DNA of 62,616 nucleotides, from the NCBI GenBank assembly GCA_900466575.1, contig UBMP01000021.1:1-62616 (forward strand), written 5' to 3'. The position numbers were made by a program, and so were the translations under genes. Below, one piece after another: positions 1-62,616 of this stretch. The notes under the pieces were generated by a model. That model was not told the DNA's origin, did not search any database, and saw nothing but the letters and a program-made list of their open reading frames with translations. Origin of the DNA: Hyphomicrobiales bacterium. Its GTDB lineage: Bacteria; Pseudomonadota; Alphaproteobacteria; Rhizobiales; Rhizobiaceae. Numbering within the stretch: position 1 is the first letter of the stretch; each line of letters starts with the position of its first letter.

Positions 1-33
1 GCCAAAACCGTTGATGGCAATTCGAATAGCCAT
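1..33 (-). CDS. gap: Glyceraldehyde-3-phosphate dehydrogenase, N-terminal start only
   Basis: Only the first 11 codons are inside the window, reading MAIRIAINGFG from an ATG at 33. This is the characteristic opening of the GAPDH Rossmann fold, the start of the NAD(P)-binding GxGxxG loop. The start lies 5 nt after the cbbT stop and follows a good ribosome site (GGGGAGGA), so it is the fourth visible gene of the cbb operon. In this setting it would reduce 1,3-bisphosphoglycerate in the Calvin cycle. The identification rests on the short motif plus operon context; the rest of the gene lies outside the window. Confidence 0.85.
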   Translation of the reverse strand, partial: MAIRIAINGFG

Positions 34-38
34 GGTGT

Positions 39-2039
39 TCATATCCTCCCCACAAGGCGGTGCGCCTCATCCGCCACATGCTGCGCGGTCATGCCGAAAT
101 GTGCGTAGAGCTGCGCTGCCGGACCCGATGCGCCGAAGCCGGGCATGCCGATGAACGAGCCGGTTTCGCCGACATAGCGGTCCCAGCCCATGCGACCGGC
201 CGCTTCGACGGCGATGCGGGGGGCGACCCCCAGCACATCGCGCCGATAGGTCAGGTCTTGGGCCTCGAACTTCTCCCAGGACGGCATGGACACGACGGCG
301 GCCTTGATGCCTGCGTCTTCCAGCTTGCGCGCCGCCTCGCGCACGATCTCGACCTCCGATCCGGTGGCGATCAGCGTGATATCGCGCTCACCCTCCGGCG
401 CATGGAGAAGGTAGGCGCCCCGCGCCGACAGGTTCTCGCGGCTCGAGGCTTCGCGCAGCATCGGCAGGTCCTGCCGCGACAGCGCCAGCACGCTCGGACG
501 TTCTTCGTCCTGAAGCGCGAGCTCCCAGCACTCCGCTGTCTCGATGATATCGGCGGGGCGGAAAACGTTGAGGTTGGGCGTGGCCCTCAACATCGCCAGA
601 TGCTCAACCGGCTGATGCGTTGGCCCGTCCTCGCCAAGCCCGATGGAATCGTGGGTCAGCACATAGATGACGCGCTGTTTCATAAGCGCCGAAAGGCGAA
701 TGCCGCCACGCGCATAGTCCGAGAAGACGAGGAATGTGCCGCCATAGGGAATGAAGCCACCATGCAGCGCCAGCCCGTTCATGGCGGCCGCCATGACATG
801 TTCGCGGATACCGTAATGGATGTAGCGGCCCGAGAAGTCGCCGGGGTGGATGGAGGCCGTCGTCGCCGTCTGCGTCAGGTTCGAGCCCGTCAGGTCTGCC
901 GAGCCGCCGACCGTATTGCCGACCACCCGATTGATGACATCGAGCGTCATCTGCGAGGCCTTGCGTGTCGCAACCTTCGTCTTCTTGTCGAAGTGCTCGG
1001 TGCGGAAATCGGAAAGTGCCGAGGCAAGAGATGCTGGCAGGCTTCTGTCTATCGCCGCATCGAATTCGGCGGCTGCGCCGCTGGCGGCCTTGCGGACCCG
1101 CCAGTTCAGATGCGCCTGACGACCGCGCTCCGCCACGTTCGTCCAGGCAGCGCGGATATTGGCCGGCACGACAAAGGGTTCATGCGTCCAGCCGAGATGT
1201 GCACGGGCGGCGGCAATTTCGTCAGCCCCGAGCGGCGCACCGTGGACATTGTGCGTGCCCTGCTTGTTGGGTGCGCCGAAGCCGATGACGGTCTTGCAGG
1301 CAATCAGGGAGGGCTTCTTCGATTTCCGGGCGCTGTCGATCGCCGAGCCAATCGCCTCCGGGTCATGCCCATCAACCGCCTGCACATGCCAGCCGGCGGC
1401 GGTGAAACGGGCCTTCTGGTCCATCGAGGTTGAGAGCGATGTCGCCCCGTCGATGGAGATGGAATTGTCATCCCACAATACGATCAGCTTCCCGAGACCC
1501 AGATGGCCCGCGAGATCGATCGCCTCATGGCTGATGCCTTCCTGCAGGCATCCGTCGCCGGCGATCACGTACGTGTGGTGATCAACGAGGTCGCCGAAGC
1601 GCGCGGCAAGCATCTCTTCGGCAATCGCCATGCCGACTGCGGTCGCGATCCCCTGCCCCAGCGGACCGGTCGTCGTCTCGATGCCGAGCGCATGGCCATA
1701 TTCCGGATGACCGGCGGTGACGGAGCCGAGCTGGCGGAAATTCCTGATCGCCTCGATATCCATGTCGGCATAGCCGAGGAGATGGTGGATCGCATATTGC
1801 AGCATAGAACCGTGGCCGGCGGACAGTACGAAGCGGTCGCGATCGGGCCAGTCGGGGCTCGATGGATCGATCTTGATGAAGCGGTTGAAGAGGACGGCGG
1901 CGACGTCGGCCATTCCCATGGGCATGCCCGGATGGCCGGAATTTGCCTTCTGCACTGCATCCATCGACAGGAAGCGCAGGGCATTCGCCATGTCCTTTTC
2001 GGTGGCGGCCATCTCGTCTGCCTTGATCTGAATGTTCAT
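39..2039 (-). CDS. cbbT: Transketolase, Calvin-cycle type
   Basis: A 666-residue transketolase, full length for the family. It moves two-carbon ketol units between sugar phosphates using thiamine diphosphate and regenerates pentose phosphates for CO2 fixation. Visible signatures are SGHPG near residue 34, the ThDP/metal motif GDG at 161-163 followed by [10 protein letters not shown], and the C-terminal half with GIREHVM and EDGPTHQP. The reading frame could start at 2054 as an ATGA overlap with cbbP, but the GAGGAGAG ribosome site sits just before the ATG at 2039 (MNIQIK), so I prefer that start. It lies third in the order cbbF-cbbP-cbbT-gap. Confidence 0.95.
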
Positions 2040-2050
2040 GGGGTCTCTCC

Positions 2051-2923
2051 TCATGATGCCCGGCGCTTCTCATCGAGAAGCTTGTGAATGAGCGGCGTGA
2101 AAATGAGCTGCATGGCCAGATCGAGCTTTTCGCCGGAGACCACGATGGAATTGGCGCGCGACATGAAGCTGCCGGGCAGCATGGACAAGAGATAGGGAAA
2201 ATCGATGCCACGCGGATTGGCGAAGCGGATGACGAGCATCGATTCGGCCGGCGTCGGGATCCAGCGCGCGATGAAAGGGTTCGACGTGTCCACCGTCGGT
2301 ACGCGCTGGAAGTTGATGTTGGTGTGGGAGAATTGCGGGCAGATATAGTTCATGTAATCCGGCATGCGGCGCAGGATCGTGTCGCTGACATCCTCTGCCG
2401 AATAGCCGCGCGTTGCCTTGTCGCGATGGATCTTCTGGATCCATTCGAGATTGATGACCGGCACGACGCCAATCTTCAGATCGACATGGCGCGGCAGGTT
2501 GACCTTGTCGGTGACGGCGCAACCATGCAGGCCCTCGTAGAAGAGGAGATCGCTCGCCGGCAGGTCTTCCCAGTCGGTGAACGTGCCGGCCGGGACGCCG
2601 TAACGCGCCGCCTCGCGGTCGTCATGGACATAGTGGCGCGTCTTGCCCTTGCCGCGACGGCCATATTCCTCGAACACGGATTCCAGGATCTCCAGTTCGT
2701 TCGCATCGGGTCCGAAATGCGAATAGTGGCTGTTGCCCCGTGCATCCTCCTCGGCGATCTTCGCCTTCATGGCGACCCGGTCGTATTTGTGGAATGCATC
2801 GCCCTCAATGAAGGCGGCGGAAATCTTCTCGCGGCTGAAAATCTTGTCGAACGTATCGCGAACCGTGGTCGTTCCGGCGCCGGACGAGCCCGTGATGACG
2901 ATGATCGGAAATTTCTTGGACAT
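2051..2923 (-). CDS. cbbP: Phosphoribulokinase
   Basis: A 290-residue bacterial-type phosphoribulokinase, which phosphorylates ribulose 5-phosphate to ribulose 1,5-bisphosphate, the CO2 acceptor for RuBisCO. The N-terminal P-loop reads [11 protein letters not shown] at residues 10-20, as expected for the PRK/uridine kinase superfamily. The length matches the proteobacterial octameric enzymes rather than the longer cyanobacterial/plant type. This gene is diagnostic of a Calvin cycle and fixes the meaning of its neighbours. It starts 12 nt after the cbbF stop and its end is close to or overlaps cbbT, so the genes are co-transcribed. Confidence 0.96.
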
Positions 2924-2934
2924 GGATGTCCCCC

Positions 2935-3969
2935 TCAGGCGCTAAACAGGCCACGCTGCCCGAAAAGCGGGTGGCGCAGGCCAATTTCAGAGGGGGCGGC
3001 GAGGTAACGTGCTGCCTTGGCAACTTCGTACGAAGAGCCGAAGACGAGCGGCACGTGCTGGTGAATGTCTTCGGGTACGAGGTCGAGGATGCGCTGTGCA
3101 CCATCCGTGGCGCAACCGCCGGCCTGTTCCATCAGCATGGCGACGGGATTGGCCTCATAGACAAGGCGAAGGCGTCCGTGTCCATAACCTTTGCGGGCGT
3201 CGGCGGGGTAGAGATAAATCCCGCCCTTGACGAGGATGCGATAGACATCGGCGACCATCGAGGCGATCCAGCGCATGTTGTAGTCGGCACCACGCGCGCC
3301 CTCTGACCCCTTAATGCAATCGTCGACATAGGCCCGGACGGTCTCGTCCCAATGCCGGTAGTTGGACATGTTGATCGCGAAATTCGTCGTCTTTTCCGGA
3401 ACGATGACGCCGGTTCGCGTCTCGACGAAGGTGCCGAGATGCCGGGAGAAAGTGAAGATCGTCGTGCCCTGGCCGAGCGTCAGGATCAGCGCCAGTTGCG
3501 GACCATAGACGAAGATGCCCGCTGCCAGCTGGCAATTGCCGGTCTGCAGGAAGGAATCATCCTTATCCTCGAGTGCGGGCAGGATCGAGAAGATCGTGCC
3601 GATTGACATATTGATATCGACATTGGAGGAGCCGTCGAGCGGATCGAGCGCCAGCGCCAGCCGCCCATTGGCGGCGAGCGTTATCACATCGGGCTGCTCT
3701 TCGGATGCATAATGGACCACATCGGCCTTGCGGGCCGCCTCAACGAACAACTGATCGGCATGAATATCAAGCGCATGCTGCGCATCGCCGCTGGCATTGT
3801 GGCTTGTCGAATTGAGGCTTTCCACATTGGCAAGCCCTTCCTCGATCGTCTTGTTCAAGGCGCAGGCCGCAACCGCCAGGTGGCGGACCAGCAACACCAC
3901 TGCCTGTGTCAAAGCACCGCCACGGCTGGCATGGGAACCCAGATAGGCATCAAGGGTCGCTCCGCTCAT
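2935..3969 (-). CDS. cbbF: Fructose-1,6-bisphosphatase class I
   Basis: A 344-residue class I FBPase, which may also act on sedoheptulose bisphosphate in the Calvin cycle. The metal- and phosphate-binding motif DPLDGSSN is at about residues 109-116, and the C-terminal YPADARKGYGHGRLRLVYEA segment is typical. It is the first gene of the cbb operon, preceded by a strong GGGGAGGA ribosome site and divergent from cbbR. I assign it as the cbb isoform from its position next to phosphoribulokinase; a housekeeping fbp may exist elsewhere in the genome. Confidence 0.94.
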   Translation of the reverse strand: MSGATLDAYLGSHASRGGALTQAVVLLVRHLAVAACALNKTIEEGLANVESLNSTSHNASGDAQHALDIHADQLFVEAARKADVVHYASEEQPDVITLAANGRLALALDPLDGSSNVDINMSIGTIFSILPALEDKDDSFLQTGNCQLAAGIFVYGPQLALILTLGQGTTIFTFSRHLGTFVETRTGVIVPEKTTNFAINMSNYRHWDETVRAYVDDCIKGSEGARGADYNMRWIASMVADVYRILVKGGIYLYPADARKGYGHGRLRLVYEANPVAMLMEQAGGCATDGAQRILDLVPEDIHQHVPLVFGSSYEVAKAARYLAAPSEIGLRHPLFGQRGLFSA

Positions 3970-4072
3970 GTTTTCCTCCCCAGTTCGAAACTGAAGAGAG
4001 CATCCGGCAATCAGTGAAATAATGGAATTTTATTTAATTTACATAAGCGATAAATTTTTCTAATCTGCCGGC
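3970..4072. promoter_or_regulatory. cbbF/cbbR divergent promoter with CbbR-type sites
   Basis: This 103-bp divergent intergenic region is AT-rich against its surroundings, especially 4021-4062. It contains an inverted repeat TTAT-N9-ATAA at 4030-4046, which also satisfies the LysR-type T-N11-A rule (T4031, A4043). CbbR regulators bind such sites and activate cbb operons when reductant or organic-phosphate signals change. The motif is seen in the sequence; the binding is inferred. Confidence 0.6.
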
Positions 4073-5011
4073 ATGCACAGTGTCACTCTACGGCAGCTCC
4101 GGGCCGTCAAGGCAATCCACGAAACGGGCAAAATCATCAAGGCTGCCAATAGGTTGGGGCTGACGGGCCCGGCCGTGACCATCCAGCTGCAACAGCTGGA
4201 GGAAGAGCTTGGCGTCACGCTCTTTGACCGCCTCCCAGAAGGGCTGCGTCCAACCGCCGCAGGCCGGGCGGTGATCGACGCAGCCGAAGCGATCGACGAG
4301 CGACTTCGCATTCTCGACGACGAGGTAGAGTCAATCGCAAAGGGCCGGCGCGGAACGCTGAAGCTTGGCGTCGTCTCGACCGCGAAATATTTCGCCCCAC
4401 GGCTGATGGCTGGATTCTCCCGAAAATTTCCCGACATCCAGCTGGATCTGAAGATCGGCAACAGGGAAGAAATCATTCGCTCCCTTGGCGACCATCGCTT
4501 CGACATCGCGTTGATGGGCCGGCCTCCCCGCGACCTACCGGTGAACTCTCTGATCTTCGGCGATCATCCGCTCGTCATCATCGCACCTGCCGATCATCCA
4601 CTTGCCCATCGCCGAGACATCTCGAAGGAAGACATTGCCAGAGAGGACTTTCTCATTCGCGAAGCAGGTTCGGGAACACGAATCTCGCTGGAAATATTCT
4701 TCGCGGACGTTCCGTCAAAACTTGAAAACCTCGGCAGCGAGATGGCCTCCAACGAGACGATCAAACAGGCAGTCATGGCCGGCATGGGGATCGGCTTCAT
4801 CTCGGCCCATACGGTGGAGATGGAACTGGACTTTCAAAAGCTGGTGATCCTCGATGTCGTCGGCACACCGATCCGGCGAGACTGGTTCTCTGTCTGGCGC
4901 AACGACCGGGTGTTCACTCCGGCCATGCAGATATTCAACAGCTTCCTGCGAGAAGAAGGGGCGAGGTACCTGCCTCTGATCGGCAAGCCCTATCCGATGC
5001 AGGAAATCTAA
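4073..5011 (+). CDS. cbbR: LysR-family regulator of the cbb operon
   Basis: A 312-residue LysR-type regulator. The N-terminal winged helix-turn-helix covers roughly residues 4-63 (LRQLRAVKAIHETGKIIKAA opening, then EEELGVTLFDRLPEGL), followed by a substrate-binding-like effector domain. Its place directly opposite cbbF and its similarity to the CbbR pattern make it the activator of the operon. It probably also represses its own transcription from the shared intergenic region. There is no strong ribosome site before the ATG, which is common for autoregulated LysR genes. Confidence 0.9.
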   Translation: MHSVTLRQLRAVKAIHETGKIIKAANRLGLTGPAVTIQLQQLEEELGVTLFDRLPEGLRPTAAGRAVIDAAEAIDERLRILDDEVESIAKGRRGTLKLGVVSTAKYFAPRLMAGFSRKFPDIQLDLKIGNREEIIRSLGDHRFDIALMGRPPRDLPVNSLIFGDHPLVIIAPADHPLAHRRDISKEDIAREDFLIREAGSGTRISLEIFFADVPSKLENLGSEMASNETIKQAVMAGMGIGFISAHTVEMELDFQKLVILDVVGTPIRRDWFSVWRNDRVFTPAMQIFNSFLREEGARYLPLIGKPYPMQEI

Positions 5012-5187
5012 CACCCATCAAAGCCGCTTATGCATGCACAAGGTGCCGCGCCGCCGCCCGTCTCAGCCTCGATGCGCCCCTCATCCGTCAGATGCATCCC
5101 CAGCGCCGGCGTCCGATCGAAACCGGTGAAGAGATGCTGGATAGCGATCTGTCCGCCTTCATTGGCCTCGCCCAAGTCGTGCAGACC
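5008..5187 (-). pseudogene. Open 59-codon gene remnant, family not recognised
   Basis: After cbbR the minus strand holds 59 sense codons bounded by in-frame TAG codons at both ends. The peptide includes LHDLGEANEGGQIAIQHLF and DRTPALGMHLTDEGRIEAE, a protein-like composition with normal third-position GC, but there is no start codon with a ribosome site. It overlaps the last codons of cbbR. I read it as the C-terminal debris of a gene lost during rearrangement, and I could not recognise the parent family. The rest of the gap to 5391 shows nothing clear beyond a presumed promoter for the next gene. Confidence 0.35.
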
Positions 5188-5391
5188 CTAAGCGCTTCTT
5201 GCCCTCCCCTATCGTATTCGTATGTGGCGCGGAGTGGACTCAGTTTTTCAGACGATAGGCGCATTTAAGGTTTTCAAGGCTCGCGAAGCGCCTTCTCTCA
5301 CCCCATGTCGTGAACGCGCTTAGCGCCGTCAGCTAAAACTCAGCTTGGATGTGCCAGAATTCGCTCATGTTTGAAAAAGCAGGAGCTTGAA

Positions 5392-5862
5392 ATGAAACGA
5401 TTGCTGACCGCCCTCGCCATGACGACCGCCTTGACTGTTCCCGGTCTTGCCATGGCCCGCCAGGTCACCCTGACGGCGAACATGACCAATTACGGTGGTA
5501 ATAACGCCTTCCTCGTCGTCTATCTCACCGATGCACAGGGCAAATACGCCAAGACGCTCTGGATGGCGGGCGGGCGGGCCAAATATTACCGGCATCTGAC
5601 CGACTGGTATCGGGAAACGGCTGGCAATCCGGGCGACATCTCCGGCATCACGGGGGCAAGCGTCGGCTCCGGGCGCCAGCTGAAGGTGACCGTCGATCTG
5701 GCCGATGCGCTGCTGGACGCCGGCTATCAGCTCCATATCGATTCCGCCGTCGAAGATATGCGCGAAAGCCCCTCCGAAATCACCATGCCGCTCACGGCTG
5801 CGGGTGCCGGAAAGCTGGCGCGCGGCCAGCGCTATATCGCCAATTTCCAGTACAAGATGTGA
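5392..5862 (+). CDS. DUF2271 exported protein, likely flavinylated
   Basis: A 156-residue protein with a clear Sec signal peptide (MKRLLTALAM then a hydrophobic run ending AMA near residue 22), so the mature part is periplasmic. The remainder matches the DUF2271 pattern. The upstream TTG at 5371 is open in frame, but AGGAG at 5381-5385 selects the ATG at 5392. Residues 86-90 read ITGAS inside GDISGITGASVGSG, which resembles the [ST]GA[ST] flavinylation motif that ApbE modifies. ApbE is encoded two genes downstream. I infer that this protein carries covalent FMN and exchanges electrons with the PepSY membrane protein that follows 12 nt later. The DUF2271 assignment comes from family memory, not a search. 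Confidence 0.8.
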   Translation: MKRLLTALAMTTALTVPGLAMARQVTLTANMTNYGGNNAFLVVYLTDAQGKYAKTLWMAGGRAKYYRHLTDWYRETAGNPGDISGITGASVGSGRQLKVTVDLADALLDAGYQLHIDSAVEDMRESPSEITMPLTAAGAGKLARGQRYIANFQYKM

Positions 5863-5874
5863 TCGGATACGAAC

Positions 5875-8085
5875 ATGCTGCGCCTTGCTCACCGCTGGCC
5901 CGGCCTTCTGGCTGCCATCCTCGTCATCTTCATGTCGCTGAGCGGCGCGGCGCTGTCGGTTTTTCCGGCGCTCGAAAGCCTCTCGACGCCGGCGCAGACG
6001 GAAAGCAATCTGGATGCCGGCACGGTCGCGGCCAGAATTCAGTCTGTCTATCCATCGGTCACCGAGATCAGGGTTTCGCCGGCGGGACGCGTGACGGCTT
6101 ACTGGTCTGATGCAGATAATCAGTCCCAGTCTGCCACCATCGATCCGGCAACCGGCAAGGCCGTCGCGAGTGCAGAAACGCCGGCAGCGGAACGCTGGCT
6201 GAAGAACTTGCATCGCTCGCTCTTCATGGGCGAAAACGGCCGGATCGTCGCTGCCATCGGCGCCGTGACGATGCTGGTCCTCTCCGTCTCGGGCCTGTTC
6301 CTCGTGGCGCGCCGGACGGGTGGGTGGAGACGCTTCTTCTCGCCGCTGAGAGGTGCATCAAGCGCACGGGTTCATGTCGAACTCGCCCGCATCAGCGTCG
6401 CCGGCCTGCTTCTGTCATCGCTGACGGCGCTCTGGATGAGCGCATCGACTTTCGGCCTTCTCCCCGAAAGCGCCGACGGACCCGCCACGCCCGCCACAAC
6501 AAGCGGTCGCACAGCCTATGCGCTCGACCGGATGCCCGCCCTCAACACGCTGCCTATCGATGCATTGCGTGACCTGACCTTCCCCGCTCAGGGCGATACC
6601 AACGACGTCTATACGCTCAAGACAACGACCGGCACCGGCTATCTTGATCAGGGCAACGGCAAGATGCTGGGCTGGAGCAGCGCCAGTGTCTGGGATCGTA
6701 TTGGCGATACGGTGAAGATGCTGCATACAGGCCGTGGCGCGGCCCTCCTGGGGCTGGCCCTCGGGCTCATGTCGCTCGCCGTGCCGGCCATGGCCGTGAC
6801 GGGGGCGATCCAGTGGTGGACTGCGCGTCAGTCAAGGCCGCGCATTCGCGGCAATGCAAGCGCCGGCCGCGCGGGCACGATCATCCTCGTCGGCAGCGAA
6901 GGCGGCGCGACCTTCGGTTTTGCAGCCACGCTTCATGCCGCACTTACCAAAGCCGGCGAACACGTTCATGTCGCACCCATGTCCGCCTTCGAGCCGCAGC
7001 GCTACGGCATGGTGAAGCGCATCATCATCATGGCGGCCACCTATGGCGACGGCGATGCGCCGGCTTCGGCCCGGAACTTTCTGAAGCTGCTGGCCGCAGC
7101 CAGCCCGATGCGCAATGTGGCTGTCGGGGTTCTCGGCTTCGGCGACCGCAGCTTCCCGCATTTTTGCGGCTTTGCCCGGCAGGTGGACGAGGAACTGGAA
7201 AAGAGCGGATGGGCGACCCTGTTGCCGTTTGACACTGTCGACCGGCAATCCCCGCAGGATTTTACGCGCTGGGGCCGCACATTGGGCGAGGCAATGGGCA
7301 TTCCGCTCGATCTTCATCACGCGCCCGTCGTGCCGCAACTCACGGGACTGACGCTGATATCGCGCCGCGACTATGGCGCGGCCGTGCAGGCTCCCGCCGC
7401 CATTCTCCGCTTCGCCCTGCCACGGACGAGCTTCTGGGAGACGCTGACTGGCAAGGCGCCCCGCTTTTCCGCCGGCGATCTCATCGGCATCGTTCCGCAT
7501 GGCTCGAATACGCCGCGCTTCTATTCGCTGGCTTCTTCTTCGCGAGACGGCTTTGTCGAAATCTGCGTGCGAAAGCATCCGGGCGGCCTCTGCTCAAGCC
7601 GGCTTGTCGACCTGATGCCGGGAGACAAGGTCCATGTGTTCTTCCGCGCCAACCCGGATTTCCGCCCGGCGAAAAACAAAAAGCCGGTCGTGATGATCGG
7701 CGCAGGCACCGGCATCGGGCCGCTGGCAGGCTTCATCCGTGACAATGCGGCCAAGCGCCCCATGCATCTGTTTTTCGGCGCACGCCACCCCTCCAGCGAT
7801 GTGTTCTATGCGCCGGAAATCGATCGCTGGCTCCGCGAAGGCAAGCTGACCTCCATCGAAACAGCCTTTTCCCGCACGGCAGCGCGCAGCTACGTCCAGG
7901 ATGCCGTACGCCGGGATGGGCAGCGGCTGGCCGGCCTGATTGCTTCGGGTGCGCAGATCATGGTCTGCGGCGGCGCGGATATGGCGTCAGGTGTCAAAAC
8001 AGCGCTTGGCGATATTCTCGCCCCGCTGAACCTGACAACCGCCAAGCTGAAAGCCGAAGGTCGCTATGTCGAAGACGTCTACTGA
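5875..8085 (+). CDS. PepSY membrane / flavodoxin / ferredoxin-reductase fusion oxidoreductase
   Basis: A 736-residue three-part membrane flavoprotein. Residues 1-320 form a PepSY-TM module with four membrane segments (about 8-32, 124-145, 168-192, 286-312). Histidines at 7, 113, 167 and 284 lie next to these helices and could ligate heme. Residues about 335-475 are a flavodoxin domain (TYGDGDAP near 389, GFGDRSFPHF near 421), as in sulfite-reductase and P450-reductase flavoproteins. The C-terminal part is an FAD/NAD(P)H reductase, with PRFYSLASSS near 547 and the nucleotide loop GAGTGIGPLAGF at 609-620. It should move electrons from cytoplasmic NAD(P)H through FAD and FMN, then heme, to the periplasmic DUF2271 partner. 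The downstream ApbE gene overlaps its end by 20 nt. Confidence 0.88.
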   Translation: MLRLAHRWPGLLAAILVIFMSLSGAALSVFPALESLSTPAQTESNLDAGTVAARIQSVYPSVTEIRVSPAGRVTAYWSDADNQSQSATIDPATGKAVASAETPAAERWLKNLHRSLFMGENGRIVAAIGAVTMLVLSVSGLFLVARRTGGWRRFFSPLRGASSARVHVELARISVAGLLLSSLTALWMSASTFGLLPESADGPATPATTSGRTAYALDRMPALNTLPIDALRDLTFPAQGDTNDVYTLKTTTGTGYLDQGNGKMLGWSSASVWDRIGDTVKMLHTGRGAALLGLALGLMSLAVPAMAVTGAIQWWTARQSRPRIRGNASAGRAGTIILVGSEGGATFGFAATLHAALTKAGEHVHVAPMSAFEPQRYGMVKRIIIMAATYGDGDAPASARNFLKLLAAASPMRNVAVGVLGFGDRSFPHFCGFARQVDEELEKSGWATLLPFDTVDRQSPQDFTRWGRTLGEAMGIPLDLHHAPVVPQLTGLTLISRRDYGAAVQAPAAILRFALPRTSFWETLTGKAPRFSAGDLIGIVPHGSNTPRFYSLASSSRDGFVEICVRKHPGGLCSSRLVDLMPGDKVHVFFRANPDFRPAKNKKPVVMIGAGTGIGPLAGFIRDNAAKRPMHLFFGARHPSSDVFYAPEIDRWLREGKLTSIETAFSRTAARSYVQDAVRRDGQRLAGLIASGAQIMVCGGADMASGVKTALGDILAPLNLTTAKLKAEGRYVEDVY

Positions 8086-8986
8086 CCTCACCCGTCACGC
8101 GCTGAACGGCTCGACCATGGGCACGCGCTGGTCCGCGATTTTCTTCGCGGACGCCGGTTTCGATCTCGGTGGCCTTCGGGATGCTTTGCAGTCCGCTGTC
8201 AATGAGGTGGACGACCTGATGTCGACCTGGAAACCGGACAGCGCGCTCATGCGCTTCAACGCCGCGCCGGAAAATATCTGGCTGCCCCTGCCCGACCGGC
8301 TTCTGGAGGTTCTGGACTATGGCCTGGACGTCGGACGCCAATCCGGCGGCGCTTTCGATATTGGTCTCGGGGATGCGGTCTCTGCCTGGGGTTTCGGCGC
8401 GGCGGATGCAGATGCAGGACAGATCAGGGCTGCACTTCAGGCCGTGCGTCAGCCAGCCCACTCTGTCCTCCAACTCGACCGCGCCAAGGGTCTTGCCCGC
8501 AAGTCCGGCCCGTTGCCGATCGACCTCTCCGGCATCGCCAAGGGTTATGGCGTTGATCGGCTGGCCCAGGTGGCGCAACAGAGCGGCCTGAATCACGGGC
8601 TCTTTGCCATCGACGGTGAACTCGTGGCGCTAGGATGCCGTCCTGATGGGTCAGACTGGGCTGTCGCGGTCGAAAAGCCGGATTATGGCGTCCGCAGTCC
8701 GCATTCCATGCTTGAGCTCCGAAACACGGCCGTCGCGACATCCGGTGATTATCGCCATTGGGTCGATGTGAAGGGCACCCGGCTGTCGCACACGATCGAC
8801 CCTTTCCGTGGCGCACCCCTTTTGAAAAGTCCTGCATCGGTGACGGTTCTGGCGCCGAACTGCATGGCGGCCGACGCCTGGGCGACCGCCTTCATGGTGC
8901 TGGGCGAGGAGCGCAGCAGGACGCAAGCGAAAGCGCTCGGCTTCGAGGTTCTGTTTCTGGAACGGGAGGCAGGCAGGGCGGCGTGA
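8066..8986 (+). CDS. apbE: FAD:protein FMN transferase (ApbE family)
   Basis: A 306-residue ApbE-family enzyme, which attaches FMN from FAD to a Thr/Ser of target proteins. Family motifs are visible: STMGTRWSAIF near the start, VDDLMSTWKPDSALMRFN, IDLSGIAKGYGVDRLA and SHTIDPFRGAPL, with NCMAADAWATAFMVLG close to the C terminus. I see no signal peptide or lipobox at the N terminus (MSKTSTDLTRHALNG), which is odd because most ApbE proteins act outside the cytoplasm. It may therefore act before export, or the start may be misread. It overlaps the reductase gene by 20 nt, which implies translational coupling. Its likely substrate is the DUF2271 protein of the same operon. Confidence 0.92.
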   Translation: MSKTSTDLTRHALNGSTMGTRWSAIFFADAGFDLGGLRDALQSAVNEVDDLMSTWKPDSALMRFNAAPENIWLPLPDRLLEVLDYGLDVGRQSGGAFDIGLGDAVSAWGFGAADADAGQIRAALQAVRQPAHSVLQLDRAKGLARKSGPLPIDLSGIAKGYGVDRLAQVAQQSGLNHGLFAIDGELVALGCRPDGSDWAVAVEKPDYGVRSPHSMLELRNTAVATSGDYRHWVDVKGTRLSHTIDPFRGAPLLKSPASVTVLAPNCMAADAWATAFMVLGEERSRTQAKALGFEVLFLEREAGRAA

Positions 8987-9721
8987 AAGGACCGCGGGTT
9001 GCCTTCCCATCGACTGGCTCGGCACCGCATAGTCCCTCGACTGACATTTCGAAGACCTTCGGGGAAGGTGTTGCGGTCGTCACCCGCTGGCCTGCGCCTG
9101 TCAGGTGTGTGCGAATGACGTTATCGTGTCCACGGCAAGCCTACGTTGAAGACCACCTTGGCGGGGATGCGTGCGGTCGGCGTCGACATTCACACCTGTG
9201 CATTGACATATCCCGGTGGTGCGGCGCCTAGTCCGGTCTCCTGGCAAGTCCTCGGAAAAACCACATTGATGCCGCGAGTCGCGCTCCTCGCATGAAGATG
9301 CGCTGACAGATGCCCTGCCTCCAGCCTTCGACCGGACCCTTGACAGGCATGGCGAGAAACACCAGCAACGTCATAGATGGCGCCTATGTCCAAAGTTTCG
9401 CGCGCGGCACCGACAACGATACTGCGCCGAGCCTGTCCTTCTACATCACTAGCCGGCGGACGGACGGTCCGCATCGGCGTTCGGGCGCCTGGGTCCTCGG
9501 CTCCGAACCGCACTTCTTTGCGTCGCTGACACTCGCCTGATCGGAAGACACCTTACACAGGGCACTCGACCCAGTGGTCGCCGCAGACGATATTGGCCTT
9601 CGCCCGGTGACGACATCGCCACCTCGGTCTCCGCCATCGGATCCGACAACGTTGATTGGATAGGCGAGTTCCCGTCCTGATACCGACTTTGGTCTTGGGC
9701 CTCTGCCCTATCGCGGAATAT
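8987..9721. other. Gene-poor gap of about 730 bp
   Basis: No convincing gene. All frames are broken by stops within about 150 codons, and the open stretches lack ribosome sites and any family resemblance. A short dyad CGAAG-AC-CTTCG around 9050 follows the apbE stop and might act in termination, but it has no T-run. The stretch ends at the toxin gene vapC, so it is probably decayed accessory DNA. Confidence 0.5.
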
Positions 9722-10159
9722 TTAAAGGGTGGGCAATGTTTCAAACGGGTCAATGGCTTGCACGCCAAGAGGCCGAAAATGCCGAATGTTCCGCGTCAAA
9801 ACGGTCAGCCCGTGCACACTTGCGGTCGCGGCAATAGCAATGTCTTCAAAGCCGGGATGGTGAGCACGCGCGTGATCGAGGATTTGGCCTGCGGCGTGCG
9901 CGCACTGAAGATCAAAGGCGAGGAGCTTCTTCGCATAAAGATATTCTATGCTGTCCCACCAATCGTTCAGTCGTTGCGCTTTGGTTGTCGCGCCTTCCCG
10001 CTCTGCTTTGGCGATACCGGATTTGATTTCGGCGGCGGAAATCACCGACATGAAAAGGCGAGGGCTGGCTTTGTCGAGCCATTCGACAAGAGGCGCTGAC
10101 TGTTCCTGCCTAGAAGGTGCAAGGGCAGATATGACGTTCGTATCGACGAGAAACATCAC
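9722..10159 (-). CDS. vapC: VapC-type PIN-domain toxin
   Basis: A 145-residue PIN-domain ribonuclease toxin. The conserved acidic residues are visible: the N-terminal LVDTNV aspartate, SAAEI near residue 42, and HPGFEDIAIAATA toward the C terminus, ending with the usual VLTRNIRHF. VapC toxins cleave tRNA or rRNA when freed from their antitoxin. It overlaps the antitoxin stop by 4 nt (10156-10159), the typical toxin-second arrangement. The gene-poor flanks suit a mobile stability module. Confidence 0.93.
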   Translation of the reverse strand: MMFLVDTNVISALAPSRQEQSAPLVEWLDKASPRLFMSVISAAEIKSGIAKAEREGATTKAQRLNDWWDSIEYLYAKKLLAFDLQCAHAAGQILDHARAHHPGFEDIAIAATASVHGLTVLTRNIRHFRPLGVQAIDPFETLPTL

Positions 10160-10398
10160 AGATCGAGAACACGGCTCGGTTTGCCGGTCCGTGCAGGAAT
10201 ATCATCTTCATCGCCCGGAAATGCCGCAAGCAGCCGTCCAAAACTAGGGACATGCGTCAGTTTCTCGTATTCCTCAAACGAAAGTACGACAGCTTCCCGT
10301 TTTCCATGCCGCGTAATAATGGCTGGGTTCCCATGGATAGCTTGGTCAACGACCGCAGATAACGTTGCCTTGGCATCCTTGAGCTGAATCTCTCTCAC
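10156..10398 (-). CDS. Phd/YefM-family antitoxin
   Basis: An 80-residue Phd/YefM antitoxin. The N-terminal dimeric DNA-binding domain is visible as MREIQLKDAKATLSAVVDQA and GKREAVVLSFEEYEKL. The C-terminal tail (GDEDDIPARTGKPSRVLDL) should wrap the PIN toxin. Translation starts at a GTG preceded by GGAGG. The complex with VapC is expected to repress its own promoter through the 15-bp palindrome at 10411-10425. Confidence 0.93.
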   Translation of the reverse strand: MREIQLKDAKATLSAVVDQAIHGNPAIITRHGKREAVVLSFEEYEKLTHVPSFGRLLAAFPGDEDDIPARTGKPSRVLDL

Positions 10399-10410
10399 CC
10401 TCGCCTCCTG

Positions 10411-10425
10411 TGACCACAGTGGTCA
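10411..10425. promoter_or_regulatory. Palindromic operator of the toxin-antitoxin pair
   Basis: A perfect palindrome, TGACCAC-A-GTGGTCA, lies 13 nt upstream of the antitoxin start codon. Toxin-antitoxin complexes of the Phd/VapC kind bind such dyads over their own promoter. The dyad is seen directly; its role is inferred from position. Confidence 0.75.
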
Positions 10426-10985
10426 TATAGGCGCTTTAACATCTCTCGACAAGGCCCAAGGTGCTCGAAATACGTTCACAAGCTATCGTTCATACTCGTC
10501 CGCAGCTTTTGGAAAAAAGCCAATACCGCGATCAGTTACAAGTATCGATAATGATGGATGGAAGCCGGAAAACAGGAATGTCGACCGTCGGCAAAACCAG
10601 GGCTTCGGCGACATTCTCGGTCGAGATTGTCGGATCCTCGTCTCCCTTCGCTAGACAGTTCTTCCCGGATAGGCAGATTGCCGCATGACCATTCGGAGAG
10701 CCGTAGCGCTCCAAAGGTCCCTCCCTCTCTTCCGGTCGCGCGTGCAAGTTCTTACAATTTCTGCCGCTCAGCTAAGTAAACCCCTGGACGGGTATTATCA
10801 TGGCCTCTCGCGCCGCCGCCTTCTGCCAGACGGTATCCTCGACAGCGAGCTTGTCCGGTTTCCCACTCATCGAGCTTCATTGCCGCGTTCAAATCGCAAA
10901 TCGGAAATATGTTGGTGCCAGGCCGACCCGCAGGGACAGCCTCGATCAGATGTGATCGCATACAAACCGTCGATGTCTTTGACGA
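10426..10985. other. Gap without a supported gene
   Basis: About 560 bp between the toxin-antitoxin promoter and the AsnC-type regulator. Short open frames on both strands (for example 10461-10688 plus and 10532-10747 minus) have no ribosome site, no recognisable family and unusual composition. I see no clear terminator. Confidence 0.5.
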
Positions 10986-11453
10986 TTAGTCAACCATAGG
11001 AAAAGCAAAGCCGGCTTTCACGCGGTCCATCACGACCATTGTCTTGAACCCTTTGATATCGTGATTTTCGTAGAAGAACCGCCGGGTGAAGGCCTCGTAG
11101 TCCTCCATGTCCCTGGCCGTGATCACCAGGATGAAATCGGCGTCGCCGGTCACATAGAAACCGATCATGACCTCCTTGGTCGCCCGGATCGCCGCCTTGA
11201 ACCGGTCGACGATATCCGCGCGCTCGCGTTCCAGCGATACCAGAACGATCATCGTGATGCTCCGCCCTACGGCCTTCGGCGAAACGATCGCCACGTCCGC
11301 CTCGATGACCCCCGTCTCGCGCAGGCGTTTCAGCCGCCTCTGGCAAGCGGTGGGCGACAAATTGACGATCTGCGCAAGCTCTTCGGAAGTCAGGCGGTTG
11401 TTCTTCTGTACGGCCTCTAGCAACGCCCGGTCGGCCCTATCCAGCGTATTCAT
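10986..11453 (-). CDS. doeX: Lrp/AsnC-family regulator of ectoine catabolism (DoeX type)
   Basis: A 155-residue Lrp/AsnC regulator. The N-terminal HTH runs about residues 4-63 (LDRADRALLEAVQKN, then LTSEELAQIVNLSPTACQRR), and the RAM ligand-binding domain follows (MIGFYVTGDADFILVITA). In ectoine degraders a feast/famine regulator named AsnC or DoeX sits beside the aldehyde dehydrogenase and transaminase genes and senses diaminobutyrate-type intermediates. Here it is divergent from doeC. Three copies of an ATGCAG(A/G)A element in and just before the intergenic region are good candidate binding sites. Confidence 0.85.
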   Translation of the reverse strand: MNTLDRADRALLEAVQKNNRLTSEELAQIVNLSPTACQRRLKRLRETGVIEADVAIVSPKAVGRSITMIVLVSLERERADIVDRFKAAIRATKEVMIGFYVTGDADFILVITARDMEDYEAFTRRFFYENHDIKGFKTMVVMDRVKAGFAFPMVD

Positions 11454-11520
11454 GCAGAAGTCCTGCGCAATTTCGGGATATCAGCATAATTCCTGCATTT
11501 TGGAACAAGTCAATGCAGAA
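11452..11520. promoter_or_regulatory. Three ATGCAGRAA half-sites in the doeX/doeC promoter
   Basis: The element ATGCAGAA occurs at 11452-11459 and 11513-11520 on the plus strand, and as TTCCTGCAT at 11490-11498 (minus strand). Spacing from start to start is about 38 and 23 nt. Arrays of half-sites like this suit an octameric Lrp/AsnC protein wrapping DNA. The first copy covers the doeX start codon, so binding would also affect autoregulation. Confidence 0.5.
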
Positions 11521-11574
11521 AAACACAGACCGGAGGCAGCTACATTTTCTCTAAACCGGAAATGGAGACCCTCG

Positions 11575-13053
11575 ATGAAAGGCATTGCACCGGCCGCCCT
11601 GGCAAATCTGCAGCGACCCGATCTGCTCGAGCGCCGCGCCTTTCTGGCTGGTGCATGGATTACGCGCGGCGAAACGATCGGCGTTGTTGACCCGGCGACG
11701 GGTGAACACCTTCTCGACGTCGCCGCCTGCCTGTCCGAAGATGCCGACGCAGCGGTCTACGCCGCAAGGGACGCCTTTCTCGAATGGCGCGACCGGCTCC
11801 CGCTCGAGCGGGGCCATATCCTGCGCAGCTGGGGCAGGCTGATGCGCGACAATGCCGCCGACCTCGCCGTGATCATGACCGCGGAGCAGGGCAAGCCGCT
11901 GGCGGAATCGCTAGGAGAAATTTCCTATGCCGCCGCCTTTCTCGACTGGTTCGCCGCCGAGGGAGAGCGTGCCTATGGCGAGACGATTCCAAGCCACCTG
12001 CCCGGCAGCCGGCTTTCGGTACAGATGCAGCCCCTCGGCGTCACGGTTGCCATAACGCCGTGGAATTTTCCGTCCGCGATGATTACCAGAAAAGCAGGTG
12101 CTGCCCTGGCAGCCGGCTGCACCATGATCGTGAAGCCCGCCCCCGAGACGCCGCTTTCAGCGCTTGCACTTGCAAGGCTTGCGCAGGAAGCTGGCATGCC
12201 TGCCGGCGTATTCCAGGTTCTCACCGGAGACGCCGCCTCGCTGTCGCGCCGTCTGCTGGAACATACGGACGTGCGCGCATTCTCCTTCACCGGCTCGACC
12301 GAAGTCGGGCGAATCCTGCTCACCCAATCTGCGGCCACCATCAAGAAAGCCTCGCTGGAGCTGGGGGGCCACGCGCCTTTCCTCCTGTTCGACGATGCGG
12401 ATCTGACCAAGGCGGTGAAAGGCTGCATGGCTGCAAAATTCGCAACCTCGGGACAGGATTGCCTCGCCGCCAATCGGATCTATGTCCAGCGCGGCGTCTA
12501 CGATCGTTTCGTCGATGCCTTCGCCCGTGCATCGAGCGAACTCAAGGTCGGCCACGGCCTTGAATCCGACACGGATATCGGGCCGATGACGCGGCCTTCG
12601 GTCGCCGAAAAGTGCCGCCAGCAGATTGCCCAGGCGCTTTCGTCCGGCGCCCGCCTCGTCTGCGGCGGGCAGGACAGCCCGCTCGGCGGCAATTTCGTCA
12701 CGCCGGCCGTCCTTGCCGACGTCACCGATGACATGCTCATCGCACGCGAGGAAACCTTCGGCCCCGTCGCGGCGATCATGCCGTTCGACGACGAAGAGGA
12801 GGTGCTGGCACGGGCCAACGCGACCGAAATGGGGCTCGCAGCCTATCTCTACACCAATGATCTCGGCCGCGCGATGCGCCTGACCGATAGGCTCGAATAC
12901 GGCATGATTGCCGTCAACACGCCCAAATTCACGGGTGCGCCCATCCCGTTCGGCGGATGGAAGCAATCCGGTCTTGGCCGCGAAGGCTCCCGCCACGGCC
13001 TCCTGGAGTATCTTGAAGCCAAATATGTCTGCTTCGGCAACGTCGCAGCATGA
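11575..13053 (+). CDS. doeC: Aldehyde dehydrogenase, probable aspartate-semialdehyde dehydrogenase of ectoine catabolism
   Basis: A 492-residue NAD(P)-dependent aldehyde dehydrogenase of the succinate-semialdehyde/GabD type. TPWNFP is at 161-166, the catalytic glutamate E262 is in LELGGH and the nucleophile C296 is in SGQDC. The frame is open upstream to 11167, but that overlaps doeX; the ATG at 11575 has GGAG at a workable distance. In the ectoine pathway this enzyme (DoeC, also called Ssd) oxidises aspartate semialdehyde to aspartate. The following aminotransferase gene and the whole ectoine cluster support that. On sequence alone it could also be a succinate-semialdehyde dehydrogenase. Confidence 0.85.
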   Translation: MKGIAPAALANLQRPDLLERRAFLAGAWITRGETIGVVDPATGEHLLDVAACLSEDADAAVYAARDAFLEWRDRLPLERGHILRSWGRLMRDNAADLAVIMTAEQGKPLAESLGEISYAAAFLDWFAAEGERAYGETIPSHLPGSRLSVQMQPLGVTVAITPWNFPSAMITRKAGAALAAGCTMIVKPAPETPLSALALARLAQEAGMPAGVFQVLTGDAASLSRRLLEHTDVRAFSFTGSTEVGRILLTQSAATIKKASLELGGHAPFLLFDDADLTKAVKGCMAAKFATSGQDCLAANRIYVQRGVYDRFVDAFARASSELKVGHGLESDTDIGPMTRPSVAEKCRQQIAQALSSGARLVCGGQDSPLGGNFVTPAVLADVTDDMLIAREETFGPVAAIMPFDDEEEVLARANATEMGLAAYLYTNDLGRAMRLTDRLEYGMIAVNTPKFTGAPIPFGGWKQSGLGREGSRHGLLEYLEAKYVCFGNVAA

Positions 13054-13067
13054 AAGGATATAGTGTC

Positions 13068-14471
13068 ATGACAACCAATCTCACGCAGATCGCCGAGATG
13101 GATCGCAATTCGGTCCTGCATCCGTTCACGCAACTTAAGGATTTCGCCAGCGGCAAGATGGGCGACCCCACCATCGTCGAGACGGGCAAGGGCATTCGCA
13201 TCCAAGATGCGCATGGCAACCAGTTGATCGACGGCTTTGCCGGCCTCTACTGCGTCAACATTGGCTACGGCCGCACGGAGGTGGCCGAGGCGATCTCGCG
13301 GCAGGCTTTCCGCCTCGCCTATTACCACACCTATGCCGCCCACACGACTGACGAGCTGGCCATTCTCTCCGACCGCCTGGTCAGGATGGCGCCCGGCAAG
13401 ATGAGCAAGGTTTTCTACGGCATGTCGGGGTCTGACGCCAACGAGACGCAGGCCAAGCTGGTCTGGTACTACAACAACCTGCGGGGCAAGCCGAACAAGA
13501 AGAAGATCATCTCGCGCGAACGTGGCTATCACGGGTGCAGCGTCGTCTCGGGATCGATGACCGGCATGAGCTTCTACCACGACCACATGGACCTGCCGCG
13601 GGCAGGCATTCTTCACACTGGCACACCGCATCACTATTGGGGGGCGGAAGCGGGCGAAACCGAAGTGGAATTCTCCAGACGCCGCGCGGCCGAACTGGAG
13701 GCGCTGATCCTGAAGGAAGACCCCGACACGATCGGCGCGTTCATCGCCGAACCGGTGCTCGGAACGGGCGGCATCACCCCGCCGCCGCAAGGCTATTGGA
13801 GCGCGGTACAGGACGTCCTGAAGAAATACGATATCCTGCTGATCGCCGATGAGGTCATAACGGGGTTCGGACGCACCGGCTCGATGTTCGGCTCACTCCA
13901 CTACGACATCGAACCCGACCTGATCACGGTCGCCAAGGGGCTGACCTCGGCCTACTTCCCGTTATCGGCATCGATTGTCGGCGAGAAGGTTTACAAGGTC
14001 ATGGAAGAGGGAGCCGATAGGGTCGGTGCCTTCTCGCATGGCTATACCTATTCCGGACATCCGATCGGCGCGGCGGCCGCCAACGCCGTTCTCGACATCG
14101 TCGAGAAAGAAAACTTGCCCGGTAATGCTCGCGAGGTCGGCGCCTATTTCCAGGCGCAACTCAAAGAAAAGTTCGCCCAGCTGCCGATTGTTGGTGAAGT
14201 GCGTGGCGTTGGCTTGATGGGCGCCATCGAGTTCGTTGGCGACCGCGAAAAAAAGAAGCGTTTCGATCCATCGCTGAAGGTCGGCGCTCGCGTCTCCAAG
14301 GCCGCCCGTGATCGCGGTCTGATTGCTCGCGCGATGCCGCATGGCGACATTCTCGGCTTTGCTCCGCCGCTGGTCACCACCAAAGCAGAGGTCGATGAGA
14401 TTGTCGCCATAGCGGAGGCCGCCGTGCGCTCCGTCATGGATGAACTCACCCAGGCCGGCGAAAAGATCTAA
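13068..14471 (+). CDS. doeD: Class III aminotransferase, probable diaminobutyrate transaminase
   Basis: A 467-residue fold-type I class III aminotransferase. The PLP lysine is K290 (TVAKG), the aspartate pair is in IADEVITGFGRTG near 259-271, and GMSGSDANE is at about 118. Two starts are possible: an ATG at 13050 overlapping the doeC stop, or the ATG at 13068 preceded by AAAGGA at 9 nt spacing, which I prefer. In ectoine catabolism DoeD (Atf) converts 2,4-diaminobutyrate to aspartate semialdehyde, the substrate of the upstream dehydrogenase. The substrate is assigned from context; related enzymes act on taurine, beta-alanine or putrescine. Confidence 0.85.
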   Translation: MTTNLTQIAEMDRNSVLHPFTQLKDFASGKMGDPTIVETGKGIRIQDAHGNQLIDGFAGLYCVNIGYGRTEVAEAISRQAFRLAYYHTYAAHTTDELAILSDRLVRMAPGKMSKVFYGMSGSDANETQAKLVWYYNNLRGKPNKKKIISRERGYHGCSVVSGSMTGMSFYHDHMDLPRAGILHTGTPHHYWGAEAGETEVEFSRRRAAELEALILKEDPDTIGAFIAEPVLGTGGITPPPQGYWSAVQDVLKKYDILLIADEVITGFGRTGSMFGSLHYDIEPDLITVAKGLTSAYFPLSASIVGEKVYKVMEEGADRVGAFSHGYTYSGHPIGAAAANAVLDIVEKENLPGNAREVGAYFQAQLKEKFAQLPIVGEVRGVGLMGAIEFVGDREKKKRFDPSLKVGARVSKAARDRGLIARAMPHGDILGFAPPLVTTKAEVDEIVAIAEAAVRSVMDELTQAGEKI

Positions 14472-14489
14472 CCCGACACAGCGGATAGG

Positions 14490-14505
14490 GCGGGACATGT
14501 CCCGC
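14490..14505. promoter_or_regulatory. Perfect 16-bp palindrome after doeD
   Basis: GCGGGACATGTCCCGC is an exact palindrome 18 nt after the doeD stop. It has no T-run, so a simple terminator is doubtful; it could be an operator or an mRNA-stabilising hairpin. Confidence 0.4.
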
Positions 14506-14556
14506 TCGCCTCCCCCGTTCGAGGCGCATATGAGGGCAATTGTGATGAATCCTGAG

Positions 14557-14576
14557 GCATTTCCATTTGGGAATGC
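14557..14576. promoter_or_regulatory. Imperfect hairpin upstream of enuR
   Basis: GCATTTCC-ATTT-GGGAATGC forms an 8-bp stem with one G-T pair and a 4-nt loop, about 45 nt upstream of enuR. It may be the doeCD terminator or part of the enuR control region. Confidence 0.35.
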
Positions 14577-14611
14577 ACAAGGCTTCATCTCTTGCGGGAA
14601 AGCGTGCATAA

Positions 14612-14619
14612 TGTCATGA
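14612..14619 (+). promoter_or_regulatory. Candidate EnuR site at enuR (TGTCATGA)
   Basis: The octamer TGTCATGA lies directly before the first possible enuR start and recurs in reverse inside the eutB promoter dyad at 16114-16129. A shared element at both transcription units of the cluster is what an autoregulated EnuR repressor would give. This is inference from two copies only. Confidence 0.4.
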
Positions 14620-14620
14620 G

Positions 14621-16096
14621 ATGTTCGTCAAAAAACGAGACAATTTCATGCATGGTCAAGTCAATGCGCCCGCCCCGACCCAGACGTCTCCGCCCAAGCC
14701 GGTGGCCTGGCGTCCCACACTCACAAAGCAGAAGGGCAAGACCAAGCACGCAGCCCTCACCGAGCGCATCATCACAGACATTGATGCCGGCGTGCTCAAG
14801 CCGCTGGATCGCATGCCCACGCATCGCGATCTGGCGCGTGATCTCGGCCTCTCCGTCCAGACTGTCAGCCTGTCCTATCAGGAGGCGGAGCGGCTCGGCT
14901 ACCTGAGCGGCGAGATCGGTCGCGGCACGTTCGTCAAGGCGCGCGTGACGGATCGCGCAGGCCGCATGATGCTTGACCACAGTCCCAACGAGGTGCTGGA
15001 CCTGTCCATCATACGCGGCGTCTATCTCGATGCCCACGAAAACGCCTCGCGTGAGATCCTTCGCGAGCTTGCCGATGGCGAAAATGCAAGCTTCATGCGG
15101 CCCTGCCGCCCGATTGCAGGGCTTGCCCGCCACCGGGAGGCGGCGCAAGTCTGGCTGCGCATGATGGGCGTGACCGCCGGCGCCGACCGCATCCTCGTCA
15201 CCAACGGCGCGGCGCACGGCATTTTCCTTGCCTTGAGCTGCATCGTCCGATCCGGCGACGTCGTCCTGTGCGAGAACCTCACCGACCATGGCATCATCGG
15301 CCTGTCGAGCGTGCTCGGGTTCAACCTCAAAGGCCTGCCGACGGACGAGGAAGGCATCCTGCCAGATGCGCTGGAGGCCGCCTGCGCGGCCGGGAGCGTG
15401 CGGGCGCTGGTCCTCATTCCGACCCTCAACAATCCAACCGGGCATGTGGCGGGCGCAACGCGGCGACACGACATCGCCGTGATCGCGAGACGATATGGCA
15501 TTTTCGTCATTGAGGATGAAGTTTATCGCCCCATGATAGAGGAGGATCTTCCTTCGATCACCGAAATGCTTCCGGACCTCGGATTTTTCATCACCAGTTT
15601 CACCAAGACCGTGTTGACCGGCCTGCGCGTCGGCTATCTGGTCGTTCCGCCGGCCTATTCCATCCGCGCCGCCTCCATCCTTAGGGTTTCGAGCTGGAGC
15701 GGAACCTATCTGACCGGCGAGATCGCCACGCGCTGGGTCGAGAACGGAACGGCTGCACGACTGCTTTCCATCCAGCGCGAAGAGGCACGCGCGCGCCAGA
15801 CGATCGCGATGGGCATTCTCGGTGACCATATCGCCTCAAGCCACCCGCTTTCGCTGTGCGCATGGCTGAAAGTGCCACCACACTGGACCGAGGAAGGGCT
15901 GGTGCGCGCGCTGACCAACCAGAATGTCGCGGTCACGCCGTCCGAACCCTTCATCGCTGGGCCCGGACAGGGCGGCGGCATCCGCATATGCCTTGGCGGA
16001 CGCCTGAACCACACAAGCCTCAAACAGGCGCTGTCGACCGTCCGGCAGACCTTCGTGCAATTGCCCCCCGTCTATGACGCCGGCCCGATCGTCTGA
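14621..16096 (+). CDS. enuR: MocR/GntR-type regulator of ectoine use
   Basis: A MocR-family regulator of 491 residues from this start, or 482 if it starts at the ATG at 14648. An N-terminal GntR winged helix (ERIITDIDAGVLKPLDRMPT, DLGLSVQTVSLSYQEAE) is linked to an aminotransferase-like domain. The PLP-binding lysine, in SFTKTVLTGLRVGY, is residue 329 (320 with the later start). EnuR of Ruegeria pomeroyi is known to bind ectoine breakdown products through its PLP and so release repression of the uptake and catabolic genes. Position between doeCD and eutBCDE supports the same role. A possible operator touches the first start codon, which slightly favours the downstream start. Confidence 0.9.
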   Translation: MFVKKRDNFMHGQVNAPAPTQTSPPKPVAWRPTLTKQKGKTKHAALTERIITDIDAGVLKPLDRMPTHRDLARDLGLSVQTVSLSYQEAERLGYLSGEIGRGTFVKARVTDRAGRMMLDHSPNEVLDLSIIRGVYLDAHENASREILRELADGENASFMRPCRPIAGLARHREAAQVWLRMMGVTAGADRILVTNGAAHGIFLALSCIVRSGDVVLCENLTDHGIIGLSSVLGFNLKGLPTDEEGILPDALEAACAAGSVRALVLIPTLNNPTGHVAGATRRHDIAVIARRYGIFVIEDEVYRPMIEEDLPSITEMLPDLGFFITSFTKTVLTGLRVGYLVVPPAYSIRAASILRVSSWSGTYLTGEIATRWVENGTAARLLSIQREEARARQTIAMGILGDHIASSHPLSLCAWLKVPPHWTEEGLVRALTNQNVAVTPSEPFIAGPGQGGGIRICLGGRLNHTSLKQALSTVRQTFVQLPPVYDAGPIV

Positions 16097-16163
16097 GGGC
16101 ATTCCGGACAATCATTGTATCATGACAATATAACAATTGACTTGATTTTACTTCGCTCACAAC
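16097..16163. promoter_or_regulatory. eutB promoter with ATTGT-N6-ACAAT dyad
   Basis: This 67-bp AT-rich gap holds the inverted repeat ATTGT-ATCATG-ACAAT (16114-16129), followed by a further ACAAT at 16133. The dyad contains TCATGACA, the reverse of the TGTCATGA next to enuR. It is the likely control point for the eutBCDE-ehuBCDA transcript. Confidence 0.55.
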
Positions 16164-17183
16164 ATGACAATCATGAAGAGCGAAATCCTGTCCAGATCAA
16201 TTGAAGATGACGGCCTGCCGGTCACGCTGAGCGAGATCCGGCAGGCGGCTGTCCGCATTGCCGGCTCCGTGACAAGGACGCCCCTCGTGCCCTCCGCAAC
16301 GCTTTCGCAATGCGGCGGCCAACCCGTGTGCCTGAAGCTCGAAACGGACCAGCCCGTCGGATCGTTCAAGCTGCGCGGCGTCATGAACGCGATCCTCTCG
16401 CTCGGCGATGCGGCGCGCAAACGTGGCCTCGTGACCGCCTCGACCGGCAATCACGGCAGAGCTCTGGCCTATGCTGCAAAGAAGCTCGGCGTTCCGGCGA
16501 CCATCTGCATGTCCTCACTGGTTCCGGCCAACAAGGTTGAGGCGATCCGTGCACTCGGCGCCGATATCCGGATTGTCGGTGCCTCGCAGGACGATGCTCA
16601 GGAAGAGGTCGAACGGCTGGTGAAAAGCCGCGGCTTCACTCAAGTCGCCCCTTTCGACGATGCGTATGTCGTTGCTGGCCAGGGTACGATCGGCCTCGAG
16701 ATCGTGGAAGATATGCCCGATCTCGCAACGGTGCTCGTTCCGCTTTCCGGAGGCGGCCTGGCAGGCGGCGTCGCCGCCGCCGTCAAGGCGCTGCGGCCGC
16801 AGGCCCAAGTCATCGGCATTTCGATGGAACGCGGGGCCGCAATGCACGCCGCATTTGCGGCCGGCGGGCCCGTCGCGATCAGGGAAGAGGAAACGCTTGC
16901 GGATTCACTCGGCGGCGGTATCGGCGCGGAAAACCGCGTGACCTTCACGCTCTGCCGGCGGCTTCTCGACGGCATCATCCTCTTGACCGAGGACGAGATC
17001 GCCGGTGGCATTCGTCATGCCGCCCGGGAAGAGGGCGTGACCGTCGAGGGGGCCGGCGCTGTCGGCATTGCCGCCATCCTTGCCGGCAAGGTCAAACTTT
17101 CCGGCCTAACCGCGGTCATCCTGTCGGGCGGCAATATCGACCCGGCCGTGCATCGGCGCATTGTCGAAGGAGCCGCAGCATGA
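16164..17183 (+). CDS. eutB: Threonine-dehydratase-like PLP enzyme of hydroxyectoine use
   Basis: A 339-residue fold-type II PLP enzyme like threonine/serine dehydratase. The PLP lysine is K69 in GSFKLRG, the substrate loop is STGNHGRA, and the phosphate-binding glycine loop is SGGGLAGG. In ehu/eut clusters EutB is proposed to act with EutC in turning hydroxyectoine into ectoine. The exact reaction is not established and I do not claim it here. A second ATG at 16173 is possible as the start. The gene overlaps eutC by 4 nt (ATGA). Confidence 0.88.
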   Translation: MTIMKSEILSRSIEDDGLPVTLSEIRQAAVRIAGSVTRTPLVPSATLSQCGGQPVCLKLETDQPVGSFKLRGVMNAILSLGDAARKRGLVTASTGNHGRALAYAAKKLGVPATICMSSLVPANKVEAIRALGADIRIVGASQDDAQEEVERLVKSRGFTQVAPFDDAYVVAGQGTIGLEIVEDMPDLATVLVPLSGGGLAGGVAAAVKALRPQAQVIGISMERGAAMHAAFAAGGPVAIREEETLADSLGGGIGAENRVTFTLCRRLLDGIILLTEDEIAGGIRHAAREEGVTVEGAGAVGIAAILAGKVKLSGLTAVILSGGNIDPAVHRRIVEGAAA

Positions 17184-18202
17184 GCCGCCTGAACCGTATG
17201 AATATCCTGGTCGAAAAGGACCTCCGCGCGACCGTCAGGCTCGATCTGTCCGCCGTCGACTGCGTCGAGCAAGCCTTCGAGGCGCTCGCCACGAAACCGG
17301 TCGCCATGCCGCCGATCCTGCGCCTCGACATTCCCGAACATCGCGGCGAAGTGGACGTGAAGACGGCCTATGTGCCTGGTTTTGACGCCTTCGCCATCAA
17401 GGTCAGCCCCGGCTTCTTCGACAACCCTAAGCTCGGCCTGCCGAGCCTCAACGGGATGATGATTGTCCTCAGCGCAAAGACCGGTCTGGTCGAAGCGCTC
17501 CTCCTCGACAACGGCTACCTGACGGACGTGCGCACGGCCGCCGCCGGCGCCGTTGCCGCACGGCATTTGTCGCGCGAAGACGCCACGGTCGCGGCGATCT
17601 TCGGCGCGGGCATGCAGGCAAGACTGCAATTGGAAGCGCTGATGCTGGTGCGCGATATCCGCTCCGCCCGCATCTGGGCCCGCAATCATGCCAGGGCGCA
17701 AGAGTTTGCCGCGGATCTCGCGCGCACCCTCGGGATCGCTGTAGAGGCTGTCTCCGATCGCGCGCAGGCCGTACGCGGCGCAGACATCATCGTCACCACG
17801 ACGCCTGCCGAAAAGCCGATCCTCCTCGCCAATTGGCTGGAGCCCGGCCAGCATCTCACAGCCATGGGCTCCGATTCCGAACACAAGAACGAAATCGATC
17901 CGGCGGTGTTCGCACGCGCCATCTATGTCGCCGACCGCGTGACACAGACCCGCCTGCTTGGCGAATTGCACCATGCCATCGAATGCGGCGCAGTCGGACG
18001 GAACTGGCAGCCGGCGGAACTCGGCGCGGTCATCGCCGGCAAGGCGACGGGCCGGACGCAGGTGAGCGACATCACGTTTGCCGATCTCACGGGGACCGGT
18101 GTGCAGGACACGGCCATCGCCAATCTGGCGCTTGCCCGCGCAAGGAATATGGGGCGGGGCCAGATCATTGAAAACGACATCAACATGGGAGATGCAGCGT
18201 GA
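17180..18202 (+). CDS. eutC: Ornithine cyclodeaminase/mu-crystallin-family protein
   Basis: A 340-residue NAD(P)-binding protein of the ornithine cyclodeaminase/mu-crystallin family. LTDVRTAAAGAVAARHLS and the Rossmann segment VAAIFGAGMQARLQLEAL are characteristic. Cyclodeaminases remove an amino group with NAD-linked hydride shuttling. In ectoine clusters EutC is thought to work with EutB on hydroxyectoine. It overlaps both eutB and eutD by 4 nt, so all three are translationally coupled. Confidence 0.88.
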   Translation: MSRLNRMNILVEKDLRATVRLDLSAVDCVEQAFEALATKPVAMPPILRLDIPEHRGEVDVKTAYVPGFDAFAIKVSPGFFDNPKLGLPSLNGMMIVLSAKTGLVEALLLDNGYLTDVRTAAAGAVAARHLSREDATVAAIFGAGMQARLQLEALMLVRDIRSARIWARNHARAQEFAADLARTLGIAVEAVSDRAQAVRGADIIVTTTPAEKPILLANWLEPGQHLTAMGSDSEHKNEIDPAVFARAIYVADRVTQTRLLGELHHAIECGAVGRNWQPAELGAVIAGKATGRTQVSDITFADLTGTGVQDTAIANLALARARNMGRGQIIENDINMGDAA

Positions 18203-19377
18203 GCGTGACGCTGAACTTTACGCGCCAGGAATATGCCGGGCGCCTTGCCAAAACCCGCCTGGCGATGGAGGCGGCCGGACTCGATCTGCTGATCGTGACC
18301 GATCCGTCGAACATGCACTGGCTCACCGGCTATGACGGTTGGTCCTTCTATGTGCATCAATGCGTGCTGGTGCCGCCGACCGGCGAGCCGATCTGGTACG
18401 GCCGCAAGCAGGATGCCAATGGCGCGAAGCGCACCGCCTATCTCGACCATGCCAATATCATCGGCTATCCCGACCACTACGTCCAGTCCACGGAGCGCCA
18501 TCCGATGGATCTGCTCTCGCAGATCATCGAGGAACGCAGATGGTCAAAAGCCGTCATCGGCGTCGAGATGGACAACTACTATTTCTCGGCGGCGGCCTAC
18601 GCCTCCCTTCAGGCTCACCTGCCGAATGCCCGCTTCAAGGACGCCGCAGGCCTCGTAAACTGGCAGCGCGCCGTCAAGAGCCCAACCGAGCTCGACTACA
18701 TGCGCAAGGCTGGCAAGATCGTCGAGCTGATGCACAAGCGCATCGTCGACGTTGTCGAACCCGGAATGCGCAAATGCGACCTGGTGGCGGAGATTTATGA
18801 CGCCGGCATCCGCGGGACATCAGAGTTCGGCGGCGACTATCCGGCCATCGTTCCCTTGCTTCCGTCGGGCGCGGACGCCTCCGCACCGCATCTCACCTGG
18901 GACGACAAGCCGATGCGTTCAGGAGAAGGTACGTTCTTCGAGATCGCCGGGGCCTACAAACGCTATCATTGCCCCCTGTCGCGCACCGTGTTCCTCGGCA
19001 AGCCGACGCAAGCATTCCTCGATGCCGAGAAGGCCACGCTGGAGGGCATGGAGGCAGGGCTTGCCGCTGCAAGACCCGGCAATACTTGCGAGGATATCGC
19101 CAACGCCTTCTTCGCCGTGCTCAAGAAGTACGGAATCGTCAAGGACAACCGCACCGGCTATCCGATCGGGCTTTCCTATCCGCCAGACTGGGGCGAACGC
19201 ACCATGAGCCTGCGTCCGGGCGATCGCACGGAGTTGAAACCGGGTATGACGTTCCACTTCATGACCGGCCTGTGGCTCGAGGACATGGGGCTGGAAATCA
19301 CGGAAAGCATCGCGATCACTGAAACAGGCGTCGAATGCCTGTCGAACGCGCCGCGCCAACTTTTCGTCAAGGGCTGA
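18199..19377 (+). CDS. eutD: Ectoine hydrolase, M24-peptidase fold
   Basis: A 392-residue creatinase/aminopeptidase-P-fold protein, also called DoeA. The N-terminal creatinase-type domain (LDLLIVTDPSNMHWLTGYDG) precedes the pita-bread domain (KSPTELDYMRKAGKIVELMH). It hydrolyses the ectoine ring to N-acetyl-diaminobutyrate. Several residues that bind metals in M24 peptidases are changed, for example SRTVFLG and GLSYPPDWGER, where peptidases have metal-binding histidines. Start is GTG overlapping eutC by 4 nt. Context with EutE next door makes the assignment firm. Confidence 0.93.
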   Translation: MSVTLNFTRQEYAGRLAKTRLAMEAAGLDLLIVTDPSNMHWLTGYDGWSFYVHQCVLVPPTGEPIWYGRKQDANGAKRTAYLDHANIIGYPDHYVQSTERHPMDLLSQIIEERRWSKAVIGVEMDNYYFSAAAYASLQAHLPNARFKDAAGLVNWQRAVKSPTELDYMRKAGKIVELMHKRIVDVVEPGMRKCDLVAEIYDAGIRGTSEFGGDYPAIVPLLPSGADASAPHLTWDDKPMRSGEGTFFEIAGAYKRYHCPLSRTVFLGKPTQAFLDAEKATLEGMEAGLAAARPGNTCEDIANAFFAVLKKYGIVKDNRTGYPIGLSYPPDWGERTMSLRPGDRTELKPGMTFHFMTGLWLEDMGLEITESIAITETGVECLSNAPRQLFVKG

Positions 19378-19381
19378 GGCC

Positions 19382-20395
19382 ATGCAGAACAGCCAGCTTC
19401 GCCCGTCACCCATAACGCCCACCGTCGATTTCGACGCCAGAGGCATGCAGCACGGCCACCTGCGCCTCCCCTACAGCCGCGACGATAGCGCCTGGGGATC
19501 TGTGATGATCCCCATATGCGTGATCGCCAATGGCGAAGGCCCGACCGCCCTCATGACCGGCGCCAATCACGGTGACGAATACGAAGGCCCGGCAGCGCTT
19601 TTCGAACTGGCGCAGACGCTCGATCCGGCGCGAGTGAACGGGCGTGTCATCATCGTGCCGGCGCTCAATTATCCAGCCTTCCGGGCCGGCACGCGCACCT
19701 CGCCGATCGATCGCGGCAACCTCAACCGCAGTTTTCCCGGGTGCCCGGACGGAACGGTGACGGAAAAGATCGCCGACTTCGTGACGCGCCATCTGGTTCC
19801 GCTGGCCGATATCGTTCTCGATTTTCATTCGGGCGGCAAGACACTGGATTTCCTGCCCTATGCGGCAGCCCACGAATTGCCCGACAAGGCCCAGGAAACA
19901 CGCTGCTTCGCTGCCGTGGCGGCCTTCGCGGCGCCTTATTCGATGAAGATGCTGGAGATCGACGCTGTCGGAATGCTGGATACCACCGTCGAGGAGATGG
20001 GAAAGGTGTTCGTCACCACCGAGCTCGGCGGCGCCGGCACTGCCAGCGCAAGGTCGATCGAGATCGCCAGGCGCGGCAGCAGCAACCTGTTGCACCATGC
20101 CGGCATCCTGAAGGGCGCCCCCGACCTTCGCCCGACGCGCTGGCTGGACATGCCATCCAGCGACTGCTTCACCTTTGCCGAGGACGACGGGCTGATCGCC
20201 TTCACGCGCGATCTCGGCGAGCCGGTGAAGAAGAACGACACCATCGCCAGGGTCTATCATCTTGGCAGGACCGGCCTTGCGCCGATTGACTACCGCGCCG
20301 CCATGGATGGTGTGCTTGCGGCACGCCACGTTCCCGGCCTGATCAAGGCCGGCGACTGCCTGTCCGTCATCGCGACGATTACGGAAAACACCTGA
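19382..20395 (+). CDS. eutE: N-acetyl-diaminobutyrate deacetylase
   Basis: A 337-residue zinc deacetylase of the succinylglutamate desuccinylase/aspartoacylase family, also called DoeB. The zinc motif is GANHGDEYEGP near residue 60 (H and E ligands), with a third histidine in DFHSGGKTLDFLP. It removes acetate from N-acetyl-2,4-diaminobutyrate, giving diaminobutyrate for the DoeD transaminase. It begins 4 nt after eutD. Confidence 0.93.
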   Translation: MQNSQLRPSPITPTVDFDARGMQHGHLRLPYSRDDSAWGSVMIPICVIANGEGPTALMTGANHGDEYEGPAALFELAQTLDPARVNGRVIIVPALNYPAFRAGTRTSPIDRGNLNRSFPGCPDGTVTEKIADFVTRHLVPLADIVLDFHSGGKTLDFLPYAAAHELPDKAQETRCFAAVAAFAAPYSMKMLEIDAVGMLDTTVEEMGKVFVTTELGGAGTASARSIEIARRGSSNLLHHAGILKGAPDLRPTRWLDMPSSDCFTFAEDDGLIAFTRDLGEPVKKNDTIARVYHLGRTGLAPIDYRAAMDGVLAARHVPGLIKAGDCLSVIATITENT

Positions 20396-20458
20396 AAATC
20401 CAACCCTCGCGAGATCTGAAAACAGACCGCAAGAACCTAAAAACCAGAGGAGATTCAC

Positions 20459-21310
20459 ATGCGTATCACATCTGTTACCGGGCTTTGCGCCCTTACCCTC
20501 GTCCTCGGCGTGACGTCCGCCAGCGCCTTGACCCTGGAAGAGGTCAAGAAGCAGGGCTATATCCGCGCGGCAACCGCCAATGAAGTGCCCTATTCCTATA
20601 TGCAGCCGGATGGCACGTCCGCGGGTATCGGCCCCGACGTTGCCAATGCAGTCCTGAAATCCATCGGGATCACGGAAGTCAATTGGACCGTCACCCCTTT
20701 CGGCACGCTGATACCGGGCCTGAAAGCCGGTCGCTTCGATTTTGCGGCCGCCGAGCAGAACATCTCCCCGGAACGCTGCAAGCAGGTTTCATTCACGGAA
20801 CCGAACTCGTCCTATGGTGAAGGGCTGCTGGTCAAGAAAGGCAATCCGAAAGGCCTGAAGACCTACGCCGACATCGCCAAGGACCCTTCGCTGAAGGTGG
20901 CCGTCGTCTCCGGCGCCAACAATGTCGATTTCCTGCGCGCCGTCGGCGTCAAGGATGACCAGATCGTCTTCATCCAGGCGAATGCCGACGCTATTCCGAC
21001 CGTGCAGAGCCGCGTCGACGCCTATGCCGCCACCGAGCTGACCGTTTCGGCCCTCGCCAAGGATCAGGCGAATGTCGAGCAGGTCAAGCCTTTCGAGGAC
21101 CCGATCGTCAAGGGTGCCCCGGTGCGCAACTATGGTGGCTTCGCGTTCCGTCCGGAAGACAAGGAGTTGCGCGACGCATTCAATGCTGCTCTCGTAAAAT
21201 TCCGCAAGACGGATGAATACAAGAAAATCCTGATCAAATACGGGCTTTCCGAAAAGAGCATCGAGGCAGCGGCGGCAAAGACCGTTGCTGATCTCTGCGC
21301 CGGCAAGTAA
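20459..21310 (+). CDS. ehuB: Ectoine/hydroxyectoine-binding periplasmic protein
   Basis: A 283-residue family 3 solute-binding protein with an N-terminal signal peptide (hydrophobic run then TSASALT near residue 22). The lobe starts LEEVKKQGYIRAATANEVPY. EhuB of Sinorhizobium meliloti delivers ectoine and hydroxyectoine to the EhuCD permease. A strong AGAGGAG ribosome site precedes the ATG. The 54-nt gap before ehuC contains no obvious strong hairpin. Confidence 0.93.
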   Translation: MRITSVTGLCALTLVLGVTSASALTLEEVKKQGYIRAATANEVPYSYMQPDGTSAGIGPDVANAVLKSIGITEVNWTVTPFGTLIPGLKAGRFDFAAAEQNISPERCKQVSFTEPNSSYGEGLLVKKGNPKGLKTYADIAKDPSLKVAVVSGANNVDFLRAVGVKDDQIVFIQANADAIPTVQSRVDAYAATELTVSALAKDQANVEQVKPFEDPIVKGAPVRNYGGFAFRPEDKELRDAFNAALVKFRKTDEYKKILIKYGLSEKSIEAAAAKTVADLCAGK

Positions 21311-21370
21311 GGGCCAGGGCGCCCGGTCAGCGCCGGGCGCCACGCCGTATCGAACCGCGGAGAAGTGCGA

Positions 21371-22036
21371 ATGAACTGGACAGCCTATCTGCCGATGCTC
21401 TGGCATGGCGCCATGGTCACGATGACGATCACGCTGGCGGCGATCGTCATTGGGGCGGCGCTGGCCTTTTTCTTCGGCATCCTGCGGGTCGAGGGCGGGC
21501 CGATCCTCTCCCGGATCGCCCTTTGCTACACAGAGGTGTTTCGGGGAACCTCGCTGTTCGTTCAGCTCTTCTGGTTTTATTATGCGTTACCCCTTGTCGG
21601 CCTGAGTCTTTCTCCGACCACGACGGGTATTCTCGTGCTGGCCGCCCATGCCGGCGGATATGGTGCGGAAATCGTGCGCGGCGCCCTTTCATCCGTCTCC
21701 ACACAGCAACTCGAAGCTGCCCGCGCGTTGAATTTCAGCCGGATCCAGACGCTATTTCGGATTTCTCTGCCGCAAGCGGTTGTCGAGATGATGCCGGCAT
21801 TCGGCAACCTGGCCATCGAGACGCTGAAGCTCTCCTCGCTGGTGTCGCTGATCTCGATCGCCGATCTGACATTTGCGGCGCAGTCGATCCGCAACATCAC
21901 CCTGAACAGCGCCAGCATCTATTCCATCACGCTCGTCTGCTACTTCGCGATGTCGCTTGTCCTGATGGCCGTGATCCGGGTGATCGAAACCTTCGTGCGG
22001 CGCGGCAACGTGTTCCCGCGCGGAGCCCAGTTTTGA
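21371..22036 (+). CDS. ehuC: Ectoine ABC transporter permease
   Basis: A 221-residue polar-amino-acid-type ABC permease (His/Glu/Gln/Arg family). The first helix is WHGAMVTMTITLAAIVIGAA, and the cytoplasmic EAA-like loop is SVSTQQLEAARALNFSRIQ. A GTG at 21365 is open in frame, but CGGAGAAG before the ATG at 21371 selects the latter. It forms the channel with EhuD. Confidence 0.92.
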   Translation: MNWTAYLPMLWHGAMVTMTITLAAIVIGAALAFFFGILRVEGGPILSRIALCYTEVFRGTSLFVQLFWFYYALPLVGLSLSPTTTGILVLAAHAGGYGAEIVRGALSSVSTQQLEAARALNFSRIQTLFRISLPQAVVEMMPAFGNLAIETLKLSSLVSLISIADLTFAAQSIRNITLNSASIYSITLVCYFAMSLVLMAVIRVIETFVRRGNVFPRGAQF

Positions 22037-22049
22037 GGATGGATTCGCC

Positions 22050-22742
22050 ATGATGTACGGTTACGAATGGGATACGACCACTTGGCTCACCTACACGACG
22101 TCGATCCTGCCGATCATCCTGATCGGCCTGACCGTCACGCTGAAAGCGGCCGCCGCCGGCTTTGCCATTGCACTGGTGCTCGGGCTTGTCTTTGCCCTTC
22201 TTCGCCGCAGCCGTGTCACGGTGATTTCCTGGGCGACTGCGCTCGTGGTTGAGTTCCTGCGCGATACACCGCTTCTCGTGCAGTTGTTCTTTCTCTATTA
22301 CGTCCTGCCCGATTTCGGCATCGTGCTGCCGGCCTTTCTCACCGGCGCGCTCGCGCTTGGCCTGCAATATGCGGCCTATACGTCGGAAGTCTATCGCGGC
22401 GGTATCGAGGCCGTGCCCTATGGGCAATGGGAGGCCGCAACGGCGCTCAACCTGACGCGCATGCAGACCTATCGGGATGTCATCATTCCGCAGACAATCC
22501 CGCGCATCGTCCCTACGATGGGCAACTACCTCGTCGCCATGATCAAGGAGACGCCGGTTCTGTCCGTTGTAACCGTGCTTGAGATGATGGGCCTTGCCAA
22601 CATGATTGGCGAGCGCACCTTCGAATACCTCGTCCCGCTGACGCTGGTCGGCCTGATCTTTCTCCTTCTCACGCTTGTCTGCTCGGCGGGTCTCCACCGC
22701 CTGCAGAAAGCTCTTCCAAAAGCAGGGATTCCGCTGCGATGA
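22050..22742 (+). CDS. ehuD: Ectoine ABC transporter permease
   Basis: A 230-residue ABC permease and paralog of EhuC. It has the leading hydrophobic segment [20 protein letters not shown] and the EAA loop [19 protein letters not shown]. Start has two adjacent ATGs (22050, 22053). Its stop overlaps the ehuA start (ATGA), so permease and ATPase are coupled. Confidence 0.92.
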
Positions 22743-23518
22743 CCGATAATGCGCCCCGACCCATCATCGAATTTACCGGCGTCACGAAGCGCTTCGGTAA
22801 TCTCACCGTGCTGGACGATTTCAATTTCAGCGTTGCGAAGGGCGAAAAGGTAACGTTGATCGGGCCGTCTGGCTCTGGCAAGTCGACCGTGCTGCGCATC
22901 CTCATGACGCTTGAACCGTTCCAGGAAGGAACGCTGACGCTCGCGGGAACCTCCTACCACGAGCCTGGCGCCAAGGGCCGCTTCCAGGCCTCAGAAAGGC
23001 ACCTGCGCCAAATCCGCAATCACGTGGGCATGGTGTTCCAGAGCTTCAATCTCTTTCCGCACATGACCGTCCTGCGCAACGTGGTCGAAGCACCGGTGCG
23101 AGTCCTGGGGATGGCGCGCGAAGAAGCTGAAGCGCGCGCAACCGAGTTGCTCCAGATGGTGGGTCTGGCGGACAAGAAGGATCACTATCCGGCGCAGCTT
23201 TCCGGCGGACAGCAGCAGCGCGTCGCGATCGCCCGTGCGCTGGCCATGCGGCCGCGCGTTCTGCTTTTCGACGAACCGACATCGGCACTGGACCCGCAGC
23301 TGGTCGGGGAGGTCCTGTCGGTCATTCGCGGCCTTGCCCACGAACACGACCTGACAATGCTGCTCGTCACTCACGAAATGCGTTTCGCCCGCGAAGTGTC
23401 GGATCGGGTGTGCTTCTTCGACAAGGGCCGTATTTGCGAGCAGGGAGCACCGGAACAGATTTTCGGCGCACCCCGGCAGGAGCGCACGCGTGAGTTTCTG
23501 TCATCGATTTTGGGTTAA
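22739..23518 (+). CDS. ehuA: Ectoine ABC transporter ATPase
   Basis: A 259-residue amino-acid-type ABC ATPase. Walker A is GPSGSGKST, the signature is LSGGQQQR, Walker B is [11 protein letters not shown], and the H-loop lies in [16 protein letters not shown]. It powers EhuBCD uptake. It ends the nine-gene eut/ehu run; the unusual order, transporter last, differs from S. meliloti, where ehu genes come first. Confidence 0.94.
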
Positions 23519-23637
23519 GCAAAGGGCTCAGCCAAACCTGAAATCGTCACCGTAGGAAGCGCGAGCTCAGCGTCATGACGGACCAGCCAGACTAAAACGC
23601 TTTCATCGGGAGATTTTCGCAGTGTCTCTAATCCACA
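23519..23637. other. Gap after ehuA
   Basis: No gene or clear terminator seen. With the small uncertain frame that follows, about 300 bp separate ehuA from the EAL gene. Confidence 0.4.
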
Positions 23638-23790
23638 TTAGCTGGTTCTGACCTGTCCCTGCCGGCCGGCCGGCGCGGTGCTGTCCTGTCCGGCACCTTG
23701 CTCGACGATTTCCGCAGACAGACCGACCAGATCGACGGCATGAGCAAGCTCATCGGCAGTTCTGACAAAATTCCGGAGAAGGGCGAGCAT
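23638..23790 (-). CDS. Small hypothetical protein after the EAL gene
   Basis: A 50-codon frame starting MLALLRNFVRTADELAHAVD and ending in an alanine/glutamine/glycine-rich tail. Its frame is also open for 10 codons before the ATG, back toward the EAL stop. It lies 28 nt downstream of that gene on the same strand. There is no clear ribosome site and no family is recognised. It may be a short helical protein co-transcribed with the EAL gene, or the tail of a lost gene. Confidence 0.3.
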   Translation of the reverse strand: MLALLRNFVRTADELAHAVDLVGLSAEIVEQGAGQDSTAPAGRQGQVRTS

Positions 23791-23818
23791 GCGCCTGATC
23801 GTGGCTGAAGCGGCGCCC

Positions 23819-24598
23819 TTAAAGCGGCTTCGGAATTCTCTGCTCGGCCAGCAGCGCGGTCAGCGCTTCCGGGTCCATCGCCTTGTGGAAATACCAGCCC
23901 TGCATGTAGTGGCAACCGGCAAGTTTGAGCATCCGCCACTGGTCCTCGCTCTCGATGCCTTCGGCGGTGATCTTGAGGCCGACGGCGCGGGCCAGCGCCA
24001 CGACGGCATGGACAATTGCAGTCGACTTGATCTCGCCCAGCCCGTCGACAAAGGATTTGTCGATCTTGAGCTTGTCGACCGGCATCTTGAGAAGATAGGT
24101 CAGCGACGAGAACCCGGTTCCGAAATCATCAAGCGCAATTCTGAAGCCTGCGGCGCGAAGCTGGTTGATGTTCCGGTTGGCGGCCTCGAAATCCTCGATA
24201 TAGGAGCTTTCGACGACTTCGAGCTCGATCTGCTTTGCCGGCACGCCGACCGCCTTCACCATCTCGATCAGGCGCGGGGCGAGCTCGGGGTCACGAAATC
24301 TGCCAGCAGACAGATTGATGCCTATGGAAAGGCCCGGCCAGCGCAACGCGTCACGGCAGGCGCGCTCGGCAATCCACCAGTCGAGCACGGCGACCTGGCC
24401 GGTTTCTTCCACATGAGCCAGCACATCCGCCGTGTTCCGCAACGTCTCTGTCGGCTGAAGAACCCGCAGCAGCGCTTCGGCCGCGGCCACCATCTTGCCG
24501 TCTGCTGTCATCTGCGGCTGATAATGCAGCGTCAGATTATCGAAAATGCCGTCCTGCACTGGGAAACCCGCGTTTCTATTGTCGTGCTTCGGAGCCAT
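23819..24598 (-). CDS. EAL-domain cyclic-di-GMP phosphodiesterase
   Basis: About 259 residues consisting almost only of an EAL domain. The catalytic set is present: AEALLR (EAL motif), NLSAGRF, IELEVVES, ALDDFGTGFSSL (DDFG), LKIDKSFV, AEGIES and MQGWYFHKAM. It should hydrolyse c-di-GMP to pGpG. A GTG at 24625 would extend it by 9 residues. Either way it overlaps the upstream receiver gene in a different frame, so the two form a coupled response-regulator pair rather than a single REC-EAL protein. Confidence 0.88.
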   Translation of the reverse strand: MAPKHDNRNAGFPVQDGIFDNLTLHYQPQMTADGKMVAAAEALLRVLQPTETLRNTADVLAHVEETGQVAVLDWWIAERACRDALRWPGLSIGINLSAGRFRDPELAPRLIEMVKAVGVPAKQIELEVVESSYIEDFEAANRNINQLRAAGFRIALDDFGTGFSSLTYLLKMPVDKLKIDKSFVDGLGEIKSTAIVHAVVALARAVGLKITAEGIESEDQWRMLKLAGCHYMQGWYFHKAMDPEALTALLAEQRIPKPL

Positions 24599-25061
24599 AC
24601 CCGGCTGCTTCGGCACTCGCGTCACCCCCGACAGCCATCAAGGCGCGATGCGCCCGGACCATGAACCGGACCTGATGCGACAGAAGCCGCCAGTTGACCG
24701 GCTTGCACATGAAGGCCGTGGCGCCTGCTGCATAGGCCGCATCGATCGAGGGAATGTCCTCGTTGCCGGTGATCACCATGATCGGCAGGCTGTCATACCG
24801 CGGCTGGCTGCGGAGCAGCGCCACAAGTTCGATCCCGCTCATACCGGGCATGTCTACATCGACCAGCAACGCGCCATAGTTTTTTGCCTCCAGACGTTCG
24901 AGCCCGGCCTCCGCACAGTCCGCCGTTTCCACCGAGACGTTTGGAGTCGTCATGTATACGGAGCAGAATTCCCGCTGGATGGGATCGTCGTCCACGGCGA
25001 GTATCTGTAGCGTTTCAGTTTCGACATAATCGAATTTTTCATTTCTCGCGACAGTCGCCAT
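24576..25061 (-). CDS. Single-domain response regulator (CheY-like)
   Basis: A 161-residue receiver protein. The acidic pocket is VDDDP near residue 23, the phospho-acceptor is in LLVDVDMPGMSG, the T is in MVITGNED, and the lysine is in FMCKPVNW. No output domain follows within the frame. Because the EAL gene overlaps its end, it probably passes a signal to the phosphodiesterase. The divergent hybrid kinase at 25207 is the natural phosphodonor. Confidence 0.88.
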   Translation of the reverse strand: MATVARNEKFDYVETETLQILAVDDDPIQREFCSVYMTTPNVSVETADCAEAGLERLEAKNYGALLVDVDMPGMSGIELVALLRSQPRYDSLPIMVITGNEDIPSIDAAYAAGATAFMCKPVNWRLLSHQVRFMVRAHRALMAVGGDASAEAAGYGSEARQ

Positions 25062-25206
25062 TTCAACTCACAGTCCAGTAATGCATGCATGCCATCAGCA
25101 GCGCGTGAACAAACGCGCTGAACCGAATCCGCCAGGATGTACCGCATCATACCCCCCAAATGATAAGGGTTTGTAAGGACGCTTCATCTACTTTTCCATA
25201 AACCGT

Positions 25207-27921
25207 ATGATTTTCACAGAAAACATGACCATGGCCCGCCAATCATTCTCGATAAGAACTAAATTAGTACTTCTTGTTATTGGCGCCATTTCACTTGCGG
25301 AACTCTTTGTCATTACCTTTACCGCGTGGCAGGAAGCCTCTCGTTACGCGGCTTCCCGGCCGCAGGCCCTCCTCTCGGTCGCGCAGGTCATCGCCTCGTC
25401 GGCCGCCAATGCTGCTGCAACGCGCAACATGTCCGCGGCGCAAGGGGCATTGCGCGGAATGGGCAATATCGACGGCCTCGTCTATGTCGGGCTGAACCTG
25501 CCGAATGGCGAGACGCTGGCGGATTTCGGCGCAACAGAGCAGCTGGCAAGCGATCTGGTGCTCACAGGGCCCGGACAGACGATCACGATCATGGACATTC
25601 TGGGCAGCCGCACGATCGAGGTGCAGGTGCCGGTGATCCAATCAGGCCAGCAAATCGGCCTGCTGCGTCTCATCGGCGACACGCGCGACCTCCCCCCGCT
25701 TGTCTGGTCGGCAGTCGAAACCGCGCTCCTCGGCGGCAGTGTGGCCCTTGTCATTGCCATTTTCATCGCGCTGAGACTGCAGGGGGCGATCACCCGCCCG
25801 CTGATGCGGCTGGCGGGCGCCATGGCGCAGATCAAGGAACAGCACGACTACCGTGTCGCCCTGCCGCGCGAAAGCAATGACGAGGTCGGTCTGCTGGTCG
25901 AGGGGTTCAACGGCATGATTGCCGATATCCACGAACGCGACGAGCGGCTCGCCCGGCATCGCGAGCGGCTGGAACAGGATATCGCCGACCGCACTGCCGA
26001 CTATCAGCGCGCCGCCTCCGAAGCGGTCGCCGCCGACCGCGCCAAGTCCGACTTTCTCGCCACGATGAGCCACGAAATCCGCACGCCGATGAACGGCATT
26101 CTCGTCATGGCGGAGCTTCTGGCTGCAAGCGAAATGCCCGAACGCGCCCGCAAGCAGGCGGAGGTGATTGCACGCTCCGGCGCGAGCCTGCTCGCCATCA
26201 TCAACGACATTCTCGACCTCTCGAAAATCGAAGCCGGCAAGCTCGATGTCGAACATCTGGAGGTCAGTCCCTTCGAGGCCATCGATACCGTTCTGCGCCT
26301 GTTTGCCGACCGCGCGCGGACCAAGACGCTCGATCTGGCCGCGAATCTGGAGCTGCCGCGCAACGCTCGCGTCGATGCCGATCCAACGCGGCTTGGGCAG
26401 GTTCTCAGCAATCTCGTCAACAACGCGTTGAAATTCACGGAGAAAGGCGGCGTCACCATTCATGTCGGCCCCGACGGCGAGAACCGCATCCGCTTCTCGG
26501 TGATCGACACCGGCATCGGCATTGCCGAAGACAAGCTCGGCACGATCTTCGAGGCCTTCTCGCAGGCCGACCAGACGACCACGCGCCAGTTCGGCGGCAC
26601 CGGCCTCGGCCTCACCATCGCCCGCCGGCTCGTGACCGCCATGGGCGGCGAGATTGCCGTCACCAGCAAGCTCGGCGTCGGCACCAGTTTCCACTTCTCC
26701 CTGCCACGCACCACCACCTCCTCCGAGACGGACTGGGCCCGCTGGAGCGGCGAAGAGGCCGCAGCACCGCTTGCCCTCGTTTCGCTGGATGGCGCGCAGA
26801 CAGAGGCTGCCCTCGTCCACATTCTCAAACAGGCTGGCTTTTCGGTCGCGACGGTCACCACGGAGGCTTTGGCAAAGCGCGCCCGTGAGGCTCAGTTCGT
26901 CGTCGCGGCCATGGATTGCTTGGCCGACAAGCCGAGGCTGGAGTTGGCTGCCTCCGGCGCCATCGTCGCAGTCGGTTTTGCAGACGAGCGGCCCGAAACG
27001 CTGCTGTCCTCGCGCCGCGCCGACGGTGTTCTGACGCGCCCCGTCTCAGCCTTCGAGGTCAACGATCTGGTCAGCCGGCTCATCGAAGGCAGACCCCTCA
27101 GCGAGGAGAGGCGCAGCACCGACCAGCGCGACAGCGCCACGCCGACATTCAAGGGCCTCAAGGTTCTCGTTGCCGACGATGCAGAGGTCAACCGCGAAGT
27201 GGCGGACGCGGCGCTGCGCCGGCTGGGGATCGTGCCTGACTTCGTTGAAGACGGCAGGCAGGCCGTCAATGCGGTTCTCAAGACCCGCTACGACCTCGTG
27301 CTCATGGACGGCTCGATGCCGGAGCTCGACGGTTTCGACGCCACGCGCGAAATTCGCGCGGCGGAGGCGGACGGCACCCGCGAGCGCACCCCCATTGTGG
27401 CTCTCACGGCCCATGTCATCGGCACGGCGGCGGATGCCTGGCGCGAGGCCGGCATGGACGGCGTACTGCACAAGCCATTCACGCTGGCGCGCCTGTCCGA
27501 TGTCATCGCCGCGCATGCCAGCGGTGCTCATGCGCTCCCGGTCGAGGAGGTTGCCACAGCAGACGCCGTGGAAGGCCAACTGGATCTTGCCGTGCTCGAA
27601 GATCTGCTAAAGATGGCCGGCGGTGCCGTGGCGATCGTGGACCGTATCGTGGGTCTGTATGAGACGCAGTCGGCAGAGCGGATTGCCGAGCTGCGCGAGG
27701 CGGTCGCCACGGAAAACGTCGAACGACTGGGACGCGTCGCCCATGCGCTGAAATCGATGAGCTTCAACGTCGGCGCGCGGGCCATTGCCGAGAGGGCCGC
27801 CCGCTTCGAACGGGTCGCACGCGAGGAACAGTCGCTCGTGGACATCTCCGAGATCGACCGGCTGGCGGAAGACCGCAAGACCGTCATGCGCGAGATCGGC
27901 GACTGGCGCAGCCGGATCTGA
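25207..27921 (+). CDS. Hybrid sensor histidine kinase with receiver and Hpt domains
   Basis: A 904-residue hybrid kinase. Order: TM1 at about 18-38, a periplasmic sensor of about 130 residues (CHASE8-like by position), TM2 at about 173-195, HAMP, a coiled segment, and HisKA with phospho-histidine H289 (MSHEIRTPMNG). Then come the HATPase (NALKFTEKGG, DTGIGI, GGTGLGL), a degenerate receiver-like segment at about 515-620, a receiver with phospho-Asp D701 (LMDGSMPELDG), and Hpt with H846 (VAHALKSMSF). This is a full phosphorelay in one chain, whose Hpt could donate to the divergent CheY-like protein. The exact start among the clustered ATGs at 25207, 25225 and 25231 is uncertain because none has a strong ribosome site. 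Confidence 0.9.
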   Translation: MIFTENMTMARQSFSIRTKLVLLVIGAISLAELFVITFTAWQEASRYAASRPQALLSVAQVIASSAANAAATRNMSAAQGALRGMGNIDGLVYVGLNLPNGETLADFGATEQLASDLVLTGPGQTITIMDILGSRTIEVQVPVIQSGQQIGLLRLIGDTRDLPPLVWSAVETALLGGSVALVIAIFIALRLQGAITRPLMRLAGAMAQIKEQHDYRVALPRESNDEVGLLVEGFNGMIADIHERDERLARHRERLEQDIADRTADYQRAASEAVAADRAKSDFLATMSHEIRTPMNGILVMAELLAASEMPERARKQAEVIARSGASLLAIINDILDLSKIEAGKLDVEHLEVSPFEAIDTVLRLFADRARTKTLDLAANLELPRNARVDADPTRLGQVLSNLVNNALKFTEKGGVTIHVGPDGENRIRFSVIDTGIGIAEDKLGTIFEAFSQADQTTTRQFGGTGLGLTIARRLVTAMGGEIAVTSKLGVGTSFHFSLPRTTTSSETDWARWSGEEAAAPLALVSLDGAQTEAALVHILKQAGFSVATVTTEALAKRAREAQFVVAAMDCLADKPRLELAASGAIVAVGFADERPETLLSSRRADGVLTRPVSAFEVNDLVSRLIEGRPLSEERRSTDQRDSATPTFKGLKVLVADDAEVNREVADAALRRLGIVPDFVEDGRQAVNAVLKTRYDLVLMDGSMPELDGFDATREIRAAEADGTRERTPIVALTAHVIGTAADAWREAGMDGVLHKPFTLARLSDVIAAHASGAHALPVEEVATADAVEGQLDLAVLEDLLKMAGGAVAIVDRIVGLYETQSAERIAELREAVATENVERLGRVAHALKSMSFNVGARAIAERAARFERVAREEQSLVDISEIDRLAEDRKTVMREIGDWRSRI

Positions 27922-28261
27922 TCGACGGATGAGCCGCCCTCCTCCCGTTTCGAAGGGCGGTACGCCACCTCCACATCACACCAATGGACGCCGTTGCCGT
28001 TCTACCGAACAGGTGACGGAAAGGCCCTCACGGCAGCCCGCAGATCGCAACGCATTCGGCAGGCAAAGAGCATTTATGTCGCTCGACGCGCTCACCAGGG
28101 GCGCTTCATCGGGTCAGCCAGCAGAGGTAGGCGGATTCATTTGCAGGGCTGACTGCGTCCCCTGATGCCAGGTGGGACGGAGAGAATGAAAGGGCGATCT
28201 CCACCCATTTTGGCAGGCGCACGCGATGCACGATGTGAAGGCCCCGCTCATGAAGCCGCGT
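27922..28261. other. Gap with a possible terminator
   Basis: No supported gene in 340 bp. A hairpin CCGCCCT-N13-AGGGCGG at 27934-27960, just after the kinase stop, could terminate transcription, although it lacks a T-run. The rest shows nothing recognisable. Confidence 0.5.
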
Positions 28262-29620
28262 TCAATGAACCAGGATCGTCGAGTCCTTCATGGCCTCGGA
28301 TGGCGGTGCAACCGGCGAGGCGTCGTAATTCGCGTTCAGGACAAGGTTCACCCCGCCATTGATCGCGACCTGTCTCGCCACGATCAGCGTCCAAGCGGAC
28401 TGCAGCGCGATACTGATGGGCGGCAGCGGGCATGGCACGAGCCCGATCTTGGGCAGGAGGTTTGCAAGCAGGGGGTGGCTGTGCAGGGCCTGGAGCTTGC
28501 AGTCGAATTGCAGCACGCCATCGGTCGGCGATTGTCCGACGACCAGCTTGCCGCGCGAAAGATAGATGGTTCCCAGCAATTGCGGCGCGATGCGGCTGCC
28601 GATCTGATGGAGGCGGCCGATCGGCGCGTTTCTGTCTTCGAAGAAGAGGATGCCGGACAGCGGTCCGGCAACGGGCGCGCTCAGATCCAGCGAGGTTGTG
28701 TAATCCGTGTAGATGACGGAGTTTTCGCCCGTCAGATACACCGCGGCATCGACCATATTGAGAGATGCACCATTGGAAAGGACCAAGGGACCGTCCTTCA
28801 TGACATAGGTTCCGTGCATCAGGCGCACACGGCTCGGCTTGTCGATGACCAGCCCGCCACAATACACGCCCGGACGCAGCGTCTGCAGGCCGATATCGGC
28901 CTTGAAATCGGTGAAATCGCATTTCGTATCATTCGGCGCTGCCCGCGACGCAAGGGGGTCCGCGGTCTCTGGACAATCGGTCGTCGGCGCGGGATCAAAC
29001 GCATTCCGGGCTCCCACATAGCCGCCACCCGTGCAGATCACTTTCGAGGAGACGGTTGCCATGCCGCTCACGACCAGGCCGTCGCTGGCCTTGGAGTTGG
29101 AATGCGTGTTGCATTTGTTGGCCGTAACCTTGCCGTTCTCGACACCGAGATTGGTGGAGCCATCCCCCAGCGCCAGAAGGCAAATGACGCTGGAGCTGCC
29201 GGCACGCGCCGTCGCGTTCGAACTCACGCTATAGCCCGCATTTGCACCCAGACGGATAAAACGCAGTGGCACCTTCGCCGCGATCGCGACCTTGACCGAC
29301 CTGTCCGCCTCATTCATCGTGACCGTCGGCTCTCCGTCGATGCCTGCCGAAGACAGGGCGCTATCGGCGAAGGAGAGAGCCACCTGGCGAACCACGTTCG
29401 TGTCACTATTCCCCAACCTGTATTGCGAGGCGCCAGCGAGCGCTGCGCTATCGGCCATGTTCTGGATGTTGGAACGAACCCGCATGATGTTCGCAACATC
29501 GATCGTGCCGCCGACGGCCAGCATCAGGCCGCCAAAAAGGAGCGCGAACATGAGGGGCATGCTGGCCTGCCGCTCCCGGAACAACGCCAGGAAGAGATGA
29601 AACGTAGACGTGTATCTCAA
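28262..29620 (-). CDS. TadG-like pilus assembly / Flp-associated membrane protein
   Basis: A protein of about 452 residues with a TadE/TadG-type N terminus: FRERQASMPLMFALLFGGL, then a hydrophobic run, then VANIMRVRSNIQNMADSAAL, the classic segment before the large extracytoplasmic part. The C-terminal 350 residues are an exported domain with many cysteines but no VWA motif that I can see. It probably sits in the membrane facing the periplasm, alone, with no other tad genes nearby. The frame is open to a TTG at 29764, but the extra N terminus would be atypical. I chose the TTG at 29620, which follows GAGG; an ATG closer to the hydrophobic segment is also possible. Confidence 0.65.
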   Translation of the reverse strand: MRYTSTFHLFLALFRERQASMPLMFALLFGGLMLAVGGTIDVANIMRVRSNIQNMADSAALAGASQYRLGNSDTNVVRQVALSFADSALSSAGIDGEPTVTMNEADRSVKVAIAAKVPLRFIRLGANAGYSVSSNATARAGSSSVICLLALGDGSTNLGVENGKVTANKCNTHSNSKASDGLVVSGMATVSSKVICTGGGYVGARNAFDPAPTTDCPETADPLASRAAPNDTKCDFTDFKADIGLQTLRPGVYCGGLVIDKPSRVRLMHGTYVMKDGPLVLSNGASLNMVDAAVYLTGENSVIYTDYTTSLDLSAPVAGPLSGILFFEDRNAPIGRLHQIGSRIAPQLLGTIYLSRGKLVVGQSPTDGVLQFDCKLQALHSHPLLANLLPKIGLVPCPLPPISIALQSAWTLIVARQVAINGGVNLVLNANYDASPVAPPSEAMKDSTILVH

Positions 29621-29652
29621 GAGTTGTTTCGCCTCTGGATGCGAGAACGTTA

Positions 29653-29689
29653 CTGTGCCCGGTGGAGCACAGCAAAAGTTGCACTGTGC
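29653..29689. promoter_or_regulatory. Triple CTGTGC/GCACAG element before the TadG-like gene
   Basis: CTGTGC (29653-29658), GCACAG (29667-29672) and CTGTGC (29684-29689) alternate, so the middle copy can pair with either flank. The second pairing is longer, GCACAGCAA with TTGCACTGTGC containing a 2-nt bulge. It could be an operator or a switchable RNA hairpin upstream of the chosen start. Confidence 0.4.
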
Positions 29690-29802
29690 CGATTTGATCT
29701 GTAGGCACGAACCTCGCATGAAGGCGTTATTTAATTCTGAAGATAATCTTGAGACTCCGAGCAAGATGCAATTTTTCGCACGTATTTAATATTCATTGAT
29801 AA

Positions 29803-30096
29803 CTAAATAAATATATCATACGCCGTCGCTTTATACGCGTCAGAGGCGTACGAGGAAGCGGAAACTGCGGCTTTTTGAGTGGCCTCGCCAAGCCGCACCG
29901 GCCTCGCAGCCTCGGATACAAAGCGCCGCCCGCTTTTCCGCAGACAGGTCAGGACCGGCAGCGTCCGCGTCGTCAGCGTATAAGTGCCAGGTCCGAACGT
30001 ATCGGCAACCTTGCCATCGTTCGCGAACATCGCGACGCAGGCGCTTAACCTCGACATGAAGATGTATTTGGAGGCGACGGCGGAGAGCTTTTTCAA
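29803..30096 (-). pseudogene. Remnant of an SPFH-domain protein
   Basis: The middle of this frame reads FANDGKVADTFGPGTYTLTT followed by RTLPVLT. This is a close match to the opening of the bacterial SPFH/virion-core-like proteins, which have VFVNEGKIADVFEPGTYTL-type sequence. The preceding N-terminal part and everything after about 30 residues are unrelated or scrambled, and no full gene is possible. The broken N-terminal side lies next to the left inverted repeat of the dead IS element at 30126, so insertion and deletion are the likely cause. Confidence 0.6.
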
Positions 30097-30125
30097 TCAC
30101 CTCACCCGCGATGGCATCGAGATCG

Positions 30126-30147
30126 CGCGGTGGCGTCGCCTTAACCG
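30126..30147 (+). repeat. Left 22-bp inverted repeat of a dead IS
   Basis: CGCGGTGGCGTCGCCTTAACCG is an exact inverted match to 30473-30494. It marks one end of the 369-bp element. Confidence 0.75.
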
Positions 30148-30188
30148 ATTTTGAGGCGCGATCGCTGCTTCGGTTAGAATTTTACGCG

Positions 30189-30434
30189 TCAATAGACAAA
30201 GCGATTTCCCGCCAGGTCGAGATGGCGTTTGCACGAAGCTGGCGATGATCGGCGGCGGTTAGATGTTTGCGGTGAAGAAGAAAAAGATTGCCGATCCGGC
30301 CGTGAGTTGAGACGAAACGCCGGCATTGACGTCACGGAAGCTGAGCGGAAAACGATATAGAGCCAAACCGCGTGGGCGATGATCTCGGCTGGAAAGCGAT
30401 GGCGTCTAAAGTGAGCGTGCGAGGCTTCGGTCAT
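30189..30434 (-). pseudogene. Truncated, frameshifted IS6-family transposase
   Basis: Only about the first 35-40 residues of an IS6-type transposase can be reconstructed, across one frameshift near 30360. The zinc-finger/HTH opening FRRHRFPAEIIAHAVWLY is intact but the DDE domain is missing. It is non-functional. Confidence 0.6.
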
Positions 30435-30472
30435 GACAATCCGAACCGAATATCAAGCTGATCCCAACCACG

Positions 30473-30494
30473 CGGTTAAGGCGACGCCACCGCG
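30473..30494 (-). repeat. Right 22-bp inverted repeat of a dead IS
   Basis: CGGTTAAGGCGACGCCACCGCG is the exact reverse complement of 30126-30147. Confidence 0.75.
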
Positions 30495-30563
30495 TCGAAC
30501 CTTTTCTCGCCTCAGGTTCAGGCCCGTTCAAGGCGAAACTATAGAACGTCCACGCGATGGTTC

Positions 30564-31085
30564 TTAGAGCCTATTCGCGTCGCCGTTGATATCCCTTCCA
30601 GTCGAGGCGACCATCTCAAGACGTTCCGCGAATTCCTTACGCAACTCTCGACGTAGCTCTGCGGCTTGATGCCTCTTCAGATCGGTTGGGTTCGTCGGCT
30701 TCAGCGGTGGCACTTCAACTGGGCGACCGGCATCATCCACCGCAACCATGGTGAAATAGCAGGAATTCGTATGCCGCCGATGGCCTGTGCGGATGTTTTC
30801 GGCCTCGACCCTGACGCCGATTTCCATAGAGGTTCGGCCTGTATGATTGACCGAAGCCCGGAACGTAACGAGTTCGCCGACGTTGATCGGTTCCTTGAAG
30901 ATGACCTGATCAACGGACAGCGTAACGGCATATTGCTTCGAATAACGCGAAGCACAGGAAAACGCCACGCGGTCGAGCAGGTTGAGCAAGGCGCCCCCGT
31001 GAACCTTTCCGCTGAAGTTCGCCATATCCGGTGTCATCAGCACCGTCATTTCCAGGCGGCAAAGATCAGGCTCGGTCGGCAGCAT
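30564..31085 (-). CDS. Acyl-CoA thioesterase, hotdog fold
   Basis: A 173-residue YciA/BACH-type hotdog thioesterase. The catalytic region ANFSGKVHGGALLNLLDRVA and the strand motif TLSVDQVIFKEPINVGELVT are visible. It cleaves acyl-CoAs to free acids and CoA in the cytoplasm. The frame is open to 31145, but AAAGG 7 nt before the ATG at 31085 fixes the start (MLPTEPDLCR). Its C terminus has a charged helical tail. It stands alone, between the dead IS and the hut cluster. Confidence 0.88.
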   Translation of the reverse strand: MLPTEPDLCRLEMTVLMTPDMANFSGKVHGGALLNLLDRVAFSCASRYSKQYAVTLSVDQVIFKEPINVGELVTFRASVNHTGRTSMEIGVRVEAENIRTGHRRHTNSCYFTMVAVDDAGRPVEVPPLKPTNPTDLKRHQAAELRRELRKEFAERLEMVASTGRDINGDANRL

Positions 31086-31487
31086 ACGGGGCCTTTCTAA
31101 ATAGGACTCGAGTCCGATTTCGCATAATAAAGCCCACCATGCCACTGCAATCGGCGAGCCGCCCCCTGGTTCCTCGCAAGAAAGATGTCCGCGCAGCGTT
31201 CGCCTATGCTGATCGCCGAGCCACTGGTTTGTCGCTGACCAGCGTGGGCATTACCGAGGCGTCCGCCACCCCCGCCGCCAAGTTGCCGGCTATCTCAGAC
31301 CCGGTCGACCACGCAATCCACAGGCTGGCGGTCCTCAAGCTTATCGTTTCATTCGAAAGCGCTCGGCGTTCAACTCATAACGTGACTGCACTAAATCGCA
31401 TTCCTCCGACTCGGCAGATTGCGAGCCGGGGCGGACTGCACGCCAGCAGACCAAAACCGCCGCGCGACCATGCGAAGCAAGAGCCCT
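31086..31487. other. Gap without a supported gene
   Basis: About 400 bp. A plus-strand frame starting at 31139 stays open for about 160 codons into hutC, but it is antisense to hutC over its last third and has no ribosome site, so I do not call it. I see no strong terminator for hutC. Confidence 0.5.
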
Positions 31488-32210
31488 TCAACGCGCCGGC
31501 GAAAAGCGCGCGACCAAAGAGTGCATTTCTCCCGGATAGACGAACCGCACAGACGTCACAGCCTGATCCGCCAGCCAGGTTCGCCGCTCGACCACAAGGC
31601 AGGCAGCGCCTTCGCTGATCCTCAATTCCGTGGTCAGTTGCGGCGACGCGGCCTCAGCATGGATGCGGTGCTCGGCGGAGCTCCAGGGGATCTGCCAGAT
31701 CAGCCAGCGACCGGGCGACATCGTCTCGAAATCGGCCTCCTCCACCGCCGGAACCGCAGCAATGTTGATGATGCGATCCTCAAGGCAGAAGGGATGCGGG
31801 CCGGCGTAATGCAGGCACCGGACCTCCAGAATGGCGGCACCGAGCGGAACATCCATCCGTTTCAGGTCTTCGGCGCGCGCCTTGCGCCGTGCGCGTGCCC
31901 TCACCTCGTGGCGGTAGGGCAGATTGAGTGCAAGCACTTCAGCTTCAATGTCGTTGATCTCCAGCACCGCCGCCTGGCTGTGCGGCTGCGTCACGAAGCT
32001 ACCGCCCTTCTTGCGCCGTTCGATGATGCCCTTGGCGGCAAGCTGCGTCATCACCTTGTTCACCGTCATCCGGGAACACTGGTATTGCGCGGCAAGATCG
32101 ACTTCGAAGGGCAGACGGTGCCCGGGCGGCCAATCGCCGGAGACAATACGCGCCTCGATATCGCTCAGGATGCGCTCGTGAAGCGTGGGGTCCCTGGTCG
32201 TCCCGCTCAT
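31488..32210 (-). CDS. hutC: Histidine utilisation repressor, GntR/HutC family
   Basis: A 240-residue GntR regulator. The N-terminal winged helix covers about residues 10-75 (IEARIVSGDWPPGHRLPF, CSRMTVNKVMTQLAAKG), followed by a UTRA ligand domain (EIAD/INDIEAEVLALNL region to the end). HutC represses hut genes until it binds urocanate. It lies downstream of hutF on the same strand. The recognition half-site TGTATA in the hutF/hutI promoter matches HutC sites known from Pseudomonas. Confidence 0.93.
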   Translation of the reverse strand: MSGTTRDPTLHERILSDIEARIVSGDWPPGHRLPFEVDLAAQYQCSRMTVNKVMTQLAAKGIIERRKKGGSFVTQPHSQAAVLEINDIEAEVLALNLPYRHEVRARARRKARAEDLKRMDVPLGAAILEVRCLHYAGPHPFCLEDRIINIAAVPAVEEADFETMSPGRWLIWQIPWSSAEHRIHAEAASPQLTTELRISEGAACLVVERRTWLADQAVTSVRFVYPGEMHSLVARFSPAR

Positions 32211-32380
32211 GTATGTCTCCGATCCCCTGGCCCGGCACTGAATTCCGCCGCAGGCCTGCCCGGTCTTCGTCGTGGTGCAAAGGCCATTAAAGCAGCGATC
32301 CGGACGGGAAACCGGACCACCGATACTTCATCGTTTCCCGTTTGCGCAATTGCCAAGGGCGCGATTGGCCCGAAAGACGT

Positions 32381-33739
32381 TCAGTAGCGCGCCAATTCGC
32401 CGACGGTTGCGAGGAATCGTCTGGAAATCACGTCGCGAAGGCGATGACGCCCGCCTTCCACCTGCTTTCGCCCGGCGGCCCAGACGCAATCGACGCGGAT
32501 GCCGCCGGCAAAGATCCAGTGGTCGAGAATCTGGTCTTCGTGAAGATACGGAGCCGCGCTGCAATCGAGCGAAACGATATCGGCATCGCAGCCCTCGGCC
32601 AGACCGGCTTGCGCCGCCAGCGCCGCCGCGCCGCCGGAAAGGGCACGGTCGAAGAGAGTGCGTCCGGTGGAGCCGCCCGGTACCGCGATGACATTGCGCG
32701 CGCGACGGTGAAGCCGCTGCGAATATTCCAGCTGTGCGAGTTCACCCGGCAGCGATATCATGACGTTCGAATCCGAGCCGACGCCGAGCTTCCCACCTGC
32801 CTCTATAAAAGTCGGTGCAGGAAAGGTTCCGTCGCCCAGATTGGCTTCGGTGATCGGGCAGAGGCCGGCAATCGCACCGCGCTGCGCCATGGCGCGCGTT
32901 TCGTCGTCGCTCATGTGGGTCGCGTGGATCAGGCACCAGCGACCATCCACAGGCATATTGGCCAGTAGCCATTCGACCGGCCGCGCTCGAGACCATGAAA
33001 CACAGTCCTCGACCTCCTTGACCTGCTCGGCAATGTGGATGTGGATCGGACCGCCCTTGGCGAGGGGCAGGATCGCCGTCAGTTCATCCGGGGTCGCGGC
33101 CCGCAGACTATGCGGAGCGATGCCGAGCCGCGCTGTTTCGAGACTGCCGGTGATCGCTGCACAGCGTTCCATCAGGCGGCCATAGCCGTCGACCGAGTTG
33201 ATGAAGCGGCGCTGCCCTTCGATCGGCTCGGCGCCGCCAAAACCCGAATGCGCATAAAAGACCGGTAGAAGCGTGAGGCCAATCCCCGTCTCGACGCTGG
33301 CCGCAGCGATCCGCGTCGCCATCTCGGCGATATCGGCATAGGGCATGCCATCCCTGTCGTGATGGAGATAATGGAACTCGCCGACGCGGGAAAAGCCGGC
33401 TTCGAGCATCTCCATGTAGAGCTGCGCCGCAACCGCCTCGACATGATCCGGCGTCATCGACAGCGCAAACTTGTACATGACCGTGCGCCAGCTCCAGAAG
33501 CTGTCGTCCGCCGGTCCACGCACTTCCGTCAGCCCTGCCATGGCACGCTGAAACGCGTGGCTGTGAAGATTCGGCATGGCGGGAACGAGGACGGCGTGGC
33601 GCTCGTCATCGGGCGCTGCCGCAACGCCCTGCTCGACGCGAGAAATGCGCCCGGCTTCCAGCGTCAGGCGCACATCGCTTTGCCATCCGCTTGGCAGAAG
33701 GGCGCTTTGCGCATGGATCGTCTTCTTGCCTGACGTCAT
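32381..33739 (-). CDS. hutF: Formimidoylglutamate deiminase
   Basis: A 452-residue amidohydrolase that turns N-formimino-glutamate into N-formylglutamate plus ammonia. The metal motif LHSHAFQRAM lies in the first third, followed by IHIHIAEQ and HATHMSDDE. Its presence, with HutG, means the five-step histidine pathway rather than the HutE route. Two ATGs are possible. GGAGG is 3 nt from the ATG at 33745 and 9 nt from the one at 33739, so I choose 33739. A 170-bp gap without a gene separates it from hutC. Confidence 0.94.
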   Translation of the reverse strand: MTSGKKTIHAQSALLPSGWQSDVRLTLEAGRISRVEQGVAAAPDDERHAVLVPAMPNLHSHAFQRAMAGLTEVRGPADDSFWSWRTVMYKFALSMTPDHVEAVAAQLYMEMLEAGFSRVGEFHYLHHDRDGMPYADIAEMATRIAAASVETGIGLTLLPVFYAHSGFGGAEPIEGQRRFINSVDGYGRLMERCAAITGSLETARLGIAPHSLRAATPDELTAILPLAKGGPIHIHIAEQVKEVEDCVSWSRARPVEWLLANMPVDGRWCLIHATHMSDDETRAMAQRGAIAGLCPITEANLGDGTFPAPTFIEAGGKLGVGSDSNVMISLPGELAQLEYSQRLHRRARNVIAVPGGSTGRTLFDRALSGGAAALAAQAGLAEGCDADIVSLDCSAAPYLHEDQILDHWIFAGGIRVDCVWAAGRKQVEGGRHRLRDVISRRFLATVGELARY

Positions 33740-33808
33740 GTTCATCAGCCTCCGTGTCCCCTGGTGCCGGTCCCTATTTCAAAATTGCCGCTTGCCAGCG
33801 CGGTTATT

Positions 33809-33820
33809 ATGTATATACAT
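33809..33820. promoter_or_regulatory. HutC operator in the hutF/hutI divergent promoter
   Basis: ATGTATATACAT is a perfect 12-bp palindrome between the divergent hutF and hutI genes. It contains TGTATATACA, the core HutC site known from Pseudomonas hut promoters. Its central position lets one repressor control both directions. Confidence 0.8.
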
Positions 33821-33866
33821 GTTTTCAGAGATTGAAACCCCCTTTGGCAACTTTGCGAGGTGACCG

Positions 33867-35111
33867 GTGTCAGAAAAAAACGCTCAACACCCCCGTCTCA
33901 GAGTGTGGCGCAACGCCAGGCTCGCAACACTCGCCCCGGCAGCGGGTGGCCTTGGCATTTATGAAAAGGGCACTCTGCTGACCGATGGCGAAAGGATCGT
34001 CTATGCCGGTTCCGCAGACGGGCTCCCGGCGTCCGCCGCGCAGAATGCCGAGAGCTTCGATCTTGAAGGTCGCTGGGTGACGCCGGGGCTTATCGATTGC
34101 CACACCCACATCATCCATGGCGGCAACCGCGCACGCGAGTTCGAAATGCGGCTTGAAGGCGCGACCTATGAAGAGGTTGCCCGCGCCGGCGGCGGCATCG
34201 CGTCCTCGGTCAAGGCGACGAATGCCCTCTCCGTCGATGGTCTTGTGGATGCATCGATCGCGCGCGTCGATACGCTGTTGGCCGAGGGCGTCACCACGCT
34301 TGAGATCAAGTCGGGCTATGGTCTGAACATCGAAGCCGAACTCAACATGCTGCGCGCCGCCCGAAGACTCGAGACCGTCCGTCCGGTCCGGGTCGTCACC
34401 AGCTATCTTGGCGCCCATGCGACCCCGATCGAGTACAAGGGCCGCAACGACGATTACATCACCGATGTGGTGCTGCCGGGGCTGACGAAAGCCCAAGCGG
34501 AAGGTCTCGTCGATGCGGTGGACGGCTTTTGCGAAGGCATCGCCTTCTCGACGGTGCAGATCGCGCGGGTCTTTGATGCGGCCAAGGCGCTTGGCCTGCC
34601 GGTGAAGCTTCATGCCGAACAGCTCTCCAATCTTGGCGGGGCGAAGCTGGCGGCATCCTATGAGGCGCTCTCGGCCGATCATCTCGAATATCTCGACGAG
34701 GACGGGGCTCGCGCCATGAGCGCCGCCGGCACCGTCGCGGTGCTTCTGCCCGGCGCCTTCTACGCCATCAACGAAAAGCAGAAGCCACCAGTCAAGCAGC
34801 TACGCGAGGCAGGCGCGCATATCGCCATTGCAACGGACTGCAATCCGGGAACATCTCCCCTCACCTCCCTGCTTCTGACGATGAACATGGCCGCCACGCT
34901 GTTCGGCCTCACGGTCGAAGAGTGCATCGCCGGCGCCACCCGCGAAGGCGCACGCGCGCTCGGGCTTCTCGACGAGACCGGGTCGCTGGAACCCGGCAAG
35001 TCCGCCGATTTCGCCATCTGGGATGTCGAGAGCCTTGCCGAGCTCGTCTACCGCATCGGCTTCAACCCATTGCATGCCCGCGTCTTCAAGGGCGAAAGGA
35101 TCGATCGATGA
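33867..35111 (+). CDS. hutI: Imidazolonepropionase
   Basis: A 414-residue amidohydrolase that opens imidazolone propionate to N-formimino-glutamate, the third step of histidine degradation. Metal-binding motifs are [11 protein letters not shown] near residue 78, [12 protein letters not shown] near 250, and [10 protein letters not shown] near 322. The start is GTG, preceded by GAGGTGA. The end overlaps hutH by 4 nt. Confidence 0.96.
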
Positions 35112-36640
35112 CCATCACGCTTCGCCCCGGATCGGTTACCCTGAAGGATCTCGCCACCATTTACTGGACCGGCGAGCCGGCCCGGCTCGACCCGTCGTTT
35201 GACGCGGGTATCCTGAAGGCCGCCGCGCGAATTGCCGAGATCGCCGCCGGCAACGCGCCGGTCTATGGCATCAATACCGGCTTCGGCAAACTCGCCTCGA
35301 TCAAGATCGAGGCGGCGGATGTCGCCACCCTGCAGCGCAATCTGATCCTGTCGCATTGCTGTGGCGTGGGCCAACCGCTGCCCGAAAACGTGGTGCGGTT
35401 GATCATGTCGCTCAAGCTCGTGTCGCTTGGCCGCGGGGCTTCCGGCGTTCGCATCGAGCTGATACGCCTGATCGAAGCCATGCTGGAGCGCGGTGTCATC
35501 CCGCTGATCCCGGAAAAGGGCTCCGTCGGCGCCTCGGGCGACCTGGCTCCACTCGCCCACATGACCGCCGTCATGATGGGTCATGGCGAAGCGTTCTACG
35601 CAGGTGAGCGCATGGACGGAGCATCGGCCCTGCGCAAAGCCGGGCTGGAACCGGTTGTCCTCGCCGCCAAGGAAGGCCTTGCGCTGATCAACGGCACGCA
35701 GACATCGACGGCACTGGCGCTCGCCGGCCTCTTCCGCGCCCATCGCGCTGCGCAGGCGGCGCTCGTCACCGGCGCGCTCTCAACCGACGCCGCCATGGGC
35801 TCGGTCGCACCGTTCCATCCGGATATCCATACGCTGCGCGGACATCAGGGCCAGATCGATACCGCAGCGGCACTGCGGGCGCTGCTTGCCGGGTCTGCCA
35901 TCGTCACCAGCCATATCGAGGGTGATGAGCGCGTGCAGGACCCCTATTGCATCCGTTGCCAGCCGCAGGTCGATGGCGCCTGCCTGGACCTCCTCCGCTC
36001 CGTAGGCCGCACGCTCGAAATCGAAGCGAATGCGGTCACCGACAATCCCCTCGTGCTTTCGGACAATTCCGTCGTGTCCGGCGGCAACTTCCACGCCGAG
36101 CCCGTGGCCTTTGCCGCAGACCAGATCGCGCTGGCCGTCTGTGAAATCGGAGCGATTGCCCAGCGCCGCATTGCGCTGCTGGTCGATCCCGCCCTCTCCT
36201 ACGGCCTGCCTGCCTTCCTGGCGAAAAAGCCGGGATTGAACTCGGGACTGATGATTGCGGAAGTGACCTCCGCGACGTTGATGTCGGAAAACAAGCAGAT
36301 GTCGCATCCGGCCTCGGTCGATTCCACGCCGACATCCGCAAACCAGGAAGATCACGTCTCCATGGCCTGCCATGGTGCGCGCCGCCTGCTGGCCATGACC
36401 GAAAACCTGTACGGCATTCTCGGCATCGAAGCGCTGGCCGGTGCGCAAGGGATCGAATGCCGCGCGCCGGCGACCAGCCCGGAGCTTGCCAAGGCCATCA
36501 CAGCGATCCGTAGCGTCGTGCCGTCGCTGGAAGAAGATCGCTACATGGCCAATGACCTGAAGGCCGCTACAGACCTTATCGCCGATGGCACGCTGATCGG
36601 CGCTATTACCGCCGGCATCCTGCCTGCTCTGGAGATGTGA
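35108..36640 (+). CDS. hutH: Histidine ammonia-lyase
   Basis: A 510-residue histidase, converting histidine to urocanate and ammonia. The electrophilic MIO cofactor forms from Ala142-Ser143-Gly144 in [14 protein letters not shown]. The NTGFGKLA motif is at residue 56 and the C-terminal core QEDHVSMA is conserved. The frame is open far upstream in the hutI region, but the ATG at 35108 overlapping the hutI stop is the true start. Confidence 0.97.
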
Positions 36641-36641
36641 G

Positions 36642-37445
36642 ATGGCTGTTTTCGAAGTCACCCAAGGCTCATCGCCGGTCATTCTGGGCTTTCCCCACAC
36701 CGGGACCGATGTTCCTGCCGATATTCATGCTCGCCTGAACGACAATGGCCGGATTCTTGCCGATACGGACTGGCATATCCATGACCTTTACGATGGTCTG
36801 CTCGAAAACGTGACGACAGTTCGGGCTACCTTCCATCGTTATGTCATCGATGCCAATCGGGACCCGGCGGGTGTCAGCCTCTATCCGGGCCAGAACACGA
36901 CCGGCTTGATCCCTGAAACCGATTTCGACGGCCGGCCGATCTGGAAAGATGGGCAGGCTCCGACGGACGCCGACATTGCCCACCGCCTCCACGATTTCCA
37001 TGCCCCCTATCATGCAGCGCTTGCCGCAGAAATCGAGCGCGTGAAGGCGATCCACGGTATCGCCGTGCTCTATGATTGCCATTCGATCCGCTCGCACATT
37101 CCCTTCCTGTTCGACGGCAAGCTGCCGGACTTCAACATCGGAACGGACAACGGGAAGACCTGCGCGCCGGCCATCGAAGCAACAGCCGTCTCCGTGACAG
37201 CCGCTGCCGAAGGCTACACGAGCATTCTGAACGGCCGCTTCAAGGGCGGCTGGACGACGCGTCATTATGGCAGGCCGGAAACCGGCGTCCATGCCATCCA
37301 GATGGAGCTTGCCCAATCCACCCATCTGGCAACGGAAACCCCGCCATTTGCCTATGACCCATCGAAGGCGGACCGCCTGCGCATTCATCTGAAGGACCTC
37401 CTGACGCGCATCGAACAGATCGCGCTCGGGTTGAAGCAATCATAA
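36642..37445 (+). CDS. hutG: N-formylglutamate deformylase
   Basis: A 267-residue N-formylglutamate amidohydrolase, releasing glutamate and formate in the last step. [19 protein letters not shown] near the start and [17 protein letters not shown] are characteristic of the family. It starts 1 nt after the hutH stop, with a GGAG ribosome site inside the hutH end, so it is coupled. This FGase is unrelated to the arginase-type HutG of Bacillus. Confidence 0.95.
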
Positions 37446-37456
37446 GGGAACGCACC

Positions 37457-39142
37457 ATGACCAATCCTCGTCACAATATCCGCGAAATCCGCAGCCCGCG
37501 CGGCACGGAACTCAACGCCAAAAGCTGGATGACGGAAGCGCCGCTTCGCATGCTGATGAACAACCTCGATCCGGACGTTGCCGAAAACCCGCATGAGCTG
37601 GTGGTCTATGGCGGCATCGGCCGGGCCGCGCGCGACTGGGCGAGCTTCGACACGATTGTCGAAACCTTGAAAACGCTGAACGAGGACGAGACGCTGATGG
37701 TGCAGTCCGGCAAGCCGGTCGGCGTCTTCCGGACACACAAGGATGCGCCGCGCGTGCTGATTGCCAATTCCAACCTCGTGCCGCATTGGGCGACGTGGGA
37801 CCATTTCAACGAACTCGACAAGAAAGGTCTGGCCATGTACGGCCAGATGACGGCCGGTTCGTGGATTTACATCGGCACCCAGGGCATCGTGCAGGGCACC
37901 TACGAAACCTTCGTGGAAGCTGGCCGCCAGCACTACAACGGCGACCTCAAGGGCAAGTGGATCCTGACGGGCGGACTGGGCGGCATGGGCGGCGCGCAGC
38001 CGCTGGCTGCCGTCATGGCCGGGGCCTGCTGCCTGGCGGTCGAAAGCGACGAGACCCGCATCGATTTTCGCCTGCGCACCCGGTATGTCGATGAAAAGGC
38101 AAGGTCGCTTGATGAAGCCCTGGCCCTGATCGAACAGTGGACAAAGGCCGGTGAAGCAAAGTCTGTCGGCCTCCTGGGCAATGCCGCGGAAATCTTTCCG
38201 GAGCTCGTGCGCCGCATGAAGGCGGGCGGACCGCGCCCGGACATTGTCACCGACCAGACCTCCGCCCATGACCCGCTGAACGGCTATCTGCCGATCGGCT
38301 GGACCGTGGCCGAACACCGGGCCAAGCGCGAAACCGATCCGAAGGCGGTCGAAGCCGCTGCCCGCGCCTCCATGAAGCAGCATGTCGAAGCCATGGTCGC
38401 CTTCTGGGATGCCGGCGTGCCGACCCTCGACTACGGCAACAACATCCGCCAGGTCGCCAAGGACGAAGGGCTGGAAAACGCCTTTGCCTTTCCGGGCTTC
38501 GTTCCGGCCTATATCAGGCCGCTTTTCTGCCGCGGCATCGGCCCCTTCCGCTGGGCGGCCCTTTCGGGCGATCCGCAGGATATCTACAAGACCGATGCCA
38601 AGGTGAAGGAGCTGCTGCCGGATAACAAGCACCTGCACAAATGGCTGGACATGGCCCGCGAGCGCATCTCATTCCAGGGCCTGCCGGCGCGTATCTGCTG
38701 GGTTGGCCTCGGCGATCGCCATCGTTTGGCACTGGCCTTCAACGAGATGGTCAGGAGCGGCGAACTGTCTGCCCCGATCGTGATTGGACGCGACCATCTC
38801 GATTCCGGCTCGGTTGCCTCGCCGAACCGCGAGACGGAAGCGATGAAGGATGGCTCGGACGCCGTCTCCGACTGGCCCCTTCTCAATGCGCTGCTCAACA
38901 CCGCATCAGGCGCCACATGGGTGTCGCTACACCACGGCGGGGGCGTCGGCATGGGCTATTCGCAACATTCCGGCGTCGTGATTTGCGCCGACGGCTCGGA
39001 CGATGCGGCCAAGCGGCTCGAGCGCGTTCTGTGGAACGACCCGGCAACCGGCGTGATGCGCCATGCCGACGCGGGCTATGACATCGCCATCGATTGCGCC
39101 AAGGAAAAAGGCCTGCGCCTGCCGGGCATTCTCGGGAATTGA
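37457..39142 (+). CDS. hutU: Urocanate hydratase
   Basis: A 561-residue urocanase, hydrating urocanate to imidazolone propionate with tightly bound NAD. The NAD loop is [13 protein letters not shown] near residue 174, and the C-terminal part contains the conserved [13 protein letters not shown]. Length is normal for the family (about 555-560). It sits in the hutI-H-G-U-D operon, 11 nt after hutG. Confidence 0.97.
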
Positions 39143-39145
39143 GCG

Positions 39146-39715
39146 ATGAAACTTCTCCGCGCCGCCGCTCACAAACGCATGCCGTGGAAGAATGGCGGCG
39201 GGGAGACGGTCGAGATCGCCGTCTTTCCCGAGGACGCCGGACTGGGTGATTTCGACTGGCGGGTCAGCATGGCAACGGTTACCAGCGATGGCCCCTTCTC
39301 GATCTTCGAGGGGGTTGATCGCACGCTGACCATCCTTTCCGGGGCAGGCATGGCGCTGGGCATTGACGGCAAGCCGGCAGTGCATCTCACCTCATCCAAG
39401 GCACCACTCGCCTTCGCCGCCGATGTTCCGGTGGAGGCGACCCTCACTGATGGCCCAATCTCCGATCTCAATGTCATGACCCGGCGCGGCCTTTACGGCC
39501 ACCGGGTCGAGCGGCTGACCATCGAGGCCCACCACACCTTCTCATCCGTCGGAGAAGACCGCATCCTGCTCGCCTGCGATCACGGCTTGAGCGTGGTCTG
39601 GAACGGCCAGTCCGCGGATCTGGCACCGCAGGATGCCATCCTGCTGGAAGATGAAGCCGCCATTACGTTGCGCGGACACGGCACGGTTATAGCGATCAGC
39701 TTCGAGAGGTTGTGA
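39146..39715 (+). CDS. hutD: HutD-family cupin protein
   Basis: A 189-residue HutD/Ves-family beta-barrel protein. The opening MKLLRAAAHKRMPWKNGGGET is the hallmark of the family, followed by FDWRVSMATV. HutD is needed for optimal growth on histidine in Pseudomonas and is thought to limit over-induction, perhaps by binding a pathway intermediate; no enzyme activity is established. It begins 3 nt after hutU and closes the operon. It converges with the HisC-like gene across a 30-bp gap that has no visible terminator. Confidence 0.92.
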   Translation: MKLLRAAAHKRMPWKNGGGETVEIAVFPEDAGLGDFDWRVSMATVTSDGPFSIFEGVDRTLTILSGAGMALGIDGKPAVHLTSSKAPLAFAADVPVEATLTDGPISDLNVMTRRGLYGHRVERLTIEAHHTFSSVGEDRILLACDHGLSVVWNGQSADLAPQDAILLEDEAAITLRGHGTVIAISFERL

Positions 39716-39745
39716 ACCAACCGGGAAGAACAAAAGACCATGCGC

Positions 39746-40855
39746 TTATGGGGCAAGCGCTGCATCCAGCGACTGCAGGAACTGGTCGTTCTCAGCGACA
39801 CTACCGACGCTGACACGAATGAACGTCCGATAACCCTCCTGCTTCCAGGGCTTGACGATGACCCCGGCAGCGAGAAGCTTTTCAGCACAAGCGGTCGCGT
39901 CCGTCCCGCAATCGAAAAAGACGAAGTTGCCCTTCGACGGTGCAACGGTCAGCCCCCTGCCCTGAAGCGCCGCCGTCAGTCGCGCCCTTTCCGCCAAGGC
40001 AAGCGAGACCGTCCGCTCCAGATGGGCTTCATCACCAAGCGCTGACAGGGCAGCGGCTTGAGCAAATGCATTGGTGTTGAAAGGGGTTCGAACACGGTTG
40101 AGAAAGTCGCAAAGCCCGGCGCTCGACGCAAGGCCGAAGCCGATCCTGAGCCCTGCAAGGCCATAGGCTTTGGAAAAGGTGCGCAGGACGATCCAGCTCT
40201 TGTGGCTGGCCTTGAGGAGCTCGACCGTCGCCGGATAATCGTCGCCGGCCGCATATTCGGCATAGGCTTCATCGACAACGAGGAGCGTGTCATCGTCGAC
40301 AGCCTCCAGAACGCGGCCGAAATCGGATTGACCGATCCACGACCCCACCGGATTCATCGGGTTCGCGAAAAGAAGCATGCGGGGCTTGCGCTTGGCAGCC
40401 GCGATCAAGCCATCCGCATCCACCGTGAGATCCGGCTTCAGGCCGATGCGCTCGATCACGCCACCCATCAACACCGCGTAGTCCTCATGCAGCGGAAAGG
40501 ATGGATAAAGCGTGGTGACGACATCGCCCGGGCGAACAACCGCGCGGCAGATAACGCCGATCAGGTCTTCCGAGCCATTGCCCAGAACGATGTTCGCGGC
40601 ATCGACGCCGAAGCGGGCGGCCAGCGCTTCGCACAGCGCACGGCCCTTGGGATCAGGATAGAGCCTTGCCAATTCGGAGAGTTTGCCACCGAAATCCATG
40701 GCGCTCGGCGAAGGTCCGAGCGGGTTCTCGTTCGAGCCGAGCTTGGCAATCGTGGCGGGCTGATAGCGCGCTCGCGCCTCGTCCAGCGTGAGGCCTGAAT
40801 TGTAGGGCGGAATCCCGAAGATCTCGTCGCGGATGTGTCTCTTGCTGCTGGACAT
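39746..40855 (-). CDS. Histidinol-phosphate-aminotransferase-like PLP enzyme
   Basis: A 369-residue fold-type I aminotransferase resembling HisC. Seen are LGSNENPLGPSP near residue 44, GNGSEDLI, FANPMNPVGSW, VVDEAYAEYA and the PLP lysine region LRTFSKAYGLAGLRIG. The upstream ATG at 40888 lacks a ribosome site, while GAGAGG precedes the ATG at 40855. HisC homologs include imidazole-acetol-phosphate, aromatic and general 2-oxo acid transaminases. Its location, beside hut and divergent from an SDR under a HutC-type operator, points to a catabolic paralog rather than the biosynthetic HisC. The substrate is unknown. Confidence 0.85.
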   Translation of the reverse strand: MSSSKRHIRDEIFGIPPYNSGLTLDEARARYQPATIAKLGSNENPLGPSPSAMDFGGKLSELARLYPDPKGRALCEALAARFGVDAANIVLGNGSEDLIGVICRAVVRPGDVVTTLYPSFPLHEDYAVLMGGVIERIGLKPDLTVDADGLIAAAKRKPRMLLFANPMNPVGSWIGQSDFGRVLEAVDDDTLLVVDEAYAEYAAGDDYPATVELLKASHKSWIVLRTFSKAYGLAGLRIGFGLASSAGLCDFLNRVRTPFNTNAFAQAAALSALGDEAHLERTVSLALAERARLTAALQGRGLTVAPSKGNFVFFDCGTDATACAEKLLAAGVIVKPWKQEGYRTFIRVSVGSVAENDQFLQSLDAALAP

Positions 40856-40905
40856 GCTCGCCTCTCGTCTAGACTGTAAGGGCAGCATAGGAAGGAAAGC
40901 TCAAT

Positions 40906-40927
40906 TTGTCGATACATGTATAGACAA
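40906..40927. promoter_or_regulatory. 22-bp dyad operator between the HisC-like and SDR genes
   Basis: TTGTC-GATACATGTATA-GACAA is a near-perfect palindrome (20 of 22 positions symmetric) with core ATACATGTAT. Its right half TGTATAGACA is repeated in front of the HisD paralog. HutC-family regulators bind TGTATA-type sites, and two such regulators flank the region. Its central position suggests one regulator controls both divergent genes. Confidence 0.7.
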
Positions 40928-40974
40928 TTAAAACCAGTCGTGTTTCTATGCTGAAAAAGCAGGGGATCATAACG

Positions 40975-41739
40975 ATGAAATCCATGTTCGATCTGACGGG
41001 CAAGACGGCTGTGGTGACCGGCGCAAGCCGGGGTCTCGGGCAGCAGATTGCTGTGGCCTTGGCTGAAGCGGGAGCAGACCTTTGCGTCACAGCCCGCAGC
41101 GAAGCCTCGCTTGGCGAAACAAAAGCAAAGATCGAAGGAATCGGTAAGGTATGCCTTACGTCCGCGCAAGATGTTACCGATATCAGTTCAATCGATGTGG
41201 CGCTTTCCGCATTCGAAGCCCATGGCAGATCGATCGATATTCTGGTCAACAATGCGGGCTATGAGCAGGTGGCGCCCTCCCTCGATGTCGATGAAGAGAC
41301 CTGGGACCGGATCATCGGGACCAATCTCAAAGGCGCCTTCTTCTGGTCGCAGGCCGTGGCGCGCCGCATGGCGAAACAGGGCGGCGGCAGCATTGTCAAT
41401 CTCTGCTCCCTGACCTCCTATGTCGGCATCCCGACCGCCGTTCCATACGGCTCCTCCAAATCGGGACTGCTTGGCATGACACGTGCACTTTCGGCGGAAT
41501 GGGCGCAGTTCGGCATTCGTGTCAACGCCATCGCGCCCGGCTATTTCAGGACCGCCATGACGGAGGTTTTCTATCAGAACGAGGACTGGGCCATCCAGAT
41601 GCTGGGCAAGATTCCGCAGAAACGCTTCGGCACAGAAAGCGATATTGGCGGCGCGGTCGTCTTTCTCACCAGCGCTGCGTCCGCCTATGTCACTGGCCAA
41701 TGCATTCCGGTGGACGGGGGCTATCTGGCCTCGATATGA
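40975..41739 (+). CDS. Short-chain dehydrogenase/reductase
   Basis: A 254-residue classical SDR. The cofactor loop is TGASRGLGQQ near residue 15, followed by NNAGYEQ, and the catalytic triad S-Y-K is in NLCSLTSYVGIPTAVPYGSSKSG. The C-terminal TSAASAYVTGQCIPVDGG is typical. AGGGGAT before 40975 favours that start over the ATG at 40948. Its partners suggest it oxidises a secondary alcohol, like HpsP in sulfopropanediol catabolism, but the substrate cannot be read from sequence. Confidence 0.9.
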   Translation: MKSMFDLTGKTAVVTGASRGLGQQIAVALAEAGADLCVTARSEASLGETKAKIEGIGKVCLTSAQDVTDISSIDVALSAFEAHGRSIDILVNNAGYEQVAPSLDVDEETWDRIIGTNLKGAFFWSQAVARRMAKQGGGSIVNLCSLTSYVGIPTAVPYGSSKSGLLGMTRALSAEWAQFGIRVNAIAPGYFRTAMTEVFYQNEDWAIQMLGKIPQKRFGTESDIGGAVVFLTSAASAYVTGQCIPVDGGYLASI

Positions 41740-41755
41740 AAACGACAATTCCGGC

Positions 41756-41783
41756 TTGACAGCATAGCCGGCACGAATATTGT
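41756..41783 (+). promoter_or_regulatory. Predicted sigma-70 promoter of the HisD-paralog operon
   Basis: TTGACA (41756-41761), a 16-nt spacer and TATTGT (41778-41783) resemble a housekeeping promoter. The likely operator begins inside the -10 region, so repression by occlusion is expected. Confidence 0.5.
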
Positions 41784-41811
41784 ACATAGCTGTATAGACA
41801 TCTCTAGACAA
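41781..41811. promoter_or_regulatory. Second TGTATAGACA-type operator
   Basis: The 20-mer at 41781-41800 (TGTACATAGC-TGTATAGACA) matches 16 of 20 positions of the dyad between the HisC-like and SDR genes. A further TAGACA follows at 41805-41810. Together they mark a common regulator for three transcription units. Confidence 0.65.
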
Positions 41812-42009
41812 GAAAAACGGGAACGAAGCCTTAGGCTTCAAGGGTAGCTGCCGGCTCTCTCCGGCACTCAAGAAAGATGACACAGGGGCCGCCGTCGTTT
41901 TGTCCATGGACACGGCATGCGGAAACTGACCCAGGAATTCGATCGCCGCGCCCGCAAGCGCGGATGATGCTTGTTGTCCGCGTTTTGGCGCGTCAAGGAA
42001 GGTTGCAGC
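41801..42009 (+). promoter_or_regulatory. Structured leader of about 200 nt before the HisD paralog
   Basis: The predicted 5-prime UTR contains three strong stems: GAAGCC-TTA-GGCTTC (41825-41839), TGCCGG-CTCTCT-CCGGCA (41849-41866) and CGCGGA-N12-TCCGCG (41959-41982). An open frame starting at the ATG at 41877 and running 62 codons overlaps the hisD-like start in another frame; it has only a weak ribosome site. The leader could be a riboswitch or attenuator. I do not recognise a known class. Confidence 0.45.
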
Positions 42010-43338
42010 ATGACCAACGTCACTTTTCACGAATATGCGAAACTGAGCCGCGATGAAAAGAGCGCGCTCCTGCGCCGTTCGGAAACGGATATTTCCAGCT
42101 TTATCGAAAAGGTGACGCCCATCCTGGAAGCCGTGCGCACTGAAGGTGACCGCGCGATTGCCCGCTTTGGCCGCGAACTCGACAAGGCCGACATCACCGA
42201 AGCCAATATCAAGGTGACGGAAGCCGAATTCGACGAAGCGTTCAAGCTGGTCAGCGAAGATGTGATCGAAGCCATTACCTTCGGCATCGAAAACATCCGC
42301 CATTTCCATGAAGAGCAGAAGCCGGAAGCCATGTGGCTGAAGGAAATCAAGCCGGGCGCCTTTGCCGGCGATCGCTTCACGCCGATCAAGTCGGTCGCGC
42401 TCTACGTGCCGCGTGGCAAGGGATCATTCCCCTCGGTCACCATGATGACGTCGGTGCCTGCCGTGGTGGCGGGCGTGCCCAATCTCGCCATTGTCACGCC
42501 GCCGGCACCCGATGGTCGGGTAGACGCGGCAACACTGGTCGCCGCCCGCCTGGCCGGCGTCGAAACCGTCTACAAGGTCGGTGGTGCACAGGCGGTTGCC
42601 GCTGTCGCTTATGGGACGGAAACGATCAAGCCGGCGCTGAAGATCGTCGGGCCGGGCAGTCCGTGGGTGGTTGCCGCCAAGCGCAGCCTTGCCGGCATCA
42701 TCGACACCGGCCTTCCGGCTGGCCCATCCGAAGCCATCATCTTTGCCGACGACACGGTTCACGGGGGCCTTGCCGCCCTCGACCTGCTCATCGAAGCCGA
42801 GCATGGGCCGGACTCCTCCGCCTATCTCGTCACTCATAGCCGCCGGGTTGCCGAAGAGGCGCTTGCCGCATTGCCCGAGCATTGGGCACGCATGACCGAC
42901 CAGCGGGTGGAATTCTCCAGCAAGGTTCTGTCCGGCACCTGCGGCGGCATCGTTCTCACCTCCTCGATCGAGGAGAGCTACGACTTCGTCAACGCCTATG
43001 CGCCTGAGCATCTGGAAATCCTCTCGCAGGACGCCTTTGCCCATCTTGGCCACATCACCGAGGCCGCCGAGATCCTCATGGGGCCTTATACGCCGGTCAG
43101 CATTGCCAATTTCTGCCTCGGCCCGAACGCCGTTCTGCCGACCAGCCGCTGGGCTCGGACCTTCGGTCCGCTTTCGGTCACGGATTTCGTCAAGCGCAGT
43201 TCCATTGGCTATGTGACGGCCCCCGCCTATCCGGAATTCGCCAAGCGTGCCCACAAGCTTGCCGAATATGAAGGCTTCTCCTCGCATGCTCACGCCGTCT
43301 CCTCGGTGCGCGAAGCTTACCTTCCGAAGCGGGGCTGA
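42010..43338 (+). CDS. Histidinol-dehydrogenase-family enzyme, catabolic paralog
   Basis: A 442-residue member of the HisD family, NAD-dependent two-step alcohol-to-acid dehydrogenases. The catalytic pair E333-H334 (APEHLEI) is kept. Of the four zinc ligands of E. coli HisD (Q259, H262, D360, H419), the aligned positions are E262, H265, N367 and H426, so two are changed. The GPNH motif is GPNA, losing a substrate-contact histidine. This argues against histidinol as the substrate and toward a HpsN-like sulfopropanediol dehydrogenase or something new. AAGGAAGG before the ATG at 42010 fixes the start; the open frame from 41971 is discounted. Confidence 0.88.
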   Translation: MTNVTFHEYAKLSRDEKSALLRRSETDISSFIEKVTPILEAVRTEGDRAIARFGRELDKADITEANIKVTEAEFDEAFKLVSEDVIEAITFGIENIRHFHEEQKPEAMWLKEIKPGAFAGDRFTPIKSVALYVPRGKGSFPSVTMMTSVPAVVAGVPNLAIVTPPAPDGRVDAATLVAARLAGVETVYKVGGAQAVAAVAYGTETIKPALKIVGPGSPWVVAAKRSLAGIIDTGLPAGPSEAIIFADDTVHGGLAALDLLIEAEHGPDSSAYLVTHSRRVAEEALAALPEHWARMTDQRVEFSSKVLSGTCGGIVLTSSIEESYDFVNAYAPEHLEILSQDAFAHLGHITEAAEILMGPYTPVSIANFCLGPNAVLPTSRWARTFGPLSVTDFVKRSSIGYVTAPAYPEFAKRAHKLAEYEGFSSHAHAVSSVREAYLPKRG

Positions 43339-43343
43339 AATTC

Positions 43344-44357
43344 ATGAAGGCGGTCCGGCTTCACGACGCGCGCGATCTGAGGGTCGAGGACATCAAGCGG
43401 CCCGGCCCGCCGAAGGCCGGCCATGTCATCGTCGATGTTCGCGCCGCCGGAATCTGTGGGTCTGACATCCATAATTTTCAGACCGGCCAATGGATCAGCC
43501 GACGGCCATCGACGGCGGGACATGAATTCTGCGGACGCATCTCCGCAGTCGGTGAAGAGGTCGAAACCCTTACCGTTGGCGATCTCGTGGCCATCGACTC
43601 GCGATATTATTGCGGGCATTGCGCTGCGTGCGTCTCCGGACGCACCAATGTTTGCGAAAACCTCGGCTTTGTGGGTGAAGTCTGCGACGGCGGATTTGCC
43701 GAACAGGCGGAACTGCCCGCTCGGCTTGTCTTCCGGCACGACCCGGCTCTGCCTCCGGCGGTCGCTGCCATGGCCGAGCCGCTGGCCGTTGCGCTTCACA
43801 CCATCAGGCGTCTGAACGCCCCCACTGGCGAGGCCGTGCTGGTGATCGGTGCCGGCACGATCGGCGGCCTTTGCGGCCTGTTGCTTTCTCATCTTCACGA
43901 GGGCCGGCTGCTGTTTTCCGATATGAGCGCCGACCGCGCCCGGATGGTAGCGGATGCCTGCAATGGCAGCGTCGTCACCTTGGACAAGGCGAAAATCCGT
44001 CAGGTGTTGAGCGATCAGCGGCTGCGCTATGCCATCGATGCGACGGGCAGCGTGGCGGCAATCACACAAGGCCTTGATGTGCTCGATGGCGGCGGCGCAC
44101 TTGCGCTGGTCGGCATCGGTCACGGCAAGCTTGATCTCGATCCCACGACGCTTGTCGAGCGCGAGATCGCGCTGATCGGCTGCCATGCCTATGAACGGGA
44201 GCTGGAAGAAGCCATCGCCCTTTTGCCTGAGGTGCAGTCGACCCTCTTGCAGTTCGGTGAGATCCTGGACTCGCTGGATAAGATACCCGACGCCTACCAA
44301 CGTCTGATCGAGCGTCGCTCCGACAAGCTGAAAACCATCATCCGGGTCGCCGATTGA
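43344..44357 (+). CDS. Zinc-dependent alcohol dehydrogenase, MDR family
   Basis: A 337-residue medium-chain dehydrogenase. The catalytic zinc region is GICGSDIH then TAGHEFCG, the structural zinc cysteines are in CGHCAACVSGRTNVC, and the NAD loop is VIGAGTIGGLCG. It starts 5 nt after the HisD paralog. With the SDR and HisD paralog this mirrors the HpsO/HpsP/HpsN set that interconverts sulfopropanediol isomers and oxidises one to sulfolactate. Other polyols are equally possible. Confidence 0.9.
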   Translation: MKAVRLHDARDLRVEDIKRPGPPKAGHVIVDVRAAGICGSDIHNFQTGQWISRRPSTAGHEFCGRISAVGEEVETLTVGDLVAIDSRYYCGHCAACVSGRTNVCENLGFVGEVCDGGFAEQAELPARLVFRHDPALPPAVAAMAEPLAVALHTIRRLNAPTGEAVLVIGAGTIGGLCGLLLSHLHEGRLLFSDMSADRARMVADACNGSVVTLDKAKIRQVLSDQRLRYAIDATGSVAAITQGLDVLDGGGALALVGIGHGKLDLDPTTLVEREIALIGCHAYERELEEAIALLPEVQSTLLQFGEILDSLDKIPDAYQRLIERRSDKLKTIIRVAD

Positions 44358-44448
44358 CCCCTCGCCCGGCGCGCTCCTTCGATTGCGCCGTGCTCCTGCA
44401 GTTCAATATCTTGCATGCCCTCCGCTCTAAGAGCTTTCGGAAAAGGGC

Positions 44449-45219
44449 ATGCCTGAACCCACGCTGCGGCGTGAAACGGAGACGCATTTGACCGGTCTTT
44501 CGAACACGGCCCTGCCGCTCTATGAAAAGGTCAAGGATTTCGTCCTCGACAATATCGGCAACGGCAATTGGCCGCAGAACGAAAAGGTGCCGTCCGAACA
44601 CGAGCTGACATCCTCGCTCGGCGTTTCGCGCATGACCGTCCACCGCGCGCTCAGGGAGCTGACGGCGGAAGGTTATCTGCGGCGGGTTCAAGGCGTTGGG
44701 ACCTTCGTCTCCCCGCCGAAAGCCCAGTCCACGCTGATCGAGATCAGCAATATCGTCAGCGAAATCAAGGCGCGCGGGAGCCACCATCGCGCCGAGGTCA
44801 TAACGCTGGAGCGGATCACAAACCCCGACCAGATGCTGACGGAAGCGTTCGAATTCAAGGCGCCACAGCCTGTCGATCACTCGCTGATCGTGCATTACGA
44901 AAACGACGTGCCAGTGCAGCTGGAAGAGCGTTACGTGAACCCGCAACTGGTCAAGAACTATCTCGACCAGGACTTCACCTCCGCGGCCACATACGATTAC
45001 CTGCAGCACAGCACGCCGTTGACCGAGGTCGAACATCTGATCAGTGCCGTTCCCGCCAATGAGCGGCACGCGAAGCTTCTGCATATCCGCGAACGTGACA
45101 GCTGCCTCGTGCTGAACCGCAAGACCTGGACGGGGCAAACGGTCGCGACCGTCAATATCTTCACCTATGTCGGCAGCCGTTACACCCTCGGCAGCCGCTA
45201 CCTGCCGCCGCCGAAATGA
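44449..45219 (+). CDS. GntR/HutC-family regulator of the HisD-paralog cluster
   Basis: A 256-residue HutC-family repressor. The winged helix spans roughly residues 24-90 (LYEKVKDFVLDNIGNG, LGVSRMTVHRALRELTAEGY), and the UTRA domain has IVHYENDVPVQLEERYVNP. In my reading it resembles Pseudomonas HutC more closely than the hutF-linked regulator does, especially in the UTRA segment. It is the obvious candidate to bind the TGTATAGACA operators at 40906 and 41781. The effector may be urocanate or a related imidazole, or a cluster-specific intermediate. Confidence 0.9.
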   Translation: MPEPTLRRETETHLTGLSNTALPLYEKVKDFVLDNIGNGNWPQNEKVPSEHELTSSLGVSRMTVHRALRELTAEGYLRRVQGVGTFVSPPKAQSTLIEISNIVSEIKARGSHHRAEVITLERITNPDQMLTEAFEFKAPQPVDHSLIVHYENDVPVQLEERYVNPQLVKNYLDQDFTSAATYDYLQHSTPLTEVEHLISAVPANERHAKLLHIRERDSCLVLNRKTWTGQTVATVNIFTYVGSRYTLGSRYLPPPK

Positions 45220-45262
45220 GGACCTTTTCTTGCGAACTGACCGGCATGAAAAAGGGATGACG

Positions 45263-46549
45263 ATGCAAACGACAAGCCGAACAGCAGCCATTCGAGAGCA
45301 TGCGAGACGCCGTGACGGAACCGCGGAAGCCTTGCTCGGCGAACTGCTGCGCAATCTCTTTGACATTGATGCCGGTGCGGTCGCCATCAACTACGACCAA
45401 TACAGTCTCAATTCGCTGAACGGCTTCTTCGAGGCGAACGGCGAGCCCTATTTCTTCAAGTTCCATCAGGAGGAAAACGAAGAGGAAATGAGCGGCGAGT
45501 ATTACCGCGCCGATATTCTGGCGCGGGCTGGGCTTCCGGTCGATCAGCCGGTGATGATGTCGACGCTGCCGGGCGAACAGATCCTCGTCTACAAGCGCCG
45601 GACCGATCCGCGCTTTTCCGATGTGCTGCGTGCACTCGACCAGACCCATGACGAAGCGGCTGCAATCGAGGCTGTTGCGGCGGAACGCGAGCTCAATGAG
45701 GCTGTTCTTGCCGTCTATCTGAAGACGCTTCACCCCGTGAGCACCGAAGAGGTCGCCCGCGAACCGATCCATCGGCTCTTTTACGACCGGCTGGTTTCCG
45801 CGCCGGAAGGCGCCTATCCGGGCGGGCGGCTTGCAAGCTTCTATGTCGACAAGAGTTTTGAATTTCCGGGCGCGACCCTGTCCTGGGCAGAGCTTTCCAG
45901 CACCCGCTTCGTGATCAACGGCGTGGAGTACCGCGACACGCTCGCAACGCTTTTTGACGCGGCGCACCTGCGCCTTGCGCCCGCGCGCCTGGCAGACAAT
46001 GGCGGCGTGACCGCCCATGGTGATGCGCACAACGCCAATGTCTGGTTCGAGCGTCACGCCGATGGCGCGTCGCTCTCCTTCTTCGACCCGGCCTTTGCGG
46101 GAGAACATGTCCCGACCCTTCTGGCCGAGATCAAGACGACGTTTCACAACATCCTCGCGCATCCGTTCTGGCTCTACGACCCGGCGCTTGCCGAGCAGAC
46201 ATTCAAGGCTGTGGCGCGCTTCGAAAACGGTCGGCTGTTCGTCGATTTTGACTGGCAACTCTCGCCGGTACGGCAAGCTCTGCTGCAGACGAAAGCCGAG
46301 ACCATGTGGCGACCGCTTCTCGCCACGCTGAAGCAGAAGGGCATGCTCCCGCCGGACTGGCGCGATGTAGTCAGATTGGGCCTCTTCCTCTGCCCGACCC
46401 TGGTCATGAACCTGCGCGCTGGGGCGACAAGCCACAATGCCACTTCATCCCTGATCGGCCTTTCCATCGCCGTCATGGTGGGCTCACCGCCCGTGGATGG
46501 CTCGGACATGATCACGCGCTTCCTTGACTCGATCGATCCGGACAGGTGA
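45263..46549 (+). CDS. Aminoglycoside-phosphotransferase-fold small-molecule kinase
   Basis: A protein of about 428 residues with the kinase signature HGDAHNAN near residue 252, followed by FFDPAFAGEH, equivalent to the Brenner motif and the metal-binding Asp of APH/choline-kinase-like enzymes. The N-terminal half is unusual, and the family is not one I can name. AAAGGG is 6 nt from the ATG at 45263, making it preferable to the upstream starts. It probably phosphorylates a small alcohol in this cluster, perhaps the imported substrate. It starts 43 nt after the regulator and lies 4 nt before the FMN dehydrogenase gene. Confidence 0.7.
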   Translation: MQTTSRTAAIREHARRRDGTAEALLGELLRNLFDIDAGAVAINYDQYSLNSLNGFFEANGEPYFFKFHQEENEEEMSGEYYRADILARAGLPVDQPVMMSTLPGEQILVYKRRTDPRFSDVLRALDQTHDEAAAIEAVAAERELNEAVLAVYLKTLHPVSTEEVAREPIHRLFYDRLVSAPEGAYPGGRLASFYVDKSFEFPGATLSWAELSSTRFVINGVEYRDTLATLFDAAHLRLAPARLADNGGVTAHGDAHNANVWFERHADGASLSFFDPAFAGEHVPTLLAEIKTTFHNILAHPFWLYDPALAEQTFKAVARFENGRLFVDFDWQLSPVRQALLQTKAETMWRPLLATLKQKGMLPPDWRDVVRLGLFLCPTLVMNLRAGATSHNATSSLIGLSIAVMVGSPPVDGSDMITRFLDSIDPDR

Positions 46550-46553
46550 CCTG

Positions 46554-47726
46554 ATGACGATCGTAAACATCGATGACCTTCGGCTTGCAGCCGAGCGGAG
46601 ACTGCCAAAGCTCTTCTTCGACTATATCGATGGAGGCTCCTTCAGCGAGGAAACCTATCGCCGCAATCGAGAGGATTTTTCACGCCTCGCGCTCCGGCAG
46701 AACGTGCTTGCGGACAGCGCCGAGCCTGATCTTTCGACGGACTATCTCGGGCAGCGGCGCGCCTTGCCCTTCATGCTGGGTCCCGTCGGCTTTCTGGGGC
46801 TTTATTCCCGACAGGGCGAACAGAAATCGGCCCTGGCCGCCCATGCCGCCGGCATTCCATTCTGCCTGTCGACATTTTCGATCGCTTCGCTTGCGGATGT
46901 TCGCAAGGCGACGAACGGCCCGTTGCATTTCCAGCTCTATGTTCTGGATGACCGTTCCCTCATGAACGAACTTCTCGCTGCCGCAGAAGATGCCGCCGCC
47001 GAAGCGCTGTTCGTCACCGTCGATACCGCCGTCACCGCGGTCCGCGAACGCGACGTGCGCAACGGCTTCAGGTCGATCACACGCGTGACGCCGGGCCTTT
47101 TGGCAAGCTTCTGCCGGAAGCCGGGCTGGCTTCTTGACATTGCAGCGGGTGGGCAGCCCTCGGTGCGAGCGCTGGAACACCGGGCGGATTTCGGCAAGGG
47201 CGCACTGGAACAAGCCGCCAATCTGTCTCGGCGCATCGACAAGAAACTATCCTGGAACGATATCGCGCGCCTGCGCGACCGCTGGAAGCGACAGTTGATC
47301 ATCAAGGGTGTACTTTCGCCGGAAGACGCGGAAAAGGCAAAGTCCATCGGTGCCGATGGCGTCGTCATCTCCAATCACGGTGGCCGGCAGCTGGATGGCG
47401 CGATGAGCACGATCGCGGCACTTCCTGCCGTTCGCGCAGCCGTGGGACACGATTTCACGCTGATGCTCGATGGAGGCATCCGCCGCGGCAGCGATATCAT
47501 CAAGGCGATTGGCATGGGGGCGGACGGTATCATGCTGGGTCGCGCCTATACTTTCGGCCTCGCCGCGAAGGGTCAGGCAGGCGTTGCAGAGGCAATACAG
47601 ATCCTTGAGCGAGAGGTCTCCATCACCTTGACCCTCATGGGTTGCGGATCGATCGATGAACTGAAGAAAAGGCGCTCACATTTTGTGTTCAGGCAGCATG
47701 CCACAGCGCAAGAGGGGATCGTATAG
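46554..47726 (+). CDS. FMN-dependent 2-hydroxy-acid dehydrogenase/oxidase
   Basis: A 390-residue member of the lactate/mandelate/glycolate oxidase family. Active-site residues are visible: Y24 (DYIDGG), Y129 (FQLYV), D157, K251 (IIKGV), and H275/R278 in SNHGGRQLDG. It oxidises a 2-hydroxy acid to the 2-oxo acid. AGGTGA before the ATG at 46554 selects that start. In this cluster it could oxidise a sulfolactate- or imidazole-lactate-like product, whose 2-oxo acid would suit the HisC-like transaminase. Confidence 0.9.
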   Translation: MTIVNIDDLRLAAERRLPKLFFDYIDGGSFSEETYRRNREDFSRLALRQNVLADSAEPDLSTDYLGQRRALPFMLGPVGFLGLYSRQGEQKSALAAHAAGIPFCLSTFSIASLADVRKATNGPLHFQLYVLDDRSLMNELLAAAEDAAAEALFVTVDTAVTAVRERDVRNGFRSITRVTPGLLASFCRKPGWLLDIAAGGQPSVRALEHRADFGKGALEQAANLSRRIDKKLSWNDIARLRDRWKRQLIIKGVLSPEDAEKAKSIGADGVVISNHGGRQLDGAMSTIAALPAVRAAVGHDFTLMLDGGIRRGSDIIKAIGMGADGIMLGRAYTFGLAAKGQAGVAEAIQILEREVSITLTLMGCGSIDELKKRRSHFVFRQHATAQEGIV

Positions 47727-47828
47727 GCTAAAGACAATCCGAATACGCTCGCGGTCTACCCTCGGGCGAGAAACTGGCATATCCAACGCTTTTAACACCG
47801 CTGAAACCATCAAAAAGAGGGGTTCTCC

Positions 47829-48845
47829 ATGAACAGACAAATCATCAGCAAGAAGCTTTCCAGCGCCATCTTCGCACTCGGCCTCGTCGGCCTGATTGCC
47901 GGTCCGCAGGCCCTCGCGCAGGACAAGATCCCTGCCAAGCCTGAGGCAGGGTCCTTCAAGATCGGTATCGAGCCCTGGCTCGGCTATGGCCAGTGGCACG
48001 TCGCCGCTGCCAAGGACCTGTTCAAGAAGAGCGGCCTGGAAGATGTCCAGATCGTCAACTTCAGCGAAGACAAGGACATCAACGCAGCGCTCGCCAGCGG
48101 CCAGCTGGATGCGGCCAATATCGCAACCCACACCGCCATGGGCATGGTTGCTGCGGGCCTCCCGGTCAAGATCGTCTCCCTGCTCGACTTCAGCCTGAAG
48201 GCTGACGCCATTCTCGCCGGGGCCGATATCAAGACTGTCGCCGACCTGAAGGGCAAGAACGTTGCCTTCGAAGAGGGCACGACCAGCGACATTCTCCTGA
48301 ACTACGCGCTCACCAGCAATGGCATGACCATCAACGATATCACCCGCGTTCCGATGCCCGCAGCAGATGCAGGCTCGGCGCTGATCGCCGGCAAGGTCCC
48401 GGTGGCCGTCACCTACGAGCCCTATATCTCGGCGGCAATGGCGCAGGACAAGAACGTGAAGATGTTGTTCGAAGCCGGCAAGGATCCGGGCCTGGTATCC
48501 GACGTTCTGGTCGTCCGTGAAGACGTCCTGAAGTCCAAGCCGGGTCAGGTTCTGGCCATGATCAAGGCCTGGGATGCTGCGCTCAAGGACTACAAGGCCA
48601 ACACGGAAGCCGACCGCGCCATCATTGCGAAGGCCGTCGGCGCATCGCCGGACGACCTGAAGACAGCCTTCGACGGCGTTCAATACTATAGCTCTGCCGA
48701 AGCCTCGAAGGCATTTGCAGGCGACTTCAAGTCGAAGACCTTCCCCGATGTTCTCAAGGCAGCCAAGCAGGCCGGCCTTGTTTCCACGGACGTTTCCTTC
48801 GACACGATCGTCGATCCTGCCTTCGTCGACGCTGCGAACAAGTGA
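47829..48845 (+). CDS. ABC transporter substrate-binding protein, sulfonate/taurine (SsuA) type
   Basis: A 338-residue periplasmic binding protein with a signal peptide ending near GPQALAQD (about residue 36). The mature part (FKIGIEPWLGYGQWHVAAA, AALASGQLDAANIATHTAMG) is the NMT1/SsuA-like fold that takes up sulfonates, nitrate, riboflavin precursors or taurine. It starts 102 nt after the FMN dehydrogenase, with a strong AGAGGGG site. The ligand is unknown; sulfonate is plausible from family alone. Confidence 0.88.
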   Translation: MNRQIISKKLSSAIFALGLVGLIAGPQALAQDKIPAKPEAGSFKIGIEPWLGYGQWHVAAAKDLFKKSGLEDVQIVNFSEDKDINAALASGQLDAANIATHTAMGMVAAGLPVKIVSLLDFSLKADAILAGADIKTVADLKGKNVAFEEGTTSDILLNYALTSNGMTINDITRVPMPAADAGSALIAGKVPVAVTYEPYISAAMAQDKNVKMLFEAGKDPGLVSDVLVVREDVLKSKPGQVLAMIKAWDAALKDYKANTEADRAIIAKAVGASPDDLKTAFDGVQYYSSAEASKAFAGDFKSKTFPDVLKAAKQAGLVSTDVSFDTIVDPAFVDAANK

Positions 48846-48870
48846 TCTCAGGCCACTCGACAGGATCGTG

Positions 48871-49731
48871 ATGTCCAGTTCAGAACAATCCCAGACTTCG
48901 AGCAAACGACCCCGCGCGTCATCGCGCGCGGGTGTCGGCCGCCCGCCCAGCCCCTTCCGCATCGGCGATCCGATCGGCGGCGGGTCCTTCGTCTTGATCG
49001 CCGTTTGTGTCTTTGCGCTGCTCTTTGTCATCTGGTGGCTTGCCACGGCGACGGGTTGGGTCAAGCCGATCTTTCTGCCTTCCCCAAGCGCCGTCGGAGC
49101 CAAGATGTGGGAGCTGGCACTGGACGGGACGCTTTGGACCGACGCCGGCATCAGCATCTACCGCATGCTGGTCGGCTTCTTGATTGCCTCTGCGCTGGCC
49201 ATCCCGATCGGGATCATGATCGGCTGTTTCAAGACATGGGAAGCGGCAATCGAACCCTTTGTCGATTTCGTCCGCTACATGCCGGTCGTCGCCTTCGTCC
49301 CACTGACGATTCTTTGGGCCGGAACCAGTGACATCCAGAAATTCGTGATCATCTTCATTGGCACCTTTTTCCAGCAGGTCCTGATGGTGATGGACAGCGT
49401 CAAGCGCGTGCCGTCCGATTTTGTCGGCCTTGGCAGAACGCTTGGCATGTCGGAAACCAGTATCCTGCGGCGGATCGTGCTGCCATCTGCGCTTCCCGGT
49501 ATCTGGGATACGCTCAGGATCAGCCTCGGCTGGGCCTGGACCTGGCTGGTGCTGGCGGAACTTGTGGCCGCGACATCGGGCCTCGGCTACCGCATCGTTG
49601 TCTCGCAGCGTTATTTCCAGACACAGACGATCATAGGCTACATCCTGCTCCTTGGCTTGCTCGGGCTCATCACGGACCAGACCATGAAAGCCCTTGAGCG
49701 CGTCCTTTTCCGCTACACATCAAGGCATTGA
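48871..49731 (+). CDS. ABC transporter permease, SsuC/TauC type
   Basis: A 286-residue single permease. The N terminus is a basic, serine-rich cytoplasmic tail (about 45 residues) before the first helix, FVLIAVCVFALLFVIWWLAT. Several later helices and the EAA loop near FVGLGRTLGMSE are seen. Starts earlier in the frame (from 48715) overlap the binding-protein gene and are discounted. It forms a homodimeric channel for the transporter. Confidence 0.9.
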   Translation: MSSSEQSQTSSKRPRASSRAGVGRPPSPFRIGDPIGGGSFVLIAVCVFALLFVIWWLATATGWVKPIFLPSPSAVGAKMWELALDGTLWTDAGISIYRMLVGFLIASALAIPIGIMIGCFKTWEAAIEPFVDFVRYMPVVAFVPLTILWAGTSDIQKFVIIFIGTFFQQVLMVMDSVKRVPSDFVGLGRTLGMSETSILRRIVLPSALPGIWDTLRISLGWAWTWLVLAELVAATSGLGYRIVVSQRYFQTQTIIGYILLLGLLGLITDQTMKALERVLFRYTSRH

Positions 49732-49732
49732 C

Positions 49733-50515
49733 ATGAGCGATTCCAAACTGAAGATCGCGGGTCTCAACAAGTGGTTTGGCGGCAAGTCAAACCGGGTTCA
49801 CGCGCTGAGCAATATCGATCTGGAACTTGCGGACAATGAATTCGTCTCGCTTGTCGGCGCTTCCGGCTGCGGCAAGAGCACGCTTCTGTCCATCGTCGCC
49901 GGTCTTCAGGGCTTTGATGACGGCGTTCTCCTGACAGATGGCGCACCCATCATCGGCCCGGGCCTCGATCGCGGCGTGGTTTTCCAGTCCTACACGCTTC
50001 TACCTTGGCTCACCGCCCAGCAGAATGTGGAATTCGCCCTGCAGGCGGCGGGCCTTCCACCGGCCGAATGCCGCGATGTCGCGCGTCATCATATCGAACT
50101 GGTCAAACTGACGCGCTTTGCCGATGCCTTCCCCTCTCAGCTTTCTGGTGGCATGAAGCAGCGTGTAGCGATTGCACGGGCCCTCTCCTACCGGCCGAAG
50201 ATGCTCCTGATGGATGAACCCTTCGGCGCCCTCGATGCACTGACCCGCCATCAGATGCAGGAGCTGCTGACGGACATCTGGGAGGAGCACCGGTTGACCG
50301 TTCTTTTCGTGACGCACGATGTCGAGGAGGCCGTTTATCTCTCCGACCGGATCGTGGTCATGAGCATCAATCCCGGTCGCATCAACGCCACCTATCATGT
50401 GGGACTTGCCCGTCCCCGCCATCAGGACATGATTTCCACGCCGGACTTCATCATGCTTCAGAAGCAGGTTCTCGCCTCGATCCGGGAGGGGTCCCGCGAG
50501 ATGATCCCTGCTTGA
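49733..50515 (+). CDS. ABC transporter ATPase, SsuB/TauB type
   Basis: A 260-residue ATPase. Walker A is GASGCGKST, the signature is LSGGMKQR, Walker B is MLLMDEPFGALD, and the H-loop is in LFVTHDVEEAVYL. It completes the SsuABC-type importer. AAGG before the ATG at 49733 fixes the start. A 100-bp gap to the convergent LysR gene shows no clear terminator. Confidence 0.92.
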   Translation: MSDSKLKIAGLNKWFGGKSNRVHALSNIDLELADNEFVSLVGASGCGKSTLLSIVAGLQGFDDGVLLTDGAPIIGPGLDRGVVFQSYTLLPWLTAQQNVEFALQAAGLPPAECRDVARHHIELVKLTRFADAFPSQLSGGMKQRVAIARALSYRPKMLLMDEPFGALDALTRHQMQELLTDIWEEHRLTVLFVTHDVEEAVYLSDRIVVMSINPGRINATYHVGLARPRHQDMISTPDFIMLQKQVLASIREGSREMIPA

Positions 50516-50615
50516 TGGACCTCACCCTACGGCAACAATCATTTTTAAATGAGCTTTGGCCATTGAGACGAACGGAGAATGAAGCGCAACCGTTTCACCG
50601 ACGGCCAAACCTGCA

Positions 50616-51521
50616 CTAGAGTTCCGCAGCCAGGGTCATCAAAAACGCGCGCATCCATTGCGAAGCGCTGTCTTGACGGCGAAGGTTATGCCACTGCAGG
50701 TGCTCGACCACCGGCGGAATGGAAATGGGCAGCGGAAATGTCCGCACGGGGAGCGAGGGCGGCAGCAGAGCGGCAAATCGGGCATGGATCGTTGCGAGAT
50801 AGGGTGTGCCGATCACGCATTCCGGCAGAAGCACGAATGTCGGCATAGACATGGCGCTCTCGATACTGATCTTCCGGTCCTTGAGAACCTTCTCGAAATG
50901 GCTGTCGCGACCGCGCGATCCGAAGGCGGTCGTGACATGCTTGAGTCCGAGATAGGTCTTGGCGTCGAGGCCGTTTGCGACATGCGGGTTCTCGTCCCAG
51001 GCCACGCAGACGAATTCGTCGGTGAAGAGCCGGCCGCTCGGATGAGCGGGCATCAGCGCCATTTCCGGCACAATGCGGAAATCGACCTCGGCCTGTTCGA
51101 ACATCACATCCGTCGCCGCATCGATCGTCACAAAACGGAGCCGAAGACCGGGCGCAATGCTCGACAGCCTCTGCGCCGCCCGCGCCAGGAAGACACGGAT
51201 CACATAGTCAGATGCATTGATCGTCACGTCGCGCTTCGCGGTCGACGGATCGAACTGGGCGCGCATGTCGACGAAGACGCGCATCTCTTCCAGCAATTGC
51301 CGGGCGAGCCCGTGCAGGTTTTCGCCGAATTCCGTCGGCACCATCTGGCGGCCGAGCGGCACGACGATCTGATCGTTGAAATGCTGGCGGAGCCGTCCCA
51401 GGGCGCGGCTTAAGGCCGGCTGCGTCAAGTTCAGTTCGTCCGCTGCGGCGCTGACGGAGCGGAGCCGGAGGATCGCCTCCAGCGCGACGATCAGGTTCAT
51501 GTCGAGGTTGTCGAAACGCAT
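50616..51521 (-). CDS. LysR-family regulator, NodD-like subfamily
   Basis: A 301-residue LysR regulator with the NodD/NahR-type opening MRFDNLDMNLIVALEAIL, then LNLTQPALSRALGRLRQHF. The effector domain resembles NodD in GEVDF-type segments (AEVDFRIVPE) and AHPSGRLFTDEFVC. It converges with the transporter operon, so it may regulate that operon, or something on the other side. The LysR-type half-sites upstream suggest autoregulation. No nod gene is in the window and I do not call it nodD. Confidence 0.87.
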   Translation of the reverse strand: MRFDNLDMNLIVALEAILRLRSVSAAADELNLTQPALSRALGRLRQHFNDQIVVPLGRQMVPTEFGENLHGLARQLLEEMRVFVDMRAQFDPSTAKRDVTINASDYVIRVFLARAAQRLSSIAPGLRLRFVTIDAATDVMFEQAEVDFRIVPEMALMPAHPSGRLFTDEFVCVAWDENPHVANGLDAKTYLGLKHVTTAFGSRGRDSHFEKVLKDRKISIESAMSMPTFVLLPECVIGTPYLATIHARFAALLPPSLPVRTFPLPISIPPVVEHLQWHNLRRQDSASQWMRAFLMTLAAEL

Positions 51522-51887
51522 CCAAAATATTACCGATAATCATGGAAGAGATAAATCCTATTCATTGGAAATATCCTCCTCTGCCTGGCGTCAAGAACGG
51601 AGATGGCTGGAGGAGCCGGATGCGCGCGAGGGGAGCGCAGGGAACGCCACGAGAGGAGCAGGATTTGACCGCAACGCCGCATCAGCTCGACCGCAATTTT
51701 GCGTACGTACAGGGAGGTCAATACGAAAATCATCTGCGAGAATATGGGCTGCCAGCGTTGGAAGAAGCTGCAAATCCCCGGCAGGGGCACGGCCAAGCCA
51801 ACTCGCATGGAACCGGGATGGTTTTCACGCACCCCTGCGATGGAAAAGTCCCTTCGCTGCCTCGGCGACGCCCGGAAATCGCTCGCA
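51522..51887. promoter_or_regulatory. LysR promoter region; otherwise no gene
   Basis: Just upstream of the LysR gene are AT-rich dyads ATTA-CCGA-TAAT (51530-51541) and ATAAAT-CCT-ATTCAT (51550-51564), candidate LysR-type sites. The rest of the 366-bp gap has open frames on both strands with no ribosome site or family resemblance. Confidence 0.4.
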
Positions 51888-52121
51888 TCAATAAAAGTCG
51901 AGACCGGCGGGAAGCAATTTCAGATCGTGAAAGAGCGCGTAGAGCAACGCGAAAATGATAATCACCCCGGTTATGTAGGCGAGGGCCTCCAAAACGATCC
52001 TCTTTATGTTCAAGGGTTTCGCGGATTTGCCCTGATCGTAATGCCACTTGATCGAGAAGAACATGCCGATCGCCAGAACACCGACCTTGAAAATGATGAA
52101 GACTATAGGGACCCAGTTCAT
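51888..52121 (-). CDS. Small two-helix membrane protein
   Basis: A 77-residue hypothetical protein with two hydrophobic helices: about residues 4-24 (VPIVFIIFKVGVLAIGMFF) and about 44-66 (LEALAYITGVIIIFALLYALF), joined by a basic loop with WHYDQGKSAK. Composition and helix spacing argue that it is a real inner-membrane protein. AGGAAAG precedes the ATG. Function is unknown; no operon partner is obvious. Confidence 0.65.
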   Translation of the reverse strand: MNWVPIVFIIFKVGVLAIGMFFSIKWHYDQGKSAKPLNIKRIVLEALAYITGVIIIFALLYALFHDLKLLPAGLDFY

Positions 52122-52192
52122 TCTTTTAATCTTTCCTGACGGTGCATGACGCCAATTCGCGAGGGTAGCGCCTGGGCGCTTCGTATGGGGGC

Positions 52193-52212
52193 TTGACCGG
52201 GTTTCCGGTCAA
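52193..52212. terminator. Perfect hairpin after the tautomerase gene
   Basis: TTGACCGG-GTTT-CCGGTCAA is an exact 8-bp stem with a 4-nt loop, 124 nt downstream of the tautomerase stop (minus strand). There is no U-run, so it may be a weak or Rho-assisted terminator, or an mRNA-end stabiliser. Confidence 0.45.
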
Positions 52213-52335
52213 CGGGCGGTTGGCGGACACCGATTTGCATGCGCAACAGCCCGCAGGAGCAAGTCCAGGGGCTGTCCTGCCCAGCTCTTCATTTGCACCT
52301 GGTTGAAGGCTCTGGTGCGCGTCAACCAACGCGCA

Positions 52336-52668
52336 TCACTTCAGCGCGACATATGTTTTAGGATCGAGAGCGGCCGCGCGCACCGCGACATGATGTCCGG
52401 TTGCCTCGCCAACCATCTCACGAAGCGTTCGGCACACCTCTCTCACAACCTCCTGCGTCCGTTCGGGCTTGGGCAGTATCATCAATTCGACGTTGATCTT
52501 CGGCTGATCCGCGAGGCCGACAACCGACAAGATTGCAAACTGGCATGCGCTAACGTCGACCTTCAGGGACGTGCAAAGCATGTCGCGTAGCGGTAACAGC
52601 GCTGATTTCAGCGCCATTACCGACGTTTCGGGCAGGGTCTCATCCACGTAGAACTTCACATTTGGCAT
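52336..52668 (-). CDS. Tautomerase-superfamily protein
   Basis: A 110-residue protein starting MPNVKFYVDE, with proline 2 in place to be the catalytic base of the tautomerase/MIF superfamily after Met removal. GAGGTGA directly before this ATG discards the longer frame to 52731. Superfamily members isomerise 2-hydroxymuconate-type dienols or keto/enol acids. Its role here is unknown, although enol chemistry would suit the carboxymuconolactone-decarboxylase-like gene later in the window. Confidence 0.7.
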   Translation of the reverse strand: MPNVKFYVDETLPETSVMALKSALLPLRDMLCTSLKVDVSACQFAILSVVGLADQPKINVELMILPKPERTQEVVREVCRTLREMVGEATGHHVAVRAAALDPKTYVALK

Positions 52669-52887
52669 GGTCACCTCGCATCGGGGCATAGAAGAAATCG
52701 AAGGCCAAACGCCAGAGGCTGTCAGCGCCACTCAGCCGTTCGCAGATTGCAGCCGGTGCCGTCTTGACGCCGAACACAGCGCCCGAATCGATTTCGTCGG
52801 GGGAACGTATCGGGGAACTATTGTCCCGTCGAACACTCAATAAGCGAAGTGCATCTGTATCACCTACGGGCGATCTTCAAGTCGAGC

Positions 52888-53313
52888 CTATCGTCCGAGC
52901 ACGATGGTCAGCGCGTGCTCCGCGCAGGCTATGTCGGCTTCTTCTGGGCCGCCCGAAACACCGATCCCGCCGACGGTCTCTCCTTCGACCCGCGCCGGCA
53001 CGCCTCCACCCCAGACAAGCAGCCGTGAACGACTGACGAGACCCAGCCGCAAGGCGGGGCTGGAATCCATATGCGTGGAAAAATCCTTGGTCGTCGAGCC
53101 GGTCACCGCGGCAGTATAAGCCTTGTCCAGGGCGAATTCGGCAATCGGGGCGGGCACGCCATCCATGCGAAGAAGTGCAAGCGGCGCGCCTTCCTGGTCC
53201 ACCACCGCAACGGCGATCCTGAGGCCGTCAGCCTCGGCCTTTGCGATTGCCGCATCTGCGATGCGCCACGCCGCCTCCAGCGTGAGGCTCGATTTCTGCA
53301 AGACAAGTGTCAT
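52888..53313 (-). CDS. GlcG/HbpS-family (DUF336) protein
   Basis: A 141-residue DUF336 protein. The opening LTLEAAWRIADAAIAKAEADG, the central AVVDQEGAPLALLRMDG and the C-terminal GGIGVSGGPEEADIACAEHAL are signature segments. Relatives bind heme or flavin-like ligands or appear in glycolate and alcohol oxidation operons. AAGGAA is 8 nt before the ATG at 53313. It follows the GMC gene by 29 nt, so it is probably the last gene of that operon. Confidence 0.88.
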   Translation of the reverse strand: MTLVLQKSSLTLEAAWRIADAAIAKAEADGLRIAVAVVDQEGAPLALLRMDGVPAPIAEFALDKAYTAAVTGSTTKDFSTHMDSSPALRLGLVSRSRLLVWGGGVPARVEGETVGGIGVSGGPEEADIACAEHALTIVLGR

Positions 53314-53342
53314 TCCCAATTCCTTTTCGATGGCGCGGATTG

Positions 53343-54959
53343 TCAGGCCGCCTTCAATGGCATCCTGCCGCGGATCAGATCAGCCGCGCGTTCGGCGATC
53401 ATGATTGTCGGAGCATTGGTATTGCCGCTGACCATGGCGGGCATGACGGACGCGTCGACGACATAGAGATTCTCAACCCCGCGCAGCTTGAGATCGGGGG
53501 TCACCACCGCGTCAGTGCCCGTGCCCATCCGGCAGGTCCCGACCGGGTGATAGACGGTCTTCACATAGCTGCGCACATAGTCGGCCAATTGTGCATCGGC
53601 CTCGTCCGGCACGTTGGCCAGAACATATTCTGCGCCCAGAAGGCTTGCCAGCGCCGGTGCACGCGCGATCCGGCGGCAGAGCTTCAGCCCCTGGACCAGG
53701 GTCGCCACATCAGCCGGATCGGCAAGCGCGTTGGCGACCAGCTTCACCTGAGCATTCGGGTCCTTGCCATCGAGCAGAACCTCACCGCGCGATTTTGGTC
53801 GGAGGTCGCAGGGGCTGATCGAGAAGAAATGCCCGTCAGGCGCGGCGCGCACGTGATCCGGCACGAAGATCGGGAAGGAATGGATCTGCACATCGGCGCG
53901 GCCATCGCCGTCGAGATCGGCAAAGGCCGCCGTCTCGCCGACATTGGAGGTCAGCAGCCCGGTACGGAAGAGGAGCCATTGCAGACCGTGGCGCAACGCA
54001 TTCAGCCCCTTGTCCTGCCCAAGCAGGCTGATCGGCTGGCGCGTGGCGTAATAATTCGGGATCTGCAGATGGTCCTGGAAATTCTGGCCTACGCCGGGCA
54101 GATCATGCAGCACATCGATACCCTGCGCCTTGATATGCGCGCCCGGCCCAATACCGGAGAGCATCAGCACCTTGGGCGAGCCAAGCGTTCCGGCCGAGAC
54201 GATGACCCCGCGCCGGGCCGAAGCCTCATGCGGTTCGCCTCCCTGCTGCCAGCGAACACCCTTCGCCTTGCCACCCTCCAGCACGACACGTTCAACGGTC
54301 GCCTCGAGTTGCAGGGAAATATTGCCACGCGCCATTGCCGGACGAAGATAGGCGCGCGCTGTGCTGGCGCGCTCGCCGCCCTCTTGCGTAACCTGGAAAT
54401 AGCCGACACCAAGTTGGGACGCGCCATTGAAATCCTGATTATAGGACAGGCCGGCCTGCTGCGCGGCGCGCACGAAGGCGCTGTTCAGCGGGTGATGGTA
54501 AGGCACGTCGGTAACCGAAAGCGGACCATCGGTGCCGTGATAGTCGTCGGCCAGACGGTCGTTGCGTTCCGCCTTGCGGAAATAGGGCAACACGTCGGCG
54601 AAGCTCCAGCCGTTGCAACCGCCTGCGGCCCAGTCGTCGTAATCCTTCGCGTCGCCGCGAATGTAGATCATGCCGTTGATCGAGCTGCTGCCGCCCGGCA
54701 TCCGCCCCTGCGGCACATGGATGTTGCGTCCGGCGGCATGGGCTTCCGGTCCTGAGGCGTAAGGGAAGGTGCGGTTCGTGCCGAAAAGCCGGACGAAAGC
54801 GCCCGGCGCGCGGCTGGCGATCACCCGCTCATCCGGCCCTGCCTCCAGCACCAGGATTTTCACGCCTACGTCTTCGGATAGGCGGTTAGCCAGCACCGCG
54901 CCGGCCGAGCCGGCACCGATGATGATGTAATCGAATTCCCCCGACGACTTGACGCTCAT
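53343..54959 (-). CDS. GMC-family FAD-dependent alcohol dehydrogenase
   Basis: A 538-residue glucose-methanol-choline oxidoreductase. The FAD loop is [16 protein letters not shown] near residue 13, GMC signature 1 is near [20 protein letters not shown], and the catalytic histidine is in [10 protein letters not shown], with the second active-site position Asn in [10 protein letters not shown]. No signal peptide is seen, so it is probably peripheral to the membrane. Its start overlaps the stop of the next GMC gene by 4 nt, so the long upstream frame is discounted. Confidence 0.93.
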
Positions 54960-56584
54960 GCGCGGCGCGCCTCCTTGGCAAATTGTGCGGCGCGCTCGCC
55001 GATCATGATGCTCGGCGCGTTCGTATTGCCGCTGACGATGCGCGGCATCACGGATGCATCCGCGACGCGCAGACCTTCGACGCCGCGCACGCGCAGCTTC
55101 TCGTCCAACACTGCATCCGGTCCGACGCCCATGGCGCAGGTGCCGCTCGGGTGGAAGGTCGTGCCGCCTGTCACGGCGAGCCATTTGCGGAAATCGGCAT
55201 CCGTTTCGGTCGCAGGACCGGGCCAGATCTCCTTGCCGCGATACGGGTTCATCGCCGGCTGGGCGATGACCTTGCGCATGGCGCGCAGGCCGAGGATCGT
55301 CGTCTCGACATCATAATCCGCATCGAGATAATTGGCCCGCATTTCCGGCGCAACACCCGGATCGGCCGAACGCAGCTTCACATAGCCACGGCTTTCGGGC
55401 CTGAGCGGCGAGACGCGGACGGTAAAGCCATGCTTCTTTTCCGGCGCACCGCTGGAGAAGGCGTGAACGGCGGCCGTGTCCTCGCGGCCATGCATGAAAT
55501 GGATCTGGATATCCGGGTCCTGTGCCCCCGGCTGAACCTTGATGAAGGCGCCCCCTTCGTAAGGGAAGACTGTCGCAGACCCTTTCCCCGATACCATGCC
55601 CTGCGCCAGCGAAACCGCCACGCGGTCGAGGCGAAGCTGCTTGTAGAGCGAGACGGGAGCGGGCGATTCATAGACCAGCGCGCAATCGAAATGGTCCTGC
55701 AGGTTCTTGCCCACGCCGGGCAGGTTGACTACCGGCTGGATGCCCAGCGCCTTCAGATCCTCCGCCGGGCCGACGCCGGAGAGCATGAGGATCTGCGGCG
55801 AATTGATCGCACCGCCGGACAGAATGATCTCGCGGCTGGCATGCGCCACATGCTTCACGCCACCCTTCATATATTCGACCGCCGTTGCCCGACCGTTCTC
55901 GATGACGATCCGCGATGTCAGCGCATGGGTGACGAGCGTGAAGTTCTGCCGCTGCATCGCCGGGCGCACGAAGGCGCGCGCCGTGCCGAAACGCTTGCCG
56001 TTCTTGATGGTGAAGTCGTAATAGCCGAAGCCCTCCTGGCTCGGGCCGTTGAAGTCGTCATTCAGGGGATAGCCCGCCTGGCGGCCGGCCTGAATGAAGG
56101 CCTCGGCGAGCGGATTGCGCCCCCGCGCACGGCCGACATTGAGCGGACCGTTTGCGCCGTGGTGGGCGTCGCGGCGATCCTCATGGCCTTCGGATTTCCT
56201 GAAGAAGGGCAGAACCTCCTCCCAAGACCAGCCCTTCAGGCCCATCTGCGCCCATGTGTCGTAATCCGACGGGACGCCGCGGATATAGACCATGCCGTTG
56301 AGCGTCGAGGTGCCACCAATCACCTTGCCGCGCGGCCAGGGAATGCGGCGGCCGCCGAGCTTTTCCTCGGGCTCCGTCTGGTAGCTCCAGTTGTAAATGC
56401 CGGACTTGATGAAAGCGCCCATGAGGAGCGGCAGACGGAAGCCCGGATGCCGGTCCATGCCGCCCGCCTCCAAGAGCAACACGCTGACATCGCCATCCTC
56501 GGCGAGTCGGGCGGCGGCAGTCGCGCCGGCCGAGCCTGCGCCGATCACGATATAGTCGAAACGGCCGGTTTCCTGAGCTGTCAT
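54956..56584 (-). CDS. Second GMC-family FAD-dependent alcohol dehydrogenase
   Basis: A 542-residue paralog of the downstream GMC enzyme, with the same FAD loop ([16 protein letters not shown]), [20 protein letters not shown], the catalytic [10 protein letters not shown] and [10 protein letters not shown]. The two differ widely outside these motifs, so this is an old pair with likely distinct substrates or successive oxidations. Choline dehydrogenase-like enzymes accept many primary alcohols. Strong GGGAGGA precedes the ATG. Confidence 0.93.
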
Positions 56585-56603
56585 GGTCGTCCTCCCGTTC
56601 CCG

Positions 56604-57359
56604 TCAGTTGTAAACGCCGCCGTCGACCGAATAGGCCTGCGCGGTCACGTAGGAGGATTCATCCGACAGGAGGAATGTGTAGAGCGGTGCTATCTCCTCC
56701 GGCGTGGCCTGTCGGCCGAGCGGCACCCAGGCCTTGACCAGCTTTTCCTGCGCCTCGCGGCCGCCGAGAAAGGCAATGGCCGGATTGTTGAAGGGCGTGT
56801 CGATAAAGCCGGGGCAGATGGAATTGGCGCGAATATTGTCGCTTGCCAGTTCCAGCGCGCAGGCCGTTGTGAAGGCCATGACAGCCCCCTTGGAGGCGGC
56901 ATAGGCCCCGACGCCCGGCCCGCCGCGCTTGGCCGCGAGCGACGCGGTATTCACGATCGCACCACCACCCGCCGCCTTGAACTGCGGGATCGCTTCGCGA
57001 GTGGCCAGAAACACGCCGCGCGCGTTGACGCCCATCAGGCTGTCCCAGTCGGTGACGCTGAAGGTTTCCACCGGCCCGGCCTTTTGCAGGCCGGCATTGT
57101 TGACGAGACCGTCGAGCCCGCCGAGAAAGGCGATCGCTTCCTTGAAGAGCGCCTTGACGCTCGCCTCGTCGGAAATGTCGCAGTGGACGAAATAGCAGTT
57201 CGGCCCGAGTTCCTCTGCTGCCTTTGCGCCGGCTTCGGCCGCGAAATCGCCGATGACAACGCGCGCACCCTCGGCAATCGCGTGCGCAGCGGCGGCGCGG
57301 CCGATGCCGGTCGCGGCACCGATGACGACGATGCGCTTGTTCTTGAGCCTGTCGGCCAT
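56604..57359 (-). CDS. Short-chain dehydrogenase/reductase
   Basis: A 251-residue classical SDR. The NAD loop is IGAATGIGRAAAAH near residue 13, the NNAG motif is intact, and the triad S-Y-K lies in VNTASLAAKRGGPGVGAYAASKGA. It sits between livM and the GMC genes on the same strand, and probably oxidises a secondary alcohol or aldehyde-level intermediate in the same pathway. Confidence 0.9.
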   Translation of the reverse strand: MADRLKNKRIVVIGAATGIGRAAAAHAIAEGARVVIGDFAAEAGAKAAEELGPNCYFVHCDISDEASVKALFKEAIAFLGGLDGLVNNAGLQKAGPVETFSVTDWDSLMGVNARGVFLATREAIPQFKAAGGGAIVNTASLAAKRGGPGVGAYAASKGAVMAFTTACALELASDNIRANSICPGFIDTPFNNPAIAFLGGREAQEKLVKAWVPLGRQATPEEIAPLYTFLLSDESSYVTAQAYSVDGGVYN

Positions 57360-57380
57360 AGTATTACTCCTTGAAGCGGA

Positions 57381-58367
57381 TCAGGATTGGCGCGGCGGCA
57401 GCCGGCGTGTCGCGAAGGGCTCGAAACCGGTCGTGTTCTTCACCACGCCCCAGAGCCCCTTGGAAGCGACGAGCATGGTGATGACGGCGGCAGCGCCCAG
57501 CAGCATGAGATAGAGATTGCCCGTGCCGGCAAACCAGGCGCGGAAGAGGAAGTAGATCGCCGTGCCGATAATCGGTCCCTCGACCGTGCCGACGCCGCCG
57601 ATGATGACGATGAAGAGCATGACGACCATCCAGTTGGCGTCGAAGGCCCCGCCCGGCTCCACATGGAAGACCGACATGTAATAGACCGCCCCCGCCACGC
57701 CGGCGAAACCGCCGGTCAACACGAAGCCGAAGAAGCGCGTCCACCACACATTGATGCCGACGGCGGCGGCGGTTCCCTCATTGTCGCGCACGGCGGCGAG
57801 CGCCAGCCCGATCTTCTGCCGTGACAGCCAGTAGAGGCCGAAGACGGAGAGGAAGGCGAGAAGAGCAGCGACGTAATAGGTGCTGACGGCCACCACTGTG
57901 CGGTCCATGTCGCGCGTGACGACCAGCGGCAGGCCGCTGACCGAACCCAGCCAGTCCTTCTGCGCGATAAAGAGCCGCACGATTTCGGCAATCACCCAGA
58001 TGCTGATGGCGAAATAGGCGTCGCGCAGCCGGAAGACGAAAGGCGCGACGAGCGCTGCGAACAGGCCGCAGAAGACGAAGACCAACGGCAGCAGGAAGAA
58101 CGGATTGATGCCCCAGGTGTTCGACGTCATGAACAGGAAATAGGCCCCGAGCCCGATGAAAAGCTGCTGTCCGAAGGACATCAACCCGACATAGCCGGCG
58201 AGAAAGTTCCAGCTCTGGGCAAAGGCGAAGACCGTGAAGATCTCGATCATCAGCCTCAGGTCGCCCTGGCCAACGAATTCCGGCATGGCGGCGAGGACGA
58301 CGAAGGAGACGACGCCGAGGATCGCGATGGTGAGGTTCCGCGTGGTGGTGGGTCGGGGCGCAGTCAT
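57381..58367 (-). CDS. Branched-chain-amino-acid-type ABC permease (LivM)
   Basis: A 328-residue LivM-type permease with about nine hydrophobic helices, and the family segment AVRDNEGTAAAVGINVWWTRFFGF, followed by VGTVEGPIIGTAIYFLF. LIV-type importers also carry aromatics, urea and amides. Its start overlaps the livH stop (58364-58367). The substrate is inferred to be that of the linked oxidation genes. Confidence 0.92.
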   Translation of the reverse strand: MTAPRPTTTRNLTIAILGVVSFVVLAAMPEFVGQGDLRLMIEIFTVFAFAQSWNFLAGYVGLMSFGQQLFIGLGAYFLFMTSNTWGINPFFLLPLVFVFCGLFAALVAPFVFRLRDAYFAISIWVIAEIVRLFIAQKDWLGSVSGLPLVVTRDMDRTVVAVSTYYVAALLAFLSVFGLYWLSRQKIGLALAAVRDNEGTAAAVGINVWWTRFFGFVLTGGFAGVAGAVYYMSVFHVEPGGAFDANWMVVMLFIVIIGGVGTVEGPIIGTAIYFLFRAWFAGTGNLYLMLLGAAAVITMLVASKGLWGVVKNTTGFEPFATRRLPPRQS

Positions 58368-59242
58368 TTACGGAAAACCTTCATGCTGAACAGGGAGGAA
58401 AGGCCCTGTGGCGACAGGATGAGGATGATGAAGAAGACGATATGCCCGTACATGAGGCCGGCGGAGGGATCGATCTTCAGCGCCAGCAATTGCGTGACGC
58501 CCAGCACGATGCCGCCGATGAACATGCCCCAGAAGGAGCCGAGCCCACCGATGACTACGACCTCGAAGGCGATCAGCAGCCGGTCCGCGCCGGAATAGGG
58601 CGTGAACGAGCCGCGCATAGCGAGCAGCACGCCGGCCACCGCCGACAACGCCAGCGCAAGGCCCATGGCGACCGCATAGACATTGCGATAGTTGACGCCG
58701 AGAAGCTGCACGACCTGATGGTCGTCGGCGGTTGCCCGGATGATCCGGCCCATGCGCGAGCGGTTCAGCCAGAAGCGGAGCGCCGCGAAGAGTACGATGG
58801 CAATGACGAGCACCACGACCGGCAGCACGCCAAGCCGCATGCCGAGGAAGTTGAAGCCCCAGAAGCGCATGTTGCCGACATTGATCGACTGGCTGTTGGC
58901 GCCGAACCAGGCCACCATGCCGTTGCGCAGCACGATGGCGAGGCCGAAGGTCAACAGGATCTGCGGGATCTGGTCATGGCCGAGCACCCGGTTGATCAGC
59001 AATCGCTGCAACAGGATGCCGATGCCGAAGGCGATCAGCGCCACGGGCAGGATCACGAGGATGGGATGGATAGGCGTCCACGGATAGAGATAGAGGCCGA
59101 TAAAGGCGGCGGCGACGATGAAATCGCCCTGCGCGACATTGACGACGCGCATGACGCCGAAGGCAAAGCCGAGCCCGAGGCCGATCAGCGCGTAGAGGCC
59201 GCCAAGCAGAATGCCGTTGGCGATGGTTTCGAGCCAGATCAT
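58364..59242 (-). CDS. Branched-chain-amino-acid-type ABC permease (LivH)
   Basis: A 292-residue LivH-type permease. Opening ETIANGILLGGLYALIGLGL and the segment IRATADDHQVVQLLGVNYRN are characteristic. It pairs with LivM. The 4-nt overlap with livF (59239-59242) couples translation. Confidence 0.92.
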   Translation of the reverse strand: MIWLETIANGILLGGLYALIGLGLGFAFGVMRVVNVAQGDFIVAAAFIGLYLYPWTPIHPILVILPVALIAFGIGILLQRLLINRVLGHDQIPQILLTFGLAIVLRNGMVAWFGANSQSINVGNMRFWGFNFLGMRLGVLPVVVLVIAIVLFAALRFWLNRSRMGRIIRATADDHQVVQLLGVNYRNVYAVAMGLALALSAVAGVLLAMRGSFTPYSGADRLLIAFEVVVIGGLGSFWGMFIGGIVLGVTQLLALKIDPSAGLMYGHIVFFIILILSPQGLSSLFSMKVFRK

Positions 59243-59949
59243 GAATGCTGCTCCGTTCCAAAATAGGCGGCGGTGATGTCGTTCATGGCAAGTTTGCGCG
59301 GATCGCCCTCAAGGCTGATGCGCCCTTCCAGAAGGCAATAGATGTGCTGCGAGGCGTGGCAGGCCTGCGCGACGTTCTGCTCGATGACGACGATGGACAC
59401 CCCGCTTTGACGGATCGCGTCAAAGCAGCGATAGATGTCGCCGATGATCTTCGGCGCCAGGCCGAGCGAGATTTCGTCGCAGAGCAGAAGGCGCGGATTG
59501 GTCATCAGCGCGCGGCCGATGGCCACCATCTGCTGCTGCCCGCCGGAGAGCGTCGAGGACTGCATCTTGCGCAGCTCGCCCAGGCGCGGGAAGAGTTCGT
59601 AGACGGCGGCAAGCGTCCACGGACCCTTGCGCTTTGTCGACTCGCCGACCAGCAGATTGTCTTCAACCGACAGCGAGCCGAAGAGCCGCCGGCCCTCCGG
59701 CACCATGGTGACGCCGGCCCGCGCGATCAGATCGGCGCGCATGCGGCTGATATCCTTGCCCTCGAAAGTCACGGCCCCGCGCTTTTGCGTGTTGAGCCCG
59801 GTGATGGCTTGCAGCAGCGTCGACTTGCCGGCACCGTTCGCGCCGATGATGGCGACAGTCTGGGCTTCGTTGACCTCAAGGCTGACGCCGCGCACGGCGT
59901 GGAAATCGCCATAGAAGACGTCGAGATTTTCAACCTTCAGAAGGGACAT
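59239..59949 (-). CDS. LIV-type ABC ATPase (LivF)
   Basis: A 236-residue ATPase with Walker A GANGAGKST, signature LSGGQQQM and Walker B LLLCDEISLGLAP. The long open frame beyond 59949 lies in livG and is discounted. Starts 20 nt before the livG stop. Confidence 0.92.
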   Translation of the reverse strand: MSLLKVENLDVFYGDFHAVRGVSLEVNEAQTVAIIGANGAGKSTLLQAITGLNTQKRGAVTFEGKDISRMRADLIARAGVTMVPEGRRLFGSLSVEDNLLVGESTKRKGPWTLAAVYELFPRLGELRKMQSSTLSGGQQQMVAIGRALMTNPRLLLCDEISLGLAPKIIGDIYRCFDAIRQSGVSIVVIEQNVAQACHASQHIYCLLEGRISLEGDPRKLAMNDITAAYFGTEQHS

Positions 59950-60679
59950 CGAGGATGGCTCCCATATAGATTTCCTGCACGGCAGCGTCGGCCATGACGG
60001 CGGCGGGCGCGCCCTCGGCGATCTTGCGGCCGGCATTGATGGCGAGGATACGGTCGGCAACGGCCGACAGGGCGTGCGTCACATGCTCGATCCACACGAT
60101 GGCAAGGCCTGTCTTGATCGAGAGTATGAGGTCGATGAGGTGGCCGACTTCGGCCTCCGTCAGGCCGCCGGCGATCTCGTCAAGCAGCAGCACTTTCGGC
60201 TGCAGTGCCATGGCGCGGGCGAGCTCCAGCCGCTTGCGGTCGAGCAGCGGCAGCGATCCGGCAGGCAAGTCGAAACGGGCGGCAAGACCGCAACGCTTCA
60301 ACGTGTCGAAAGCGAAGTCGCCCGCTTCGCGGCCCGACTTCCCGCCGCCGAAGGTCGCGGCCGTCAGCACGTTTTCGTAAGCCGTCAGAAGGCCAAAGGG
60401 CTGCGGGACCTGATAGGTGCGGCCGATGCCAAGACGTGTCCGCTCCGATTGCGAGCGCTGCGTGATATCGGCGCCTTCCAGCAGGATGCGGCCCGACTGC
60501 GGCGGGATCACGCCGGCGAGAATGTTGAAAACCGAGGTCTTGCCCGCGCCGTTCGGACCGATAATGCCAAGGCATTCGGAACGGCCGACGGAAAAGGACA
60601 AATTGTCTGAAACGGTGATCGAGCCGAATTTGCGGCTGATGCCTTCGGCAAGCAGAACGGGTTCCACCTTGGCCTCCAT
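59930..60679 (-). CDS. LIV-type ABC ATPase (LivG)
   Basis: A 249-residue ATPase with Walker A GPNGAGKTS and Walker B VLLLDEIAGGL. The signature appears reduced (LPLLDRKRLELA region in place of the usual LSGGQ), as in other LivG proteins. The ATG at 60679 has no good ribosome site. A GTG at 60724 is possible but would lie inside the hairpin at 60691-60713. Confidence 0.88.
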   Translation of the reverse strand: MEAKVEPVLLAEGISRKFGSITVSDNLSFSVGRSECLGIIGPNGAGKTSVFNILAGVIPPQSGRILLEGADITQRSQSERTRLGIGRTYQVPQPFGLLTAYENVLTAATFGGGKSGREAGDFAFDTLKRCGLAARFDLPAGSLPLLDRKRLELARAMALQPKVLLLDEIAGGLTEAEVGHLIDLILSIKTGLAIVWIEHVTHALSAVADRILAINAGRKIAEGAPAAVMADAAVQEIYMGAILDVPSEG

Positions 60680-60690
60680 GGGGATGAAAG

Positions 60691-60713
60691 TGGCGGGGCA
60701 GTCGGCCCCGCCA
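60691..60713. terminator. 9-bp hairpin between the binding-protein and livG genes
   Basis: TGGCGGGGC-AGTCG-GCCCCGCCA is a perfect stem just downstream of the binding-protein stop. Such hairpins commonly stabilise the binding-protein mRNA and reduce readthrough into the ATPase gene, giving more binding protein than ATPase. No T-run is present. Confidence 0.6.
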
Positions 60714-60729
60714 GGATAAAGCACCGCGA

Positions 60730-62028
60730 TCAGCGGAACTTGGAGAGCGGCATGAATTCCTTCTGGATCGGAACCTGCGGCGCGGTCACGTTGTTGGTGA
60801 CATAGAGCTCATAGGGGAACTTGCTGCCCTTCGGGTTCTTGTGCCACTGGCCCATCGTGACCCAGGTATTGGCGACCGACTTCATCTTGGAATTCTTGAA
60901 GTCGACCTTGCCGATGATCGTGTCGAGGTCGAGACCGGCGATCGCATCGCGCACGGCTTCGCGCTTCTTCGGATTGCCCGAATTCTTCAGCGCGGCCAGA
61001 CCCACTTCCCAGATCGCATGTTCATAGCCCATCGGCTGCGCCCATTGCTTGCCGGTGGAGGCTTCGTAGGCCGAGCAGAAATCGTTGGCGCTCTGGCCGT
61101 TCAGGCTGGATTTGAACGGAAGCTGGCGGTTGAACCAGATTTCCGTCGACATGCCGGCACCCTGATCGCCCAGAACCTCGACGCCGCTCGGGAAGACGAA
61201 GGCGGCGGCAATCGTGGCGGCCTCGATGTCGAGACCGGCCTGCTGCGCCTGACCCCAGAAGGTGGCGAAATGCTGCGGGAAGACGAGACCGGTGACGATC
61301 TTCGCGCCGCCCTCGCGGAAGGCTGCGACCTGGTTGGAGAAGTCGTCGACCTGTTCCTTGAAGAGGCCGCCCTGCACTTCCTTGAAGCCGGCATCCTTCA
61401 GCGAGGCGGTCATGCCGCCCGAGAAGCCGCGGCCGAAATCGTTGTCCTCGTAGAAGGTGCCGACAACCTTGTCGATGCCGGAAGCGCCCCACATGCCGAC
61501 ATAGTTCTTGATGATGTCCGCGCCGCTCCAGAAGAACAGGAAGCTCCACGGATAGCCCTTGTCCGGGTTGGAGCCGCGCGCAGCGTAGAAGGGTTCCCAC
61601 TGCAGGATGGTGGAGATGGCCGGCGTGCCGTTCTGGTCGCAGATTTCGAGCGCCGGTGCTGCCAGACCGTCAGCGATCAGGAGCAGGTCAACGTTCTCGC
61701 GCAGAACCAGCTCGTTGCCGAGGCTGCCCATGCGGTTGGGGTCGGACTGGCTGTCACGGGTCAGGATCTCGACCTGGTATTTCTTGCCGCCGATCTCCAG
61801 ACCGTCCTTCAGTTGCGCCTTGACCTGGTCGATGACCCAGGGCGCGGTTTCTGCAAAATTGGCGCGAATACCGGTAAACTGGTCGATGTAACCGATCTTG
61901 ATCGTATCGTCCGCCGCAATCGCGCGGTGAACATAAGGCATGGCAAGCGCTGCGGCGGTGCCGCCGGCGATGCTCTTGATGACCTGACGGCGGCTGGTCA
62001 GCAGCCGGCTCCCAAACGACTTGTCCAT
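60730..62028 (-). CDS. LIV-type ABC substrate-binding protein
   Basis: A 432-residue periplasmic binding protein with a signal peptide that contains SRRQVIKSIAGG, a twin-arginine motif, so export by Tat is likely. The mature part starts near ADDTIKIGYIDQFTG. The family binds amino acids, amides or aromatic acids; the ligand is not readable here. It is separated from the upstream gene by 77 bp with a GCAATATTGC palindrome and a TCGCCT/AGGCGA stem. Confidence 0.9.
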   Translation of the reverse strand: MDKSFGSRLLTSRRQVIKSIAGGTAAALAMPYVHRAIAADDTIKIGYIDQFTGIRANFAETAPWVIDQVKAQLKDGLEIGGKKYQVEILTRDSQSDPNRMGSLGNELVLRENVDLLLIADGLAAPALEICDQNGTPAISTILQWEPFYAARGSNPDKGYPWSFLFFWSGADIIKNYVGMWGASGIDKVVGTFYEDNDFGRGFSGGMTASLKDAGFKEVQGGLFKEQVDDFSNQVAAFREGGAKIVTGLVFPQHFATFWGQAQQAGLDIEAATIAAAFVFPSGVEVLGDQGAGMSTEIWFNRQLPFKSSLNGQSANDFCSAYEASTGKQWAQPMGYEHAIWEVGLAALKNSGNPKKREAVRDAIAGLDLDTIIGKVDFKNSKMKSVANTWVTMGQWHKNPKGSKFPYELYVTNNVTAPQVPIQKEFMPLSKFR

Positions 62029-62050
62029 ATTTCAATCCTCCCAGTGGATA

Positions 62051-62085
62051 GCAATATTGCCTCGCCTCACGTCCTTGTAAGGCGA
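62051..62085. promoter_or_regulatory. Palindrome and stem between two genes
   Basis: GCAATATTGC (62051-62060) is a perfect palindrome, and TCGCCT at 62062 pairs with AGGCGA at 62080 across a 12-nt loop. They sit between the AhpD-like gene and the binding-protein gene and could control either. Confidence 0.35.
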
Positions 62086-62105
62086 CATTTCAAAATTTCG
62101 GATGC

Positions 62106-62534
62106 TTACGGCTTCGCGGCCGGCTTCGGCTCGATCTTGTCCATGTCGATCAGCACTTCGTTGGCAGCTTTGAAAGCGTCGAGGCCAGCCGGGATGCCGC
62201 AATAGACCGTGGCATGCAACAGCACTTCGCGGATCTCGTCGACGCTGACACCGTTGTTGACCGCGCCGCGCACATGGAGCTTCACCTCCGCCGCGCGGTT
62301 CAGCGCGGTGAGCATGGCGAGATTCAGCATGCTGCGGGTTTTCAGATCCAGCGTATCGCGGCCCCAGGCATAGCCCCAGCACCATTCGGTGGTGATGCGT
62401 TGGAAGGACATCATGAAGTCATTGGCATTCGCCATCGACTTGTCGACGTATTCCGGACCGAGCACCTGCCGGCGAAGCGCCAGGCCGCGTTCGAACATTT
62501 CGCCGATCGTTTCGTTTTGCGGTTCCTTGGACAT
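62106..62534 (-). CDS. Carboxymuconolactone-decarboxylase-like protein
   Basis: A 142-residue AhpD-like/CMD-family protein. Seen are DLKTRSMLNLAMLTALN, VDEIREVLLHATVYCGIPAG and a C-terminal tail rich in Lys and Pro. The family contains both the decarboxylase of the protocatechuate pathway and thiol peroxidase-like proteins. The single cysteine context (VYCGIP) suits the PcaC-type enzyme better than the CxxC peroxidases. AGGAAG precedes the ATG at 62534. It is the first gene of the operon in this window. Confidence 0.85.
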   Translation of the reverse strand: MSKEPQNETIGEMFERGLALRRQVLGPEYVDKSMANANDFMMSFQRITTEWCWGYAWGRDTLDLKTRSMLNLAMLTALNRAAEVKLHVRGAVNNGVSVDEIREVLLHATVYCGIPAGLDAFKAANEVLIDMDKIEPKPAAKP

Positions 62535-62616
62535 GTCCACTTCCTCAAATGATCTTGTATATAGCTTCGATGATGCGTCGAGCGCGGGGACCGTTGTCTG
62601 GGCGCGTATGCATCTT
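62535..62616. promoter_or_regulatory. Upstream region of the CMD-LIV-GMC operon
   Basis: The last 82 bp carry an AT-rich TTGTATATAGC (from about 62554), which resembles half of the TGTATA-type GntR operators seen upstream in the window. The promoter itself cannot be defined because the sequence ends here. Confidence 0.3.

Follow-up and report, generated by a model that had tools for sequence, protein, structure and literature searches.

The window analysed here (the whole stretch of 62,616 nucleotides) carries a block of oxidative and transport genes at 39746–50515, with a hut operon (31488–39715) directly upstream of it. What does this block do, and does it serve the operon beside it? A sequence-only reading had offered two answers, namely import of an imidazole alcohol, or of a compound like imidazole lactate, for breakdown by hut, or use of sulfopropanediol. 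Our analysis supports them in part: the first in outline, and not the second.

The gene block and its conserved module

The ten genes named in that reading were all present and matched the families given for them, and the regulator passed the HutC equivalog cut-off. The genes of the operon and the block are listed below.

31488–32210, minus strand: hutC of the hut operon, histidine utilization repressor (TIGR02018, 284.5 bits, cut-off 220; match 31503–32180)
32381–33745, minus strand: hutF, formimidoylglutamate deiminase (TIGR02022, 620 bits, cut-off 413)
33867–35111, plus strand: hutI, imidazolonepropionase (TIGR01224, 430.4 bits, cut-off 298)
35108–36640, plus strand: hutH, histidine ammonia-lyase (TIGR01225, 723.8 bits, cut-off 539)
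36642–37445, plus strand: hutG, N-formylglutamate deformylase (TIGR02017, 403.1 bits, cut-off 279)
37457–39142, plus strand: hutU, urocanate hydratase (TIGR01228, 973.1 bits, cut-off 375)
39146–39715, plus strand: hutD-like protein (48% identity to a protein of locus L080 annotated as HutD family; no NCBIfam match at E 1e-60)
39746–40855, minus strand: HisC-like transaminase (NF003496, histidinol-phosphate transaminase, 556.4 bits, cut-off 540)
40948–41739, plus strand: SDR dehydrogenase, module core (PF13561)
42010–43338, plus strand: HisD-like dehydrogenase of the E/N/A clade, module core (PF00815, 453.9 bits; signature EHEHNFAEH)
43344–44357, plus strand: Zn alcohol dehydrogenase, Zn-ADH (PF08240)
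44449–45219, plus strand: HutC-type GntR repressor of the module (TIGR02018, 272.6 bits, cut-off 220)
45257–46549, plus strand: KIN, an APH-fold small-molecule kinase with no curated family, module core
46554–47726, plus strand: FMN 2-hydroxyacid dehydrogenase (PF01070, 416.8 bits)
47829–48845, plus strand: SsuA-like binding protein (PF09084)
48871–49731, plus strand: SsuC-like permease (PF00528)
49733–50515, plus strand: SsuB-like ATPase (PF00005)

The FMN enzyme reached the PF01070 family score and has the motif SNHGGRQLDG. The three importer genes together span 47829–50515, and the SsuA-like protein fell below the SsuA subfamily cut-off (TIGR01728, 142.8 vs 163.5 bits). The transaminase, which passes histidinol-phosphate transaminase cut-offs, would suit a phosphate substrate, and this counts against a lactate route.

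The ten genes are part of a conserved module of HisD-like dehydrogenase, KIN and SDR, whose usual further parts are the Zn-ADH, the FMN 2-hydroxyacid dehydrogenase, the HisC-like transaminase and an SsuABC or PotABCD importer. It was found in Rhizobiaceae, Klebsiella plasmids (pKAM622_5 carries it) and Actinobacteria; the Klebsiella module had no match in the E. coli genomes searched. We counted matches within 11 kb of KIN in 53 distinct KIN loci. HisD and SDR were each matched in 50 of the 53 and ADH in 44, so the grouping goes beyond chance. The FMN enzyme was absent from 22 loci and HisC from 28 (some contigs are short), and a polyamine-type PotABCD importer replaces SsuABC in 22. At one locus (L090), KIN has no module gene within 11 kb; an 81% HisD match with an in-frame stop lies about 29 kb upstream of KIN in the same genome, and the module there looks split and decayed.

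The HisD-like dehydrogenase and the kinase

The module HisD passes the TIGR00069 cut-off (425.7 vs 243.8 bits), and its best match in the PDB is a HisD (269.5 bits; HpsN, 184.7 bits). In the tree it keeps to its own side of a 100/99 branch. The HisD zinc ligands Gln259, His262, Asp360 and His419 become Glu, His, Asn and His in the window protein and the module HisDs tested, in which Tyr361 is also replaced by Phe and His367 by Ala. The module HisD forms a third clade whose zinc site is altered: Glu stands for Gln, Asn for Asp and Ala for His367. Such a readable zinc-site signature would split the "histidinol dehydrogenases" into clades, and some annotated hisD genes would then be misnamed. According to PMC11382572, His126 of HpsN binds the sulfonate and Lys353 is hydrogen-bonded to it. 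The HpsN motif around His126 is GRY[AS]H; the module HisD has GKGSF with Phe at that place, and the counterpart of Lys353 in the window protein is Phe368.

Plain use of histidinol would have HisD oxidise L-histidinol to histidine for hut, with HisC, the FMN enzyme, SDR and ADH as side routes. The family score far above the cut-off, the retained catalytic Glu and His and the hut linkage all agree with it. However, the four substitutions at Gln259, Asp360, Tyr361 and His367 speak against it, the genome already has a further HisD of normal signature (at C8), and KIN and SDR, which travel with the module HisD, would be left without a task. Histidinol use is disfavoured by the HisD signature, and we consider it improbable.

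KIN had no match among NCBIfam models at E 0.001 or PDB sequences at E 1, and a profile search against the PDB gave nothing credible. The sole Pfam match of the window protein, PF01636, was below the gathering score (18.7 vs 23.2 bits); this family matched 8 of 27 KIN members at E up to 1, and the plasmid annotations examined call the KIN family hypothetical. The model of KIN predicts an APH-type fold with the catalytic HGDxxxxN and Asp present. By structure comparison the fold is close to PsiK, methylthioribose kinase, LxmK and 25-hydroxysteroid kinase; the lists favour no single kinase subfamily, since scores are similar for many APH-fold kinases. No enzyme that would carry out elimination on a KIN product was seen. 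It had been remarked that the kinase fits neither scheme well. This holds for schemes built of dehydrogenases only, but the kinase is among the three most constant parts of the module.

A salvage through biosynthesis would give one path to kinase, HisC and HisD: KIN would make imidazole glycerol phosphate from imidazole glycerol, the cell's own HisB would dehydrate it, and the HisC- and HisD-like enzymes would finish histidine for hut. KIN is by its fold a small-molecule kinase, HisC passes the histidinol-phosphate transaminase cut-offs, and in a single case, Monoglobus, a HisD of module type adjoins a divergent IGP dehydratase homologue. However, no dehydratase or phosphatase was recognised in the gene lists consulted among the recurring proteobacterial or actinobacterial module neighbours, which are only partly identified. 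The FMN 2-hydroxyacid enzyme and SDR would have no task, and the HisD signature departs from that of histidinol dehydrogenases. We hold this salvage to be just as improbable as histidinol use.

Linkage to hut and a shared candidate operator

In 12 of the 53 distinct loci a hut enzyme is encoded no farther than 11 kb from KIN; none was seen at this distance in the other 41, where some contigs are short. IMCC20636 (L022) carries HisC, SDR, importer, HisD, ADH, KIN, the FMN enzyme and hutF, I, H, G and U in one run. Roseitalea (L101) has the same gene set as far as its contig goes, which stops short of any FMN gene. In Microbacteriaceae (L116) the set comprises hutI, F, U, D, HisC, hutH, ADH, SDR, HisD, FMN, KIN and importer genes; module and hut thus share one locus in separate phyla. 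The Klebsiella plasmid pKAM622_5 also has an island of alpha-hydroxy acid oxidase, hisC, hutU and hutH. Because the L023 genome lacks a urocanase, hut is not obligatory for the module. Urocanase was matched in 22 of 22 KIN genomes against 247 of 297 genomes overall, a co-occurrence that has the right direction and is weak, since hut is common.

Three candidate operators, none assigned to a strand, were found in the window.

33810–33819: TGTATATACA, between hutF and hutI, exact TGTNTANACA
40917–40926: TGTATAGACA, in the divergent HisC/SDR promoter, a position common to many relatives
41791–41800: TGTATAGACA, between SDR and HisD

These three exact TGTNTANACA sites, against 0.3 expected from base shuffles, stand in promoters, one of hut and two of the module. 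In the 53 KIN loci, 67 of 70 sites stand upstream of a module or hut gene at a distance of at most 350 bp, compared with 0–1 for four control patterns. The operator is absent from 16 loci, including all seven actinobacterial loci and the Klebsiella module. Genome-wide, the looser pattern ATGTNTANACAT with at most one mismatch does not exceed its reversed control: it occurs at 16 places, 3 of them in the window, against 15. A first operator guess had given two weak sites only. Module and hut promoters carry the same operator class, which is predicted to be that of HutC.

For the S. meliloti tolC mutant array, PMC2912261 reports module and hut as both strongly down; in S. meliloti 1021 the module HisD is SMa0398. 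The array also shows ntrB, ntrC and glnK down, and the co-expression could therefore come from nitrogen control. The module might then act on a non-imidazole, nitrogen-rich substrate and be tied to hut through shared nitrogen regulation only, with which the fall of ntrB and ntrC and the 41 loci showing no nearby hut enzyme would agree. However, HutC and its candidate operator mark the module, not NtrC alone; the oxidase, hisC, hutU and hutH form one run in Klebsiella, and module and hut meet in separate phyla. We think this substrate less probable still than histidinol use or salvage. The hut linkage, the shared operator and the published expression favour the imidazole reading, and it is very likely that the module feeds hut. 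The fold relatives of KIN count for this reading as well, and the Monoglobus pair of HisD and IGP dehydratase homologue, although one case, points to imidazole chemistry.

The sulfonate route is highly implausible: the HisD–SDR–ADH trio occurs as in an HpsN-type locus (L059) and the block has an SsuABC-like importer, but the hut linkage and operator speak against it, as do the Phe residues at both sulfonate positions, the closer PDB match to a HisD than to HpsN, the replacement of SsuABC by PotABCD in 22 of 53 loci, and a profile search for Xsc with no match in the window's genome. Xsc was over its cut-off in 2 of 31 KIN genomes; a ThDP enzyme of L023, tried as Xsc, scored far below it (115.8 vs 676.4 bits).

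A proposed route and its known relatives

The block probably encodes a peripheral pathway under HutC control, in which an imidazole-bearing alcohol is imported and converted to L-histidine for the adjoining hut operon, by way of imidazole lactate and imidazole pyruvate and then on to urocanate. The importer would bring in the alcohol. Ahead of the SDR and HisD steps, KIN might prime a hydroxyl for elimination, which could be one of imidazole glycerol; that it phosphorylates the imported compound for removal of this hydroxyl is a tentative idea. SDR, and ADH where present, would bring C2 to the required oxidation state or configuration. By analogy with HpsN, which makes sulfolactate from sulfopropanediol, the E/N/A HisD would act on an imidazolyl C3 alcohol (imidazolyl-propanediol, for example) and oxidise its terminal CH2OH, giving imidazole lactate, and we rate the chance of this as about even. 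PMC11382572 describes CpHpsN (HpsNOP) as an enzyme of HisD fold that takes a C3 alcohol through a four-electron oxidation to a 2-hydroxyacid. The FMN dehydrogenase would then form imidazole pyruvate and the HisC-like transaminase histidine, which HutH, U, I, F and G would degrade. These end steps are likely, and are the part best supported by context: both roles are suggested by the Klebsiella island, where an alpha-hydroxy acid oxidase stands next to hisC, hutU and hutH.

Imidazole glycerol is an intermediate of histidine biosynthesis in dephosphorylated form. That the module degrades it, or a related imidazole polyol, via KIN, SDR and the new HisD clade and then hut is a speculative extension. 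KIN would phosphorylate the hydroxyl next to the ring, and loss of phosphate would give imidazole acetol; SDR would reduce this, and the HisD with its charge-swapped zinc site would oxidise the diol to imidazole lactate, which the FMN enzyme, transaminase and hut would finish.

Searches of open-access listings and opening lines of abstracts listed no description of the pathway; passages of PMC11382572, PMC2912261, PMC12542648 and PMC5929573 were read as well. If true, it would open a route into histidine catabolism not described so far, carried by plasmids of root symbionts and Klebsiella, would assign a function to the KIN family and could account for the published S. meliloti expression pattern.

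In HpsNOP, too, a HisD-fold enzyme with companion dehydrogenases turns a C3 alcohol, there sulfopropanediol, into a 2-hydroxyacid, as is proposed here; the module differs in lacking His126/Lys353, in its zinc site, in its hut linkage and in the kinase of its core. With biosynthetic HisD the module HisD shares the family, catalytic Glu326/His327, His262, Glu414 and His419 (E. coli numbering), whereas it has Gln259Glu, Asp360Asn, Tyr361Phe and His367Ala, and GK[GA][SA][FY] instead of GSAPL or GTASY. The 25-hydroxysteroid kinase primes a hydroxyl for elimination. KIN is 12% identical to this enzyme and to LxmK (PDB title "Lexapeptide dehydratase complex LxmKY") and, unlike these hydroxyl-priming kinases, was found with no lyase partner. 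Pseudomonas and Comamonas use imidazolyl-lactate by way of imidazole pyruvate and histidine, which matches the end of the proposed route; the module adds the upstream alcohol steps and the kinase.

Gene block and its distribution

The ten genes named in the sequence-only reading, and their order, were borne out by the ORF list and family scans. The gaps between HisD and ADH (5 bases), HutC and the kinase KIN (37 bases), and KIN and the FMN enzyme (4 bases) are short, which suggests that these genes form a single operon. The hut operon, with a HutC of its own, adjoins the module on the upstream side. HutC was found above the cut-off three times in this genome (G000), namely in the hut operon, in the module and on a further contig.

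G000:C20:17698-18372, third HutC, 295.2 bits, above cut-off

Two adjacent GMC-type choline-dehydrogenase-like genes lie at 53343-56584 (minus strand) of the window; the PRK02106 cut-off is passed by one of them and the betA cut-off by neither.

Because KIN was without a family, it was chosen as bait. It detected 25 loci in genome contigs. KIN was found in 22 of 297 Rhizobiaceae genomes (G000 included), in 5 of 296 genomes of the Planctomonas class (E 1e-20) and in 1 of 274 genomes of the Celerinatantimonas class, where the single match was the bait genome itself. It was also found in 107 plasmid records, 105 of them with at least 80% of the query covered. Thus, the distribution of the module is rare and patchy.

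We then counted the neighbours of KIN within 11 kb. Sixty KIN loci were entered, and 53 were left once KINs at least 95% identical had been removed.

Genes within 11 kb of KIN in 53 loci (loose cut-offs, with SDR, ADH and HutC accepted from 28% identity; counts lowered by short contigs)
HisD: 50
SDR: 50
ADH: 44
HutC: 34
FMN enzyme: 31
HisC: 25 (none in range in 28)
SsuA: 23
PotD: 22
SsuA together with PotD: 0 (both absent in 8)

Matches are family-level only for the actinobacterial SDRs (28-31%, one 43%), for several HutC and for the L097 ADH (29%, on the opposite strand). HisD was missing from three of the 53 loci: the L030 contig is 3.6 kb long; L114 stops within KIN, with HisD and an ADH on L115, another contig of the same genome; and L090 (G092:C1:4377650-4409389) has parts about 29 kb apart and a HisD match with an in-frame stop, so that it is apparently a decaying, split copy. 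Seven loci have an SDR but no ADH, and four of these (L016, L018, L025, L031) are not among the short actinobacterial contigs; a task of SDR separate from that of ADH therefore seems likely. In Actinobacteria, the order HisC-HisD-KIN-FMN-SDR is repeated in L112, in L113 (where the contig stops in HisD) and in L115 plus L114.

Linkage to hut and a putative shared operator

It had been proposed that the module handles an imidazole compound ending in hut, and this endpoint is supported by context. In 12 of the 53 loci, the window among them, KIN has a hut enzyme no more than 11 kb away, and the hut-linked lineages are widely separated.

L019, L022, L020/L101, Alphaproteobacteria: hutF, I, H, G, U
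L055, L099, Alphaproteobacteria: hutF
L091, Alphaproteobacteria: hutH
L021/L116, Microbacteriaceae: hutI, F, U, D, H
L026/L100, Microbacteriaceae: hutH, U, F, I
L030, Tolumonas: KIN, then hutU
L031, Pseudomonas typographi: hutH

The hut match of L093 is hutH at 35% and may be another lyase. Two results count against the link: no hut enzyme is in range in 41 of the 53 loci, and urocanase, present in 14 of 18 searched overall, was not found in the L023 genome or in three of four plasmid records.

TGTNTANACA is a candidate operator: HutC binds palindromes of this type and responds to urocanate. This site occurs three times in the 62.6-kb window, against 0.3 expected from base shuffles.

33810, TGTNTANACA site, hutF/hutI
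40917, TGTNTANACA site, HisC/SDR
41791, TGTNTANACA site, SDR-HisD

The 53 loci (1.04 Mb; from the window, 30000-53000 only) held 70 sites. Of these, 67, spread over 37 loci, were upstream of a hut or module gene by no more than 350 bp; related loci are not independent in these counts. Four control patterns gave 2 to 6 sites each in the same loci, with 0 or 1 upstream. The site was also found in the hut island of Klebsiella, before hutU of L030 and at hutH of L031. The site was not found in 16 of the 53 loci, including the Klebsiella module and all seven actinobacterial loci, in four of which an IclR match replaces HutC. Genome-wide, a looser 12-base pattern showed no excess (16 places against 15 for the control); three of the 16 are in the window, and by our reading four keep the exact core.

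Klebsiella plasmid pKAM622_5, a 46 kb circle, carries both the module and a hut island, in the order alpha-hydroxy acid oxidase, hisC, hutU, hutH, ABC importer, hutD, hutF, hutC, hutI, hutG.

NZ_AP026397.1 28000-46293, plasmid-borne hut island (L080), Klebsiella; alpha-hydroxy acid oxidase and hisC

Among the matches listed (30 of 114 records), the island is on at least four of nine module-bearing Klebsiella plasmids; the four are possibly close relatives. It matched 114 plasmid records (at least 99% match in 77, at least 80% query cover in 55). In E. coli it matched 28 of 5426 genomes, always on plasmids (at least 80% query cover in 11 of the 28).

Published expression data bear on the same link. 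According to PMC2912261 (Table 2), the S. meliloti 1021 tolC mutant gave lowered values for hisC3 SMa0387 (-11.4), SMa0391 (-15.6), SMa0392 (-8.3/-23.5), SMa0394 (-10.5), SMa0396 (-10.1), hisD2 SMa0398 (-10.6) and GntR SMa0402 (-8.4), and for hutU (-10.3), hutG (-11.5) and hutH (-7.7) on the separate replicon SMb. There, the histidine biosynthesis genes are named separately from the SMa genes, the hut genes are set in contrast, and the transporter is called one of unknown function. That the SMa genes are the L035 module of pSymA is our identification, made from their order and location rather than from a sequence accession; the position of hisD2 SMa0398 in PMC12542648 (about 214.9 kb on pSymA, PhaR motif marked NE) fits this location. 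Because ntrB, ntrC and glnK are also down (PMC2912261), module and hut genes may have fallen together through nitrogen control.

Proposed route and importer

Context supports a module ending in hut with the FMN enzyme and HisC on the hut side. KIN would first take away a hydroxyl, and an SDR step would precede the HisD step, which would give imidazole lactate. Candidate substrates are imidazole glycerol, imidazole acetol and imidazolyl-propanediol, suggested by known histidine and sugar-ammonia chemistry. The window transaminase is above two histidinol-phosphate transaminase cut-offs, which counts against the proposed HisC role; two actinobacterial transaminases are under theirs. Two Microbacteriaceae modules without HisC in range have a ThDP enzyme inside the FMN-HisD run.

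L023:2702-4390, ThDP enzyme
L029:3851-5581, ThDP enzyme

The L023 enzyme belongs to the acetolactate synthase/oxo-acid decarboxylase superfamily and, in the matches listed, stayed below every equivalog cut-off. Such enzymes would fit an oxo-acid product and possibly offer it an alternative fate.

Because the importer swaps between SsuABC and PotABCD, a neutral or cationic ligand is favoured over a sulfonate. One PotD-type protein had weak PDB matches including polyamine, agropine and mannopine binders.

In Monoglobus (L062, 6004-8934), a HisD with the module signature, a divergent IGPD homologue and a HAD hydrolase stand in a row; KIN had no match in the 518 kb record. The gene after HisD encodes an imidazoleglycerol-phosphate dehydratase family protein (PF00475 at 104.9 bits) that is under the cut-offs of the HisB equivalogs matched (115.7 vs 189, 109.7 vs 231) and reads CHLVCEDVG at the place of the HisB motif HHTVEDVG. 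No further his gene is annotated within the 13 kb viewed. These genes may belong to a biosynthetic operon that has been split up; with one example only, the row is no more than a hint of imidazole glycerol chemistry.

The module HisD and known systems

We compared HisD signatures at E. coli positions Q259, H262, E326, H327, D360, Y361, H367, E414 and H419. Biosynthetic HisD reads QHEHDYHEH and HpsN-like proteins read QHEHDKHEH, whereas the window and tested module HisDs read EHEHNFAEH, which holds to about 40% identity in Actinobacteria. In a 51-row tree, for which the tool warned of long branches, all 36 EHEHNFAEH rows are on one side of a 100/99 branch, and five Lys361 rows group at 100/100 among the other HisDs. 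Judged by sequence, the module enzyme is a third kind of HisD. A third HisD paralogue of G000 (L043, C17:37614-38828) has Lys361 but GKYPL, against the HpsN motif GRYxH, and groups with the Cupriavidus copy L058 as a further HisD type.

PMC11382572 describes a zinc site with axial Gln and equatorial Asp, the substrate hydroxyl or amino group at an equatorial site and the sulfonate or imidazole at an axial site, and, in HpsN, a sulfonate bound by His126 and Lys353. In the module HisD, by contrast, Glu replaces this Gln and Asn this Asp, and Phe stands at both sulfonate-binding positions. By these features it is therefore not HpsN, and the earlier suggestion of an HpsN-like dehydrogenase in sulfopropanediol use is not supported for HisD. 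In the open-access literature searched, we found no description of the module route, its HisD clade or its kinase family; routes into hut are of a known kind.
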